Shown: positions 1-64,000 of the stretch, piece after piece
How the letters are laid out: each line of letters begins with the position of its first letter
Numbering within the stretch: position 1 is the first letter of the stretch
NCBI GenBank assembly: GCA_950106755.1
Contig: OX467082.1
Location: 16,306,001-16,370,000, forward strand
Reading direction: 5' to 3'
DNA from: Climacium dendroides
Lineage: Eukaryota > Streptophyta > Bryopsida > Hypnales > Climaciaceae
DNA: 64,000 nucleotides
Notes under the pieces: generated by a model
The model's input: the letters and a program-made list of their open reading frames with translations, nothing else
What the model was told of the DNA's origin: nothing
The model's database searches: none
Translations under genes and position numbers: made by a program

Positions 1-2231
1 ATGGTTATGTGTTGATGAAAATTATTGCATCTTTAAATAGTAATAATAAATATTTATATCAAGTAAAATGTCAAGAAATTAGTGAGGGGTAAATCAATTT
101 CACTATTCAATACAGTTCTTTCATGCCTGGAGAGAATTTTTTTATATTACACTCTACCCTACTTGAATTAATCTCCAAAGTCTTTTATGTTTAGAAACCA
201 AAAACATTAAAATAGTAGTCTCTAAAGTAAAGCTAAAATCTTCATCTATATTTATTTTTTAGCAAATCCAACTACAGGATCCTTAAAATCACAAATGTTC
301 AATCTACAATTGATATTAGAAGAATTTTTCAATTTTTACTTTCAAATTTTATTGAAAAATATTGGTTTGTGTACTAGTCTAGTTGCTATAATAGCATGGA
401 TATGATCACTAGAAGAAAATGAGGGATATTGCAACTACAAAGAACAAATGGTTTTCATGTTGGATTGGACATTTACAATTGGTGAGAATCTAGAAATCCA
501 CAATTACTATAGACAAATCACATGTGGAATTGTAATTGTAGGTTGTGACAACCTACTTGAAACTTCATCAATGAACTTTTTTGACGTGGTTGCTTATGTG
601 GTATTTGCTGCTACGTGAGGTTGGTCACTCAATTGATGAGTTGTATCACTTATTAGTAAGTCATTTGCAACTAATGTATGACTCGTTTGTGACTCATCTG
701 TAATTTCATTGTGACTTCATTGCCACTTATTTGTGACTCATTTGCAACTTATTTATAACTAATAGATTTGTAGATTTTGAAATTCTGATCTCAATGATTT
801 GTAGATTTTAGAATTTTAGATCAAGCTTTTTAAGATTTCAAAAATTCGAATTTTGGTATTTAATAAATTTCATTGGTTTAGGGACCTTTACAATTTTGAT
901 TTGTAGATCAAATTTTACAACTATTGGTTGTAAGTCATCATTAAATTATTCTTCAAAGTTGTCTTTTATAATACATATTTGCAATTTTGGAAATTTGGAC
1001 TATCCCTATTTTTTCAAGGATTAACAATTAACCTTCTAACAGAGTAAACAAACCATTTACCACACATCTAAGAACCACATAGCAATTAATTATTACCAAT
1101 TATTGTACACTAATCACATGATTCAACTTCTAAAAAACCAACCCCACTTGGATCCCCATGTAGTAGTGTGAATGTGATTTCTATAACCAATTGTTGATTT
1201 TTCAATGCTAACGTGGTACCACCCCATTTGTAAGCCATCACCATTGCCATTACAAGTTGCAACTCATAACCTTGTTTCCTTTCAACTTGCTTCCTACACC
1301 CTTAGATCACGAAGATCAAAAGTTATGATTGAAAAATGTACAACCGGTTATGTACAATAACCTATTTGCCGCTAGCGCGACTCATTGGTTATCTACTACA
1401 TAACCGACTGGTAGCATTGTCACAAATTGAAATGCCCTAAACTGTTGTATCAATCCAATTTAATCAACCTTATGAAGGGTCTAAAATTAAGACCACTACC
1501 CACAAAAGATAGAAAGGATCTCAAAAAACCATGTCTGCCATATCCAATGAATGCTTGACAATTGACCAATGTTTTTTTTATGCACAATTTTTTACCAATT
1601 AGCAACAATTAAATGATGTTGGCTATTTTTTATAAAAGACCTTTTTATTTTGGGGTCAAAATAACCAGATTACTACTACATTTCACCAAATTTTACCTAG
1701 GTATCATCTTGTTTTCATATAGGTATCACCAAGTATCACATGAGTATAAAAGAAACAACTGGCTCCTTCTCTAAAATGAAAACAAAACAAAACAAAACAA
1801 CACTGCAACTGACACGCCAAGTGGCCACCAAACCAGGAAAACAATTAAGAGAACTACCCGAATTCACACCTCAAAATTCACACCTGGTCTTCCATTTCAC
1901 ACCAGAAAACGTGAAACCATTTGAAAATTCCAAATGATCCGCTAGTCCACATTTACATTTCACAGTAGCAACAGACATTCAAGCGTCTTCTACTCCGATG
2001 CATCAGCAGTGAGGCCGAGCTCTATCGCCCGTGCATTCATCAGAGGGCAAGGAGAGAAACACAACCAACTCAAAACATGGAAGCACAATCTCAAAGTACA
2101 GTACTACGAACTCGATCGCAAACGCAAAGTCGCAAAGAAAATCGAAAAGTCACTGCTGTTGAAGATCGATCGCCCAGTTCCGTGCAAAAGAAAATCGTCA
2201 CGGCGCGAAGCTAGTCTTTGTTCTGTTCGGT
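1..2231. other. AT-rich intergenic DNA, no gene seen
   Basis: No reading frame here looks like a protein of a known family; the only one over 60 codons (1740-1937, plus strand) is lysine- and threonine-rich low-complexity DNA without a recognisable domain. Positions 650-760 hold degenerate, roughly 18-bp direct repeats built around TTTGTGACTCATTTGCAACT. The final 200 bp become less AT-rich and are probably the 3' flank of the minus-strand gene that ends at 2232. Confidence 0.6.
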
Positions 2232-2684
2232 TTACGCCGCGGTGCAATCCGCCGACATGATGAACTTGTTGGTGGCGATCCACCACGAGTTGCCCCCGAC
2301 GTCTTTCACGGCGGCCACCCGATCGCCGTAAAACTCATCCTTCGGCGCTTGCACCGACTTCGCGCCCTTCTTCAGCGCCAGCTCGTAGGTTTGGTCCACA
2401 TCCTCCACATACACGTGCACCATCGACGGGGTGGGCGGGTACTCCGCGGAGGACTCGCCCAGCATGATGGCGCACCCATCGAGGGTTGCGTGCGCGTGCT
2501 TCAAGGTTTGGTTGTCCTCGCTCATCATCTTGCAACCCTCAGCAGCGCCGAACACCTCCGTTATGAAGTTCAGCACCTTGATGGCGTCCTTGCACACCAG
2601 GTAGGTCGACACCGCGCTTGGGAAGCCCGGAGGCTTGCCATGAACGCGAGCAATGCCAGTGGAGTTCGCAATCTCAGTGGCCAT
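2232..2684 (-). CDS. VOC (glyoxalase/bleomycin-resistance fold) family protein, PhnB-like
   Basis: Single-exon 150-aa protein. The ATG at 2682-2684 opens an uninterrupted frame and lies where the family fold begins. Residues about 25-145 form one vicinal-oxygen-chelate module: an opening strand with YLVCKDAIKVLNFITEVFGA (approx. 28-47), the metal-side segment KHAHATLDGCAIML, a central strand MVHVYVEDVDQTYELALKKG, and the closing FYGDRVAAVKDVGGNSWWIA, which matches the family pattern GDR-x-x-x-V-x-D-x-x-G-x-x-W-x-IAT. The usual DPxG is DVGG here. Plants have related short proteins annotated as lactoylglutathione lyase-like, but true glyoxalase I activity is unproven for them and the substrate cannot be predicted. 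The protein is probably cytosolic, since no transit peptide is obvious. Local GC is clearly higher than in flanking DNA, as expected of real coding sequence. Confidence 0.85.
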   Translation of the reverse strand: MATEIANSTGIARVHGKPPGFPSAVSTYLVCKDAIKVLNFITEVFGAAEGCKMMSEDNQTLKHAHATLDGCAIMLGESSAEYPPTPSMVHVYVEDVDQTYELALKKGAKSVQAPKDEFYGDRVAAVKDVGGNSWWIATNKFIMSADCTAA

Positions 2685-3400
2685 CGGACAAATAGCACAC
2701 TCGCAGAAAGCTAAATCAAACCCAAAATCTCACAGTCGCACAGTGGAACTGTAGTCTCACAATGCTAAACGCAAAATCTCACGATTTCGCAATGTCCAAA
2801 CCCACTATGGCACAGTCGCACAATCGCCCCAATTTCACAGTGAGGTTTGATTCAATAGGCAGAGGATGATGGAATTCTGGTTTTCGCCGGCTTTTATTAT
2901 TGCGAAGGCCGAAAGCTTCAACGTGAAGCTTTTCCCACCTGGGGTCGCCAATTTGCGAAGTGGAATTGAATTCGTACCGCATTCTACGCATTCTACTATA
3001 CTTTGTGTACCGCCGGATTGATGAAACAGTTTTCTCGTTGCCAGTATATGCGCGAATTTGGGATACTACTTAAGTAAGCCGGGGAGATGACTGGATTAGT
3101 CGTCGGAATTTTATATTCATGAGTCCAGACGTCCAGTTGAATATCGAAGCTGAAACAGGGGAGCTACATATGGCGTTGAGCTGAATGGAGATACTGAACT
3201 GCGGACTTCGGAAGCTCCGAAGTAGGCGCGGCCGAAATTTCGATGCGCCGGGGAGGCCGACTTCACGAACAAGCCAATGTGCTGTCGATTTCCGTGGAAT
3301 TTGAGCCCTGTACCAGTCGGTATCCACTGTGGCGAGACGTTAACCCTTAATCGACGAGCCGGTCACCGTAGCCGGTCACCGTGCAAATCATCTGTTTGGG
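2685..3400 (-). promoter_or_regulatory. Upstream region of the VOC gene
   Basis: This is the presumed promoter and 5' leader of the minus-strand VOC gene. Positions 2728-2850 repeat short CACAGTCGCACA-like and TCACAAT-like words several times on the plus strand. At 3359-3385 the word GCCGGTCACCGT occurs twice in direct repeat. Two short minus-strand frames (2779-2991 and 3070-3327) show no family resemblance and are not called as genes. The position of the transcription start is not evident. Confidence 0.35.
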
Positions 3401-3656
3401 TACCGTGTGAATTGTTGGCTTAAAAAAATGAAAAAAAAAGTACTCATTGGGAGACAAGTTACTGTAGAAGATGTTCCCTTTTCCCACAAAATTTGGAGGA
3501 TGAATAGTTGCACTTCTATCTTACATGAAGATATTCTTTGTTATTGCTAAAAAACATCCCTGACGTCCTTTAAGGGTTAAACATCCCCCTATGAGCTTTT
3601 CATGCGGCTTGGACCCCACCTCATCCTATTTCATTGTTGCCCATATAAACTTCATT

Positions 3657-3905
3657 GAATTGCCCACCCTTGTGGCTCATACCTAGCTCTCCTCTGTACT
3701 AAGTCCCCGATGTTTTTTGAAAATGTTGGGGCCCCACATCCTGCTCCAAAATTGGGAGCTCCAGTTTCCTCCCGTCTAGCTTGAGGCCCGCCCTTGCCCA
3801 GTTCTCAACTTGGCAACCTTCGAGGCACCTGTCTTGCTCGTCATCGTCGTTCATCATCCTTTGTTGCCTTCCCTTCTTTGATTTGTCTTCTTAGCAAGCA
3901 CTACA
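3657..3905 (+). repeat. Left arm of the long inverted repeat
   Basis: Inverted partner of 5392-5668. It begins with TTGCCCACCCTTGTG and ends near GTCTTCTTAGCAAGCACT. The arm encodes no plausible protein. Confidence 0.65.
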
Positions 3906-5391
3906 ATACTCCTAGAAGCTTTTTTGACGCACATGTACACTTTAGATAATGTAGCCATTTTTTTTTGAAAATCAAGGCACAATTTGTGCTATGTAGTTCT
4001 TGTAATCAATTGTTTGTGCTGTGCTATAAGTGTTGTAGAAATAAGCGAGGACGGTAGCTAGAGTTTACCTCGTGGTTAAGGCATTGCCTGAGTACTCTTT
4101 GTGAATAAGGTTTATGATATTATTGTTTTAAGTTACTTCATGTGATGGACTATATTGTAATAGAGCGTTTCAATAGATTCAACCGTAATTGGACTTGTCG
4201 CAATGATTTGTGCTTGCTTTGCACATAGAAGATGTGAAGATTTGAGTAGATTGAAACGTCTCAATAAATCAAGTTGACTCTAGTTTGGAGTTTTGTTAGA
4301 AAGAAGGTTGTTGGGTTTGTATTGGTCCTTTCAATATCCTCTGATGATAAATTATTGTATAGTCAAGAGTGTCAATAGTAGTAGAAGAACTACAACTATT
4401 CTAACTGTAGACCATTCTAACATTCATTCCACCTATAAAAAACCTTTTTGAGAGTGGGAACGTGCTCTACCCTACATCTTGAAGTTGCATTTATGATTTC
4501 AAGTCTTTGTCTTTCCATGAATGCTTCACTAAACAACAACACAAGTTGAAGGAAACATTCACAAACAATACTGCTACTACATATGAATTAAACACCGAGT
4601 ACGTCTAACTTCACTTGAATCTTGCAAAAATTTGAAACAAAAATTGCAACAAAGCATTGTACAATCAAAACCATGAACATGAAACACCAATATTCTAAAG
4701 TGTGTTCATAATCTGAAGGAGGCCTTGGAAAATTGTAAAGCTTATTATGCCCTATATTCCACAACCAAGCTTCAAATTTGAGTTACAAGTACACAATCTC
4801 AATGAGATCTTATAATCTAATAATCCAAAGAACAAAAGTAAGCCATAACTTCTCCCATCATTATAACCTCTATTACAACATTCAATTTTCTAAGATCTAC
4901 ATTTGCCACCCTTTTATCACCTAAGCTTTTAGCATTTTCATTGAGATTAATTAAATTACACTAGCCTATGATAACAAATGCAGGATCGTTCATATATTCC
5001 ATTTTTTAATTCCCTTCTCAATGGCCTGAGACAAAAAAAATTCCAATTCTGTTTTCTACAACTTTGTTCCTAAGCTAAAAGTAAATAGATAAAAAAAAAC
5101 ATGAAAAAACATTCAAATTATTATTATGCTAGAAATAAGATTAGAATAAAATAATTTTATTCTATTCTTCAATAACTTAGCTATACATCAAAAAAATATA
5201 ACACTTTGCTATTTGCACAGCTCAACAAACTATTCTCCACTAGCAAGCTTTGAATTTAAGAGACTAAGTACCCAACCTCAATGCAGAAAACAAAGAAAAT
5301 TCACAAACAAATAATTCAGATGTTTCCTAACAACCACAAAAATTCAACCACCACAATCACAAACAATAGCAACAATATTGCACTTATTTTG

Positions 5392-5668
5392 TCATTGGAG
5401 CTTCAGAGTGCTTTTTGAAGAAGACAAGCCAAAGAAAGGAAAGCAATGAAGGGCAACGATGAGGAAGACAAGTGCCTTGGAGATGGCTGGGTTGAGAACC
5501 GGGCAAGGGTGGGCCTTTGGCCTCAAGACACGCAAAAGAAATTAGAGCTTTCAATTTTGGAGTAGGACAAAGGGCAAGCAAGATGTAGGGCCTAATGTTT
5601 TCAAAAAAACGTCGAGGACTTAGTGCCAAGGAGAGCCTGGTATGAGTCACAAGGGTGGGCAACTTAGT
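5392..5668 (-). repeat. Right arm of the long inverted repeat
   Basis: Reverse complement of the left arm at 3657-3905. A 92-codon minus-strand frame covers the arm but reflects only its low stop density; the left arm does not conserve that frame, so it is not a gene. Confidence 0.65.
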
Positions 5669-5669
5669 G

Positions 5670-5960
5670 AAGGAATTGTGTTCAAAGTAGAAATTTAGAC
5701 CTCATTTAGGCATAGTAGAATAACTTTTTTCAAATAACTTTGAACAAATAAAAGGTGTCAAATCAAGTTAACTTTTACCTTTCAAAATCCGTTTGTGATT
5801 TTAAGACTACTATTAAAAGTTATGGACAAAAATCAAAGAGGATTAGCAAAGAATATTTTATTTAACATTTTCAAATATCCTCTTTGATTTTTGTCTATAA
5901 CCTTTGACAAGAGTCTTAAAATCACAATAAAAATTTGGGAGGTGAAATTTAAGAAACTTT
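5670..5960. mobile_element. MITE family A, copy 1 (right end truncated)
   Basis: Starts AGGAATTGTGTTCAAAGTAG followed by the diagnostic CCTCATTTAGGCATAGTAGA, and is internally self-complementary: ACAAAAATCAAAGAGGAT near 5828 pairs with ATCCTCTTTGATTTTTGT near 5877. The same sequence, complete at both ends, lies at 35073-35455. Compared with that copy, this one loses its right terminal repeat after about 5955. It contains no coding sequence. Confidence 0.7.
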
Positions 5961-8050
5961 GTAGTGCTCCGGGCAAATTTTTATTTTAGCTATCAAGTAG
6001 ACCAATATTTTTATATTTGTAGAGAACAAAGTCCATTGCTAAGTGGCTGAATATCCTTATTGAATTTAAATTAGACTTTTATATTATATTAGAATTTAAA
6101 TTTTAGATTTTTATCATATGAAAATATGTATTGTTTATAAAAATGAATTTGAAAAATTGCTATTGGTTTTAAGAAAGATTGTCAGTAATATAGTTTTTAT
6201 AATAAAATGCATTAGAATAAATTATTAAATTTGTAAAGAAAACCCAAACTAACAAATTAGATTTTTCTACCAAATTTTTTTATGGTCAGGGATTCAAAAT
6301 CAAATTATTAAAAGAATAATGTGTAAGAAAAAATATATCAATTATACTATGATTTGAAATAATTTGGGATTTTTACTAACAATTGAAATTAGAATGAAAA
6401 AAATCTATATTGTAGTCTCAACTAAAAAATTATATTTAGAAATGAGAATACAAATGAAAATCTTTCTTACATTATTATTTAATTTGGATTCTACCACGAT
6501 AATATTTTGGATTTTTTCAGAATTTGAAAATGAAGAAAACCCTTTTAAGCTTCAATTTTTTAGTTTAAATTGGTTTCCAAAAAGGTGGTTTAAACATTAC
6601 AATTAGATTTGACCACAAAGCATCTAGTATTGGGATTTGGGGTCTTCAATGGATTAATCATAAGATGATATAATTTAGAAGGCATAATGCTATTACTTTG
6701 AGTATACAATAGAATATAATGTGAGGTTCTCTTGTGCAAATATTAGGTGATGGTACAAAATCGATAATGCTCAATAGACGTCAAGATTGTATGCTTGATA
6801 GGTTCTTTGAACCACTATTGACAATAAAAGAAGAGTTATGAAGTTCAATCCCAACTGAGAAAGAACACTATTTGGAAAAGCTTGTGCTAACAATAGGGAA
6901 TTCTATACAAATGTTGGAATGGGACAATGGGGCTATGGAGCCATCAAGTGAAATTAGAAATGGCTACCTAAAAGACTTAAGTTGTCGGTATTTATTCTCT
7001 AACTCTTTGATTTCTTCTTTGATCTTCTCTTTGAATTATGGATTTTATTGCCAATTAATCCATAATTCAAAGAGATAATCCATAATTCAAAGAGAAGATC
7101 CATAAAATTTTATTGCAAAGTGCTCACATTATTTCCCATCTAGATTGTATAGTATTGCTACATCAATTTTTAGATTACTAACATACTGCCGACATTACTA
7201 GCAATTCATAAAGAATTTGTTATTTTATGCATTAGATAAGACAAACTCTAATAACTCTCTTTGTGCATCCTTCAATGTATCTTTATAATTGGTCAAAACC
7301 CTAAAAGAAATGCTATAGGTTTACTTCTATAAATTTCAATAGATGGGTGGTGATTTTACTTCAAAGAAATCATTGGACAGTCCCAAAGAAAATATCATTC
7401 AATATCCGTCCAAATGATAATATTGTTAGAACTAGATAACAAGTAAGAAACACACACACACATACACACACACAGATATATATATAATTTTGTGAAAACC
7501 ATAAATCATCATTGTGTATGGCAACAATAAGCATATTATTAACTTCTATGGGCCTCGTCAAGAGACACTTACGCTCCCCTGACAAGGAACTTTGGGAGCA
7601 ATTTGGAACAAGTGGTGGGGAACAATTTCAGTTCGTCAAAAATTGAGGTTGAATCCTTTCTTGCAAAGTTTGGAGCTTCCGGTGCAATTGAACAGAGTTT
7701 CTGCGGTAGTTTGGATGTCAAGATTTTGTGGGTTCTGATTCTACAATTTAGGATGAAGAGCTCGATACCCTTATTGCTGGCGAGGTGTAAACTAGGGTTT
7801 TATGTAATTCCCCAAAACCCAAGAAAACACAAGTATAGGGGTTCTTGAGGGAAAAGGTATAAACAATCTAACGTTTATGTGACTAATGTCACTTTTTAAA
7901 TAGAATAATACTTACAATTCGAAATTACCTGGTTTTTAGCTGTAACTCCTACAAACACTCTTATTCCTAGGATTGAAATTTTATTTTCAGTCCATTACCA
8001 ATGGATGTAGATACCATGTATGTAGTCCCAATCCTATATAGTATTCTAAC
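5961..8050. other. AT-rich intergenic DNA, no gene seen
   Basis: Very AT-rich; short frames such as 6364-6606 are low-complexity and not credible. A small inverted repeat (arms around CTCTTTGAATTATGGAT and ATCCATAATTCAAAGAG) occupies 7016-7105, with its right arm present twice in tandem. A (CA)n/(TA)n microsatellite lies at 7450-7485. Confidence 0.55.
7450..7485. repeat. (CA)n-(TA)n microsatellite
   Basis: An uninterrupted run of ACAC dinucleotides with one T interruption passes directly into ATATATATA. Confidence 0.9.
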
Positions 8051-8054
8051 GGGA

Positions 8055-8600
8055 GGTCAAATAGTCTGGTTGACAATTCAGGTTTGGTCAATTTGTCTGA
8101 TGCAAGATGATCTAGAACTTAATCATGACAATATAGTATTAAAAATAATACACATAGTTCCTTAATTATATTCTTTTTATGTTTAGGTCAAATAGTCCAG
8201 TAAGCACTTGCCATGAGCATTCCTAATGCATAAATGGCTAAGTCCGTAATTTTAGGTCAAGTTGTCCAGTAGTGCAAAGAATGGAAATTTAGGTTTTTAC
8301 CAAGTTTCTTTTTTTTTCCTTTTTGCTTTGTTCTCGTATTTTAGGTCAAATGGTCGATGGTCAATTTGTCCAGGAACTTTGAAATTTACAAAACAAGGTT
8401 AAAGAACCTATAACCACAAGAATCAGCCCTATAACCACATAGAGCCTAAATCCGTATAACCAATCCCTATAGCCGTGCAAAGGGCCTAAAACCGCAAAGG
8501 GGCCCTAAAACCACTGAAATCTAGCTTAAAAACGCTGAAAATTCAATTTTAATGAGAAAGGGACCTATGACCGTGGAGATTGGGGCCCTATGGCCGTGCG
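8055..8600. repeat. Clusters of two degenerate short repeats
   Basis: Between 8055 and 8375 the word AGGTCAAATAGTCCAG recurs four times with changes (near 8055, 8186, 8253 and 8343). From about 8405 to 8600 a second word of the type CCTATAACCGTG recurs about eight times with changes, for example CCTATAACCACA, CCTATAGCCGTG, CCTATGACCGTG and CCTATGGCCGTG. Neither cluster is coding. The second word also appears near 16163 and 29900-29985. Confidence 0.55.
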
Positions 8601-10242
8601 ATCTTCAAATCCCTAATCAGCTCGTCGCTGCAGCAGACTGACCTGCGATTACCGCGTCCTTCGAAATGCAACCCAACTGATCATTTTTTTTAAGCTTTTG
8701 GAATTTAGTTCGAATTCAATTTTGATCAATCGATTTGCTCCACTCAAGCCCAACAACAATCAAAACTCGTTAAAATTTAAGAAAAAAAATCAGCGATGAA
8801 GGTAGTCCAGTCACCACAGCTCCTCCAAAATCCTGATCTCGATTTATAAATTCAAATGATTCTTTACTGAAATTTGGTCAAGAATCACCTTCATGCAATG
8901 AGGTTGCACAACTCTCAATTACTGACGATCAAATTTGACCCACATTTCCAAAATTTGTTGGAATTTCGGAAGGAAAAGGCTTGATCACCACCTCTGCCGA
9001 TTTCAGCTTCAAAATCGAATTCGACCACTGCACATCGGATTTGTTTTGAGTATCTTGTATCTAATCTTGTATTTTCTCAATCGCAGGCTTGCCGCTTCCA
9101 CTCCGTGTTTTGGCACTTGCAATTTGTTCGCAATTTTAGCCTCTATGGCCGCAGTTGTTTCCAAATTCCGCCTGGACTGGACTAAAATTCAATTCTCACA
9201 ATTTCATCTTGCATCCCTCCACCTGACAGCTCGATTCCTCCAAAGCTCCACACGCACGAACTCTCAATCCAGACAGATCAGTGGACTTTCCAATTTGGGA
9301 GATTCAAACCCCTAATTTCTTCACTGCGAACGTCAGAGCTCCCTACGGCAAATTCTACGCCCTTCATCTTGCTAATTCTCACCTTGTTACATCAAAATTC
9401 TCGATTCTCACAAGTGTGATGTGTTTCCAGGTTCAATCTCTCTCGATAGAATTTTGTTACATCATCGTCCTTTCGTCAAATTTCAATCACTGATTCCTTC
9501 TTCACTCACTCACAAATTGTCCTATAATACCCAAAATGCCAGATCTTCACACTTCTCGTCACTCACGTTGCCAGATTAGGATTCAGAATCACGTTTCTCC
9601 TCTTAAATTTCAGGTTTATGCCTCTATCGACTTGGATTCACAACTTTTTGCAGGTACAAAAATTCTTCACAAACTCTCAAGCAGGCTCCTAATCTTTCTC
9701 AGAATTTCTCAGTTTTAATCTCAATTATTAAAATCGCTTAATGTGCATTGATATCTTGACTTCACGCCACAAATCACCCACAACTTCTCAATAAATCTCA
9801 TACACATACAGTAAGAGGAGATAGGACCCTAATCCACAGCACAAACAAACTTACAGACAGACAGACAAGTACGCAAATACAAATTTAATAATATAACTTA
9901 CATTTACTTGCAAGGGAAGGCGAATACAATGCCAACCTTTTTAAAAAATTTCAAAAGCTATTTATAGGGTGGGAGACACCCTTTCTCAAAAGGTGTATCT
10001 CCTCAATTTTTTACTATTTACTATTTTTATTTTTTTACTTTTAGTTTTATTATTATTATTATTTCATCCATCTCATCTAAATAACCCTATTTACACTATG
10101 CTATAGTTTTTAACGTTAAAAATAATTTTATTTCTATTTTTTTTAATAAGGGGCCCCTAATAGGTCCCTTTTTTCTTAATCTATTTTTTTTTTCTAAAAT
10201 TTTAGTCTACATAGCCCCCTACTTAGTGTATTGACGTCCCCA
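8600..10242. other. Intergenic DNA without a recognisable gene
   Basis: A stretch of moderate GC (8600-9720) carries plus-strand frames at 8935-9315, 9281-9493 and 9536-9718. None has a domain, bias or splice pattern I can support. The rest is AT-rich, with homopolymer runs near 10030-10200. Confidence 0.45.
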
Positions 10243-12988
10243 TCAATAGTATCTAGGTCTTTTGTTTCGTCCTTGGTCTTGTTGTCGAATCTGCTTCGCT
10301 TGCGCTCTAGCTGCTGTTCTCTCAATATCAGGATTTTCTTCAAGTAGCTTTGGATTGTTGGTGCGCTGATTTTCTAACCATCTTGTAAAGGGCTTGTATG
10401 TATTTGTTTGGTTGATCAGGGCTGGGTGGGCGCCACAAAAGAAATGGGTAAGGGCCATAACTTCCAATACTCGGAACCATCGAGAGCTTTCATATTGGAT
10501 CTTGGTCAAGATACGAAATTTTGGGCATAATCTGTCAAACTGGTTGACATTGACAATAATTCTATGAGTTTCACACATCATCCTCAAAAAGTCACAAAAA
10601 ACTGTTGCTCGGAAGCATACTGGATCTGTGTGTGTTATATGCTCCTCATAGAAAGATCCATAGGCTTGAGCACATGATGTTGCACTATCCATAGCTCCTG
10701 GAATAATGGACCAATTATATTCTATGGAATCAAGTGTGGCTTTGGGATTCCAATTGTACCTTTTTTTATACGGAAAAAAAGTGGTTAGTAGTTACCACTG
10801 CTGCTGGCGGGTTTTCTTGCCATCCCGAAGATATAAGTGGATAAATCTTGTCATAAGGTGTATGTTCAGCGGCAGACAATCCATAGTCTTCAACTAGCCA
10901 TTCTAGGTCTTTCCAAGAAGAAATTGGTCTTTCTTTTTCCATGTTATCATACATATGATAATATTGTCCTAGAAATCGGTAGGTAAGAGGTGAACCTTGT
11001 ACCGGAACTTTCAGTGTCATTCAGGATGCTGGCTGATAGGATGCAGGTGGTAATGCAAACATAGAGGTTTCCTTGACATTGTTGAGCATTAAACTTCCTT
11101 TCCCAAGAGCATCTAAAGTCTTGGTTAGTCTGATATAACAACTCTGAAGGTTATATAAGTAATGGCTAGTAGTTAGCTCACCCCGTTGTGCAATAGCCTC
11201 ATGACTGGTCACGACTTTCAACAAAGAAAGGATATCACCTTGATTTTTCATGGGTTCTTGTAATCGGATTAACTCCAATTTCTACTTATCTCGGATTTCT
11301 CTCTGAGCCAAGAAGTCTGGATTCATTTGGGTATGTTGATCTGTAATTCAGACCTTTCTTTTAGGTATGTCTAGCAAATCTTCACGTCGTCGTTGGCTTA
11401 GTTCTTTCTCAAGATTTACATAATATAACAATGCTCGTGCTCCTAAATCAGCAATGGGATAGAAAAGAGTTGACCAATCTTTCAGAATAAGATCCCCTCG
11501 TACTATCATCTCACATAAGAGATTCTGCATATTATCAAACTTGTCCGCCGTCTCCTAGGCATCATCAAACTACTCATCTGATAGTTGATGACCTTTTGCA
11601 AAACTGAGGATGCTAAGATATATGTTGCATTGTAGCTCATAGGCTCGGTATAAAGAGTAAGTTGGTGTTGAATCTCGTTGGTGCTACTACATGCATTGTT
11701 GAATTCCAGCGATTGAATCTTTTGTATTGTCTAACTCTTGGTTCAACTCGTCATTAGTACTCACCAACAATCGTATAGTTTACTCTAACTCATTGATTCT
11801 CTGTTTAATGCTCATGTTCTCTGGCTCTTGGACTTTAGGTTGACTCTTAACTTCTTGTAGTTGACTTTTAAGGGTTTGAATCTCATCTTGCATGTCTTCC
11901 TTTTGTGACTCTATTAATTGATTATAGGCTTGTAATTGGTTTCTTTCTTTTTGAAGATCTTCACATTCTCCTTTAAGAACTCGATATTCTTCTGTTTTTG
12001 CTCCCAAGGCAATCTCAGTCGATCTATGCATATCTTGAAATTTAATTCTAGAAACTTCTAGAGTCCTTACTTGTTCTTGCCATGCAATCTCCTTAGTCTT
12101 GTATGAATCTATCTCCAAATTTAAAAGATGCTGATTTTCTTGGTACTGGTCAATGACCTTATGCAATTCTGGATAGGAACTGGACTCTATTTCATTAGTC
12201 TCAAGGTCAGGGTCAGTTGGTACTGAATCTGATATAGATGGCCCTTTCTCGTTTCTATTTTCTAGAATTGGTAGAGAAAAGTCACTAATTGTTTGAATCT
12301 CCAATAATGGTTCTTTTCCCTCCGATGGTGCAATATGGTTTAAACTATATTGGCAAAATGTTGAAAGAAGATGAGCTGATAATAACAACATGGGACTTCG
12401 ATTCTTTTTGGAAGACATCTCTTATAGCATATTTTCATAGGCTAAATGGGCCCAATCAATTCTGCCTTCCATCCATGCTTTTAGTCCCACATACACTGCT
12501 TTATCTGATCCAAACATAAACTGTGGGGCCCAGAAAAAGTGTTGGTTGATACATATCATAAAGATTGATAGTGTCTGATTTGGAATTTTACAAAGGTCCC
12601 ATCTTTCAGGTACTTTGGCTTTATTAAGATTGTCTTTGAAGACTTCTTTCCTTTCTTCAATGGTAAGATGTTGAAATATAAGACATTTATCACCTTTTGC
12701 TGGTATTTTTAAGACCTCAGCTATTCCTTTCGGTGTGAGCTTTATTGTTCTGCCCTGAAGTATAACTTCTCTCATTTTTCCATAATCACTTGTAATGATG
12801 AAGTCTTTGACCAATTGCATGTCTGGAGGTGGCCATACAATTGGAAGGTATTCCCAAATTCCCGCTTTCTTTAATAATCGAATTCGGGCTTCATCAAGTC
12901 CTTCCAATAATTCTATTGGAAACTCTAGCAATGGTACTGGCAGAACTTTCAATGGTTTTTTCTTTCCCATCGTGGTTGTCTCACTCAA
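10243..12988 (-). pseudogene. Decayed repeat-associated ORF (transposon-type N-terminal domain plus coiled coil)
   Basis: One continuous minus-strand reading frame can be followed for about 2.7 kb through eight in-frame stops (11780-11782, 11687-11689, 11684-11686, 11570-11572, 11555-11557, 11348-11350, 11282-11284, 11021-11023) and one single-base frameshift in a homopolymer near 10770-10785. The N-terminal 188 codons (12422-12988), with motifs GLDEARIRLLKKAGIWEYLP and LTPKGIAEVLKIP, resemble the domain of putative plant transposon proteins in general shape only. The next 212 codons (11780-12418) include a long coiled coil rich in E, Q and K. The C-terminal part has conserved-looking blocks (YPIADLGARALLYYVNLEKE; FRVLEVMALTHFFCGAHPAL). 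No reverse transcriptase, integrase or transposase was found. Six stops (TAG or TAA) are what C-to-T changes in CAG or CAA codons would give. The identity is uncertain; that it is broken is clear. Confidence 0.65.
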
Positions 12989-13593
12989 TGATCTGGAAAA
13001 TATAGACTATTAGACTCAACACCAGGACTACATGACTTAGATTTAAAAACACAAAATTTTGGTATCGTGAAAGAATCTAATTGTTCATTTGATTTGTTGA
13101 CCTAATTGGTGGTGTTCTTGGATAAGTTTAAAAATGGGATCTGCCTAATTGTTCTTTTTCATTTGATGACCTAAATGGAAAGTTGACTCAAGGTATGAAT
13201 TTGTGTTAACCATATGACTCCGACTTATGGACATGATTTGGGGTTATTTGAATTTTTATCTTCTTCCCAAATTTGTTGTCTTTCTTTTCATTCTTCCCGG
13301 GGTGCTTCAAATCCTTACTATGGAATAGACTAGCAGACTCTCAAACTCACCATCATACTCATTTTATCTTTTTCGCGCATTTTCTCTCAATATGATTTTT
13401 TTTCATCTCACAATCAGTCAATTTCTCACTTCTCACCTAAAGATCACTCAATTTCTCACTTTTTCTTCAACACACTCAACAATCATTCCCTATATTATAT
13501 CTAACCCTTGAATGCTTGAGGCACCAAAATTTGTTGTTTGCAAAACTTTGAAGTTAAAATAAGACGTAACCTAATTACTATTTTTAGGAGTTG
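12989..13593. other. Flank of the decayed ORF, nothing identified
   Basis: AT-rich DNA upstream of the minus-strand decayed ORF; possibly its old promoter or part of the same mobile element. No terminal repeat matching the other flank (9740-10240) was seen. Confidence 0.4.
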
Positions 13594-14402
13594 TACTAGT
13601 GGTTGGCACTTGCTATGCTACGCATTCACCATTTGAATTTCATAAGAATTTTTATGTATTAGATAGAATGTAGAGAAAGAATTTCAATAAATCTTCAAAT
13701 AAAAATGACTAAAATCTTTGTATAATTTTTTTATAAGTAAGCATATGTTGAAATGTATAATAGAAATTTATTGAATGATGAATGAAATACATGCAATGAT
13801 GAATAAAAGATACACATACATTAGAATGCATTAGAAATTTGATTCAATTGTTACAAAAAATGGCAATCCAAATAGAAGAATTGAAAGAAAAAAATTATAA
13901 ATCTCAAAAGCTTCATGAACAATTTAATTGTTGTAGAATCCAAAATGCTTCAATTGCATAAATTTCTCAAATCATTTGGTAGTAGCAATAGAAAATTGAA
14001 ATCATGAAAGCTCAAAGCTCACAAAAGCACAAAATTATAGAAGTGCAAAAAAGTGTAAAGTCAAGAGAAGCAATGGATTTGCTACCTCTATAACATCACC
14101 CTATGGATCCTCTTTAATATCACTTGAATTGCAACAACTATATTATTTCTATAATATCACCCTTTGTAAAAAATGATATTACAGTAGTGATTGCAAACTG
14201 CTACTTTATTTTTATAATATCACATTGTATGAAAATACGATTTCTATGTATGCATGATTGAAAATATTTTTACAAAATATTTAAAATAATTATTTTAAAG
14301 ACTTATTGAAATCATTATCATGCATTCTATTCAAATATATCAAAATTTTACTAATATGTGATACAATGAATGCGTAGTATAACAAGCACGAGCCCTTAGT
14401 AT
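13594..14402. mobile_element. TIR element of about 0.8 kb, non-coding
   Basis: The left end TACTAGTGGTTGGCACTTGC with CTACGCATTCA is mirrored at the right end (reverse complement TACTAAGGGCTCGTGCTTGT with CTACGCATTCA), matching at about 26 of 35 positions. The interior is AT-rich with repeated ATAATATCACC words (14090-14225) and has no coding frame. A target duplication is not obvious. Probably a non-autonomous DNA transposon of undetermined superfamily. Confidence 0.6.
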
Positions 14403-15605
14403 TAATGGTAGCATTTATGATATTACAGAGGGACTTATGATTTTAGTAGTATGATTTTTGAAAACTTGCCTTTGGAGTCTAGTTTTAGCATCAAAAGTCT
14501 GATCTCAAAAGTGATTGATTATGATTTTTTAGTTCAAGATTTTGTACAAAGGTGTCTATTGCAATCTCGACTTTCCTTAGTACTGAGGGCCTTTAGAAGA
14601 AAAATGAGGCCATGAAAGGGCCGTTTTAGGGCTATTCTCATCATTGGAAACAAAACAAAACAAAAATTTAAATTTAAATTTTTAAAAAAACTATTTTTGG
14701 AAAAAACTATTTTTAAAAAAGACTCTATTTGTTGTAACTTGATGATGTGGCAGTTTCCTCGCCACATCAGCAGTCTGCGTGGCAAATGATGTGGCATTGG
14801 GACAAAGTTTCCAATGAATATAACAAGGCCATTTGCAACCCTTTGTTGGGTCGAATTCTTTTCTAATGACCTTGGATTTATATACAATGAAATCAATTAA
14901 AAAATTCAACTACAAAAATCATCTTCAATGATCTTTGTAGTTAGATCTACTATTGCTATGTCTTATATTCCCTCTATTCCACAATATCAGTTCCTTTGGG
15001 GGATTTCATTTGCCCAAATTATTTGTCCTTTTTACTTCACTTGAATTTAGGATTGGAAATGATTTTTTTGTTCTCACTGTAACTTATTAATTGAAGCACA
15101 AGAAGTCTAGTTTAGTATCCACTCTACAAATTAAAAAATTCTAAGAACTGAAATTTTCAAAGCAACTTGAAGCTAACTAGGTCAAAGACCAAAAGACATA
15201 AATTTTCTCATTCAATCTATTGAATTCAAGGCCATTCTTGTGTAGATCTAAACACATGAAGAGGGCAAAGAAGTTGCACAAGAAGTCTTCCTTCTCTTTA
15301 TATAATCAATCCTTGTTTATACATAGCAAATTGTATCTATTACAACCTACTTTTTGATCTTTCTTTGATTACAATTAAAAGCCAAATCCACTTGCTTTGC
15401 ATTTGAGAAGTTGCTTTGCATTTGAGAAGACACTTTGCATCTGTAGAACAATCCAAGCAGTTGTATATGTATTTGCATAAGTATATTTGTATGTGACGGA
15501 GAATGCTGGTATGCGAGCGTAGAGCACAGAGCGTAGAATATAGAGCGTAGAGCATGGATTTCTAAATTTTTAAAAAGAAATTTTGGTATAACATATGATG
15601 AAGTA
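14403..15605. other. AT-rich intergenic DNA, no gene seen
   Basis: Contains short local duplications: CTATTTTTGGAAAAAA-like copies at 14688-14722, TTGCATTTGAGAAG twice at 15395-15430, and GAGCGTAGAGCA-like copies at 15514-15556. The minus-strand frames at 14534-14909 do not resemble any protein. Confidence 0.45.
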
Positions 15606-15609
15606 GTTA

Positions 15610-16030
15610 AAAAGTGGATGAAAGAGTAGACAAAAAAGTGGACGAGGGTTTAGGGTGGATGAAAAAGTGGATGAAAAAGTGGAAAAAGATGATGAACAAT
15701 GTCAGAAGTTGGATGAAAATTAGGAAAGTGGATGAAAAAGTAGATGAAAAATGGATTACGCTGGTACTAGTGTGTATAGTGGATTACGGTTTAGAGTGAG
15801 CTTCTACATTTAAAGTGTAGGAAAAAATTAGAAGAACTTGAATAAAAGTTGGATTAAAGCTAGTAAAAATGGATGAAGGATGAGTTGAAAACTGTTAAAT
15901 ATTTAGGATAAAATAAGATGGAGTTCATAGAAGAAATAGTTGAAGGGTAGGATGGAAAAAGGTGATGAAAGGAATGGATGGAAGAAGTAGAAGGGAACAA
16001 AGGATGAAAAAAATGGATGATACAAGTATA
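15610..16030. repeat. Degenerate GTGGATGAAAAA minisatellite
   Basis: Units of 10-14 bp based on GTGGATGAAAAA are packed from about 15612 to 15755 and continue in a looser form (GGATGAAGGATGAG, GGAATGGATGGAAGAAG) to about 16015. The 61-codon frame across it only reads the repeat as VDEKVDEK-like protein and is not a gene. Confidence 0.75.
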
Positions 16031-16106
16031 AGAAAGACTTATTAAAAAAATATATTAGATGAAATGGAGTATAAAGGATGTATTGTAGAGAAATAATCTC
16101 ATTCAA

Positions 16107-16886
16107 CCTCTAATGATGCAAGAGAGATTGAAGGTTCAGGTTTTGTGGGAATAACTTCCCCTATGACCGTGGAAGTGCAGTGGGTTCGACCACCTTGGCA
16201 TTAGGGATTAGGTAAAACATTTGAGATTGAATTTTACGGACTACAACATATACGTAGACTCTTACAGAATATAACAACGGGTCACGAGTGCTTGGAACAA
16301 GTTTAGAGTATGTAGTTTTGGTCACAAAATTTAGGGCATGATAACAGAAGAAGGTATGTTGAAGAGTTGTGTACTATGCAATTCAATACTATGGCATTGA
16401 GCAATTGTGGAAACCCCCGCAGAAAACGGAATTCAAGTTAATATTGAAACTATATTCTTCTGTCAATTTCAACCTTGTGGTAATCTTAATTAATTAGCCA
16501 CTAAGTTAGTAGCATAAAAACATGCCATTTTGTTCAGTTTGCAAACGAATGTTAATGTCATATCAAGCAATATATGGATTGGGAATTACTAGCAACATAA
16601 ACCCATAGTAATTAATTATCAAACATGAAAATTGTGGAGTGGAACTTTAGTTTAGGCACAAGTGAAAAAGACGATTCAGTAATCGCAGGAGCAGACATGG
16701 TCTCCCAATATACAGCAAGTGACTTGCCCAAGCATAAAGGAAAGTATACTGTGTGTAAGTGGCTTCCAACTTCACTTGTAAGAAGCTGTAGGAAGGATTA
16801 ACGACAAACGAAAAATGCACGGAATTGTAAGTTTTATAACCATGTGTTGAAAACACCAAGAACCCTACATGATCAGTTGAGACATA
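16107..16886. other. 3' flank of the methyltransferase-like gene; possible left part of the transposon
   Basis: No gene is seen. A CCTATGACCGTGG word lies at 16163. If the divergent gene pair to the right is one mobile element, its left end should lie in or near this stretch, but no terminal repeat pairing with 28850-30000 was recognised by eye. Confidence 0.4.
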
Positions 16887-19800
16887 CTATGCAGAAATCG
16901 AACTGCCCTCACTGTCTGATGCCTGTAAATCTGATTGTATTGCAAATTCATCTATAAAGTTAAGAGCACGTGGGTCAACTAGGTGGGCCCTAGCACGTGG
17001 TTTAGGATTCAGGGCAACAAATTCGTGAGCCACTGCATCAGCATACACGGGAAGAGTAAATGGCTTCGGTGGACTAGGAAAGAACTGAGGATGAGAAAAG
17101 AAAGGGACATTGGCTGCAGTTGTCACGCTGTAGGCTTGCCTGAAAAACCAAGTTATCCACATGTAAGTCGGACGGTTAGAAACTGATGTATTTCATCATG
17201 CGAAGAGGAAAACAGTCACATGATGACTTACTTACGGAATCTAGTAGTCTTCACAATAGCTTGGATGGGGACTTCGTCTTCATCCATATCGACTGGTACA
17301 TTAGCCGGTTTAGGTGGGTTAGGGCTGGGACCGACGACCGTGCGCATCATTGGAGCAATAAGTGCATCAAAAATAGCCTTATCCTCCTCGAATGCAAGAA
17401 TATGTCGCAGCGTGGCACGGCAAGCTTCGATGGTTGCACCTGAAGACATGAAATAAGTCCAAGGAAGTGGACAAAGGAAAAACCACCAAGTGCTTTAATT
17501 CATGATCATGACAGTGACAAGTTTATACCAAAGTACCTGTAGCGGCTGTGCAATCGACCACAACGTCCCCTGGTTTGCTGCATGCTTCCATGAGCATCTG
17601 CATGAATTCCCGAGATTTCTCTCGAGGTCCTCTCCATGGTATATCTCCATTCATGGTGACGTCATTCTTGTTGCAGAAATTCTGCAGAATGTCATCCTTA
17701 CCCACATTAATACCCACAGCATCGTGGGATTCCACGTATTGAAAGGGGTAGTCATCCTCGGACTTTGGTCCGTTCTCTTTTACAACGAGAGATATGGAGA
17801 ACCGCATAGTCTGCAACAACCAAGAAGTGAGGATTAAACACTATTTTAGGAAATCATTAAAGCACACATAGAAGACGTGGGGAAATACATTACCGTCTTA
17901 GTGTTGTCTGCTGGAGACGTTAGATGAAGGCGGTTCATGCCGAACCATGTCCGTAGTATCTTGAATTTGTATCCTTGGCAACAACCAAGGAGTTGGCTTC
18001 TGTGGGCACGAGAGAGGGCGGGATATATTATGAGAAGACCTCCATAGTCATGGAGGTATGCTTCGGCAAAGTCAAAGATTGGCACTAACCAATCATCTGC
18101 AAATACGTTTCACTTTGGTATAGGTGCAGGAGGAGTCGAGAGTGTGGGAATATGAAGGCCTTCAGGAACATCCACGATGACCAAGTCCACTGTAGCCTCA
18201 CGCTTCAAGACTCCATTGAAGAAGCGTTGTTTGTCACTCGAATGCTGCAGGAAAACATGAGGGATAAGTAGAAACACAATATAGGCACATAGAACTTCAA
18301 AAGGGAGTTGATGAAATTGCAGTAGTATGTGAATGAAAAAAGAATTTATAAATGATGGTCTTGCTTGAAACGTACCATTGAAAGGAACGCATTCACGTCA
18401 TCAAATGCTTTCTTCTGACTTGGTAAAGCGGACAACGACAGGTTCAATATGCACTCGTCTACATCATGAACAGGGTAGTGAGAAGACGGAGTGAGCCCGT
18501 AGACCAAGTGCTCTTGAGTAAGCAAAAAGCCTGATGACCCTTTTTTCACCTTAGCTACACTTGTAGCTGGTTCTGGGTTTGCGGTTTCGGCCTTCCTCTT
18601 GGTCCCCTTCTTTTTACCCTTCTCTTGGGCCTTCTCAGATTGGGTGGCCTGTCGCTTCTTTCTGATGTCGTCGGACTTCCTTTGTGCTTCTTCAAGCTTC
18701 TCTAGCTTCTTCCTATCAGAGACCTCCCGCCTTTGGATGCATCTTGCTCGCATCTCTGGATGAAGATGAGCAAACTCATCGAACTCAGCATCAACAGTAG
18801 CGGCATCCTTCAAGGTCTGGAATAGAGCCTCCTCCTCTGGCGGAGTAGTCCCAAAGATGCATTCTATATACCAAGGACACGCTTGCAGATGTGGACTTGT
18901 CCACTTTGTCAACTGCATGGGAGAAAATATGTAGTCCGGAGAAGACCGATCTAACCAAGTAGTCAAAAACGGTGGTAAATCTGCCTTCGCAATTGTCTTC
19001 TTGTTGTATAGCTCAAACTTGAAATACCTGCATCTAATGCAGGATTAGTTAGCTACCTTTATAAGAAGAAGTGATTGTACAATAAACAAGGCCAAAGGAC
19101 AGTGCATTGGACCCTCCAAATATGATTACAGCATGGTTGTCCAGAAGAGCCGCAATGCCAGAAGAACTCCTACACAAGGTTAGACACCTGTAAATCACAC
19201 GCTTCACAACCAGCGCCGACCCTCTGAAATCCTTGAAGCTGTCCGACTTCTTGAAGGGGTCAGCACCTTTGAAAATACCGGTGAAAGCAATATTCCAAAG
19301 CTTCATCCTCCAACTCTCAATGTACTCAAGCAGTGTCATTGGTTCGCTTGGAACGCTCATATTGATTGAAATATTGTTAGCCCAAACGATTGATTCAAAC
19401 ATGTCATTGGCTGACTCTTCAATCTAAAGAAGTAAATGTAAACACATTGAGGCCAAGTTGTGCAACACAGAATGTGAAATAGTAATGCATTAAATACAAT
19501 AATGAAACCATGAGATATAACCCTTACCCTAGCATACCAGCACGCCCTAGCAAGAAATTGAGTCAACCTCTCCTCATTCACAAGACAAGGTGGAAATCGG
19601 CGAGCCTCACGGGAGGGACCAGAAGCATTCATCCACTTGAGCCACTTGACTTTTAATTCCAGAGACACGTTGGCTGTTGCAATCAACTGTAACTTTTCTA
19701 GAGTCAACTCGGGAACAGCAAAACGGCTCCAATGTCGCTCTATCTGTATCAAGAAAATGAAAAGGCATCGTCAGTGAAGAAGAGACAAATGGATGAAGAG

Positions 19801-21528
19801 CAAAAAGCTGAACCAATGGTTTCGTGAAAATACCTCTTTCAACCAGTCAAGTCCCAATGCCGGATTTGCAACGGCTACAATCTTCGAGAGCTTCTTGTAT
19901 AGCTTCTCCGTAGAATCCTTAATTGATGCCCTCATAGCTAGGGCAACACCCTCTCTTGTAACCTCATCTTTAGGCGTATCCTCATGATACTTTCGGACTG
20001 CTGCATCAGTAGTTGTGGCTATCTCTTACTGAACAAACATAGGGGAAGTCACATAAGTTTTCAATAGAACAAATGATACTAACATGGAGTGCTTCATGAA
20101 ATTTCAATATGAGTTACTGTTACTGATCACATCCATACCTTAAAAATAAACGATGTGAAGACATCCAAGGGCATAGAGTACCACGACTTTCGTGTATTCT
20201 GTTGACATTTTGCCTTCTCCTCAAGACTCAGCAATTCATGAAATTTCTCAAGCTCAAGTAATCCATACTTCTGAATGCGGTAGAGTGTATGAACCAGGTT
20301 GGTTTTGACATGCGAGTTCTCGGTATGCCTGCAGTAAATAATAATTTAGGATGAACCTGAGAAGTAACTCCAGGAAATAGAGCATTGTTCAAGAAACGTA
20401 TTCTGATAGGTGATGGTAAACGATGACAATGAGGTTGGTGTAAACTCACTTGTTAATATCGTGCATTGCTTGCATTGCAACTCCAATTTGATGCCTTGTG
20501 TCTAGGACTATTGAGTCCACCAAATGCTTGAGGACAGTATGCTCAAGCTTCTCGTTGAATTCATCATTCACTGCATTCCATGTAGGTCCCCATTCTTTCT
20601 TCTCAGCATCGGTAAAGACTGCCATCTCACCCGCCTCATTTGATACTGAGACATAGAAGACTCTTGCGCCCTCCTCATATCCTCGACTAAATTGGTTCTC
20701 CAACAACGTCAAATCGCACGAGAGTGTAGGCCGTACCATGGGCATTGGAACTAGACGACATAAAGGTATCTTCAATCTTGATTGGTCACTAGATGTCAAT
20801 CTCAAGCTATGAATGATGGACACAATGTCCATCGTCTGCGACTTCCGAATTTCGTCTTCCATGTAGTGCGGTTGAACCCCAGGAATTGAAATCTCCGAGG
20901 CTTCACCGTCGTCATCCTCCCCGACACCCCTAGGTGCAGGAGCCCTAGCAGTCATAGACAATGCTCTCGGTGGGGATTTCTGAGATGCAGGCTCTTGTGT
21001 ATTGAAAAAGACAACGGAGTTGCAATTGTCATATGAATTTCACATACAGATACATTGAGAAATATATTGGAATGTTCATTTGAAAAGGACATCATGATTA
21101 TCAATCTGAATGATTTAGAATGGAATATTATAGAGAGATCAATTTATGAAGTTAACATCATCAAACACATGTCCACAAACCACACTCTCTAGTGAAAATA
21201 ATGTATCTTCCAAATCAATATTGGATGATATCCTCTGGGGTAGTAAGCCTAGATGACACATCATCAGCCAATACAAGTTCCTAGTCCCCGAATCCAACGG
21301 ACGTGCAACATGACTCTGAAGAATCCGACAACCCCAAACTCTGCACGTCATCTACTCCCTCATTGAGTTCACGAATCAGATTTTGAAGATCGTATGGTAC
21401 CCTTGGCTGCTTCTCTCGGAGATGAATGTTGGCATCTATATCTGGGACTTGAATCTCCATGGCCGCAAGAGTAGGATCTTGAACATTCTGAACTTCAACA
21501 ACGTTCTCATGATATTCAACCTGGAGAT
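16887..21528 (-). pseudogene. ParB-like plus beta-class N4/N6 DNA-methyltransferase-like protein, spliced, with at least one in-frame stop
   Basis: Exons joined by GT-AG sites in a consistent frame (minus strand): about 21285-21528, about 20993-20450, 20328-20139, 20028-19834, 19743-19528, 19423-19188, 19027-18376, 18244-17894, 17810-17537, 17439-17232 and 17139-16887. The 5' end is uncertain. Near the N-terminus, IPLCRLVPMPMVRP and, further on, VLDTRHQIGVAMQAMHD recall ParB-type domains. Exon 19027-18376 adds a lysine-rich coiled stretch (KKGTKRKAE). The C-terminus has the beta-class methyltransferase order: a motif IV region VDLVIVDVPEG, then KPGDVVVDCTAATG, then GATIEACRATLRHILAFEED. The catalytic (D/N/S)PP(Y/F) is DVPE, so activity is doubtful. 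A TGA at 18110-18112 interrupts the motif IV exon. A TAA at 20026-20028 follows one junction but would be skipped if an AG 6 nt downstream were used. It lies divergent to the transposase at 25125 and was probably carried on the same element. Confidence 0.65.
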
Positions 21529-21740
21529 GGAAATAATTAGAATACTTATATAAGATGAACAAACAATATTCACAACAAATCGATTAAGAAACTAGGATTC
21601 CAGAACTTTCGGTGAAGGGAGACAAATTATAACGGGCCAACAGCCCATGGGAGCCGAGTCAGCATAATTGAGCAATCAGGTCCCTAGCAGGGGCAAGAGT
21701 TGTCCGTGACTAAAAACTCATGCTTGGCCCAAACCTTGTT
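21529..21740. promoter_or_regulatory. Probable 5' region of the methyltransferase-like gene
   Basis: The exon at about 21528 begins at a good acceptor (CCATCTCCAG on the minus strand), so a further 5' exon or a leader probably lies here, next to the tandem array. No start codon could be fixed. Confidence 0.3.
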
Positions 21741-23400
21741 GGTGGAGTCTCGGTCCCGAGAGAGCGATCTGCGGTGCAATACCATGCACAATTCGGTGTA
21801 CTGTTTTATGCAAGCCTAAAACTCGACAGTGCAACCCCTAATCTGTGCAAGCCAAATTCTTGAAATTCCCAACTCGGTACAAACGAAAACAAGATGCTAG
21901 AGGAGTGATGAAAGATTTTGTTTCCATTAATCATGCATGGACCCGAGCGGTCAGATTTTATCTCGGTCCCAAGAGAGTGTTTCTGAATGAGGAGACGTGC
22001 ATGATTTCGGTGAACCCACGGAGTGTACAGGTAGGCAGGTTACAGGTATTTATGCTGAGATATCTATGCTTGGCCTGAACCTTGTAGGTGCTATCTCGGT
22101 CCCGAGAGAGAGATCTGGGGTAGGACGCCGTGTACGATTTTTTGTACTGTAATATGCAAGCCTATACCTCGGCAGGTCAAACCTCGGCAGGGCAAGTAAT
22201 CATGCATGGCACCGACCTACCAGGTGTTCTCTCGGTCCCGAGAGAGTGTCTTTGAATGACGATGCATGCATGATTTCGAACAGGATCCCATTGATGTCCT
22301 AAATGTAAAGTCTCGGGATCCCAGATTTGATGAGGGATACAAACCCTATGTTCTGAGCGAGGGGTGGATGGAGAACTCTTGACTCGGTGAACCCTCAGAG
22401 ACTACACGAAATCATACTACAGATAAGTCTTCTCTAAGTAAGAAAGCTGAGAAATCTATGCCTGGCGCAAACCCTATCGGTGCCATGTCAGTCCCGAGAG
22501 AGGGATTCGGGGAAAGATGCCGAGCACGATTTGTTGAACTGAATTATGCAAGCCTATACCTCGGCAGGGCAACTAATCATGGTAGATCTCGGCAGGGCAC
22601 CTTATCATGCATGGCACCAAGCTTCCAGCATGGACCCTAAATTCACGAATGTACTGACTCGGTAGAAACGAAAGAAACATGCTGGAGGAGTCATTAATCA
22701 TGCATGGCCCCGAGCTGTCAGGGGTTCTCTCGGTCCCGAGAGAGTTCTTTTGAATGAGGAGGCATGCATGATTTCGAACTAGATCCCGTTGATGCCCTAA
22801 ACGTAAAGTCTCGGGCTCCCAGATTTGATCAGGGACCCTAAACCCTATTTTCTGATTCAACGCACGCAAGGGGCGGAAGGATAACACTTGATTCGGTGAA
22901 CCCTGTCGGGCTACACGGAATCATGCTACCGGTAAGCCTTCTAGGATCCTGCAGGCTGGTATATGTGTGCTTGGCCGGAACCCTGTCGGTGCCGTCTCGG
23001 TCCCGAGAGAGGGATCCGGGGTGCGATGCCATGCACGATTTGATGCACTATATTACGCAAGCCTAAACCTCGGCAGGGCATACCTCGGTAGAGAATCTAA
23101 ATTCACGAATGTACTGACTCGGTAGAAACGAAAGAAACATTCTGGAGGAGTCATTAATCATGCATGGCCCCGAGTTGTCAGGGGTTCTCTCGGTCCCAAG
23201 AGAGTTCTTTTGAATGAGGAGGCATGCATGATTTCGAACTAGATCCCGCTGATGCCCTAAACGTAAAGTCTCGGGCTCCCAGATTTGATCAGGGACCCTA
23301 AACGCTATTTTTTGATTCAACGCAAGCGAGGGGCGGAAGGAGAGCACTTGATTCGGTGAACGCTGTCGGTCTACACGGAAACATGTTACAGGTAAACAAG
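21741..23400. repeat. Tandem array of composite repeats with TCTCGGTCCCGAGAGA palindromes
   Basis: Eight occurrences of TCTCGGTCCCGAGAGA or a one- or two-base variant (near 21748, 21961, 22094, 22230, 22488, 22728, 22995, 23188) alternate between two contexts. Type A continues into GGATCCGGGGTGCGATGCC-like and ATGCAAGCCTA-like sequence. Type B is preceded by CATGCATGGCCCCGAG-like sequence and followed by GAATGAGGAGGCATGCATGA. Together they make four A-B units of about 340-510 bp. The last two B units (22639-22935 and 23099-23395, offset 460) are about 95 percent identical, so amplification was fairly recent. The array is GC-richer than the flanks and non-coding, and it sits between two divergent genes, where it would hold their promoters or protein-binding sites. 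Confidence 0.85.
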
Positions 23401-25124
23401 CTATGAAATACATGCAGGACCCCCGTCCCTCGAGTGACACTGAAGCATTCTGGTGGTACCGTAGTTATGAAAGAGGTTTAGGGTTCTAGGCATGACAAAC
23501 CGTGACAATCCGGAATTGTTATGAGGTTAGTATAGTCCGACATGCAAGTATGTTGTGCTTCAGCGTACTTGGGCTACGGCAGCGGCGCTTTCTTGCGCAA
23601 GTGGCAGCACAATATTGTCTCCAATTTGATTTCTTCGCGGACGCAGAACTTGATCCATCACTGAAGACCTTGGAGAAACACATAATTGCCTCCACACGTC
23701 AGGAATCCATGAATACCTCATAACACTCTATATCGGAATAAGTTAGTGAAGTGGACACAGAAAGTGCTGGATGACCTACCAGATTGTCCTTCGCGGACGG
23801 CGAGGTGGGAATCACAACCACAGCGTTAGGTGTGTAGACAGGGCAAGTCAACGACCCGAGGACGAAATAGCAGCGGAGTTGATTCCCAGCAAGGTATGGT
23901 ATCGCGCTCCCTTTCAAGATTAGAGTTGACGGCAGAATGCTGTATTTTCTGGGATGTACGGTCCAGACTATGTAGGGAAGTACGGTTCCGAACTACGGCC
24001 GAAACAACGGTTCGGTTGGAACTACGTTTGGGTCTACAGTTGCATCAAAGGGTATTAGCCTACATCTTTAGCGATCCATATTCCTACCTCACCTACCTCT
24101 CTTTACACTTCGCTTCGCATTAAATGGATTATCAATTTGCAGATTGTATGTTATGAATTGAAATCCTAATTTATAATGTCCCTATATTGTGGATCATTTC
24201 TTGAATAAGATCGAACAGTTTTCGTCGACTGAGGGTTTTCATTATACTTTGAGCTTCACAATAGTGAGCAATTAAATTTCATTACAAGATATATCAATTG
24301 ATACCTATTCTAAATATGATGTTTTTAGGTATTTAGTCTCTATAAAAATTCAGTCACTTTAAAAATTCTGTAGTACTTGTTCTCGGGCCAAGCTTTTCTA
24401 TAGAGTAGGGAGGGTAGTATATATTTGCATATTTCATGCACTCATTATTGGTAGTATGTGTCATTGTTTGATTACAGCACATATTATAGTTATTTGCTCA
24501 CGATCCTGGGAGGGGTACAATCTTGGAATCGAAGTGAAGTAACCTCGTATAAGTCTAATATAAGATTTATCTGCATATCTTAAAAATCCTCCATAATTAC
24601 GATATCATTTACAATATCCCTTATTATTACTTGATGGATGACTTAGATTATGGTCACTGTGTTCGTTTACGTATAACGGTCAAATTCTTTTTGGAAATGT
24701 TAATGATTCTGAAGAATCTTGAGATTCGATTTCACTGTGCTAAGTGGATTGTGTTTCTTTACTACAGAAGCCTTTCATATATATCACTATACTAAGGGAA
24801 TACTTACACAGACCTGTCTGACATGTATTTACGGTGTACCCAATACATTCAATGGCCTATTTAATCTTTGTTCTCCTGACAATTTGTGTGCTGCCGTTTT
24901 CATACTATATTGTACTTCTTGAGTTACTACTAGTATTCAGTATTCACAAGTTGTATTTATTGTATTTCATTCTAGGCCTGATTTTGAATGTGTTATTCAG
25001 AGCATTTCAGTACTTCTGCGCTAATGTTCTTTATGAAATATAGTCTTCGGTTATAGTGTTATTTCACCCTTGGAATTTACAACCTCAAGAGTTTCAGGAA
25101 GGATGCATTGCTTTGACTGATAGC
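23401..25124 (+). promoter_or_regulatory. Upstream region of the transposase gene
   Basis: No credible coding exon is seen; frames at 23830-24123, 24719-24922 and 24834-25043 lack any family resemblance. From about 24130 the DNA is AT-rich like a plant promoter or leader intron. The words ACGGTTC and ACGGTCC recur at 23955-24030. The transposase frame becomes coding-like at about 25090-25125. Confidence 0.35.
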
Positions 25125-28100
25125 ATGACAGGATCTTCAATGGCAATTGTGAGGGCACATGGAGAGTGTGTTCCGATCTCATTTCCTGTGGGCGAGTTGG
25201 GATATGCTGTTGTTAGTTCGTCTCGATTGAGTGCCCGTTTCCAACTTGCAGAGAACTCATTAGATATTGACGAAGAAGTATTTGATAGTATAAGTGGTGA
25301 CTTGACGCATACTATAGGGCAAGAGCCCTCTGTGTGTGGCCTTGTTAGGCAATGGCATTTGCGTGAAGGTAGGTATTTAACATATGGATTACCGCAGTCC
25401 TGTGCAGGAGCCTCCAATGCAGAGGGATCTGCTAGAGTTTCTAGGACTAGTACTTTCGAGAATACTGTGAAAATTGAGTCTGGTGTGGAGGTGATTACCA
25501 TTGGAAGTGACGACTCTGATGGTTCATCTCCACCCTGCAAACTTCTGAAACCGACATCTTTGTCTGCAGTTGGTAGAGCATACTCATCCTTCTCGCCTTC
25601 TACAGATACAGTGACACCATCATCATCATCATGTGCGTCTTCAATTGTTTCATGTTTGCAGAAGCTGTGCCACACAAAAGGTTCCAGGAACCCGTTCAAG
25701 AGGGTCAATTGGAACTCAATTAGAATATGTAGTATTCAATTTGTTCCACCTTCATTCAATGGCGATGTGATTTTTGAGTTACCACCCATCAGAGATGTTT
25801 CGGGAACTCACAGTCAGGCTAAGCTTCTCACTGGAATGGAGAAACGCTATGATGGTCATGTTTGGACAAATCTTCATACGACAAATATAAAAAATGTAGA
25901 CGGCCTGACATTTCGGTTGGCGTCTTGTGTGGGCCACCTACAATGTGTCAACCCGAGTTGTGACTATCTAACTCGAAAGCACAGTGTAGCTCTCATCAAC
26001 GAGACTGAATGGGATGGTTGTTCTCCTGTTCCATTTGAGGTTCGTGATATTCCTCCAGTTGGTTCCACTATCACATGCAAAATTTGTTCAATTGCTCCAT
26101 CGTGTATTGGTAGTTGTCCTGCGAAAATCTATTATGTAGTTGGGTCACAGGACATGACTCGGGCTTGTGTTCATTTCGGTATTCACAACCACCCTGTGAA
26201 AGATAGAGATTGTCGGGACTCCAAGGAGAGAACTCGGTCTTTGATATCAGACCAAGTTGAGCGGAACCCGTCTGGAACAAATTCCGCTATCGTCCTAGAG
26301 GCTAGCAAGGAGTTCCTTGGAGAGATGCTACTTTGACCCGAAGGAACTACACCTACCGTATTTGGTCTCCAAGAATTGATGCCGGTTCTGGAGAAATGCA
26401 AATTCATAAGTTCCCCAAGTATTCGCAATGAAGTCAGTACGTTCAAGTACTTCCGGCGCTTTGGAGTCATGGACAGCATCACAAAGCTTCGTGGTTGTAG
26501 CAATTGGGCTTTTGTGCAAGAGAACAGATTTCCTGGTCAGGGATCCGACTCTGATAAAGTATTTGTGTTCAAAATGTCCGAGGTTGGCCTTGGAAGTGGC
26601 GTAGACTTGGTATCGCGTATGCAACCTGGTGGTGACCTTGAGGACGCATGGATCATGTTTGATCATGTTAGGCGAGTGAAGCTCTGGACTACAATTGCGT
26701 GTCATGTTTATGACACGACATATTGCCGTGTCATGACTATTGCAGTTAGTGATATGCAGTCAGAAGATGTAGTTGCCCAATGCGACTTCTGGAAAAACCT
26801 AAACGTTGTGATGGGTAGACATGGACATACCTTGCCATATTTTAAGGGCTTCATGGCTGATTCGGCACAAGCAAACTGGAATGCGGTGCGCATAGTTTAT
26901 GGAAGTGGTGACCCAACCGAGCCCATGCCCAATCAAGAACGTACATGTTTATTTCATTGGACTCAGTCAATGGAGAAACACACGAAAGCAGACATTCGCA
27001 GTGACCTTCAAGACCAGCATCGGAAGCTATGCAAATAATATAAGGATGCAAATTCCTTAGCAGAGGCAGAGACTAGGTTTCATGCAATTCGAACGTGGTG
27101 GCATTCATCCGGAGCCACAACCGGAGAGGGGCTTCGTCGTTTGGAGCTGTGGTTAGCGTTTTGGCACTTCCAGTATAGGCAATGGAGAGCATTCATGGAC
27201 ACTGTAAGATTCTTGATCACCGTATCCGTCGTTTCTTTGTTTTTCAGGATATGGTTCTTGTTGCTGTCTTATCTTCTATCATTGCTAATTATTTATTTGT
27301 TTTATGTTTTTTATCTTCAGTTTCTCGAGTACTTCATATAACAACCCTAATCGTAGACCTTAAACCCAAGAAATATTGTAGTAGCTTTAATCCATGCTCT
27401 ATGGAACAGGGACTCACTGAAGATGAACTTGGACTCATTCCTACTTGCAACCTCGCGGAGACCGTCCATAACAAATGGTTGCAACAATCTGGAAAACGTG
27501 GCACTGATTTGTACGTCGCCACCGTAGATGACTATGTTTGAGCGTTCATGCAAATGGTTAGATATTACCAGTTCCTAAAAGGTGAGAAGCCGGGAACTGG
27601 TCCAGGAAAAGAAGAACTATTGCTTCGTGTAGCACAAAGATATGCCCAATGTACCGGTAATCCGAAAGGATTGAACGATGCCATGGCATCTGTACCAGGT
27701 GTCAATGAGTATTGCACTAGGAAGCCCCATTTGGAAGGCGAGGAAGTTTTCGGATCTGAGAAGCGAATGCCAAATCTTCTTCCTGGTTCTAAATATGACT
27801 CGCATCGTCCCGACAAAGTGAATTTCTCCCAACCCCGGGTTGGAACGAGGGCCACCCCTGCACCCACACTAGTCATTTCCTTGGATCGCATTTCTGAAGA
27901 ACCATGGCCTGTGACGCATGAAGATCATCCGGATTTGTTGGAGTCACCTAAGACCAGGTCAATTCCTGCAACTGAGGTGGCCTCCCAAGTGAGGACCGTC
28001 CAAGAAACAGTTTGTGATGAGTCTCAATGGCATATTGCTCGCTTGCCTAAGACGTCTTCAAAGGCATGTTTTGCATTGCAGGCCATTACGCGAAAAAAGT

Positions 28101-28846
28101 GTATAGCTAAAATAGTGCAAGGCAATAGGGGAACAGCTGCACCTACATACACTGACAGCATGGACAACTACAAGAAAAATAGGATTGAGAGAATGCAATT
28201 TTTTTTCTGCAATGATGATATATCGCGGTACGTCAAAGGTTCTCGGCGGAAATGGGTTCTATCAAAACCGGAAGTACCAGATATTTGGCCGGTGCAAGTT
28301 GGAACCAATCTTACACCTAAAGAGATACTAGATCTTCAAAATGCAGGGTTCCGTCTTCCGCAGCATCTTGCCATTTCCCCTCGTAGGCTATTTGGAAATC
28401 ATGATTTGCCCCCTGATGATTTGGGACTTCAAGTTCCAGAGTCACCCGTTGAACACCCCAGCACACGGTCAGAAAAGAAGATTTGGAGGAATCCAAAAGC
28501 ACCTACAACAAAGCAAGCAAACAATTGCGCCTCCGCACTCACAATGAAAGCAGTGGTTCGTGAAGTTACTATGGTACCGCATCCAGGCTTCGGATGCATC
28601 ATTGCATTGGACTCAGGTACACCGCCTGCCATTCAACATTACATGATCACTGTAAGTGCATTTCCTGAATGCACTTGCCCTTATTTCAAGGACATGTCAA
28701 CAAAGGCTCTAGGAAAAAGAGGGCAATGGGCTAATTGCAAGCACTTGTATTTTTTGTTCACTGGAGTTTGCCAATTGGATGCAGAAGTAGATCTTTTTAT
28801 TCATGCTCCAAGCTTTAGCTTTAACGAAGTGAAACGCATACTTTAG
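25125..28846 (+). pseudogene. MULE-like transposase with SWIM zinc finger, interrupted by stops
   Basis: The first in-frame ATG is at 25125, though the open frame extends to 25056. Parts in order: an acidic serine-rich stretch (ITIGSDDSDGSS); a Cys/His domain with CVNPSCDY, CKICS and HFGIHNHPV, of the type seen at the N-terminus of MULE transposases; a DDE-like core with LWTTIACHVYDTTYCRVMTI and GFMADSAQANWNAVRIVYG followed by C-x-x-HW; NLAETVHNKWLQQSGK; and near the C-terminus a SWIM finger, CTCPYF...WANCKH (C-x-C-xn-C-x-H). In-frame stops lie at 26334-26336 (TGA), 27036-27038 (TAA) and 27539-27541 (TGA); each fits a C-to-T or G-to-A change in an otherwise continuous protein. An intron with donor ACT|GTAAG at 27204 is likely, but its acceptor does not restore frame cleanly (candidates 27248 and 27321), so an indel is possible. 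The final frame runs 27548-28846. It cannot encode a full-length protein as it stands. Confidence 0.75.
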
Positions 28847-30395
28847 AGTGGTATCTTGAAGCTGAAATCCAATTAGTACACAGTTATCCTTCTAAACGGT
28901 TGGCCTTAGCATATTGCAGTGTACCTTTGGATGATGTTCTCCAAACTTGTTTCACGTAAGAATTGTAGTGAGAGTAAAAGGGCCACTACTGAATTTCAAT
29001 TGTCATTCGTCCATTGCACCTTGCACTATCATGCGTGATTGCCCATCCCACACTCTCTAGTATGATTCGTATATATCTCTAGATATAAAATATTCATAGA
29101 GGATTGTTTAGATTGGTCTTGATAATTGCGATTAAAAAAAATGGCCTTCCCTTGTCCCAATCCACTGAATATGACCTTGACTTCATTGACTTTTTTCAAT
29201 GAATATGGTAGGACAACGACAGAGTTACTTAGAGGTGGTCACCTTATGCATTTGCAAGTTTGCAACATTTACCTGAACTTCCTATGGTTGTAAACCCATT
29301 TTTTATTAGCACTATCTCATGCTAGCATTGGTAGCCTAAACCTAAACCCTTGAAATACAGATGAGTAGCAATTATTGATGAATATAGTACTTGCTAACAT
29401 AATTGAAATGCATTATTATTGATAGGAAGTTTTTGAACATGCTAATGCCTTTCATATGATAAATTGGTAAAGTGGTTGGGCATGGATGAACTTAATTAAT
29501 CATTTTAACCCTATCGCATGGAAATGTTAGCCTAATCCCAAGCATTCTAACTATAGTTGTTCAGTAGTTTAAGTTAAATTGTTCACCTAACCTTATGTTT
29601 TTCAATACATTAAACAGATGTGCATCCAACAATAAAAAGTTTATATGAACCCTAAACCCAATGCTCTAAACCCTAAATATAGTCCTCTATAAAAAGTTAA
29701 CAGATGTACAATAAACAAGACACGAAGGCAATAATAAATACCCTAAACATTGAACCCTCACCCTAGAAGTATGTCTGTCCTTCACCTTTGAAGGGTCATT
29801 TCACGGTTTGAGGTCCCCAATTATATTTAGATCAAGAAAACACATTTATATGGGTACCCCTAAACCCTAAAACCGCGGTGAAAGGTTATGTTATATATCT
29901 TGATACCACGGTTATAGGTTCACACCCAAATAATCTTTTTGCTATAGACTTAGGATTTCCTGTCTTGGATCCACGGTGATAGGTCCATTTCCATGGTTAT
30001 GGGGGCATGAATATAAAGTTATCATGTTTGACTTTGTAAAACTTCAAAGCAACACTAGTCTAAACATGTACAAGATATACTTCATTCAAAAGTTCATTCA
30101 ATTTGGGATCCATAACCATAAACACCTTTTTTCTTACATGTCCAATGGATTTTTCCATGAAATGTAGACAAAGTCATCTATTTAGTTGATTTGAAAATAT
30201 TCCCAATCAATTGCCCGCCTAAACATTTATAACTTTGAGGCGTCTATCTTCTTGGGCCACTTTGGAAAAAAGCCCTAAATCCTAACTATCCACTGAAACC
30301 TTCCTATTCCTCCATCTCCTCTCCCCCCTTCCGTCTAGGCAATTGAAAGGCCAATCCTTAAAGAATCCTTTCTCCTTTCTCCCTCTCATGCCGTT
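28847..30395. other. Transposase 3' flank and intergenic DNA
   Basis: No gene is seen. Scattered CCCTAAA words at 29640-29870 look telomere-like but are not a tandem array. Words of the type CCACGGTNATAGG occur near 29900 and 29970, inverse to those near 16163 and 8400-8600. If the divergent gene pair is one element, its right end should be somewhere here. Confidence 0.4.
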
Positions 30396-30399
30396 GATC

Positions 30400-30605
30400 T
30401 AGATACGGGTAGGGATACTTTACAGGGCCAGATACGATATAATATAGACACGGTCCGGATGCGAGATACAAGATATAGTTCAAATACAATACAAATCCAA
30501 TATGGTACGAAGATGAGATATTGAATATAGTTCAAATGCAATATAAATACGGTATGGTATAGATACAAAATACGAGGTACGAGGTACGGATATGGATATA
30601 TCCTG
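30400..30605. repeat. Degenerate GATACG/TACGGTA short tandem repeat
   Basis: Words such as GATACGATA, GATACGGGTA, TACGAGGTACGAGGTACGG and ATATAGTTCAAATGCAATA recur with heavy variation over about 200 bp. Non-coding. Confidence 0.65.
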
Positions 30606-30738
30606 TATCAAATGTTACCCCCAGCCCCACCTGAAAAATACAGAAGGGCAGGAGGGGGGGAAAAAAGCTAAATTTAATATAATAAAAGTTTGAGCTCATT
30701 GGTGGGAGGTACTAAAATTCAATTTCATTTTTTTTTTG

Positions 30739-30771
30739 GAGTGGATAGTGAGACAGTCTCACTATCCACTC
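30739..30771. repeat. Perfect 33-bp palindrome
   Basis: Two 16-nt arms, GAGTGGATAGTGAGAC and its exact complement, flank a single A, preceded by a T-rich run. It could extrude as a cruciform, be a remnant of a foldback insertion or, less likely, act as a transcription terminator. No gene adjoins it. Confidence 0.9.
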
Positions 30772-33700
30772 GAAAGACAAGCCACTAAGCTTTGGCACAT
30801 GAACCAATTAATTGATATAGCATTAAAACACCAATCCCCTACACAAATTGGTTAGTCATAATCCCACCGTAGGAGGTGTCCAATGTCATTGTTGAAGTTA
30901 CGCACCAACAATAATAAAACTGGTGTAAATGTGACAGAGCGAATTGCAATCGTAATGTAGATATTATTTGGAATAGATCTTTTGATCAAATTCTACATAA
31001 ATCTTGTTGTTAATTGTATGGTTATTAATTGTGACCATGTGTAGAAACTGGTGTTGGTCTGCAGGAAGTTGATATATTTTAAATATCCTTAATGAATCGC
31101 TCAGTTATAGGAATGCAAACAAAGCTCTTGGAGTTGGTGAACTGAATTTTATTTTTTGAAACAAGTGTGTTGAAGAACGCACTACAAGGGTTTTTGTCAG
31201 GAAAAGGGGCTTCTTTCACGTGAGGTAAATCACCTGTCACCGCCATGTTTTGAACTTGCTACTATGCCATTTAGTTTAGGTACCTCTCCACCATCATCTG
31301 GTAGTTTAGAATCGAAAACATTTCCTTAATAGTTTTGTAGATGTGGGCTAGTGCTATTCTCTCTACATTCTAGTCCAATATATAATTATCTCCCTCAACT
31401 TACTAGGCGGTGGTAAGATGGACAATGAAATATTCTATTAAGTCTTGGAGATGAGCATCAAATACACTAGATCTTGAATAAAAAATCACATGACATTAAA
31501 AATTCATTTAAAAAGTTGTACAGTAGATTTTGTGAAGCCATAAATTGATTGGGTTTATGCATGTTAGGTCCTTTAAACTCATATTTTTTTGGTAACCAAC
31601 TTTTTAAATTTGATATGTAAAAAGAGAATAAAAAAACTTCAAGTCACTTTTGCAGTTTTAACACCTTCATGATCAAACACTATAATCTTTCAATCCATGA
31701 GTGATATTGTTGTGTTTTCTTTTCCCAAGTGATCTCTAACATGTCTAATTTGAATTTGTACAATTACATTTCAAAAACAATTGATAAAGCTCATCAAAAT
31801 GTTGTCATTTTGTTCAATTTAGAATAGATTCCTAAAAGCTCAATAAAGGCCTTGGGCATTTAGAGGTTAAGGTGAACTCACCTGAATGTTGAATTAATAG
31901 GATAGTTTTCTACTATAGAAGTTTAAGTAAGGATCATCTTGCTTTCACCATTGGTATTTGTGAATTTTAATTCCATCTTTAGTTAGAGATATTAATAATT
32001 TAGATTTTCCTTCTATCTTGTACCTACTTCTACTTAACAATCGTTTTAAGAATGAAAATTAAGTTTAATTTTTTTTTTAAGATTCTCAACTCAATTTTAC
32101 ACAAAAAATATTTAAAGCACAAAGCTTTGTAGTGCAAAAAATTTAAGTTTAGAAGGTTCAAAGTCAAATAATTTAGTCCCGCAATGTACCAAAAAACTTG
32201 TTTTCTCCAATTTAAACAAAAATATCTCGCAATTTGTGGGGTCTAAATTTTTGAAATTTAATCCACACATTTTTATGTTGGTTAAATTTAAGATCCTAAA
32301 ATTAGATATCCAAAAATAATAATTTTCAAAATTATTTACCCTTTGCAATGAAAATGACAGTTTTGAGTGTTTTTTGGGGGAAAAAAGGCCTTGGTCTTTA
32401 AGAAGTTAAGACATTATCACTAAAACAATTTCTATTTCATTGACATGTCCCATTTTAGTGCCTTGTCTTTCATAAGCTACACTACTACATTTTGAGCACA
32501 CATGCCAACACATTGGTTTAACCCTAATTTTGTGTCTCCTTGATTTTGACTTACATTGGAACTTAAACATAAAAATTGTTTTTGTATGTGATTCTTTGGA
32601 GCCCACACGTCTTGTTATTTTTGGGGAAGGCATTATTTAGAGCACAAATGAGAATTCACTTTTAGAACAATCCCATTCAACTAGTATCAATAGATTTTAT
32701 ATACAATAAGACATTAAATTAGTTCTTAGAAACTTGTATTCATTGCTTGTAACTCTATGACAATTTTGGGAAATAACAATAATTAATTACGTCTTGAATT
32801 CTTGTTTCAAAATTTGCACAAAGATTATATATAGAACTATTATATTTAAAAGTGACAATTATCAAGCGTTAACCTATGGAGATGCAAGGCATTGTATTGA
32901 TATATTGAGCCTCTACAAAAAAATCTAATATTATTTTCACAGTGTAAATATCATGTATATGTAGCCTATTTAAGGTCTTAAGTTTTGATTGAATTAACAA
33001 AAAAACATCATTTAAAGAATTTATTTAAAATTCATTATATTATGGATGTAACTTTATTTTGATGCCATGCATTGTCATTTTCAGCTCAAAGTCAACAAAC
33101 AAATGTATTACCTTGTGATAGAGAGATTTCATCCTACATTGATGGAGATGTGAATTATACACAATTAGAGGTGGTGCAAGCCATACATATGCATAAAAGA
33201 ACTTTTCTATTGTTCATAAAAACTTCCTATCAAACTCCAATGTTAGTGTTGTCAAAAGTTTAATGAGGATGCTTTTCTGTCCTTCCTAGGATCTTTCTAC
33301 CAAGCTTCAGTTAACCGATGCAATTGTTGTTAAGACTTAGCATCTTATTTATATAGAAAAGGTTGATGTCAACTAGATTGTGTTTATGGACACCTCAATA
33401 TAGGGAATTATATTTAGAGCAACATTGTTCTTTTGACATGAACTTTGGTTCAAAACATGACAATTCTATTTTGGTTTTCTAGTGTACCATTGTATTAATA
33501 AAATATTTTGTATTCTTTCCTATCTAGTTGACTGTTAATTTATTATACAACTTCATTTGAAATATCCTTAGAACTCTTTAAATGATTCCAAACAAAAAAG
33601 TGGTGCTTCAACTAAATACCAATATAATGAATGAAATTTAGAAAAAAAAAACTTTAATGTTAAATGACAATAATATCCTATGGAACTTTTTGAGGGTTTG

Positions 33701-35072
33701 GATAGGTTCATACTAAGTCATTTTCATATGCATGAAAGTGAAATTTTACCAGAGAATGATCTATACTAATAGAAAATATATTAGCTTTGTAAATATATTC
33801 TCAAATCAAACATTATGGGGCTCAAAAATTTATAAGAGCTTTGGCAGGGTACTAATAGAGAGGACAAATAACCAAAAAAGCTAAGAATATTTTTCCATCA
33901 AACCTGAATGCATATATCTCACAGTCTATGACACCAAATAGGCTGAAATATTTTCATAGTAGTATAGGTCAATGATATTTTTTTAAATTAGAAAAAAAAT
34001 CTATTTTTCAATCAATGTATCAAAATAGTGGGTTTAGAATATTTTAAAAACCAATGGTTCAAATTCTAGTTTTTTTTCCACTTAATTTAGAGAAATAAAA
34101 ATGTTTGTGATAATCCTTTGGATTTTGATTCTTCTAAAAAATGAGCAATTTGCCCCAAAAAATTGAAATTCTACTCATGTAGTTGCATTTTTTTTTAACA
34201 TTGTCTCAATGCAAATATTTTTGTGTATATTAGACATCTTTGTTATCTTTGATAAATTGGCATGCAAGTAACTAATACAACTACCTACTCAATGATTTGA
34301 ATTTCCAAAGTTGGATATTGCCAACTTCTCCACAAAGTTGAATCAATCTTTACAAAGTCCAATATTTCTTTTCTTCAAACTTCAAATCTTGCAATCTACA
34401 TGGTCAAATGGACTGAAATTTTTTCCTCAAATTTTTATAGTAGACCATTACAAATTTGTATGGTTGAAAATTTGATAAATGTTTTAATATTCTAGTTATG
34501 CTCCAAGTACTAGAAAGTGATAGTTTTAGATACTTATGTGAAAAATAGTCAAAGAACTTGAGGGGTTAAGGTGATTGACATTGATAATGTGACTTGTAGA
34601 TGTTATATTTTTCCCTTTCAAATTCTGAAAGAAAATATAAAATAAGGTGTTTTTTTTCTCCACTTTAAAAAAATACAAAAATAGGGCATTTCTTTTCTTT
34701 GTACTTGCATGCTAATATTCAAGAGACCTAACTTAATTAGGTAGGTATTTATTTTACGATACATTCACATTTGGACTTAGTACACATTCTTTCCAATGAT
34801 GGTACATGATGTACTAGAAAAAAGTTAAGGATTATTTATAAATCTTTGACATTGCATTGAGATATGTCTTTCCTAATGCATAGAGATATAGGCAATTACA
34901 TAACACTACTAGATTGAATTCAATGAACTACTTCACTTGCTTCAAAAGTCATTCATTCTTTGTATTTAGAATTTACAAGACAAGCTTTTTATATACATGT
35001 GGAGTGATAGGAGGTAAAGCAAATCATGTGGGATATGTAAATTAGAATTAGTAAGAGATCAACTGCTCATAA
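30772..35072. other. AT-rich repeat-derived intergenic DNA, no gene seen
   Basis: Stop-dense in all frames; the longest frames (32112-32348, 32406-32633, 33072-33263) are not protein-like. The segments at about 33900-34010 and 34370-34560 share loose word-level similarity with 49560-50350 (TATATCTCACAATC/TATATCTTGCAATC, then AGTACTAGAAA or TGTACTAGAAATGGCAG, then GGGGTTAA), suggesting old copies of one repeat family. Confidence 0.45.
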
Positions 35073-35455
35073 CTAGGAATTGTATTCAAAATAGAATTTC
35101 AAACTTCATTTAAGCATAGTAGAATTTTTTTTTTCAAAAAAATTTGAACTAAGAAAAGTTAAAAAATCAAGTTAAAATTTATCTAAAAAATTTGTTTGAT
35201 ATTTAGTGCCTCCAATCAAAAGTTATGGACAAATTTTAGAGAGGCTTTTGGAAGGGACATTTCTTTTGACATTTTTAAAACATCCTCTTTGAATTTTGTT
35301 CATGATTTTTGATTGGAGGTTCAAATTTGCAAAAAATAAATTTGGAGATGAATTTATGTAGATTTAAAAACTTTTCTTAGTTCAAAGTCTTTTAAATAAA
35401 TCTAATTTATTATGCCTAAATGAGGTCTGGAATTCTAATTCACATATAATTCGTA
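35073..35455. mobile_element. MITE family A, copy 2 (complete)
   Basis: A 383-bp self-complementary element. The left end TAGGAATTGTATTC with CATTTAAGCATAGTAGAA is mirrored at the right end (reverse complement TACGAATTATATGTG with CCTCATTTAGGCATAATA). The interior pairs as well: AATCAAAAGTTATGGAC against GTTCATGATTTTTGATT. It is the reference for the truncated copy at 5670-5960. No coding sequence; superfamily not assigned. Confidence 0.75.
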
Positions 35456-35876
35456 TGTTTTGACAATTAGCAGTTAAGCTTTCATCTTCACCTTATCCAA
35501 TATACTTTGAGGATTCATGATGGAAAATGAATTTCATTATAAAAATGATGTCCCAACTCTTTGTTCCCATAGAGGTCAATGCTACATTCTTTTATTTTGC
35601 CATCGAATTTTTCTATTGATAGATGTTCAAATGACATTGGTATTGAAGTTTAATTTATTCTCCATGATGTGTGGATGAATTTTGTGGATGAAGACTTTGG
35701 AGAGGAAGAAGTAGCAGCTGTAAAGACTATTGAATGTTATGTCCAAGGTTTGAATAATTGATAACAAATGACCCTAATCTTGAATAACCAATGGCAAACC
35801 AACTCAAAACTAATGTTTGCATGAAACCTACACTCTTCCATGTTTGTCAAAGGTATTATGATTTTATACCCATTGT

Positions 35877-35975
35877 TACCAAATGCCAAGTGTGAATGTA
35901 CCATTAGTTACTTGCATGCCAATTTTCAAGAGATATAATTGATTAAGGGTACATTTGCACTTGGCATTTAGCTAC
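35877..35975. repeat. Inverted repeat built on GGTACATTYGCACTTGGCAT
   Basis: The left arm GTTACCAAATGCCAAGTG with TGAATGTACC pairs with the right arm GGGTACATTTGCACTTGGCA with TTTAGCTAC, separated by about 40 nt. The same end sequence recurs singly near 34755 and 39225, so this is a dispersed repeat end rather than a gene feature. Confidence 0.6.
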
Positions 35976-36169
35976 CATTCTTTGGCTAACGATGGAGTGG
36001 AAATTGGACACACATTTCCCACCTAAGCTCTTTTGTGTTCTCCAATCGTAGGTGGTAAGTGATGTGGCATTGGGTTCAAAGTAGTATTACGGCCACTTAT
36101 TATTTGTAGTTTCAGGCCCACTAAGGTAGAAGTACCCATTTCTAACCTGAGCCCCATGAGCAATCAATA

Positions 36170-36319
36170 CACTACTAGAAAATTTAGTTTTTCTGTTGTT
36201 TTGGTTGCGTTGATCTAGTTAAAATCTGATAGAAATTTGTTGATTTTAACAAATTTCTGTCAGATTTTGACCGGATCAATGCGACCAAAACAACAGAAAA
36301 ACTAAATTTTCTAGTAGTG
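36170..36319. mobile_element. CACTA-superfamily MITE with 3-bp target duplication
   Basis: A 150-bp element beginning CACTACTAGAAAATTTAG and ending with its complement CTAAATTTTCTAGTAGTG. It is flanked directly by ATA on both sides (36167-36169 and 36320-36322), the 3-bp target duplication expected of CACTA elements. The whole element is a near-perfect hairpin of about 70-nt arms with a few mismatches and could give small RNAs if transcribed. No coding capacity. Confidence 0.92.
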
Positions 36320-36838
36320 ATAGGGTGTAATAAATTTGGAAAGGTTGGGGTTCATTTTTGTTTTTTTAATATTTTAAAGGTTACAAATAGCTTCCCTGTT
36401 TAACGGCTTTCAGTACAAGGACAACTAGAACAAGACAACCAAGTGTCAAAAGAATTAGAGCATGCCATATTTCCATGTTACAATAAGTAGCTTCTAGTTT
36501 GTTAGTGAGCAGTTTTGGATGACTCTAAGCATTGGCATGGGTAGACAAGAACTTTGACCTTTCAAAAATCATAGTAATTTCACTTTCACTACAAAAATTA
36601 CCATACTTTTTGCAATCCACGTCATTCATGTCACTGCACCTCATGCAATATTTGCTTCACCTTCCACTGCTCCTCATTCCTTATTTGATCAGTTATGGGT
36701 GCCTTCACTATACTCCGAAAACGTTGGTAACTAGGATGTGGCAATCTTCTGAAATTCAGGAATTTCAGGAATTTTTGTGCGCTCTTAGCTATTGCCGCTC
36801 TAGGCGCCCCATTACAGAGGACCGGCGACTTCTCGTAG

Positions 36839-38660
36839 CATTCTTGTGATCTACTTAACACAGAATTGAGCCATTGTTTTTTCAAGTTTGCATGATTGGT
36901 ATGTGAGCACCCTGAGCATGCTGCCGCGCACTAGTGCAAAAGGGTGGTTGAAATGACATGTTGAAATGACATTTTTTGAAAAATGACATGTTGAAATGAC
37001 ATTTTTTGAAAAATGTCATTTCAACCATGTTTTGGAGAAATGTCATTTCAACCACCCATGTTGAAATGACATTTTTGACATTTTGGTAGATTTTAGAAGA
37101 AGAATTGATTCCATTATGTATGTTTCAATCAAGAATGAAATTAATGTCATTTCAACCAATAAATTTGGTAGATTTTAGAAGAAAACATTATCCCATAATA
37201 TTTGCCATGGAGAAGACAAGTAGTAGAAATAAATAGTGAGTAGAGTCTAATCTTGAAGGTACATTTCTTCTTCTAAACTAAGAAATATGTGAAGAAATGT
37301 ACTTATGTCCAAAGCAGATAGATTTAGTGGATAAATCTACATTTTTGTAGGTTTGTAAAATCTACATTTTAAAGATTCAAAATCTAAAATCTGCATTTTT
37401 ATAAGATTATAAAATCTAAAATCTATATTTTTTAAGATTCCAAAATCTAAAATCTACATTTTTTAAGATTTCAAAAACTAAAATCTACATTTTTTAAGAT
37501 TTTAAAAACTAAAATCTACATAAGAGTAAGATTTTAAAAAGTAAAATCTTCAATTTGAATAGATTTTGAAATCTAAAACCTCTTTTTAAATATGATTTCA
37601 AAGAGCTAAAATGTACACCATCAGTATGTTTAAATGAGATTTTCAAAATGTCATTTAAACCTACATGTTGATATGACATCAAAAAAATGACATTTTAAAT
37701 GACATTTTGATGTCATTTCAACCAACATTGAGAGGTTGAAATGACATCAAAATGTCATTTAAAATGTCATTTCAACCACCCTTTTGCACTAGTGCGCGCA
37801 GGAGTGCAATCGGTGCTTTTTTTGTGTCCAGCAAGTTGCAAGTGACTCCAGCTTTCATTTTGTTATGACTTTTCTTCGTACACAAATACACGTGTTGGTG
37901 GATTGGACATTCTTGTGGAACTCTTGTGATCTGATCAACTCAAAATTGAGCTATTGTTTTTTCAAGTGTGCTTGATTGGTATGTGAGCACCCCGAGCATG
38001 CTATGTTGTAGGAGTGTTCCATCGGGTTTTCTTATGTATCCTGCAAGTTGCAAGCGATTGGGACTTGTAGACAGATTGTCACCATTTTTTTTCATTGTGC
38101 TGATGGATTGGTCATTCTCTGCGGAAATTCTAGTGGCATTCTTGTGATTAGATCAGCACAGATTTGAGTTATTGTTTTTTCAAGTGGGCGTGATTGGTAT
38201 GGGAGTACTGTGCAAGAGCATGCTGTGTTGTAGGAGTGTTCAATCGGTGCTTTTTCTATGTCGTGCAAGTTGCAAGGGATTGGGACTTGTTGGCAGATTG
38301 TTAGTTTGTTACCATTTTTTCTCCGTGTTGGTTGATTCGGCATTCTTTGTAGAACTCCTCGTAGTAGTCATGTGCTTTGATCGACACAAATTTGAGCCTT
38401 TGTTTTTCAAGTGCGCGCGGTTGAAATGTGAGCACTATGTGAGCATGCTGCGGCATAGGATTGCTCACCAGCAACAATCGATGATTTTCTGTATTCTAGA
38501 AATCGCAAGGGAACTTTGTTGTTGCTTTGATGTTGTTACCAGTTTCTTTCCCATGTGTTAGTCGACTGAACATTCTCTGTGCACTCCTCTTCGAATGCAT
38601 GTGATTTGATCATCACAAATTCGAGCAATTACTACTTGCGAGTGTTGGGTATCACGAAGC
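36839..38660. repeat. Tandem array of about 210-230-bp units, first unit interrupted
   Basis: Five units are recognisable by the order CATTCTTGTGAT(C/T), then GAGCCATTGTTTTTTCAAG, then GATTGGTATGTGAGCAC, then GAGCATGCTG, then GTTGCAAG. They begin near 36839, 37919, 38140, 38368 and 38598 (the last partial). Removing the 866-bp insertion and one 4-bp copy from unit 1 gives a spacing of 210 bp, like the others. Units differ by roughly 20-30 percent, so the array is old. No conserved reading frame runs through it. Confidence 0.8.
36929..37794. mobile_element. Non-autonomous CACTA-like element with subterminal repeats
   Basis: An 866-bp element with terminal inverted repeats CACTAGTGCAAAAGGGTGGT and its complement. 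Many copies of TTGAAATGACAT, in both orientations, cluster within about 150 bp of each end (36945-37085 and 37660-37780), like the subterminal transposase-binding repeats of CACTA elements. The centre (37330-37620) is made of TAAAATCTACATTTT repeats. No ORF. CGCG is found on both sides (36925-36928 and 37795-37798); a CACTA element should leave 3 bp, so the exact boundary is ambiguous by a base or two. Confidence 0.82.
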
Positions 38661-40069
38661 GGTAGTTCTTTGGGGCCAATTCTACTAACTTCTTTTGACT
38701 AAAGTAAGGATAGTCGGAATGGCCACTGCATATGTAGTTCCTACTCTGAGACTATTCAAAATTGTTGCACGTTCGTAATTGCTATTGAAAGCGGATTCCA
38801 ATGCACCAAAGATTGAGTCATTTGTAAACTGTCACCAGCAGGGCTTTTCTTCTGGCGAAATTTCGCCAGACTGTCAGATATCTGACCTCTCTGGCTTCAT
38901 CCCTCCAAAAACTAGCCTCTTGAATGCTGCCAACAGGGAGGACACTGGTCCAAAAAAAAAAGCCCTGATAACCAGTAGTTCACTTGCAGCTGAATTGGTC
39001 AATGTTCCCAAAATTAACATTGCTATTGCTAAAGCCAATGACAATTGTGTGCGGTCTGCGTTTTGCAATTTTTGAGGACAGACCTCACAGCACACGTTGT
39101 TTCGCATATCTGAACACTGGATAACTTGTGACGACTCAGTTTTTACGGACCCAACGCAATAAATGCATTTCCATAAAAAACAGGCCTTCTAGTCCCGGTG
39201 CAGAAGATTCATCTTCCAATAACCAAAGTTACCAAACGCCAGGTGCGAACGTACCCTAATTTGTACTCATTAACCTTTTGGAGAAAAACTTAGTGAAAAA
39301 ATAATAATCTCATAATTGATTCTTTTGAATTTTAAATGAATTTTTGAAGTGAAAGTTAACAGCTTCCTATTAGTGTCCTAGGCAAGTACCAGTACTAAAA
39401 CCATTAAACGAGCGAAAAATCAGAAAACGGGTGTCATTGCAACTAAGCATGGCCTCAAAGATGAATTCATCGACTGGAACGTGCAGTGGCCAGCCTAATG
39501 GGCAATGCTAAACCGTGTACTCGAAGAAAGAAACCATTCATCTATGCGACTCCAACTAAATATTCGTGGTTGAAATAGCTGAACCGTGATACAGGTACTG
39601 TACTTCCAAGTACTCAAAAGGTCAAAGTTTCTTTTCCTTCAAGAGAGAGATGTGAAGGATGTAAATCCATCGATGCCAGAAGGATATGATTTGACTGGAA
39701 CTAGAAGAAATACTGAGCACGACGTGATGACTACACAGTCTTAGAACAAATTCCTATCGGAGCGAATGCCTCTAGAAAGACATGGCCGCATGGTGGACAA
39801 AAATACCTTTATGGATTATACCATTAATGTACAGTCCAACTCTACGCATATGATAACATAAGTCTCATCTTCAGAAAATGATAACCGCCGGAATAAGAAG
39901 AATACTCGCTCTCAAACCATGCGCATTCAAGCCGTACACTAACTCTTGTGCCCAAAGGAAGGAAAAATGATGAAGGAGGTGTGAAATTGGAAACGGGACT
40001 GTATTAAATTTCAACATCCAGAAAGGTGATAAATAAAAACCCCGGAACCAACAACACGTGATTACCACT
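38661..40069. other. Intergenic DNA between the tandem array and RPS18
   Basis: A perfect 20-bp palindrome TCTGGCGAAATTTCGCCAGA is at 38851-38870. Overlapping frames at 38779-39075 (plus) and 38874-39107 (minus) have no recognisable domain. From about 39870 the DNA is the 3' flank of RPS18. Nothing else is supported. Confidence 0.45.
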
Positions 40070-41107
<1,038 letters not shown>

Positions 41108-41770
41108 GGTTACTGATGACGAAGCGAAGCGCAGCGAGAAGCTGGCGATGGCTGAAGGCTTGGGCGATGGAGCCTGGCAGAGAAAGACCGGCAATTGCCC
41201 TAAACAAGCACTATATAGGGTTTCACGAAACAAACCTAGATTCATCCATATTTCATCATCATCATCCATATATTCATCCATCCACCTCTCAACCTTAAAT
41301 ATCGTAGATGTTTCAAAACATAGATTTCAGCTTCGTGGCGGAACTGAAGGCGTTGGTCCCGGAAACCGGACGTCGGTGAGCTTTATTGGTCACTTGGTCA
41401 TGGCGTGGATGCGAAATTGGCATTTCGAAGTTCGACAACGAAATTGTTCGGCGCGGTGGCGCTGTAAGGACATTCATGTTATCGTGAGACTGATGCTTTT
41501 TCGGTGTTGGGTTTCGGTGGTACTGTAGAAAGTTTGTTTCGCTTTTTCTCTGCACTGGGAAGACAAGTGGCTGTTGCGCGTTTTCTTGTCCACGACAGTC
41601 GCATGTCCTGGAGATTCTGATTTCCATTCTTGTTTTTTGGGGATTGAATGGTGGTTTACGTGATTTTAAACTGGTGTGAGGGTTGTCAATGATGGGCTAT
41701 GGTGATTTGTAAGCCTGTTACGTCAGAAGGGTTTTAGGGAATAGTTGGGGGTTTGGAGTTTTAGAAGAGG
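41108..41770. promoter_or_regulatory. Shared intergenic promoter region between RPS18 and the ARM/BTB gene
   Basis: About 660 bp separate the two divergent start codons. Reading on the minus strand, AAACCCTATATAG lies about 105 bp upstream of the RPS18 ATG: a telo-box (AAACCCTA, 41216-41223) overlapping a TATA box (41211-41218), a combination typical of plant ribosomal protein promoters. The plus-strand gene has no obvious TATA box here. Frames crossing the region (41082-41528 plus, 41313-41627 minus) are not credible. Confidence 0.6.
41211..41223 (-). promoter_or_regulatory. TATA box overlapping a telo-box, RPS18 promoter
   Basis: Minus-strand AAACCCTATATAG. Telo-boxes coordinate expression of translation genes in plants; use here is inferred from position and sequence. 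Confidence 0.6.
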
Positions 41771-44700
41771 ATGCCGAAGGGGAGTGGTGGTTCTCGCGGG
41801 AGTGGGCACGATGAGGAGCGTTTACTTCAACTCCTGGGCCGAATGCGCATGGCATTGCAACTTGGAAAGAGACCGTCGTCGTAAGCCTTGGCCCCCCTGT
41901 TTTGTGGATCCCAAACGTGCAATCCTCCTTTACTGTTCACGCGGAAGCAATTCTCTCTTTTCTTCCTTCTGGAATGCGATTCGATTCTCAGTTTAGGGTT
42001 TTAGTTTTCTGAGGGTTAGCCCGTGTCGTTGCAGAAGAAAAGATGGAGAATGGAGGTGGGCAAACACTGATGCTGAAGTCCAGGGACAAGCAGTTCGTGC
42101 TATTGCAGCTTTTGTGGCCGCCATACCACCGCGTCCTTTCGTTGTGTCACAATTGCAGGTACGTTTGGTTTGTCTCTGGAAAGATGAGGATTGTTTCTGG
42201 GAGTGTAGGAAAACATTCTTGAGGAGCTTCCTGAACACTTTTGGAATTATGAACAGTGAAGGCAAGAAAAGGGATCCTGGCTCTTTTGGTGCGCACAATC
42301 TTCAGCTCATGTTATGTTTGCGAAAGCGAGTGTGGCTCGTGTTAGAATTCTTTATTTTCTTTCATCCATTCCCTGGTCAGTATGTTTTCGTGGGACTCAT
42401 GTGACAGACAATGGCATAAATTACTTCACAAGTGGGCCAGTTCTTCAACATTTTAGTGCTCCATATTTCTTTGAGCTACAGTGTAGAGGGTGCAAGCTGT
42501 ATACTACTCTAGTTAGATATTGTTCACGTGTTTTACATTTTGATTGATCCCTTCTCGAATTCATTTGAATTGAGACTAGTGGTGCCTCTATTGCTTTTTA
42601 AGTACATTCAGACTGTGTTGTGAGACAGGCACATATTGAGGACGCTGTGGGAGCTCTAGAATATCTGCTAACAGTGGAGCAAGAGCCAATCTACAGGCAG
42701 GCAGCTGTAGCAAGTGCAGGATTGGGACGAGCAACTAACGGCCGTTATATGCTCCGGTTGCTGTCACCTCTAACATGTCTATTAGCACCTTCCAAAACAT
42801 CGGATGCGGCAGTATCTGCTGCCACAGCCATACAGAGCATGCTTGCGACTGTTCGACATCAAATAGCATCTGATGGGACCTTCGGTGACGATCCCATCTG
42901 GAAAGTCTTACAGGAGTCCGATGCTTTGAAGCATATCCTTTGGAGACTTGATAAGTCTCATGCAGCACTTGGGATCGGCGTTGCGGAGTGTGCTGAGGTC
43001 TTGGCCATGATTATGGAGCGGTGGCCCGGCGCAAGGTATAGAGTGGGCAAGGTCGAGGCCGTCAGATCTTGCCTCCTTGATCACTGCATGAGCAGCAAGG
43101 AGGCTGTTGTGGTGGCCAATTTGCGAGCATGCCAGGCCTTAGGTATGAGCTTCACTGATTTCATCTCATTAGATCGCAATTAGAGTCACAAAGTTATTAA
43201 TATTTAGTCCAATCCATCCAATAAGGTAGGCTGTTTTTTTTAATTTTTAATTTTTTGTTTTTTTTGTTTTTTTTGTTATGTTGAAATCTTTTGGACCATG
43301 CGTCCCTCGGTCGCATGCTTGATACCATTGGAAAGCTCTTTGCGAGGAGGGGTGCACGGGCTTTGTTTCCTGGCGTTTGGACCTACGGGGAGAAAGTTAT
43401 TGATTTTTGAAGTTTTTATGAATTAGAAAGTTAGAAAATTAGAAAATTACTTTTACTTTTATTTTATTATACTGTGACAACGGCACATGGCACACTAGTA
43501 GAACATTATATCAATGTTAAGATATTGTTAAATTAATGTCAAATTAATGTTGGCGTGTTGACGTGTTGACGTAATAGTTGCCAGTATAATGCTAACTTCA
43601 TGTCACGAGCACTCACATCGCACTTGCATTAAGCTCACACCTTGCGCTACATCAACATTTACTCAGCATGAAGTCTACATGAATCCGATGCCTGTTCACT
43701 TAAAACTTTAAAACTTCGTCAATCGATGGGATTTTTTTGCAGTTTTTGTATTTTTCGGTTTGGCATAAATTCAGAAGATCATCACTCTAGGAGGGTACCA
43801 ACAGGGGTCAGGGAAACAGTGTTGTGCGCAGGGGTTGCAGTTCTTTTCTTGCAGGATGGGAATTCTTTGTGGGAGACACTAGCTCATTGTCTACAGCAAT
43901 CTAAGCCTTTGCTTGTGAATCGAGAGGCTTTACGCTTGCTTTCGCTGCTTGGTGTAGGTATACTTGACTGCTTTAATCTTGATGAAGGTTCTCTAGATTA
44001 ATAGTCCGTTTAACTTCTAAAGGGCCAAGAATCCCAAATAGGACCTCATTGTTTTTCAGCACGATCAAGTAGGTCATGTGGGGGCTCATTTTTTTCCAAT
44101 TTTAATCTTTTACTGACCAACGCTTGTAATGCTCTCACTGATTCTGGTGTTATAGACTTTAGCTCCATACAAACTACATTTTTCACAATATGATCAATTG
44201 AATTGGTCATATTTAACTTTGAATCCTTGGTCGTTTAGGGGTTCAGTAGGTCATTGATTCTAGTAATTCATGGCTATGTGAGGAATCGGGTTATTCAAGT
44301 TCATCGATGGGATGTTGGGATGTAACCTATACATTGCTTTTGCAGAGGTTGTCATTGTTCACTGCCTCTTTCAAGGGGCCGCATATGCATGCCATCCTGG
44401 AGGGCTGTTTGCGGAATATCAATGAAGGGAACAGGTTGCGGCTGACAGTGGTAGAGCAAGGGGTAGTGGTGGAAGCAGCACATACTACCAGCGTTATTCT
44501 GCGCTGGGCTGGCGAGCATCATAATATCGTGTTGAGATTGGGCATATTTAAGTTCTTGTTCTTACAGTTGACATTGGGAGAGAAAATTTTTGCTACAAAT
44601 CTTAAGATATGGGAGGGTGATCCCCATGAGAAGCCTGATGTGGAATTGAAGTCTCGCGGAGCCGGAAAGGCGACTTCTTCGTTACGTTCCCTATTGTGGG

Positions 44701-47242
44701 AAATTGTTGGCTGTCTAGCTGCCCACTCGAAGCTATCGACTACAAAGGAAGCACTCTCAGCAGGGCCGGGTCTTGGCGGAATCACTGTGTTTGCGTGGTG
44801 GGTATAGGCACACTTACTCTGATCTGCGAGTGCTCGCTTGTCCTATTTGTTTGGAAGCTACTAGAATCAACTGTTAGCTTCCAAAGGGAACTTTCTATTT
44901 TTACTTTCGACACTTCGGGGTTAGAAGAACATGAATTCGCATTTAATATTAACCAATCTCTTCTTTGGTGATTTTATCAGCGCAACACTGCTGCGAGCTC
45001 TGCACAGAAGCGGTCATACTGATGATCGCACTCCAGTGACTGTGAATGGTAGTGGACAAGACCAGCATATCAGTGGACAAGAGCTGCTTCAAATCTGCAA
45101 GACGATGTTTTTTCTTCTTTCATCACCTTCCCAGGACATTGCCGCACCAACCAAGGCTTCCATGGAAACCGCCATGAAGTTTCAGGACCAGGCATGGCTG
45201 CCTCGTTTGGTTGAGTCTCTGGCCCTTGGCCATACAGGCTCATCCCTTGTGAAGCCCGAAAGTGTGCAGACCGCCACGAACCTTTTTGCCCTGGCCTGCT
45301 TTTCCTACTTCCCCGAATGTCGAGAGTTACTCCCGCAGGAAAGGACATTGGACGTTCTCATGGCCATTGTCAAGATATACGGTGAAAGGGCATTAGAAAA
45401 GACAGCTCAAGTGTCGACGTGCAGTTCAAAGTGGAGCATAGTTCACCAGAGAGCTGGAATAGCTGCCAAAACCTGTTGTGAGGAGATAACCGAGGATTGG
45501 GAAGGCTCTGATAATGTTCTGATAGCGTCCTTATGTGCGTTCACGAAGCTGGCGCAAGGTTCGGATCGCGCAAGTCATGTGTCCAAGAGCTTGCAAACGG
45601 GGAGACTCACTGAAGCCAGCTGCTCTGAAGGATTTCACGGTGACGTACTTAGTTTATTGTGGAAACTGGCAGAGTGTACTACCGTAGCTGCAGGTGTGCG
45701 GTGTTGGGCTGCTAGTGGGCTAGCTTGCTTCAACATATACGGATTTCCAAGCCTTCTGGGCCGACACATCTTTCAAATATTGGACGAATCCTTGTTCCCA
45801 GACATCGTTTTTGTTCTTAAAGATGGTAGCCGGGTGCTTGCTCATGGTGTCATTTTGGCAGTCCAATGCCCGTCCGTGTTGCCAGAAGGCTTACTACGCA
45901 AAGAGAAAAAAACGTTTGGGGATGCAGTTGGTTATGAAGTACAACTTTCGAGGATGATATCTTCTAGGTCTTTCAAAGCCCTCTTGGAATATGCCTATTC
46001 TGGTGTAGTGCACCTGGACTTGGAGGAGGTTGACGAACTGAAGGTGCTCTCTAAAGGGTGTGGGTTGGACTCTCTGACAAATTTACTCCATGGTCGAGTT
46101 CCACTGTGGGGCCTGCCTCCTGCCTCGTGTAATCTAGCTTCAGCCCTGGAATCTGGTGGTTACCCCTTTGCGTAAGTATTTCCAATCTTTTGATTATCAT
46201 CAATTACCACTTCTTTCTCAATTTATCTTCAGAACTTGGCACTGATGTTTCACAACTATGATGGAAATATGCGTTATCCGAGAATGTCATATCATGTGCC
46301 ACTGTGGAATAAAGTGGTTACTTATTCCTTTACAGGGACATCATCCTGCGAGGAAAATTACGAGGTGATGCAGTCTGTGAAGCAATTCCATGCATATTGG
46401 AGGAAAACTGCAGAGAGATTTGCACTCATGTACATGGGCATCGAGCCGTATTGTCTTCTCGTTGCGATTACTATCGAGGACTTTTTTGTTCGGGAATGCG
46501 AGAAAGGTTTTTATAATTTTCTTACTTTGCTTTATTCGTGTGTGAATCATTCCAGTTAATCCTTGTTATGCGTTGATTATATCTTTCCAGTCAGAATTTT
46601 ATTAGAGCTGCTTTGAAATGATTACAAACATCACAAATACGATCTTGTCCTGGTTCTGGTGTTTTTTCTCAAATATCATGTGTTTCATTGTTGGTTGCGT
46701 ACATTTTGATGCAATGTCTTAGTAGGGATAAAAATGCTTCTTGTCACGATAAGTTGTCACTGAATCCAGAATTGTTCTGTTCATTCTACAGCACAGCAGA
46801 GGCCATCGATATTGACATTTCTCAGCAATCCTTACGGACTCTATTGCTCTTCTGGTACAGTGGGAAACTGGTACGACTGACAGAAGCCACAGGATGGTGC
46901 GCATGGAACAACCTAGAAACAAGGGAGCAGATTCTTTATCTTCAAAGTCTAATAGAGCTTGCGCAGTTTGCTGGTCAACATCTAATGACTGATTTGCAAG
47001 ACGAGTGTAATCTTCTGGTGTTGCAGCACATTCAGGGAGTTAACGTGCACCTTGGTCCTTCCGTTATAACCCACGCAGCCAAGTTTGCGCAATGGGAGCT
47101 TGTCAGTAGTTGTGCTACCTCTTTAGCCCCGGCGTACCCTCATCTACGTGATATTGGAGCATTAGAGATTCTTGATGAAGGCTTTAGAGATCTTCTACGA
47201 GCTGCACATGTTCAATTTTTTTCTCAGTCTGAAGCTGGTTGA
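41771..47242 (+). CDS. ARM-like repeat protein with two C-terminal BTB/POZ domains
   Basis: Eight exons: 41771-41880, 42035-42158, 42629-43142, 43805-43953, 44346-44797, 44981-46171, 46336-46506 and 46723-47242. They total 3231 nt, a 1076-aa protein in one frame through all GT-AG junctions. The N-terminus (RLLQLLGRMRMALQLGKR; VRAIAAFVAAIPPRPFV) matches the plant family that includes the Arabidopsis BTB protein encoded by At1g04390. Residues to about 700 are helical armadillo-like repeats. The first BTB is at about 705-830 (LFPDIVFVLKDGSRVLAHGV; SFKALLEYAYSGVVHLDLEE). The second starts at about 847 (DIILRGKLRGD; HGHRAVLSSRCDYYRGLFC) and is followed by LLLFWYSGKLVR and a BACK-like helical tail. 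BTB proteins usually act as substrate adaptors of CUL3 ubiquitin ligases; that role is inferred. The 662-bp third intron holds repetitive DNA (43220-43640). No broken residues were seen. Confidence 0.9.
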
Positions 47243-47757
47243 TATGTGGAAGACCTATTCAACTTCTTCAGGTTGTGACGTCTATGAAAACCGTTGTGTT
47301 TGAGCAGGCCTCGATTATTTACACCTAAGATTTGTAAGTATAGGCACCGGCGTAGGTATAGTAGGATGAGATTAGAGTTCTACTCAAAAGGATTATTTGT
47401 TTAGGTGTTATAGCATATTCATTATATCCATTATATGAAGTATCACAATACGGTGTCACAGCTCCTTGCACGTTATCATTCAAATGGATGGTCATGTTTT
47501 ATTGAGATAGATACAATGTTCATTCACTCTGGTTATGAAGAAGGGAGGCAGATGTTCATCCAGACACCCATGGCTATCAGTGGCTTACCACTGGGGTTTG
47601 AAACCCACTGACTTGAGCTGCTTTTTGCAAAAGTTCGTAAGGTATGTGCTCCAGTATTGTCTTAGAAAGATTCAAACACATATCTCTGTATTGATATACC
47701 TTTGCTACTATGACAAGCAAGATGACTTCTGTTGTACCCTTTGGAAGAGTCAAATTG

Positions 47758-48133
47758 GACTAAGGTAGAAGTACCTATTTGTGATAACGTAAGCATTTTG
47801 CGTGTAGAACATGGGAAATTTGTTGAGAAATTGAGCTCAATGTGTGCAAGCAAGAAGTATGAATGAAAATATAATTAAATAAAATAAATTTCAAGAATGA
47901 ATATTTTATTCAATATAAATGTGGGTAGACCAATTCTAGACTCATAGATTCATCCATTGTCGTTAGCTTTGGCATTTTTTCCTAGAGCAAGGAGGGAAGA
48001 GAGATGAGTGGACAAGAAGGTATAAATAGATAATTTTTTCAATGAATAGTACATCCAAATATTGTTCACAATAGGTCACCTCATAAACCCATTAGAAGGG
48101 GGCTATCTAAAATAGGTACTTCTACCATAGTTA
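47758..48133. mobile_element. MITE with ACTAWGGTAGAAGTACCTAT terminal repeats
   Basis: Left end ACTAAGGTAGAAGTACCTAT; the right end read on the other strand is ACTATGGTAGAAGTACCTAT. The interior is AT-rich and non-coding. The same terminal sequence stands alone at 36119-36141 (ACTAAGGTAGAAGTACCCAT), probably a fragment of a second copy. The target duplication is not resolved because the terminal CTA is shared. Confidence 0.65.
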
Positions 48134-49499
48134 GTATTTGTGGTGAGTGAAATTATGTGCCAAAAGTAGCTACAAGGTAAGTGTATGCATTCTGGATATG
48201 CCTTTTATGTATGCCTTCCTTACCTAGTCATAGTGAGGCAAATTTTGGAAATGTGTCATACCATATGCATGATTTTTATTTCTTATGATTTGCCACAATG
48301 CATTGTATTTTTTTAGTCTTCTAGCTTGTTCCCAATGGGGTCTATTTTTAGTGTTTAAAATCAAAATCTATATTTTGATATGTATAATTTATATGGTTTT
48401 TTATGTACTTCCAATAATGATAATTTCATGTTCTAATCCCACACCAATTACTAGTTAGTATTATATTTGTTGAGCCATTGGTTGTGTTGCACATATGATC
48501 TAAGTGAGTGTGATTTTAATCTATCCAAGGACATTAAGTTATTGCAGCATGAAATATTCTTATATTGTACTAATTTACATAGATTAGTATTTTGTAATGA
48601 CATTACTTTTGTGATTTCACTATTAGGATACATTAGTGTAATATAGGTGAAACTATATTAGAACTAAGACTTTTGGTAGCTTCTTAAATGCAAATGAAAC
48701 TATGTTAGAATTAAGACTTTTGGTAGCCTTTTAAATACCAAACCACTCAATTCAACAAATTCTTAAGGTTTGTACACCCTTTTGATGATTAGATCTAATT
48801 TTAAATTTTTGAAGATTTTGGTTAAATCTTTGTTCAAACTTATTATTTACCTCAAGTAAATCAATTGAACCAAGAATAAAGAAAGGTTGTCTTTTAAATC
48901 AAGAATTATTTTGGAGGAATAAAAATGTATTTGGACAAAACATTGGCTTTAAATCACTATTTTAATCATCAAAAAATATGGATGTTGAAGTGCTTAGGGC
49001 ATATGTGGATGATGTATTTGTAAATTGTTATTAATATATTGATCATACATTTTGTAATTTAAAAAATTAAATTTAACATATTTTTTAGAAAGAAGACATA
49101 TCTCAAAAAATTATTGAAAATTAAGTACCCTGTACAAAAATAAATTTTGGAAGTAAAATGGATAAAAGAAATTAAATTCACAAAGTGATATATGCGTCTT
49201 ACATATTCAAATTCAGTAAATAAATTTGCAAGTAAATTTCACTAAAAATTTACAATAATATCCATTTGTAATATATAGAAGATGTACTATATTTATAAAA
49301 ATTAAGTATAACAATATACACATTTATCATTCAGCCATTGGTGGTTAAATTTTCCCAAAAAAGTTGAAAGGGGTACACATATCATTTTGCCATTGGTTGA
49401 TGGATGTTTGTGGATGAATGGTGATCAATGGTAGTAATTTACTTTTTTAATATGCATTTTTTGGCTATATAGAAATTTTGGACTAGTACATGTGACTAG

Positions 49500-50400
49500 A
49501 GATTTGCATATTTTAGGCTGAAATTTTAATGGAAGGTAGGGGCAAAGAATATCTTTCATACACACCAAATTTTATGACATTTGTAAAAATACAAGTCAAA
49601 AGTTATGGCCAAATATGTTACTTTTTTCACTAGCCGGGCAGTACGGGCAGATCGTTAAAAATCGCTTTTTGTGAAAACAAAAATTTGAAATTGGTTTTCT
49701 AGAGTTACATATACGTGAAAAGCTTTGAATCATTCCATTTTGATCAATGAGATGAAAGTTATGAGCAGTTTTTGTTTGCAAGCAGTTATGGATTCTCTAC
49801 TCTAAAATAAACTTTAAAATCCTTTATCTTACTCAATTTTCAATATTCTTTGAAAAAAATAAAATCATAGGATGTAGATTGTTTATAACAACATTTCAAC
49901 CATTGAGATTGGCATTTTTCAATTCCATAATTAAATCCTTAACAATTTAATATTTTGAATCATTCTCTACTACTGTCTACTTACTATTTTTTTCCTATAT
50001 TTTGCACAATTCCAAATGATCTAAAAATTTTCAAGCATGTGACCAACTTGTCTAGGAAAAAGAATCCAAAGAGTAACCACCATTTTGGACATTTTTTCAT
50101 ACGAAAATGAGCTTGTGAAGTGTAGCTGCCCTGTTTTTTGTAGGGCTAAAAAAATGATTTCAGTGAATTTGAATGCTTATATCTTGCAATCCATGCAGTG
50201 GAAATTTCTGAATTTTTTACCATGTGTTCTCAAGTCAGCATACTTCAAGATCCTATAGTTACATTTGTCCAAAAAAGTTTTTTTCAAAAGTTTGGGACTT
50301 GTACTAGAAATGGCAGTTTTGGAGCGTTTTCAGTGAAAACATAGTGAAGAAACTTTAGGGGTTAACTATATAGCTCGATATCTTTGGGGGTATTTCTTGT
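49500..50400. repeat. Old dispersed repeat, non-coding
   Basis: Runs through GTCAAAAGTTATGGCCAAAT, TATATCTTGCAATCC, TGTACTAGAAATGGCAGTTT and TTTAGGGGTTAAC. The same words in similar order occur at 32330-32400 and 33900-34580. Probably remnants of one retroelement or other repeat family; no protein-coding trace remains. Confidence 0.4.
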
Positions 50401-50702
50401 CAGTTAGTTTGTAACCACTAAGACTATTTGACAAGCAATTGCTCTCTACAACGAATCTCTATCAATATTGAAAGTTTTCTATAAAACTTTTTATTACTCC
50501 TAGTATTAGGAAAAAACGGTGTTTGAATTATCACATTTTGTTGCTTCAGATGGCTTGATTTGTACATAAATTAAGAAAGTTGTATTGATTTAGAATTTTA
50601 GACACTATTTTCTACTAATATGAAAGATAAAAAAAATTCTTTGGAATTTTTGGTTAAAGACAAACAATTTAGACAGTAGCAAAGCAAGGGATCAATGGAA
50701 GA

Positions 50703-50832
50703 AACTATAGAAGTGTGAAAGTAAGATATATATAGCTAGAGATGAAACACAATAGGGTATTGACAAGAACTATAAAAGTGTGAAAGTAAAATATATATAG
50801 CTAGAGATGAAACACAATAGGGTATTGACAAA
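50703..50832. repeat. 65-bp tandem duplication
   Basis: Two adjacent copies starting AACTATAGAAGTGTGAAAGT and AACTATAAAAGTGTGAAAGT differ at only a few positions and share ATATATATAGCTAGAGATGA with GGTATTGACA. Non-coding. Confidence 0.9.
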
Positions 50833-52210
50833 GACAATGCTTCACAGTGCACTTGTATTAAGTAAGAATATCAAACAAGACTTCAATAGAAAGTTCTAAG
50901 ACTTGTATTAGCAAGGCTTCCCCCATCTTCTCTTTAATATATATACTAATAATCACTATATCTTGAAGTTTCTTCCAAAAAAAATAGGAGTCTTTAGAAG
51001 AGGGCACTAGAAATCCTAAGAGTTACTAGGATTTTGTGAAAATTCAAGTTTTGGCTTTCAAAATACACATGGGACTTGCAATATCCTTTAAAGGTAAGAA
51101 AAAGTCATTGGAACTCTATAAGAACAAATAGCCCTTCAAATAACATCAAATTTTCTCTAGTGTGATCTATACCAAGATATGATTCAATGTTTGAAATTGA
51201 TATTGGTAGGATTCACCAAAACTATTGTTCATTTCTACACTTTTATATTTACACAAAAATCCTTGGTTGTTTTTGTTCAAAGTTAAATGGATTAGCTCAT
51301 ATTTGTTACAAATTTTGTCATTAAATCACATTAATTTTTCTCCCCTACAAAACATTAACTTAGTTAAGCCCACTCTTTATTATTTTCTTTTCACATGATT
51401 TTGCTTATATCTATGTATAAATGTATTTTTTATCTCAATTTCAACACCAGAAAGTCAACAAAATTGCATGATAGTTATGTGCAAGTTGAGGGGTTAACCT
51501 TGTTAAGGACACAGACCCAAGATAGTCACCAAAACTTTCCTATATTGTACCAATAGGCACATGGTTTTCACTACAGTCAGCAGTGAAGTCATCCATCGGA
51601 CCATTGTGGTCCGCAGCGTCCTTAGTTGATTAAGCAGTCTAAAAAAGGACGATCAAGATATTGAGTGAGTACACTCACACCATTCAACAAGAGAGACACA
51701 CCATTCAACAAGAGAGATTGTTCACATGGACTCGAACAAAGTCCCAAATATGAAGAAGAGATCGATCACGCACAGATTCAGTGCACATCATCCCACTCAT
51801 ACATTTCCTTCTGTTCTCCACTAGGTTACGCGAAGTAACGCCCCAAGCTTCTGACTGACTACATATAATACCTCGAAACTATTGAGAAAATTGCAGAACT
51901 AATACTAACTCGCCCCCTCTTGGCATTTGGGAGTATGTTCCAAACAACATTGGGAGTTTCCACTCCCTAGTATACATGGAAGATCTCGAAAATTATAGAT
52001 ACTTCAATTCGTTGAAGATTAATAGTGCTATTAAAAAAATCTAAGTCTACCTCTCAATAGAAAAAGCTCAGTCACAGGAGCTACAATACCTCACTCAAAT
52101 CCTCGACCCGGTTATGAGCGAAAGATTGATGCGAAGAGCATTTCCTGGAGGCCTACAAAATGAATGCTGTAAAGGGAGAATCAACAAATTTCAAATGAGC
52201 ACACCATCGG

Positions 52211-54188
52211 TCACCAGCCAATGTCGTGCAGGGAAGACAATGTGCCGAGAATTCCAAAGACGATGCCGCCAATGATGAGAAAGTAGTCCACGCTTCGTGA
52301 GAGCTTGGAAATATCGTCTCCAAATACGCAGAGGTGCATCCAACCTGGCAACACAAATGAAAGCAAGCAGCAAACGCTACTCCCCACAAGGGCCAGAAAA
52401 GCTCCAAAATGAGGAACTGAGACTGCAATCCAGGCCGTGCACAAAACCATGAGGGTCCTGAGAAGCTGGGAGGGACAACCCTGAAAAAGGCGACGCTCGG
52501 CTACCTCGTAAACAGGGTGCATCATCATAGGATATGTAAAGATCAGACCTGCGCAGAGACCGAGCTTCACAACCACCGTCTGCCATGAGTTTCCTAGGTT
52601 CAACGTGACGATGTCTTTCGTATACTCGCCGTATGCCAGGTACCCCAGAAGACCAAATATAATGTACAGGAAGGTGATGAAGCACATTGCAGCAGCTAGG
52701 ATACGTGCAAACTTGGGCCGTTCCAAGTATTCTGACTCCAGAGGAAGCACCAGGCAGATGCCTTCCACAGCGTAAATGGCCACTCCAATCGAAAACAGCA
52801 GATTCGTCCACCCTGTAAACGCCACCACATGCTCTCCATGGTCTGTGGCGATGGCTGCAAACTCGGTTGTCATTACCACTGCCATTGCGGAAACGTTCAC
52901 TATGTCCGCAAACATACTAAACGGTGCTAGGTGGGTGAGCGAACGAATGAACGCCAGTAATACCTGCACAGATTGGGAAGGTGTCAGGACTGTGCATTGG
53001 TGGTGGCATGTACTGTAGGAATAGACTACACGTATCTCAAGTTGATAAGATAACTGGCTGTGAAATTCAATAAGGTCACGCTTCTCAAATTACACATCCC
53101 CAGCAATAGCATATGAAAGTTACATCATGTGCTTCACCACATGTCACCTATGCTAAACCATAGGCTAGTTCACCAATACAGAGGGCTATCTATGCTCTAG
53201 TATAGGGCTACCAATGCTAAATGCTATCTGCTTGTGCATAGGTCGCCCTATTAAAATGCATAGATGACCAAGTCCTCGGTGGACTAACCTTTACTACAGA
53301 TGGTGGAGCATATGAAACTTTCACATGCTAACGGTAGGAATGTGTAACTTGAAACGTGCACACTTATTGTATTTCATAACCGGCTCTATTATTAAAATAC
53401 CTGCCCACTAACCAAGAAGTCACCAACTAGGGATCAAACGGCTAAGCATTGAATGAAGGAGCCGTGCCTTTTATTGTTGGATAAATTCATAATGCTTACT
53501 GTGTTAAAAACACCGGTTATGAACAAAGTTTGATGAACATTAGAAAAGAAAACAATGATGATAAATTCAAACCAACATCAGCGGTTGCGCATAGCACAAC
53601 GTTTGAGGCCCCGATAGAGAAGATCACCTGAAAAGGGAAGACAATCCAGATATACACCTCCTTGGTCTTCCAGTCCAGTCCCATAAACTGCAGCACCTGT
53701 GCACTCTCCACTGTCACTTCCGGGCTGTGCGACTTCTCTCCGGCGAGCACGGAAGCCAAATTCTCACCGATGAAGATGAGGTACGCCACACAGAAGCCTC
53801 CTTGGCTGAGCACGATCATGGTATCCACCGAGATTTGGCCCGCCCTTCCAAGAGTGTGAAACCCCAGCTGACTATACGTGTCGATGCTGTCCACAATCCC
53901 CTCCGTCTCCAGATGGCGACGGCACCACACCATGAGCATCATGCAGTAGTACATCGCCGCAGAAGTCCCTGCCAGAATGAGCAGCCCCTGCACCCATCCT
54001 GACTGCTTGAACGCGTAAGGCAAGCCTAAGACCCCTGCGCCCACGACCGTAATCACGATGTTGAAGAAGGTCTTGCAGGCGGAAGACAAGGGCCGCGTCT
54101 CCACGTTGCCTAACGGGAGAAGCGGGGAGACCTCCGAAGGCTTCACGGAGATGCCATTCACCTTCGACACGCCGTTCTCAACCCCCAT
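52211..54188 (-). CDS. AVT3: AVT3-type vacuolar amino-acid transporter (AAAP family)
   Basis: Two coding exons, 54188-53628 and 52963-52211, give a 437-aa protein, the usual AVT3 length. The donor TTTTCAG|GTGATC and acceptor CTGTGCAG|GTATTA are in phase 0. The protein has a short hydrophilic N-terminus with a SPLLPLG segment, then about ten to eleven hydrophobic helices. Signature blocks are FFNIVITVVGAGVLGLPYAF (first helix), GGFCVAYLIFIGENLASVL, IWIVFPFQ, SLTHLAPFSMFADIVNVSAM, YAVEGICLVLPLESE, IIFGLLGYLAYGE, TYPMMMHPVYEV and LVGSSVCCLLSFVLPGWMH. Arabidopsis AVT3 proteins sit in the tonoplast and export neutral amino acids such as alanine and proline from the vacuole; the same role is inferred. 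The coding intron (52964-53627) carries a MITE. A 5' UTR intron probably lies at 54261-55109. Confidence 0.93.
53072..53366. mobile_element. MITE within the transporter intron
   Basis: The left end AAGGTCACGCTTCTC with AAATTACACATCCC pairs with the right end, whose reverse complement reads AAGTGTGCACGTTTC with AAGTTACACATTCC. Similarity continues inward (AGCATATGAAAGTT against AGCATGTGAAAGTT, then TGCTTCACCAC against TGCTCCACCAT), so almost the whole 295-bp piece is one imperfect hairpin. It lies clear of the splice sites and need not harm the gene. Confidence 0.7.
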
Positions 54189-55500
54189 AATAAAGAGTCT
54201 TTACAGTAACACGGGCAAACCCTCTTCACGAACTGTCTCGGAAGCATTAACTTTGTTGATCTGCAGCAAACAAACAGGCATGACCATCAGCGATACTTCT
54301 TGTTGTAAAGCTTTTATCCCCAAAGGACCAAGGATTCATGGTTTGAAAAGTGTTCAAACTGGTTGATTACATAATTCAGAGAGTGCCGAATTTCCAATAT
54401 CTACTGATCAAGTGAAGGGCAGTGCATGAGTTCGTCGAAATCCAGAAATTGGACTAAAGAAAGACCCCATACGACCAACTAAAAACCTCTTGGGGTTAAC
54501 CCCAAAGGCGAAGTTTCACACGCACAGATGTCCGAGTAGGAGCTTCAAATTACAGCTGACCAACATTTAGACTAAAGCAGATAGAAACCTATGAATAATG
54601 CTTGTTGAAGACAGATCTGTCTACCAACTGCAACTTCAAACCTGATTTGCGACCCCAAAAGGAAAATCTTGTACCAAAATACTCTTTCGTCGAGAGATTT
54701 CTATTTTTAAGAGTCACTACTTGACGTTGCTGGCAGAAACACGAAGAGATCAAAAGCAACCCGCTGTGACGAAACCCTAGGTGACAAAAACTAACCACCA
54801 GTCAGAACGTCGAAACAATCCTCAGACTGTGCTCAAATTTGATCTCTACACTATCAGACAGGGCTTCTTATTCCAGAAAACTCCTGTAGATACTCGAATG
54901 CCCCTACACGTACCCCTGCGAACCCCAGCACATGCCCAATTTCCAACACTGAATTTCACGAAAGAAACTACAGAGAAGACAATCCAGAACCCCAAACAGC
55001 CATAAAGCACCGAAACAAACGATCCACAAAGCGCGGCAACCAATTTACCGAACTCCAAATTCTTTTCAATAATAAAAACGAAATCAACCCCTCCACAAAA
55101 GCTACTTACCAAACCTCCGCACGTGGCTAACATGCGCCAAATTACGACTCTGATCAAATAATTTTGCCCAACATCCAGCAACAGAATGAGCAGCTTGAAA
55201 GTTCGACCCTAAACAAAAACTCGGAATACACGACATGGGTTGCGTCAAAAGCACCCCAGCGAACAGAATGACCAACTCAAAATCTCCAAATTCACGACAT
55301 GGGTTGTGAACTAGTGCACAGAAACTCACAGGAATACAAATCAAGGAAGATGAAAATTGGTGACGAAGAGATTGTAACGGCGCATGCGAAGGATTTATAT
55401 TGAAAGTGTGAGCGAATCTGCTGGCCGGGAGACGGGGAATCGGTGGAAGCAGAGACAACAGCGACTTTCCAAGGCGCGGGGAGTCGCTTCTTTCGTTCCA
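54189..55500 (-). promoter_or_regulatory. 5' UTR, leader intron and promoter of the transporter gene
   Basis: On the minus strand, GGTTTG|GTAAGTAGC at 55110/55109 is a strong donor and TTTGCTGCAG|ATCAAC at 54261/54260 a strong acceptor, giving a likely 849-bp intron in the 5' UTR. The minus-strand frames 54846-55181 and 55102-55458 fall in this leader and are not proteins. The word ACGACATGGGTTG is duplicated at about 55230 and 55298. Confidence 0.5.
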
Positions 55501-56379
55501 AGGAGGCGACGTAGTCTACGAGGCGTTGAGTTAGTTTCTTCTTTTTGGGGAATTTATTTGAAATTTATGTATAGACTTGGGTAACTTGGGTGAGTGTCAC
55601 TGGCTGTTGGTCACGTTTCTTACGGGTAGGTAGATTCTGGTGAGTACGTGGCGTTCATTGAGTACTCGCCTCCGTTTTGGTCTTCCTCGGAAACTAACTA
55701 ACTTAACCAACCATTTGGATGTGACGGTTTTGAAATTGGGATGTAATGGGGATGTGATTCGGATGCAACGGGGATGAAATTTGGATGAAAGATAAAAAGC
55801 TTTTTTTTGGCAAATAGAAGACATATTGAATTTGAAGTACTCTACCAAAAATTGTAAAAATGTTCACTGTTGAGGTTCATCCTGTTATAAAGTATTAATC
55901 AATACACCACCTATTAATTTTTATTTAAATGAGCATTGTTAAAAAGGAGAAAATTCACCAAATTTCAAAACATCATGCTTTATAAACTGCAATGCATGAA
56001 CAATATAGTAGAAAAGAGAATCTTTGGGCACCAAACTCTAATAGGAGAGTTTAATTCCAAAGGCTCATACAAGCACCAAATTCTTTCCTATATACTCTTT
56101 AATTGAAGCAAATTTATGTGACAAACATTACTGAGTGTCACAAGTATTATTGAGTGTGACAAAAAAAATTCATTTTTTAATCACACAAAAAATATTGTAG
56201 TAAAGTTGGATGAAATCCAAGAACCATATTTGATTATTATATACAAAAGGAATAAGAGGTCAAAGTTGAATTGGTAGACTTTCTAAAACTTGAACCTATT
56301 TTCAATGTTTACACTTTTAAGAGAGTACAACAAGCATTTATTTTTTGTCTTCTATCATTTCTAGGGCCTACTTTGGGAA

Positions 56380-57100
56380 CATGCTTGGATTAGGTAATCT
56401 TACTTTTAGTTGGTGGAACCAAAGTACTAGCTAGTGTCATGTTATAGCTTAGTGGCCAAGACTTCTTTTGTACTATGTCATTAATGCGTGCTAGATTTTT
56501 TTTTGTAAAATATCTTATAATATTTTACTTGAAGGAAATAACTATTGTAGCCCAGTATTGTGCATCATGGGAATAAGGAAGTTACCTTATCCACAACTAA
56601 AACATGCAAGACGTAGAGTGAAAATGCAAATTCTTGGGGGTAAAAGTAAAAGCTTGTCCCCTATTTTGTGTCATGATTAGGATATATTCTACACCTCTCC
56701 TATCTAATTTGGGGTCTCTGATTGCAAATATGACTTCAGAATTTGCAAAAAAAATCATGTGTGAAAAATAAAAAATTCTTCATTTCCCTTGGGATATAAT
56801 TCCTGCATTTTCACCTTGCTAGTCCCACTTTGTGGGACAAGCTTATGGTCCTACCTAAAACATGGTGTAAAGAACATGCAATTGAATTTGGGTGATCCTA
56901 GTTTAGTGGAGCCCAAGTGTCCTATTGTAGCTTGGTAGCCCAATACTTCCTTTGGACTTTTGAACTAGTGGCTTGTTAGATTTTTTTTTTTTTTCCCCCA
57001 TGAAATGGCTTATTATAATACTTTTTTTTTATTTGAGAGAAAGAAGGAGAGTATTTTGCATCATGGGAACATGTAACTTAAGTTACCCAAAACTGAAACT
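56380..57100. repeat. Diverged direct duplication, spacing about 480 bp
   Basis: The segment at 56380-56620 and the segment at 56850-57100 share, in order, GGTGGAACCAAAGT/AGTGGAGCCCAAGT, TTATAGCTTAGTGGCCAAGA/TTGTAGCTTGGTAGCCCAAT, CTAGATTTTTTTTT/TTAGATTTTTTTTT, TGCATCATGGGAA and a TAAAACATG/GTTACC context. Non-coding. Confidence 0.6.
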
Positions 57101-57231
57101 TGGTGCAAGGGCACCCATAACTTGGGCCCCTGTCCTCTCGTGGGCCGGTGCTGATTCCCATGAAGCTCCGGGACTTATCCTCCACCTCTGTGATAAGAAC
57201 AAGCACTCCCGGGTCACTATTTTAATAGAAA

Positions 57232-57290
57232 ACTTTTGGATGAATGTTTTGGATGAACCTTTGGATGGAATTTTGGATGAACGTATTCGC
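57232..57290. repeat. TTTTGGATGAA minisatellite
   Basis: Four to five units of the type TTTTGGATGAA with small length changes. The same core (GGATGAA) makes up the minisatellite at 15610-16030. Confidence 0.7.
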
Positions 57291-58190
57291 GACGAGAACG
57301 ACCGGAAGGCGTTGTCGCATCTGGACCGCAGCTCCATCCTCCTGCAACAGTCGCTGCTGCTGTGTGCATGCGGCGGGCACATTCCTGAATTTGGAATTCG
57401 GAATTTGCTTGGCCGTCACGCAACTTGAAAATTCTTTCATGCAAAATTCTTTATAAACCTGGTCTCTCTGCAATTCCCGGAACGCAACAGCTGCGCCGGA
57501 TCAGTTGCTTCAAGATCAATCAGGCCGGCGTGGTGTACGCTGTGTGTGTTGCCCGTACTTCGGCCTTCAGGTGCTCAACCGAATGTTACTTCTGTTGCAA
57601 TTGCATCGTTCAGTTCTCTTTGTTTGTTTTGAATTCTTTCACGGGAAGGGAGTTTCCGGAAGGATTGGGGTTTAAGCTATTTCTTGAATCCTGTTCAGAA
57701 GCTTGAATTAGGGATGCATAAGTGTCACACCCATATTTTTAGTTTTGAGGTAGGGGATACATTTCTGTGGCTTTCAGCTCGTTTGAGTGGAGTTTTTCCG
57801 CATTTTTGAGAGGATTCCAACGCACTCAAATATGTGTTATTTGGATACTGTTTGAAGAAGTTTTGAGTAGTTGAAGTTTGAAGTAGTAGGGTCATAATCC
57901 CAAGTTGAATACCATTGAACCGTGAGTATTGCATCAACAATCTATCTCACGGAAGCATGGAAGCACGGAAGCACGGATCGAACTTAGAAGTCATTCAAAC
58001 ACATTGTTACAAATCGTGTGTTTGGATGCTTGTGTGTGAATCGCACTGGCATTTTCCGTGGGTGACTTTTCAACCCACTGAAAATGGATGGTTCCCTGTC
58101 TTAGCTTCCAATATTGCGTTTGAAGGTTTGTAGGCTTCTGCTTTCTGTTCCGAGAATGGCCAATCTGCTGTTTTTTTGAAGGATGCGAGC

Positions 58191-58206
58191 TAAACCCTAA
58201 ACCCTG
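58191..58206 (+). promoter_or_regulatory. Double telo-box ahead of the acetylornithine aminotransferase gene
   Basis: TAAACCCTAAACCCTG lies 18-34 bp before the start codon, in the presumed leader. Telo-boxes mark many plant growth- and translation-related promoters; function here is inferred. Confidence 0.5.
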
Positions 58207-58224
58207 AATTTGCAGGCATTAGCT

Positions 58225-61200
58225 ATGGACGCCACGGCTGTAGTATCGAATATCTCTTCTACGGGTTTTTGCAGTTCTCCAATCACCCGGACTCTGTCTT
58301 CCTCCGCGTGCTTCTCCTCTGCAGGTTCTCTTCTTCCGAAGTTGTCGGCTTCTCATGGAAGATTTCCGTCTTTGACTCGATGCATTGCAGATCCAGCTGA
58401 AAAGACAGGTATGTTGCTCTACCGTAGTATCCTTTTACCTTATTTCGCTAATTCTCTGGTTAGATTGTAAAGTTGAAGATACCGTTCACCATTGGACGTG
58501 ACTTTCTGATCTATTCTTTGTGTGCATGTTCCAGCTCCCACCACTAGGAATGCAAATCCTGCGAAGCTTCAGGCTGCGGTGAGTGTTCAATTCACTTGAG
58601 AATGCTATTTAAATCTCCGACGTCCCAATTCTGGAATGACGAATAGAGAGGTTCCAGGGCACTCTCTGTATGATGAATTTGATGAAATCGAGGTATATAA
58701 TATATATTTATAAAGATATAAGCAAAAATATGCAAATATTCAAGAAAGAATTCAGGCGCTAAGGGGATTAACTTCGTTGTTGACTTTCTACTTGTGATGA
58801 GTAGAAGCCTTCCACCACTCGTTGAATTCAATTTCCAGGACTGGAGCAGCTTTGTAGTGCCATTTGTTTCTCTAGTTGTATGCTTTAACTATGTAACTAG
58901 TTTGAGGAATTTAGGTCACTACATGTTTTGGTCCAAGACTGTGAAGGCCTCAGTTTTCTCCATCTTTTTTTCAAATTTTTTTTTTTAATTTCCTTTATTT
59001 TACTTTCATAATACCGTGGGCTGGTTTCCACTTCTTCGGGTAAGGGTTTGAGGACAAGCAAAAAGTTGTGGCCAAGACACCGCTATTTGGTGGCCATGTG
59101 ACAAGGTGGTAAGAGATTATAAAATAAATTGGTTAGCTGAGGACTACCGGTAGTGCTCTTGTCCATTTGACCACTTTGGGGGCTGGTGATATTTGTACCA
59201 TTCTACAAAATGGTCAAACAGAGAAGATCTTAAAGTATGGTCTAATGTCTTGTCATGGACAAATCAACCCAAAAGATGAGCGAATCTAAAATCACGCGTT
59301 ATATGTATTATGATGTCAGTGTTTACTTCATCTTATCTGTCTATGAAACAATGTGTTAACTACAGGAAAATGCTCGCTTTCTGACAGGATATCATTGGGG
59401 CAGAGTCCCGGCTTTTTGTGCAAACATATGCCCGGTCACCTGTGGTGTTTGTCAGAGGAGAGGGTTGCAAATTGTATGACACCGAAAACAAGGAGTATTT
59501 GGATTTGACAGCAGGAATCGCAGTGAATGCTCTTGGACATGGGGACCCGACCTGGGTTCAAGCAGTCACTGAACAGGCAGGGAAGCTCGCTCACGTCAGC
59601 AACCTCTTTCATACCGTACCACAGGTAAACAGCCCAAGTAACTTTGCACTACTTAGTCCTGTGAGGTGCAGGATACCTTTTGTGTCAATTTGAGAATTAA
59701 CACATGTAGGAATGTGCTGTGGAGAGATTTTTGGGTACGAGACAAATTTGGTAAGATCAAATTTCTCAGTATGTAAGAATTTCCTATGCAGATTTAAAGT
59801 GGGGGGTTGTAGCCACAATAAGTGACATCAGACGATAGTGTTTTCATTCAAAAACATCAGTGACAATAGACATTTATCCAAGTCTTGAGAACACCACTTG
59901 TCTTAAATTAATTTGTATGTCCATTTGTATGAACAGATGAGTTGCTGTTGGTAACAGGTATTGGTATAAGAGACGCGATCGGATCTGTAATGATTTTAAA
60001 TCATCACCGGAGAATGAAGTGCTTAGATCATTAGTATAAATCATCGTGTAGATTAATAGCTCGGACTGTGAAAGATAAAGATAATAGCATGTCATGGTAC
60101 ACCAATTCCATCTTTTCCCAAGGAACTCTTATGAGTTTCGAGACCCTGTCTTAATGGTCACAAGATTTGATGGTTTTCTCAGGTGAAACTAGCTGAGCGT
60201 CTTGTCGGATCATCTTTCGCGGACCGGGTTTTCATGGCCAACTCGGGCACTGAAGCTAATGAAGCAGCAATGAAATTTTCACGGAAGTACCATCATGCGT
60301 TGGCAAAAAAGAGCGGCGGAAACTCACAAGGAGCCACAGAGTTTATAGCCTTCACCAATAGTTTTCACGGGCGGACGCTTGGAGCACTTTCCCTTACAAG
60401 CAAAGTGCAATATAGGACTCCTTTCGAACCATTAGTGCCAGGTATGCCTCGTTAGTCCTCTTGCAACATCTAAACAGTTCAGGTTGATAGTTATTTCCTT
60501 AAATGCTCAATTGCTTTCATATGTGACTCCTGTATCTTTTAGTCGCAAAAAATTATGAGGATATGTGACATCTGTCTGGATTGCTCGGGTGCGAACCAAT
60601 TCTTGAACTGCAGGCGCTCATTTCTTGACTTTTGGAGACCTGGAAGCTGTTAGACAAGTAGTTGTTGCTGGTCGGACTGCGGCTATATTTGTTGAGCCAT
60701 TGCAAGGTGAAGGAGGAATAATTTCTGCCACCGCTGCCTTTCTCAAAGGACTGCGAGAACTCTGTGATGAAACGGATACAATTCTTGTTTTTGATGAGGT
60801 ATCCCCAGGGTTTGCACGAAATAATCCACTCCTACTGCATTTACTAGTTGGAATTGCCTGGTAACTTTCTGAACAATTTAAGCAGAATCACATTGAGGTC
60901 GTTAGTTTATGAGATAGTTCATGTAGAATTTTCATGCCAGGCTCCAGAGCATGACACTGAATCAATGCTTGTGAGCATCGGTTCCTGGGTAAGTGGTCGT
61001 TATTGATCACTAGCTCTTCATTGCATATTCACAATATTTCGGGACTGTAGGATTGACTCATGGATTAGGGGAGATTCTTGAGTCACCTGGTTAACATTGG
61101 AGTTTGGTGCATGTCAGATACAATGTGGGCTTGGTCGTACTGGTCGCCTTTGGGCTCATGAGGCCTATGATGTGAAACCCGATATCATGACATTAGCAAA

Positions 61201-61798
61201 GCCTTTGGCCGGTGGACTACCCATTGGAGCTGTTCTCGTAACAGAGAAAGTAGCTTCTAGCATTGCAGCTGGAGATCACGGAAGCACGTTTGCTGGAGGT
61301 CCTCTTGTGTGCCATGCAGCACTGGCTGTACTGGACCGCATCCAGGTATGATCTTGACTCCATCAGGTTTTCACAGATTTTATGTTCAGTCATAATCTCC
61401 TTCTACAGTTGTGCTCACGTTGCGAAGTCCTAGTAGAACAAATCAGTGTTGTCTGGACAAGAAATCCTCACATGATGCTGGTCTGTTTCCCACGAGTGCA
61501 GGCGCCAGGCTTTTTAGAGAGTGTAGCACAGAAAGGCGCCTACCTCCAGTCGCAACTCCGAGAGAAGCTGGGCAAGAATCCTCATTTTAAGGAAGTGCGA
61601 GGGGAAGGGCTTCTGGTGGGCATTCAACTTGATGTTCCTGCGTCACCCCTCGTAGCTGCTGCTCTCAAGGCAGGACTCCTCATTCTCACCGCCGGTAAGG
61701 GTGATATTGTTCGCCTTGCGCCTCCTCTCATTATCTCCTACCAAGAAATCGACCAAGCTGTCGGGATTCTAGAGAGTTGTATGTTCTCGTTACAGTAG
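58225..61798 (+). CDS. WIN1: Acetylornithine aminotransferase, plastid (EC 2.6.1.11)
   Basis: Seven exons, 58225-58408, 58535-58578, 59388-59624, 60183-60441, 60614-60798, 61118-61345 and 61502-61798, total 1434 nt for a 477-aa protein, with all GT-AG junctions in frame. The enzyme converts N-acetylglutamate semialdehyde and glutamate to N-acetylornithine in arginine synthesis. The first 60 or so residues are serine-rich with few acidic residues, as in a chloroplast transit peptide. It is a class III PLP aminotransferase: [33 protein letters not shown] (approx. 175-187), [30 protein letters not shown] (302-303 DE) joined by splicing to IQCGLGRTG, and [14 protein letters not shown] with the PLP lysine at about 331. 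All key residues are present. The start ATG follows a telo-box leader. The Arabidopsis counterpart is At1g80600 (WIN1/TUP5); the bacterial enzyme is ArgD. Confidence 0.95.
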
Positions 61799-62512
61799 TA
61801 ACTTTGCAAGTTCATGCTCTCCATTTCCCGTTTTGACCCCAGTGCCGGCATAGAATACTTATAACTTGAATGTTTTACCACATGTCATCTCCACATTCAC
61901 CATGAGTTGCAGAGAATTGCATGTGGTACCTAAGAATTCAATTATTTCGACGTTTGAGTCAGTCTTAGATACTTGGGGGCAAGTATGGGAGCCTATTGGC
62001 GCATACGTCTTAGTAAAAATTGATGAGCTATCGCAGCGAGTTAATTATCATACTAAGTGTTATCCAATCAGAATAGTTTACAATATTTAATGACTTTAGC
62101 ATAGTATCCCAGTTTTGTAACATGTGGGATCTCTTGTTGTATTTCGTTTACATTCTTATGAAATAGTGAACGATGAGAGTAACTATCGTGATTGCTTAAA
62201 AGGGTTCCTTCGTAGATGGCTCTGTTATTCTCTTATAAACCATAGTTCACTAGGATTTGGTTGAGTTCATGCTGATTTTTGCTGGTTTTGTCAAATTCAT
62301 CACCTGTTCAAGTTTCTGAGCTTGAGTTCAATCATTCACATGGCATAAAGGCATGAAACTTGATTGCTTTTTGTATTGTGGTAAGGATGTGGATGTTTCG
62401 CTAGCCTGCAGCACTACCTTGGATGCCAACCTACAGTGTCAACATTTCGTTACGTCTTTCAACTTGTCTTGTAGTCACCCAACTCCAATCTCTCATGCTC
62501 ATGTTCAGTATA

Positions 62513-62699
62513 CAGGTAGAACCTCTCTTAGTGCATGTTGCCAGGACTTTGCATCAAGAGAGGTTTATGCATTTAGAGAGGTTACAAATACTGTAAACAT
62601 ATAATTCAGCTTTCCATCTTGGATCACACGCAAGCCCAACAAACTCTCTTATTGCATATTATGCAATACAAGAGAATGTACTAATAGAGGTTCTACTTG
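62513..62699. mobile_element. pogo/Emigrant-like (Tc1-mariner) MITE with TA target duplication
   Basis: A 187-bp element with ends CAGGTAGAACCTCTCTTAGT and (other strand) CAAGTAGAACCTCTATTAGT, flanked on both sides by TA (62511-62512 and 62700-62701). The ends closely resemble the CAGTARAACCTCTATAAAT type of plant pogo-derived MITEs. Non-coding. Confidence 0.85.
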
Positions 62700-62907
62700 T
62701 ACTATGTTTTGACAAAATACCAACATTTAGTCACATGATAGGTTGTAGAATACACCAAAAAAATTCCAGTCATTTTTTCTACAACATTGAAATCTACACC
62801 ATGACTTTATGTAAGCCTCTATTATTGGTGCCCAATTCTAGTGTGCATTCTTGTCATTCGTGCATTTCTAAAAAAATTGAAAATTAGGTTCATCTTCAAA
62901 ATCTCTA

Positions 62908-63088
62908 AGAGCATCTCCATTCCAAGGTACCAATTTGGTGTTGTAAGTTGGCAAAGTTGTAAATGTTGCTTCTTTTCAAAAAGTGTATATAAGAGTGTTA
63001 TATGTCACTAAATTGTTCATTGAGGTGGCCTATGGCCTTGCCAACACCAATCCAATCTTGTCATGCTTGTCCAGAGGAGAATGGCTCT
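62908..63088. mobile_element. Small MITE with GAGCATCTCC-type ends
   Basis: Left end AGAGCATCTCCATTCC; right end on the other strand TAGAGCCATTCTCC. This type of end is common among plant MITEs. The match is imperfect, and a target duplication could not be set. Confidence 0.45.
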
Positions 63089-64000
63089 AAGGTAGGCAAA
63101 CCCAATTCCAATTGGTCCCTAATCCTACCCTATAGAATGACCTCTGACCATATGGTGGTGTAATGTATGTTGTGTTTTGAATGTGATGGGCATCGATGAG
63201 GTCTAGTGGATACTGATTTCAGGGTTCCAAGGGTTAGATTTAGGAGTCTTCATTGTGGCTTTCTCAATAGAGGTGTTTGACAATGGAAATGAGTTGTTTT
63301 GCATGCTTGAAATTGGGTCTCCAAGGTTGTATTTGGAGTATTGGTTGGAAGTTAGGCAGTGACAACAGTGTCATCATCAGCGTCTTGCAGGGGGCGAGAT
63401 AAGGTGCATTATTGATGGTATTGCATTACAACAACATTCTGTTAAGTGTTTCAAAAGTGTCCAACATAGGGACAAAATGAAACAACCATTGTATTTGTCT
63501 AAAAGCGATTTTAGGAACCTATGGCTTCTACCTTTGACCTTCAATCAATCATTTTAAAATCATTTAAAAATTTTTGGACATCCTTACATTAGCCATAAAA
63601 AGGCTATTCCTTCAACTGTTTCCTTTGATTTCTTGGATTCGTCTACATACCCAATACCCTTGAACAAATGGATATGGGTATGCCTACTTTACACCACCAT
63701 CCCTTCATGGTAGAAGTTGTGCCATTCCTCCCAACAATGGAGGGCCTTTGTAGTGTACAATTTTATACTCATGCTAATTTGGTCAACTTTAACTATAGCC
63801 TCAATGGAAAACATGGAGGCTAGTGAGAGGTGTGAAAAGAAGGGGAAGAACTTTAGCGAAAACTTTTAAAGGGTGGTTGTTTCAGAGCATGACTCTTGAG
63901 TGTACTCTCTCATGAAGCAATAAGTGCCTCACCAATTCTTGATGTCATAGTTGAATGGAGTACAACTAGTGGTGGTGCTCTAACATTGAGCCCAAGATGT

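Follow-up and report, generated by a model that had tools for sequence, protein, structure and literature searches.

Two long genes in Climacium dendroides face away from each other across a tandem-repeat array; do they belong to one mobile element, and what would the second gene do for it? We refer to the whole 64,000-nucleotide stretch that was analysed as the window. A preliminary description had read its segment 16887–28846 as a candidate autonomous MULE-like transposon, in which a SWIM-bearing transposase is accompanied by a protein with ParB-like and N4/N6-methyltransferase (MTase)-like parts. Our gene models, predicted from the sequence, reproduce two spliced genes diverging from a shared array: a transposase-like gene on the plus strand (25125–28846, one inferred intron) and an accessory gene of about 11 predicted exons on the minus strand (21520–16887), the first of them provisional (Table 1).

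Table 1. Features of the Climacium element in the window (positions from the first base of the window).
Feature	Position	Strand	Remarks
Decayed transposon copy, subfamily B	15498–30920	.	By blastn to the complete relative B2
Left terminus, GGAGAATGCTGGTATGCGAGCGTAGAGC...	15498–15531	+	Aligns with the relatives' element starts, GGGGAATGCTGG...
ParB/MTase-like accessory gene, ten exons	16887–20982	-	Aligned to B2; two nonsense codons, 34-residue in-frame deletion
MTase-like exon, motif X/motif I	17535–17810	-	PWRGPREKS...PGDVVVDCTAATG; PF01555 match
MTase-like exon	17894–18244	-	DVPEG at motif-IV position instead of DPPY; TGA 18112–18110
Lysine-rich charged linker exon	18376–19026	-	Family marker
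ParB-like exon	20449–20982	-	DGNHRR segment deleted in window, kept in relatives
Provisional upstream accessory exon	21281–21520	-	Splice inference only; good 3′ splice site, terminates in TAG
Tandem repeat array between both genes	21721–23396	+	
Five exact palindromes, CTCGGGACCGAG	21749–23007 (starts 21749, 22095, 22231, 22729, 22996)	-	MTase-gene orientation
Transposase-like exon 1	25125–27203	+	Asp candidates 26712, 26859; CxxH from 26946; nonsense 26334, 27036
Intron, GT–AG	27204–27409	+	Inferred from reading phase
Transposase-like exon 2	27410–28846	+	Candidate catalytic Glu 27458 (CNLAETVHN); nonsense 27539; SWIM 28670–28744

In the window and its relatives, the transposase carries the pattern D..D..CxxH..E and a C-terminal CxC..CxH, in line with the SWIM-bearing MULE-like enzyme first described; the residues are candidates read from motifs, and the exon with the Glu was inspected in the window, A1 and P0001. 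We take these motifs to be a DDE triad with a CxxH between the second D and the E, and a SWIM zinc finger. No Pfam family was matched by the window or A1 transposases, and PF00872 (Transposase_mut) hit 2 of 51 relatives with a best value of 0.034, which is not significant. Because a significant Pfam match is absent, we keep the label at MULE-like, a putative assignment drawn from the motifs and the length of the target duplication. Characters of MULE/Mutator elements that are present comprise a target duplication of 8–11 bp (10 bp here), terminal inverted repeats and the DDE/CxxH/SWIM motifs. Target duplications measure 4 bp in Sola1 and 8 bp in KDZ elements, and the 10-bp duplication fits neither; a KDZ Pfam match was also absent. 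Between A1 and B2, the transposase has a dN/dS of 0.16 over 1160 codons. A search of viral contigs for the transposase found none.

Comparison with relatives confirmed an element and enlarged it beyond the segment first marked out: it is a DNA transposon that occurs in many copies, of which the window contains a decayed one. It is 90.7–96.1% identical to B2 over the main blastn pieces, and less so in the array. Complete relatives are 16.3 kb long in subfamily B, represented by two complete copies and the window, and 21.3 kb in subfamily A, where three of eight fetched copies reach the left end and the three spanned copies share 99.80–99.86% pairwise identity. To the right, homology shared by the window and its relatives extends as far as 30920, leaving about 350 bp of their right end unmatched. 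A search with the last 420 bp of B2 did not find the right end in the window, the main match being just 67 bp (30854–30920), so we treat this copy as right-truncated; the other matches were one inverted TIR-like stretch (left end) and two chance-level pieces of 13–18 bp. The bases after 30920 resemble the left flank (8/10 by eye), an observation we left unused.

The common ends sought in the preliminary description were found. Four of the five fully spanned copies (A2, A3, B2 and B3) have perfect 10-bp target duplications, which enclose both genes; the fifth, A1, is without one. The terminal inverted repeats are short and imperfect, with 23 of 34 terminal bases matching in B (random B2 34-mer pairs gave at most 22 in 20,000 trials) and, more weakly, 16 of 34 in A. 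Repeats of GAGCGTAGAGC occur at both ends in B and at the right end in A. The higher GC content that had been reported for the genes holds for the element, at 0.42 against 0.27–0.32 in the nearest flanks (13–15 kb and 31–36 kb).

Autonomy, which had also been proposed, does not apply to the window copy, given its nonsense codons, its ParB-motif deletion and its missing right end. The load of nonsense codons is low in both genes, as first noted, with three in the transposase and two in the relative-aligned accessory exons (20028–20026 and 18112–18110), plus the TAG of the provisional exon. About 34 residues, including the DGNHRR motif that relatives retain, are lost in frame from the accessory gene, which by its sequence is broken. 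Unlike in the window copy, the transposase frame and the accessory exons are open in A-type relatives; by eye, A1 does not have a GT donor at the B-homologous place of its second aligned accessory exon. B2 is interrupted by a stop in each gene, once in an accessory exon and once in the transposase. Private substitutions were C>T/G>A in 31/43, 30/40, 34/48 and 44/54 cases in segments of B2 and B3, and in 54/101 and 56/103 in the window, an excess that we count as a probable sign for silencing pressure on the elements. A captured citrate synthase was also noted.

Co-occurrence of the two genes was examined across the genome, using lists that cover the best 62–150 of about 900–1360 candidates. 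Among the best-scoring matches, 61 of 62 related transposases have an accessory gene upstream within 20 kb (one pair is 19 kb apart), and for the 62nd it lies inside the same TIR-bounded interval. A second transposase clade has the accessory gene in 54 of 67 cases among the matches listed, where random placement gave a mean of 2.5 and a maximum of 6. These counts reject chance adjacency. The divergent arrangement that had been proposed is found in all 54 pairs of the second clade and is not general in the first, where the accessory gene is co-oriented in 35 of 62. For these counts, three second-fragment accessory rows (147/150 used) and one transposase row (62/63 used) were dropped, and for interval counts marker ends were approximated by adding 350 and 700 to the start positions. 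A third set of 27 transposases, picked by eye as absent from the list of 62 and scored against two accessory marker lists, had no marker nearby among those listed (0/27); one of them, C34:18043255, adjoins a family TIR (C34:18047665), yet has none either. Family TIR matches were without a marker inward in 6 of 100 cases (the 100 listed of 151). Conversely, 88 of the 147 best accessory rows had no assigned transposase from the list of 62, and 18 of these showed at least 70% identity. That the pair arose by chance, or that a conserved host gene happens to sit beside a transposon, has nothing in its favour and is extremely improbable, as the complete copies A2, A3, B2 and B3 hold both genes within their target duplications. 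The check that the preliminary description had set for its own proposal came out in its favour, the two genes recurring together in many copies with common ends and 10-bp target duplications.

What kind of protein does the accessory gene encode? A ParB-like, N4/N6-MTase-like protein remains a fair description of the family; the window copy has lost the ParB motif. This G-x-x-R-x-x-A box (GNHRRIAW), presumably a signature of the ParB/Srx superfamily, is conserved in relatives. Pfam gave no ParB match among 56 relatives, no ParB was among the PDB matches to E 1, and the sole ParB match was phrog_1033 (E 0.19); it is the motif that suggests the ParB assignment. Searching proteins with the complete spliced model returned no matches, a probable reason being that relatives are predicted as single exons, and the ParB exon alone returned 296. 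A tblastn search of phages gave 16 records, all weak methylase matches.

One alternative is that the accessory protein actively methylates N4-cytosine or N6-adenine and so marks the DNA of its own element, which is what the authors of an Ectocarpus study propose for their protein in the available text (PMC12477816). Its C-terminal exons match PF01555 (N6_N4_Mtase; E 1.5e-5, 25.5 bits, below the 26.7 cut-off) and the protein matches phrog_3008 (8.9e-8). The X/I half resembles DpnA (E 0.006); the motif-IV half can be aligned to DpnA as well, in the expected order (IV–X–I), and this second alignment is not significant by itself. In Marchantia sperm, 4mC is made by DNA methyltransferases, according to the available part of that report (PMC8566409), and the strong constraint on the accessory gene would also suit an enzyme. 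Against this, 18 of the 22 family members aligned have D[VLIM]PE[GD] where motif IV is expected, with DVPEG in both A and B, and PP[YFW] of the catalytic [DNS]PP[YFW] occurs in 0 of 22; motif I lacks one glycine in all four families where it was reached. Both motifs are conserved yet non-canonical, and catalysis is doubtful. They make an ordinary DPPY methylase less likely, and the domain is more likely a DNA/SAM-binding or blocking module, or one with altered chemistry. We therefore regard the active methylase as rather unlikely.

Purifying selection acts on the accessory gene between subfamilies: A1 and B2 differ in the MTase exons by a saturated pS of 0.77 and a pN of 0.22 (1065 codons), and dN/dS is 0.05–0.07 in the three reported accessory exons with finite dS. 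Divergence between A and B is far greater in the accessory module than in the transposase, so tight co-evolution of the two is not seen. This weighs against a transposition helper, acting like mudrB or through ParB-like DNA bridging and not as an epigenetic factor, as does the position of the palindromes, which are internal and away from the ends, where the element carries its own GAGCGTAGAGC repeats. Retention beside the transposase in 61/62 and 54/67 listed copies is what a helper would predict, and we judge this role very unlikely. MuDR with mudrB is, like the Climacium element, a Mutator-type element with two genes; mudrB is not known to be related to the ParB/MTase-like accessory.

The array offers a candidate target. 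Exact CTCGGNNCCGAG sites number 5 in the window against 0.00 expected from shuffles, and 7 in L009 against 0.01. In both subfamilies an array of the palindrome CTCGGGACCGAG precedes the accessory gene at its 5′ side, in a fixed orientation, despite inversion of the gene between them. All 74 genomic matches of the CTCGGGACCGAG 14-mer lie 5′ of a family MTase exon, 72 of them on the exon's strand, and a reversed-pattern control gave 1; of 38 accessory rows with at least 74% identity, just 17 B-like genes have the exact 14-mer. At the gathering threshold, Rfam gave no match. The array could perhaps be an ordinary promoter repeat. In another reading the protein is a transcriptional autoregulator that would bind the promoter array and adjust expression of both genes, its own included, so that copy number and not host silencing would be under its control. 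Such an autoregulator would fit the place of the array, which immediately precedes the accessory gene whichever way the gene is turned, and the two further sites about 1.4 kb 5′ of the subfamily A transposase; the methylase-derived domain would be left unexplained, and we consider this role unlikely.

The reading we favour, with about even confidence and largely by analogy, is that of an autonomous-type large MULE-like family whose ParB/MTase-like accessory would serve self-recognition and anti-silencing, as an analogue of VANC. The protein would bind the CTCGGGACCGAG array through its ParB-like domain, and the region controlling the element's genes would thereby stay refractory to silencing by host DNA methylation; for its MTase-like domain we would expect DNA/SAM binding, blocking or altered chemistry. 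A partition-like system is also conceivable, if improbable: a ParB-like protein would load on parS-like CTCGGGACCGAG sites and spread, the altered methylase domain would read or shield DNA and exclude silencing, and palindrome and protein would be swapped and inverted as one cassette.

VANDAL elements with VANC are plant MULEs that have, besides an accessory gene, motifs densely arrayed in one orientation in their non-coding DNA, with repeats being gained and lost, as far as the available text describes (PMC5735166). The Climacium element shares with them the MULE-type plant setting, an accessory gene and an element-specific, same-orientation motif array in non-coding DNA; the motifs are unlike, and anti-silencing is here inferred. 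VANC itself is not known to have ParB or MTase parts.

The preliminary description knew of no eukaryotic element with this pairing; one from a brown alga has been published. In the available text of PMC12477816, the 21.5-kb Sola1-1_Ec32 of Ectocarpus encodes a 1104-aa ParB-like and N4C/N6A-MTase protein on the strand opposite the transposase, and the same pairing is cited for green- and red-algal transposons. By domain description, the likeness is that of a large DNA transposon with a ParB-like and MTase accessory gene. The Ectocarpus element, as described there, has a Sola1 transposase, whereas the Climacium element is MULE-like with 10-bp target duplications, and adds the orientation switch, the palindromic array, the non-canonical catalytic motifs and accessory matches in the hundreds in one genome (at least 147 and at least 150, in possibly overlapping lists). 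Fungal DNA transposons of several lineages carry TET/JBP dioxygenases with a proposed anti-silencing role, in the available account (PMC12730594); they likewise have DNA-modification-type accessory genes, and differ in the dioxygenase, the fungal host and the superfamilies. The bdelloid rotifer N4CMT is a bacterial-type amino-MTase in a eukaryote with a catalytic SPPY, unlike the Climacium protein, and the available part of its report describes no transposon carriage (PMC8885841).

Since the pairing is already published for algal transposons, the Climacium case is a MULE-like plant variant; the literature searched (titles and abstract starts, among the matches listed) yielded no such pairing in a land plant. 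What appears to be new is a ParB/MTase-like accessory on a MULE-like land-plant element, with two transposase clades and in many copies. Conserved yet non-canonical, its catalytic motifs call into question whether such accessory proteins are ordinary methylases, as has been assumed. The family may represent a second plant anti-silencing system alongside VANC, and its near-identical copies and candidate binding site make transposon escape from DNA methylation directly testable.

The window, placed at C1:16306001-16370000 in a searched genome of 412.6 Mb and 123 contigs, contains both genes named in the preliminary description, a spliced transposase bearing a SWIM motif and a spliced ParB/methyltransferase (MTase)-like accessory gene, diverging across a repeat array. 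C-terminal exons of the minus-strand accessory gene match PF01555 just under the Pfam cut-off (E 1.5e-5), while the MTase part of a relative, the subfamily A copy A1, matches phrog_3008 (8.9e-8) and, weakly, DpnA structures (E 0.006). The transposase has no Pfam match in the window or in A1; PF00872 (Transposase_mut) came up in two of 51 relatives, at best with 0.034. We read the transposase pattern as D..D..CxxH..E followed by CxC..CxH.

These genes belong to a real, multi-copy element family. Ten relatives were fetched for comparison, five of them reaching both ends, and the common ends and target duplications sought at the outset emerged: left ends start GGGGAATGCTGGTATGCGAGCG, right ends read inward CAACGAAGCTAGTATACGAGCG (B3 differs at one base), and perfect 10-bp duplications flank four of the five fully spanned copies: the B pair and every A copy but A1, which has none. 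Subfamily A is 21.3 kb long, with three spanned copies mutually 99.80-99.86% identical, and the window's own subfamily B is 16.3 kb long, with two complete copies at 97% identity. Since copies are near-identical, the family appears to have been recently active. In the window the element begins at 15498, and homology to relatives ends at 30920; its right arm holds a palindrome at 30730-30780, with two 25-bp arms that are 88% complementary around a 1-nt spacer. Allowing up to two mismatches, the TIR core occurs 151 times genome-wide, versus 0 for a reversed control. Of 100 TIR matches listed, 94 are followed inward, within 22 kb, by a transposase or MTase marker; the other six have none in that range. 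Among the matches listed, 19 convergent TIR pairs lie less than 40 kb apart; all 19 enclose an MTase marker, and 12 a transposase from the best 62 of 1363 candidates. B-type copies cluster in both orientations over about 0.7 Mb at C38:16089614-16788109, six of 15.2 kb and one of 15.5 kb, a grouping of near-equal copies that suggests local hopping or segmental duplication.

The 21-kb subfamily A is an otherwise autonomous-type element with captured host-gene fragments. In two fetched A sequences, L029 and L009, citrate synthase is matched through PF00285 at 1e-8 and through PDB structures of the enzyme at 7.1e-22 and 7.6e-11. A nucleosome assembly protein is matched through PF00956, whose 1.5e-6 falls slightly short of the cut-off.

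Captured fragments in subfamily A, and features of the window
Feature	Sequence	Position	Strand	Evidence
Citrate synthase and nucleosome assembly protein fragments	subfamily A element	2920-3198, 5225-5602 (-); 1060-1428 (+)		
Likely host gene, amino-acid transporter	window	52214-54200	-	PF01490, 6.6e-48 and 2.7e-29
Likely host gene, BTB-domain protein	window	44925-46172	+	2e-5
AT-rich tandem repeat	window	37333-37617		31-bp unit, 7-8 copies

Pairing of the two genes is established in two transposase clades. For clade 1, the best 62 of 1363 candidates, a first MTase-exon marker (150 best matches, 147 rows used) lay upstream within 20 kb of 59 transposases, 35 co-oriented and 24 divergent; among those 147 rows, none lay downstream within 20 kb. 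Adding a second exon marker (150 best matches) raised this to 61 of 62, with 35 co-oriented and 26 divergent, and the 62nd transposase has an MTase 22 kb away within the same TIR-bounded 31.8-kb interval. In the reverse view, 88 of the 147 MTase rows used had no transposase assigned from the best 62 of 1363, including 18 with an identity of at least 70%. Clade 2 (query P0046, 67 copies) seemed to lack pairing when clade-1 markers were used (two correctly placed, four placed otherwise); with an own-kind ParB exon, P0119, the exon lies upstream in divergent orientation at 54 of 67, whereas the other 13 have no such exon among the matches listed, and none is placed in any other way. Random placement gave a mean of 2.5 and a maximum of 6 (200 placements). 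The intermediate query P0066 (35 of 150 rows used) yielded three upstream divergent pairs, two of them 6.2 kb apart and the third 20 kb apart, and in a third set 0 of 27 transposases had an accessory marker within 20 kb among the matches listed. In the protein database, the clade-2-like transposase P0051 and the ParB exon P0066 come from source contigs both 185737 long, which may point to co-location in another sample. Co-occurrence in many copies, as proposed, thus holds in both clades; divergent order holds for every clade-2 pair and fails for the 35 of 62 in clade 1.

Between A1 and B2, the transposase gives dS 0.34, dN 0.054 and omega 0.16 (1160 codons), and the MTase exons pS 0.77 (saturated) and pN 0.22 (1065 codons); of five exons reported singly, the three with finite dS have omega 0.05-0.07. 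Purifying selection between the A and B lineages is strong. Against the broken window copy, B2 gives omega 0.36. Because the accessory module is much more diverged between A and B than the adjoining transposase, and is inverted, the simplest reading would be that elements have exchanged this module or, alternatively, the transposase part.

At each of the three transposase stops in the window, one or more relatives carry a sense codon one C-to-T change away from that stop; the third stop also occurs in B3. In B2 and B3, C>T/G>A changes account for 30-44 of the 40-54 private substitutions in each segment; in the window they account for 54/101 and 56/103. CpG sites are somewhat over-represented. 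As an indirect sign, this pattern would fit cytosine methylation of inserted copies.

The array is palindromic. In A, CTCGGGACCGAG stands 5′ of the MTase gene at element positions 8098, 8205, 8312 and 8715, with a variant at 8956 and two further variants some 1.4 kb ahead of the transposase; exact sites 5′ of the gene number five in B2, eight in B3 and five in the window. Its orientation relative to the MTase gene is constant in A and B, though the gene is inverted. CTCGGNNCCGAG was found seven times in L009 (0.01 expected) and five times in the window (0.00 expected). Genome-wide, the 14-mer CTCTCGGGACCGAG was found 74 times, against once for its reversed control; every occurrence lies 2.7-7.7 kb 5′ of an MTase exon, 72 of them on the same strand as the exon. 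They are shared among 17 B-type MTase rows and a single A-type row, 18 in all. Among the 147 rows used, 38 have at least 74% identity, and many B-like copies therefore lack the exact 14-mer; the array in A-type copies is documented by fetched copies and not by this count.

Catalysis by the accessory protein is doubtful, to judge from its residues, though its motifs are conserved. Across A, B and 20 more exons of the family, whose identity goes down to 39%, motif IV is represented by D[VLIM]PE[GD] in 18 of 22 and by variants in the other four; PP[YFW] occurs there in 0 of 22. Motif I was reached in four families, as DCAAATG, DCTAATG, DCIAATG and DCTASTG; a fifth fetched stretch ended before it. 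In the DpnA alignment, DVPEG faces DPPY, a pairing that is not significant by itself, and ATG faces GSG.

An accessory gene with ParB-like and MTase domains beside a transposase has been published for a Sola1 transposon of the brown alga Ectocarpus, in a paper that also cites green- and red-algal cases (PMC12477816). In VANDAL MULEs, the VANC proteins bind arrays of motifs that lie in the element's non-coding DNA, and methylation is lost as a result (PMC5735166). Fungal transposons bear TET/JBP genes, another parallel (PMC12730594), and in Marchantia sperm 4mC has been reported as the product of dedicated enzymes (PMC8566409). By analogy, the accessory system would work most like VANC. The element family is a variation on the algal ParB/MTase accessory theme, and forms no separate category.
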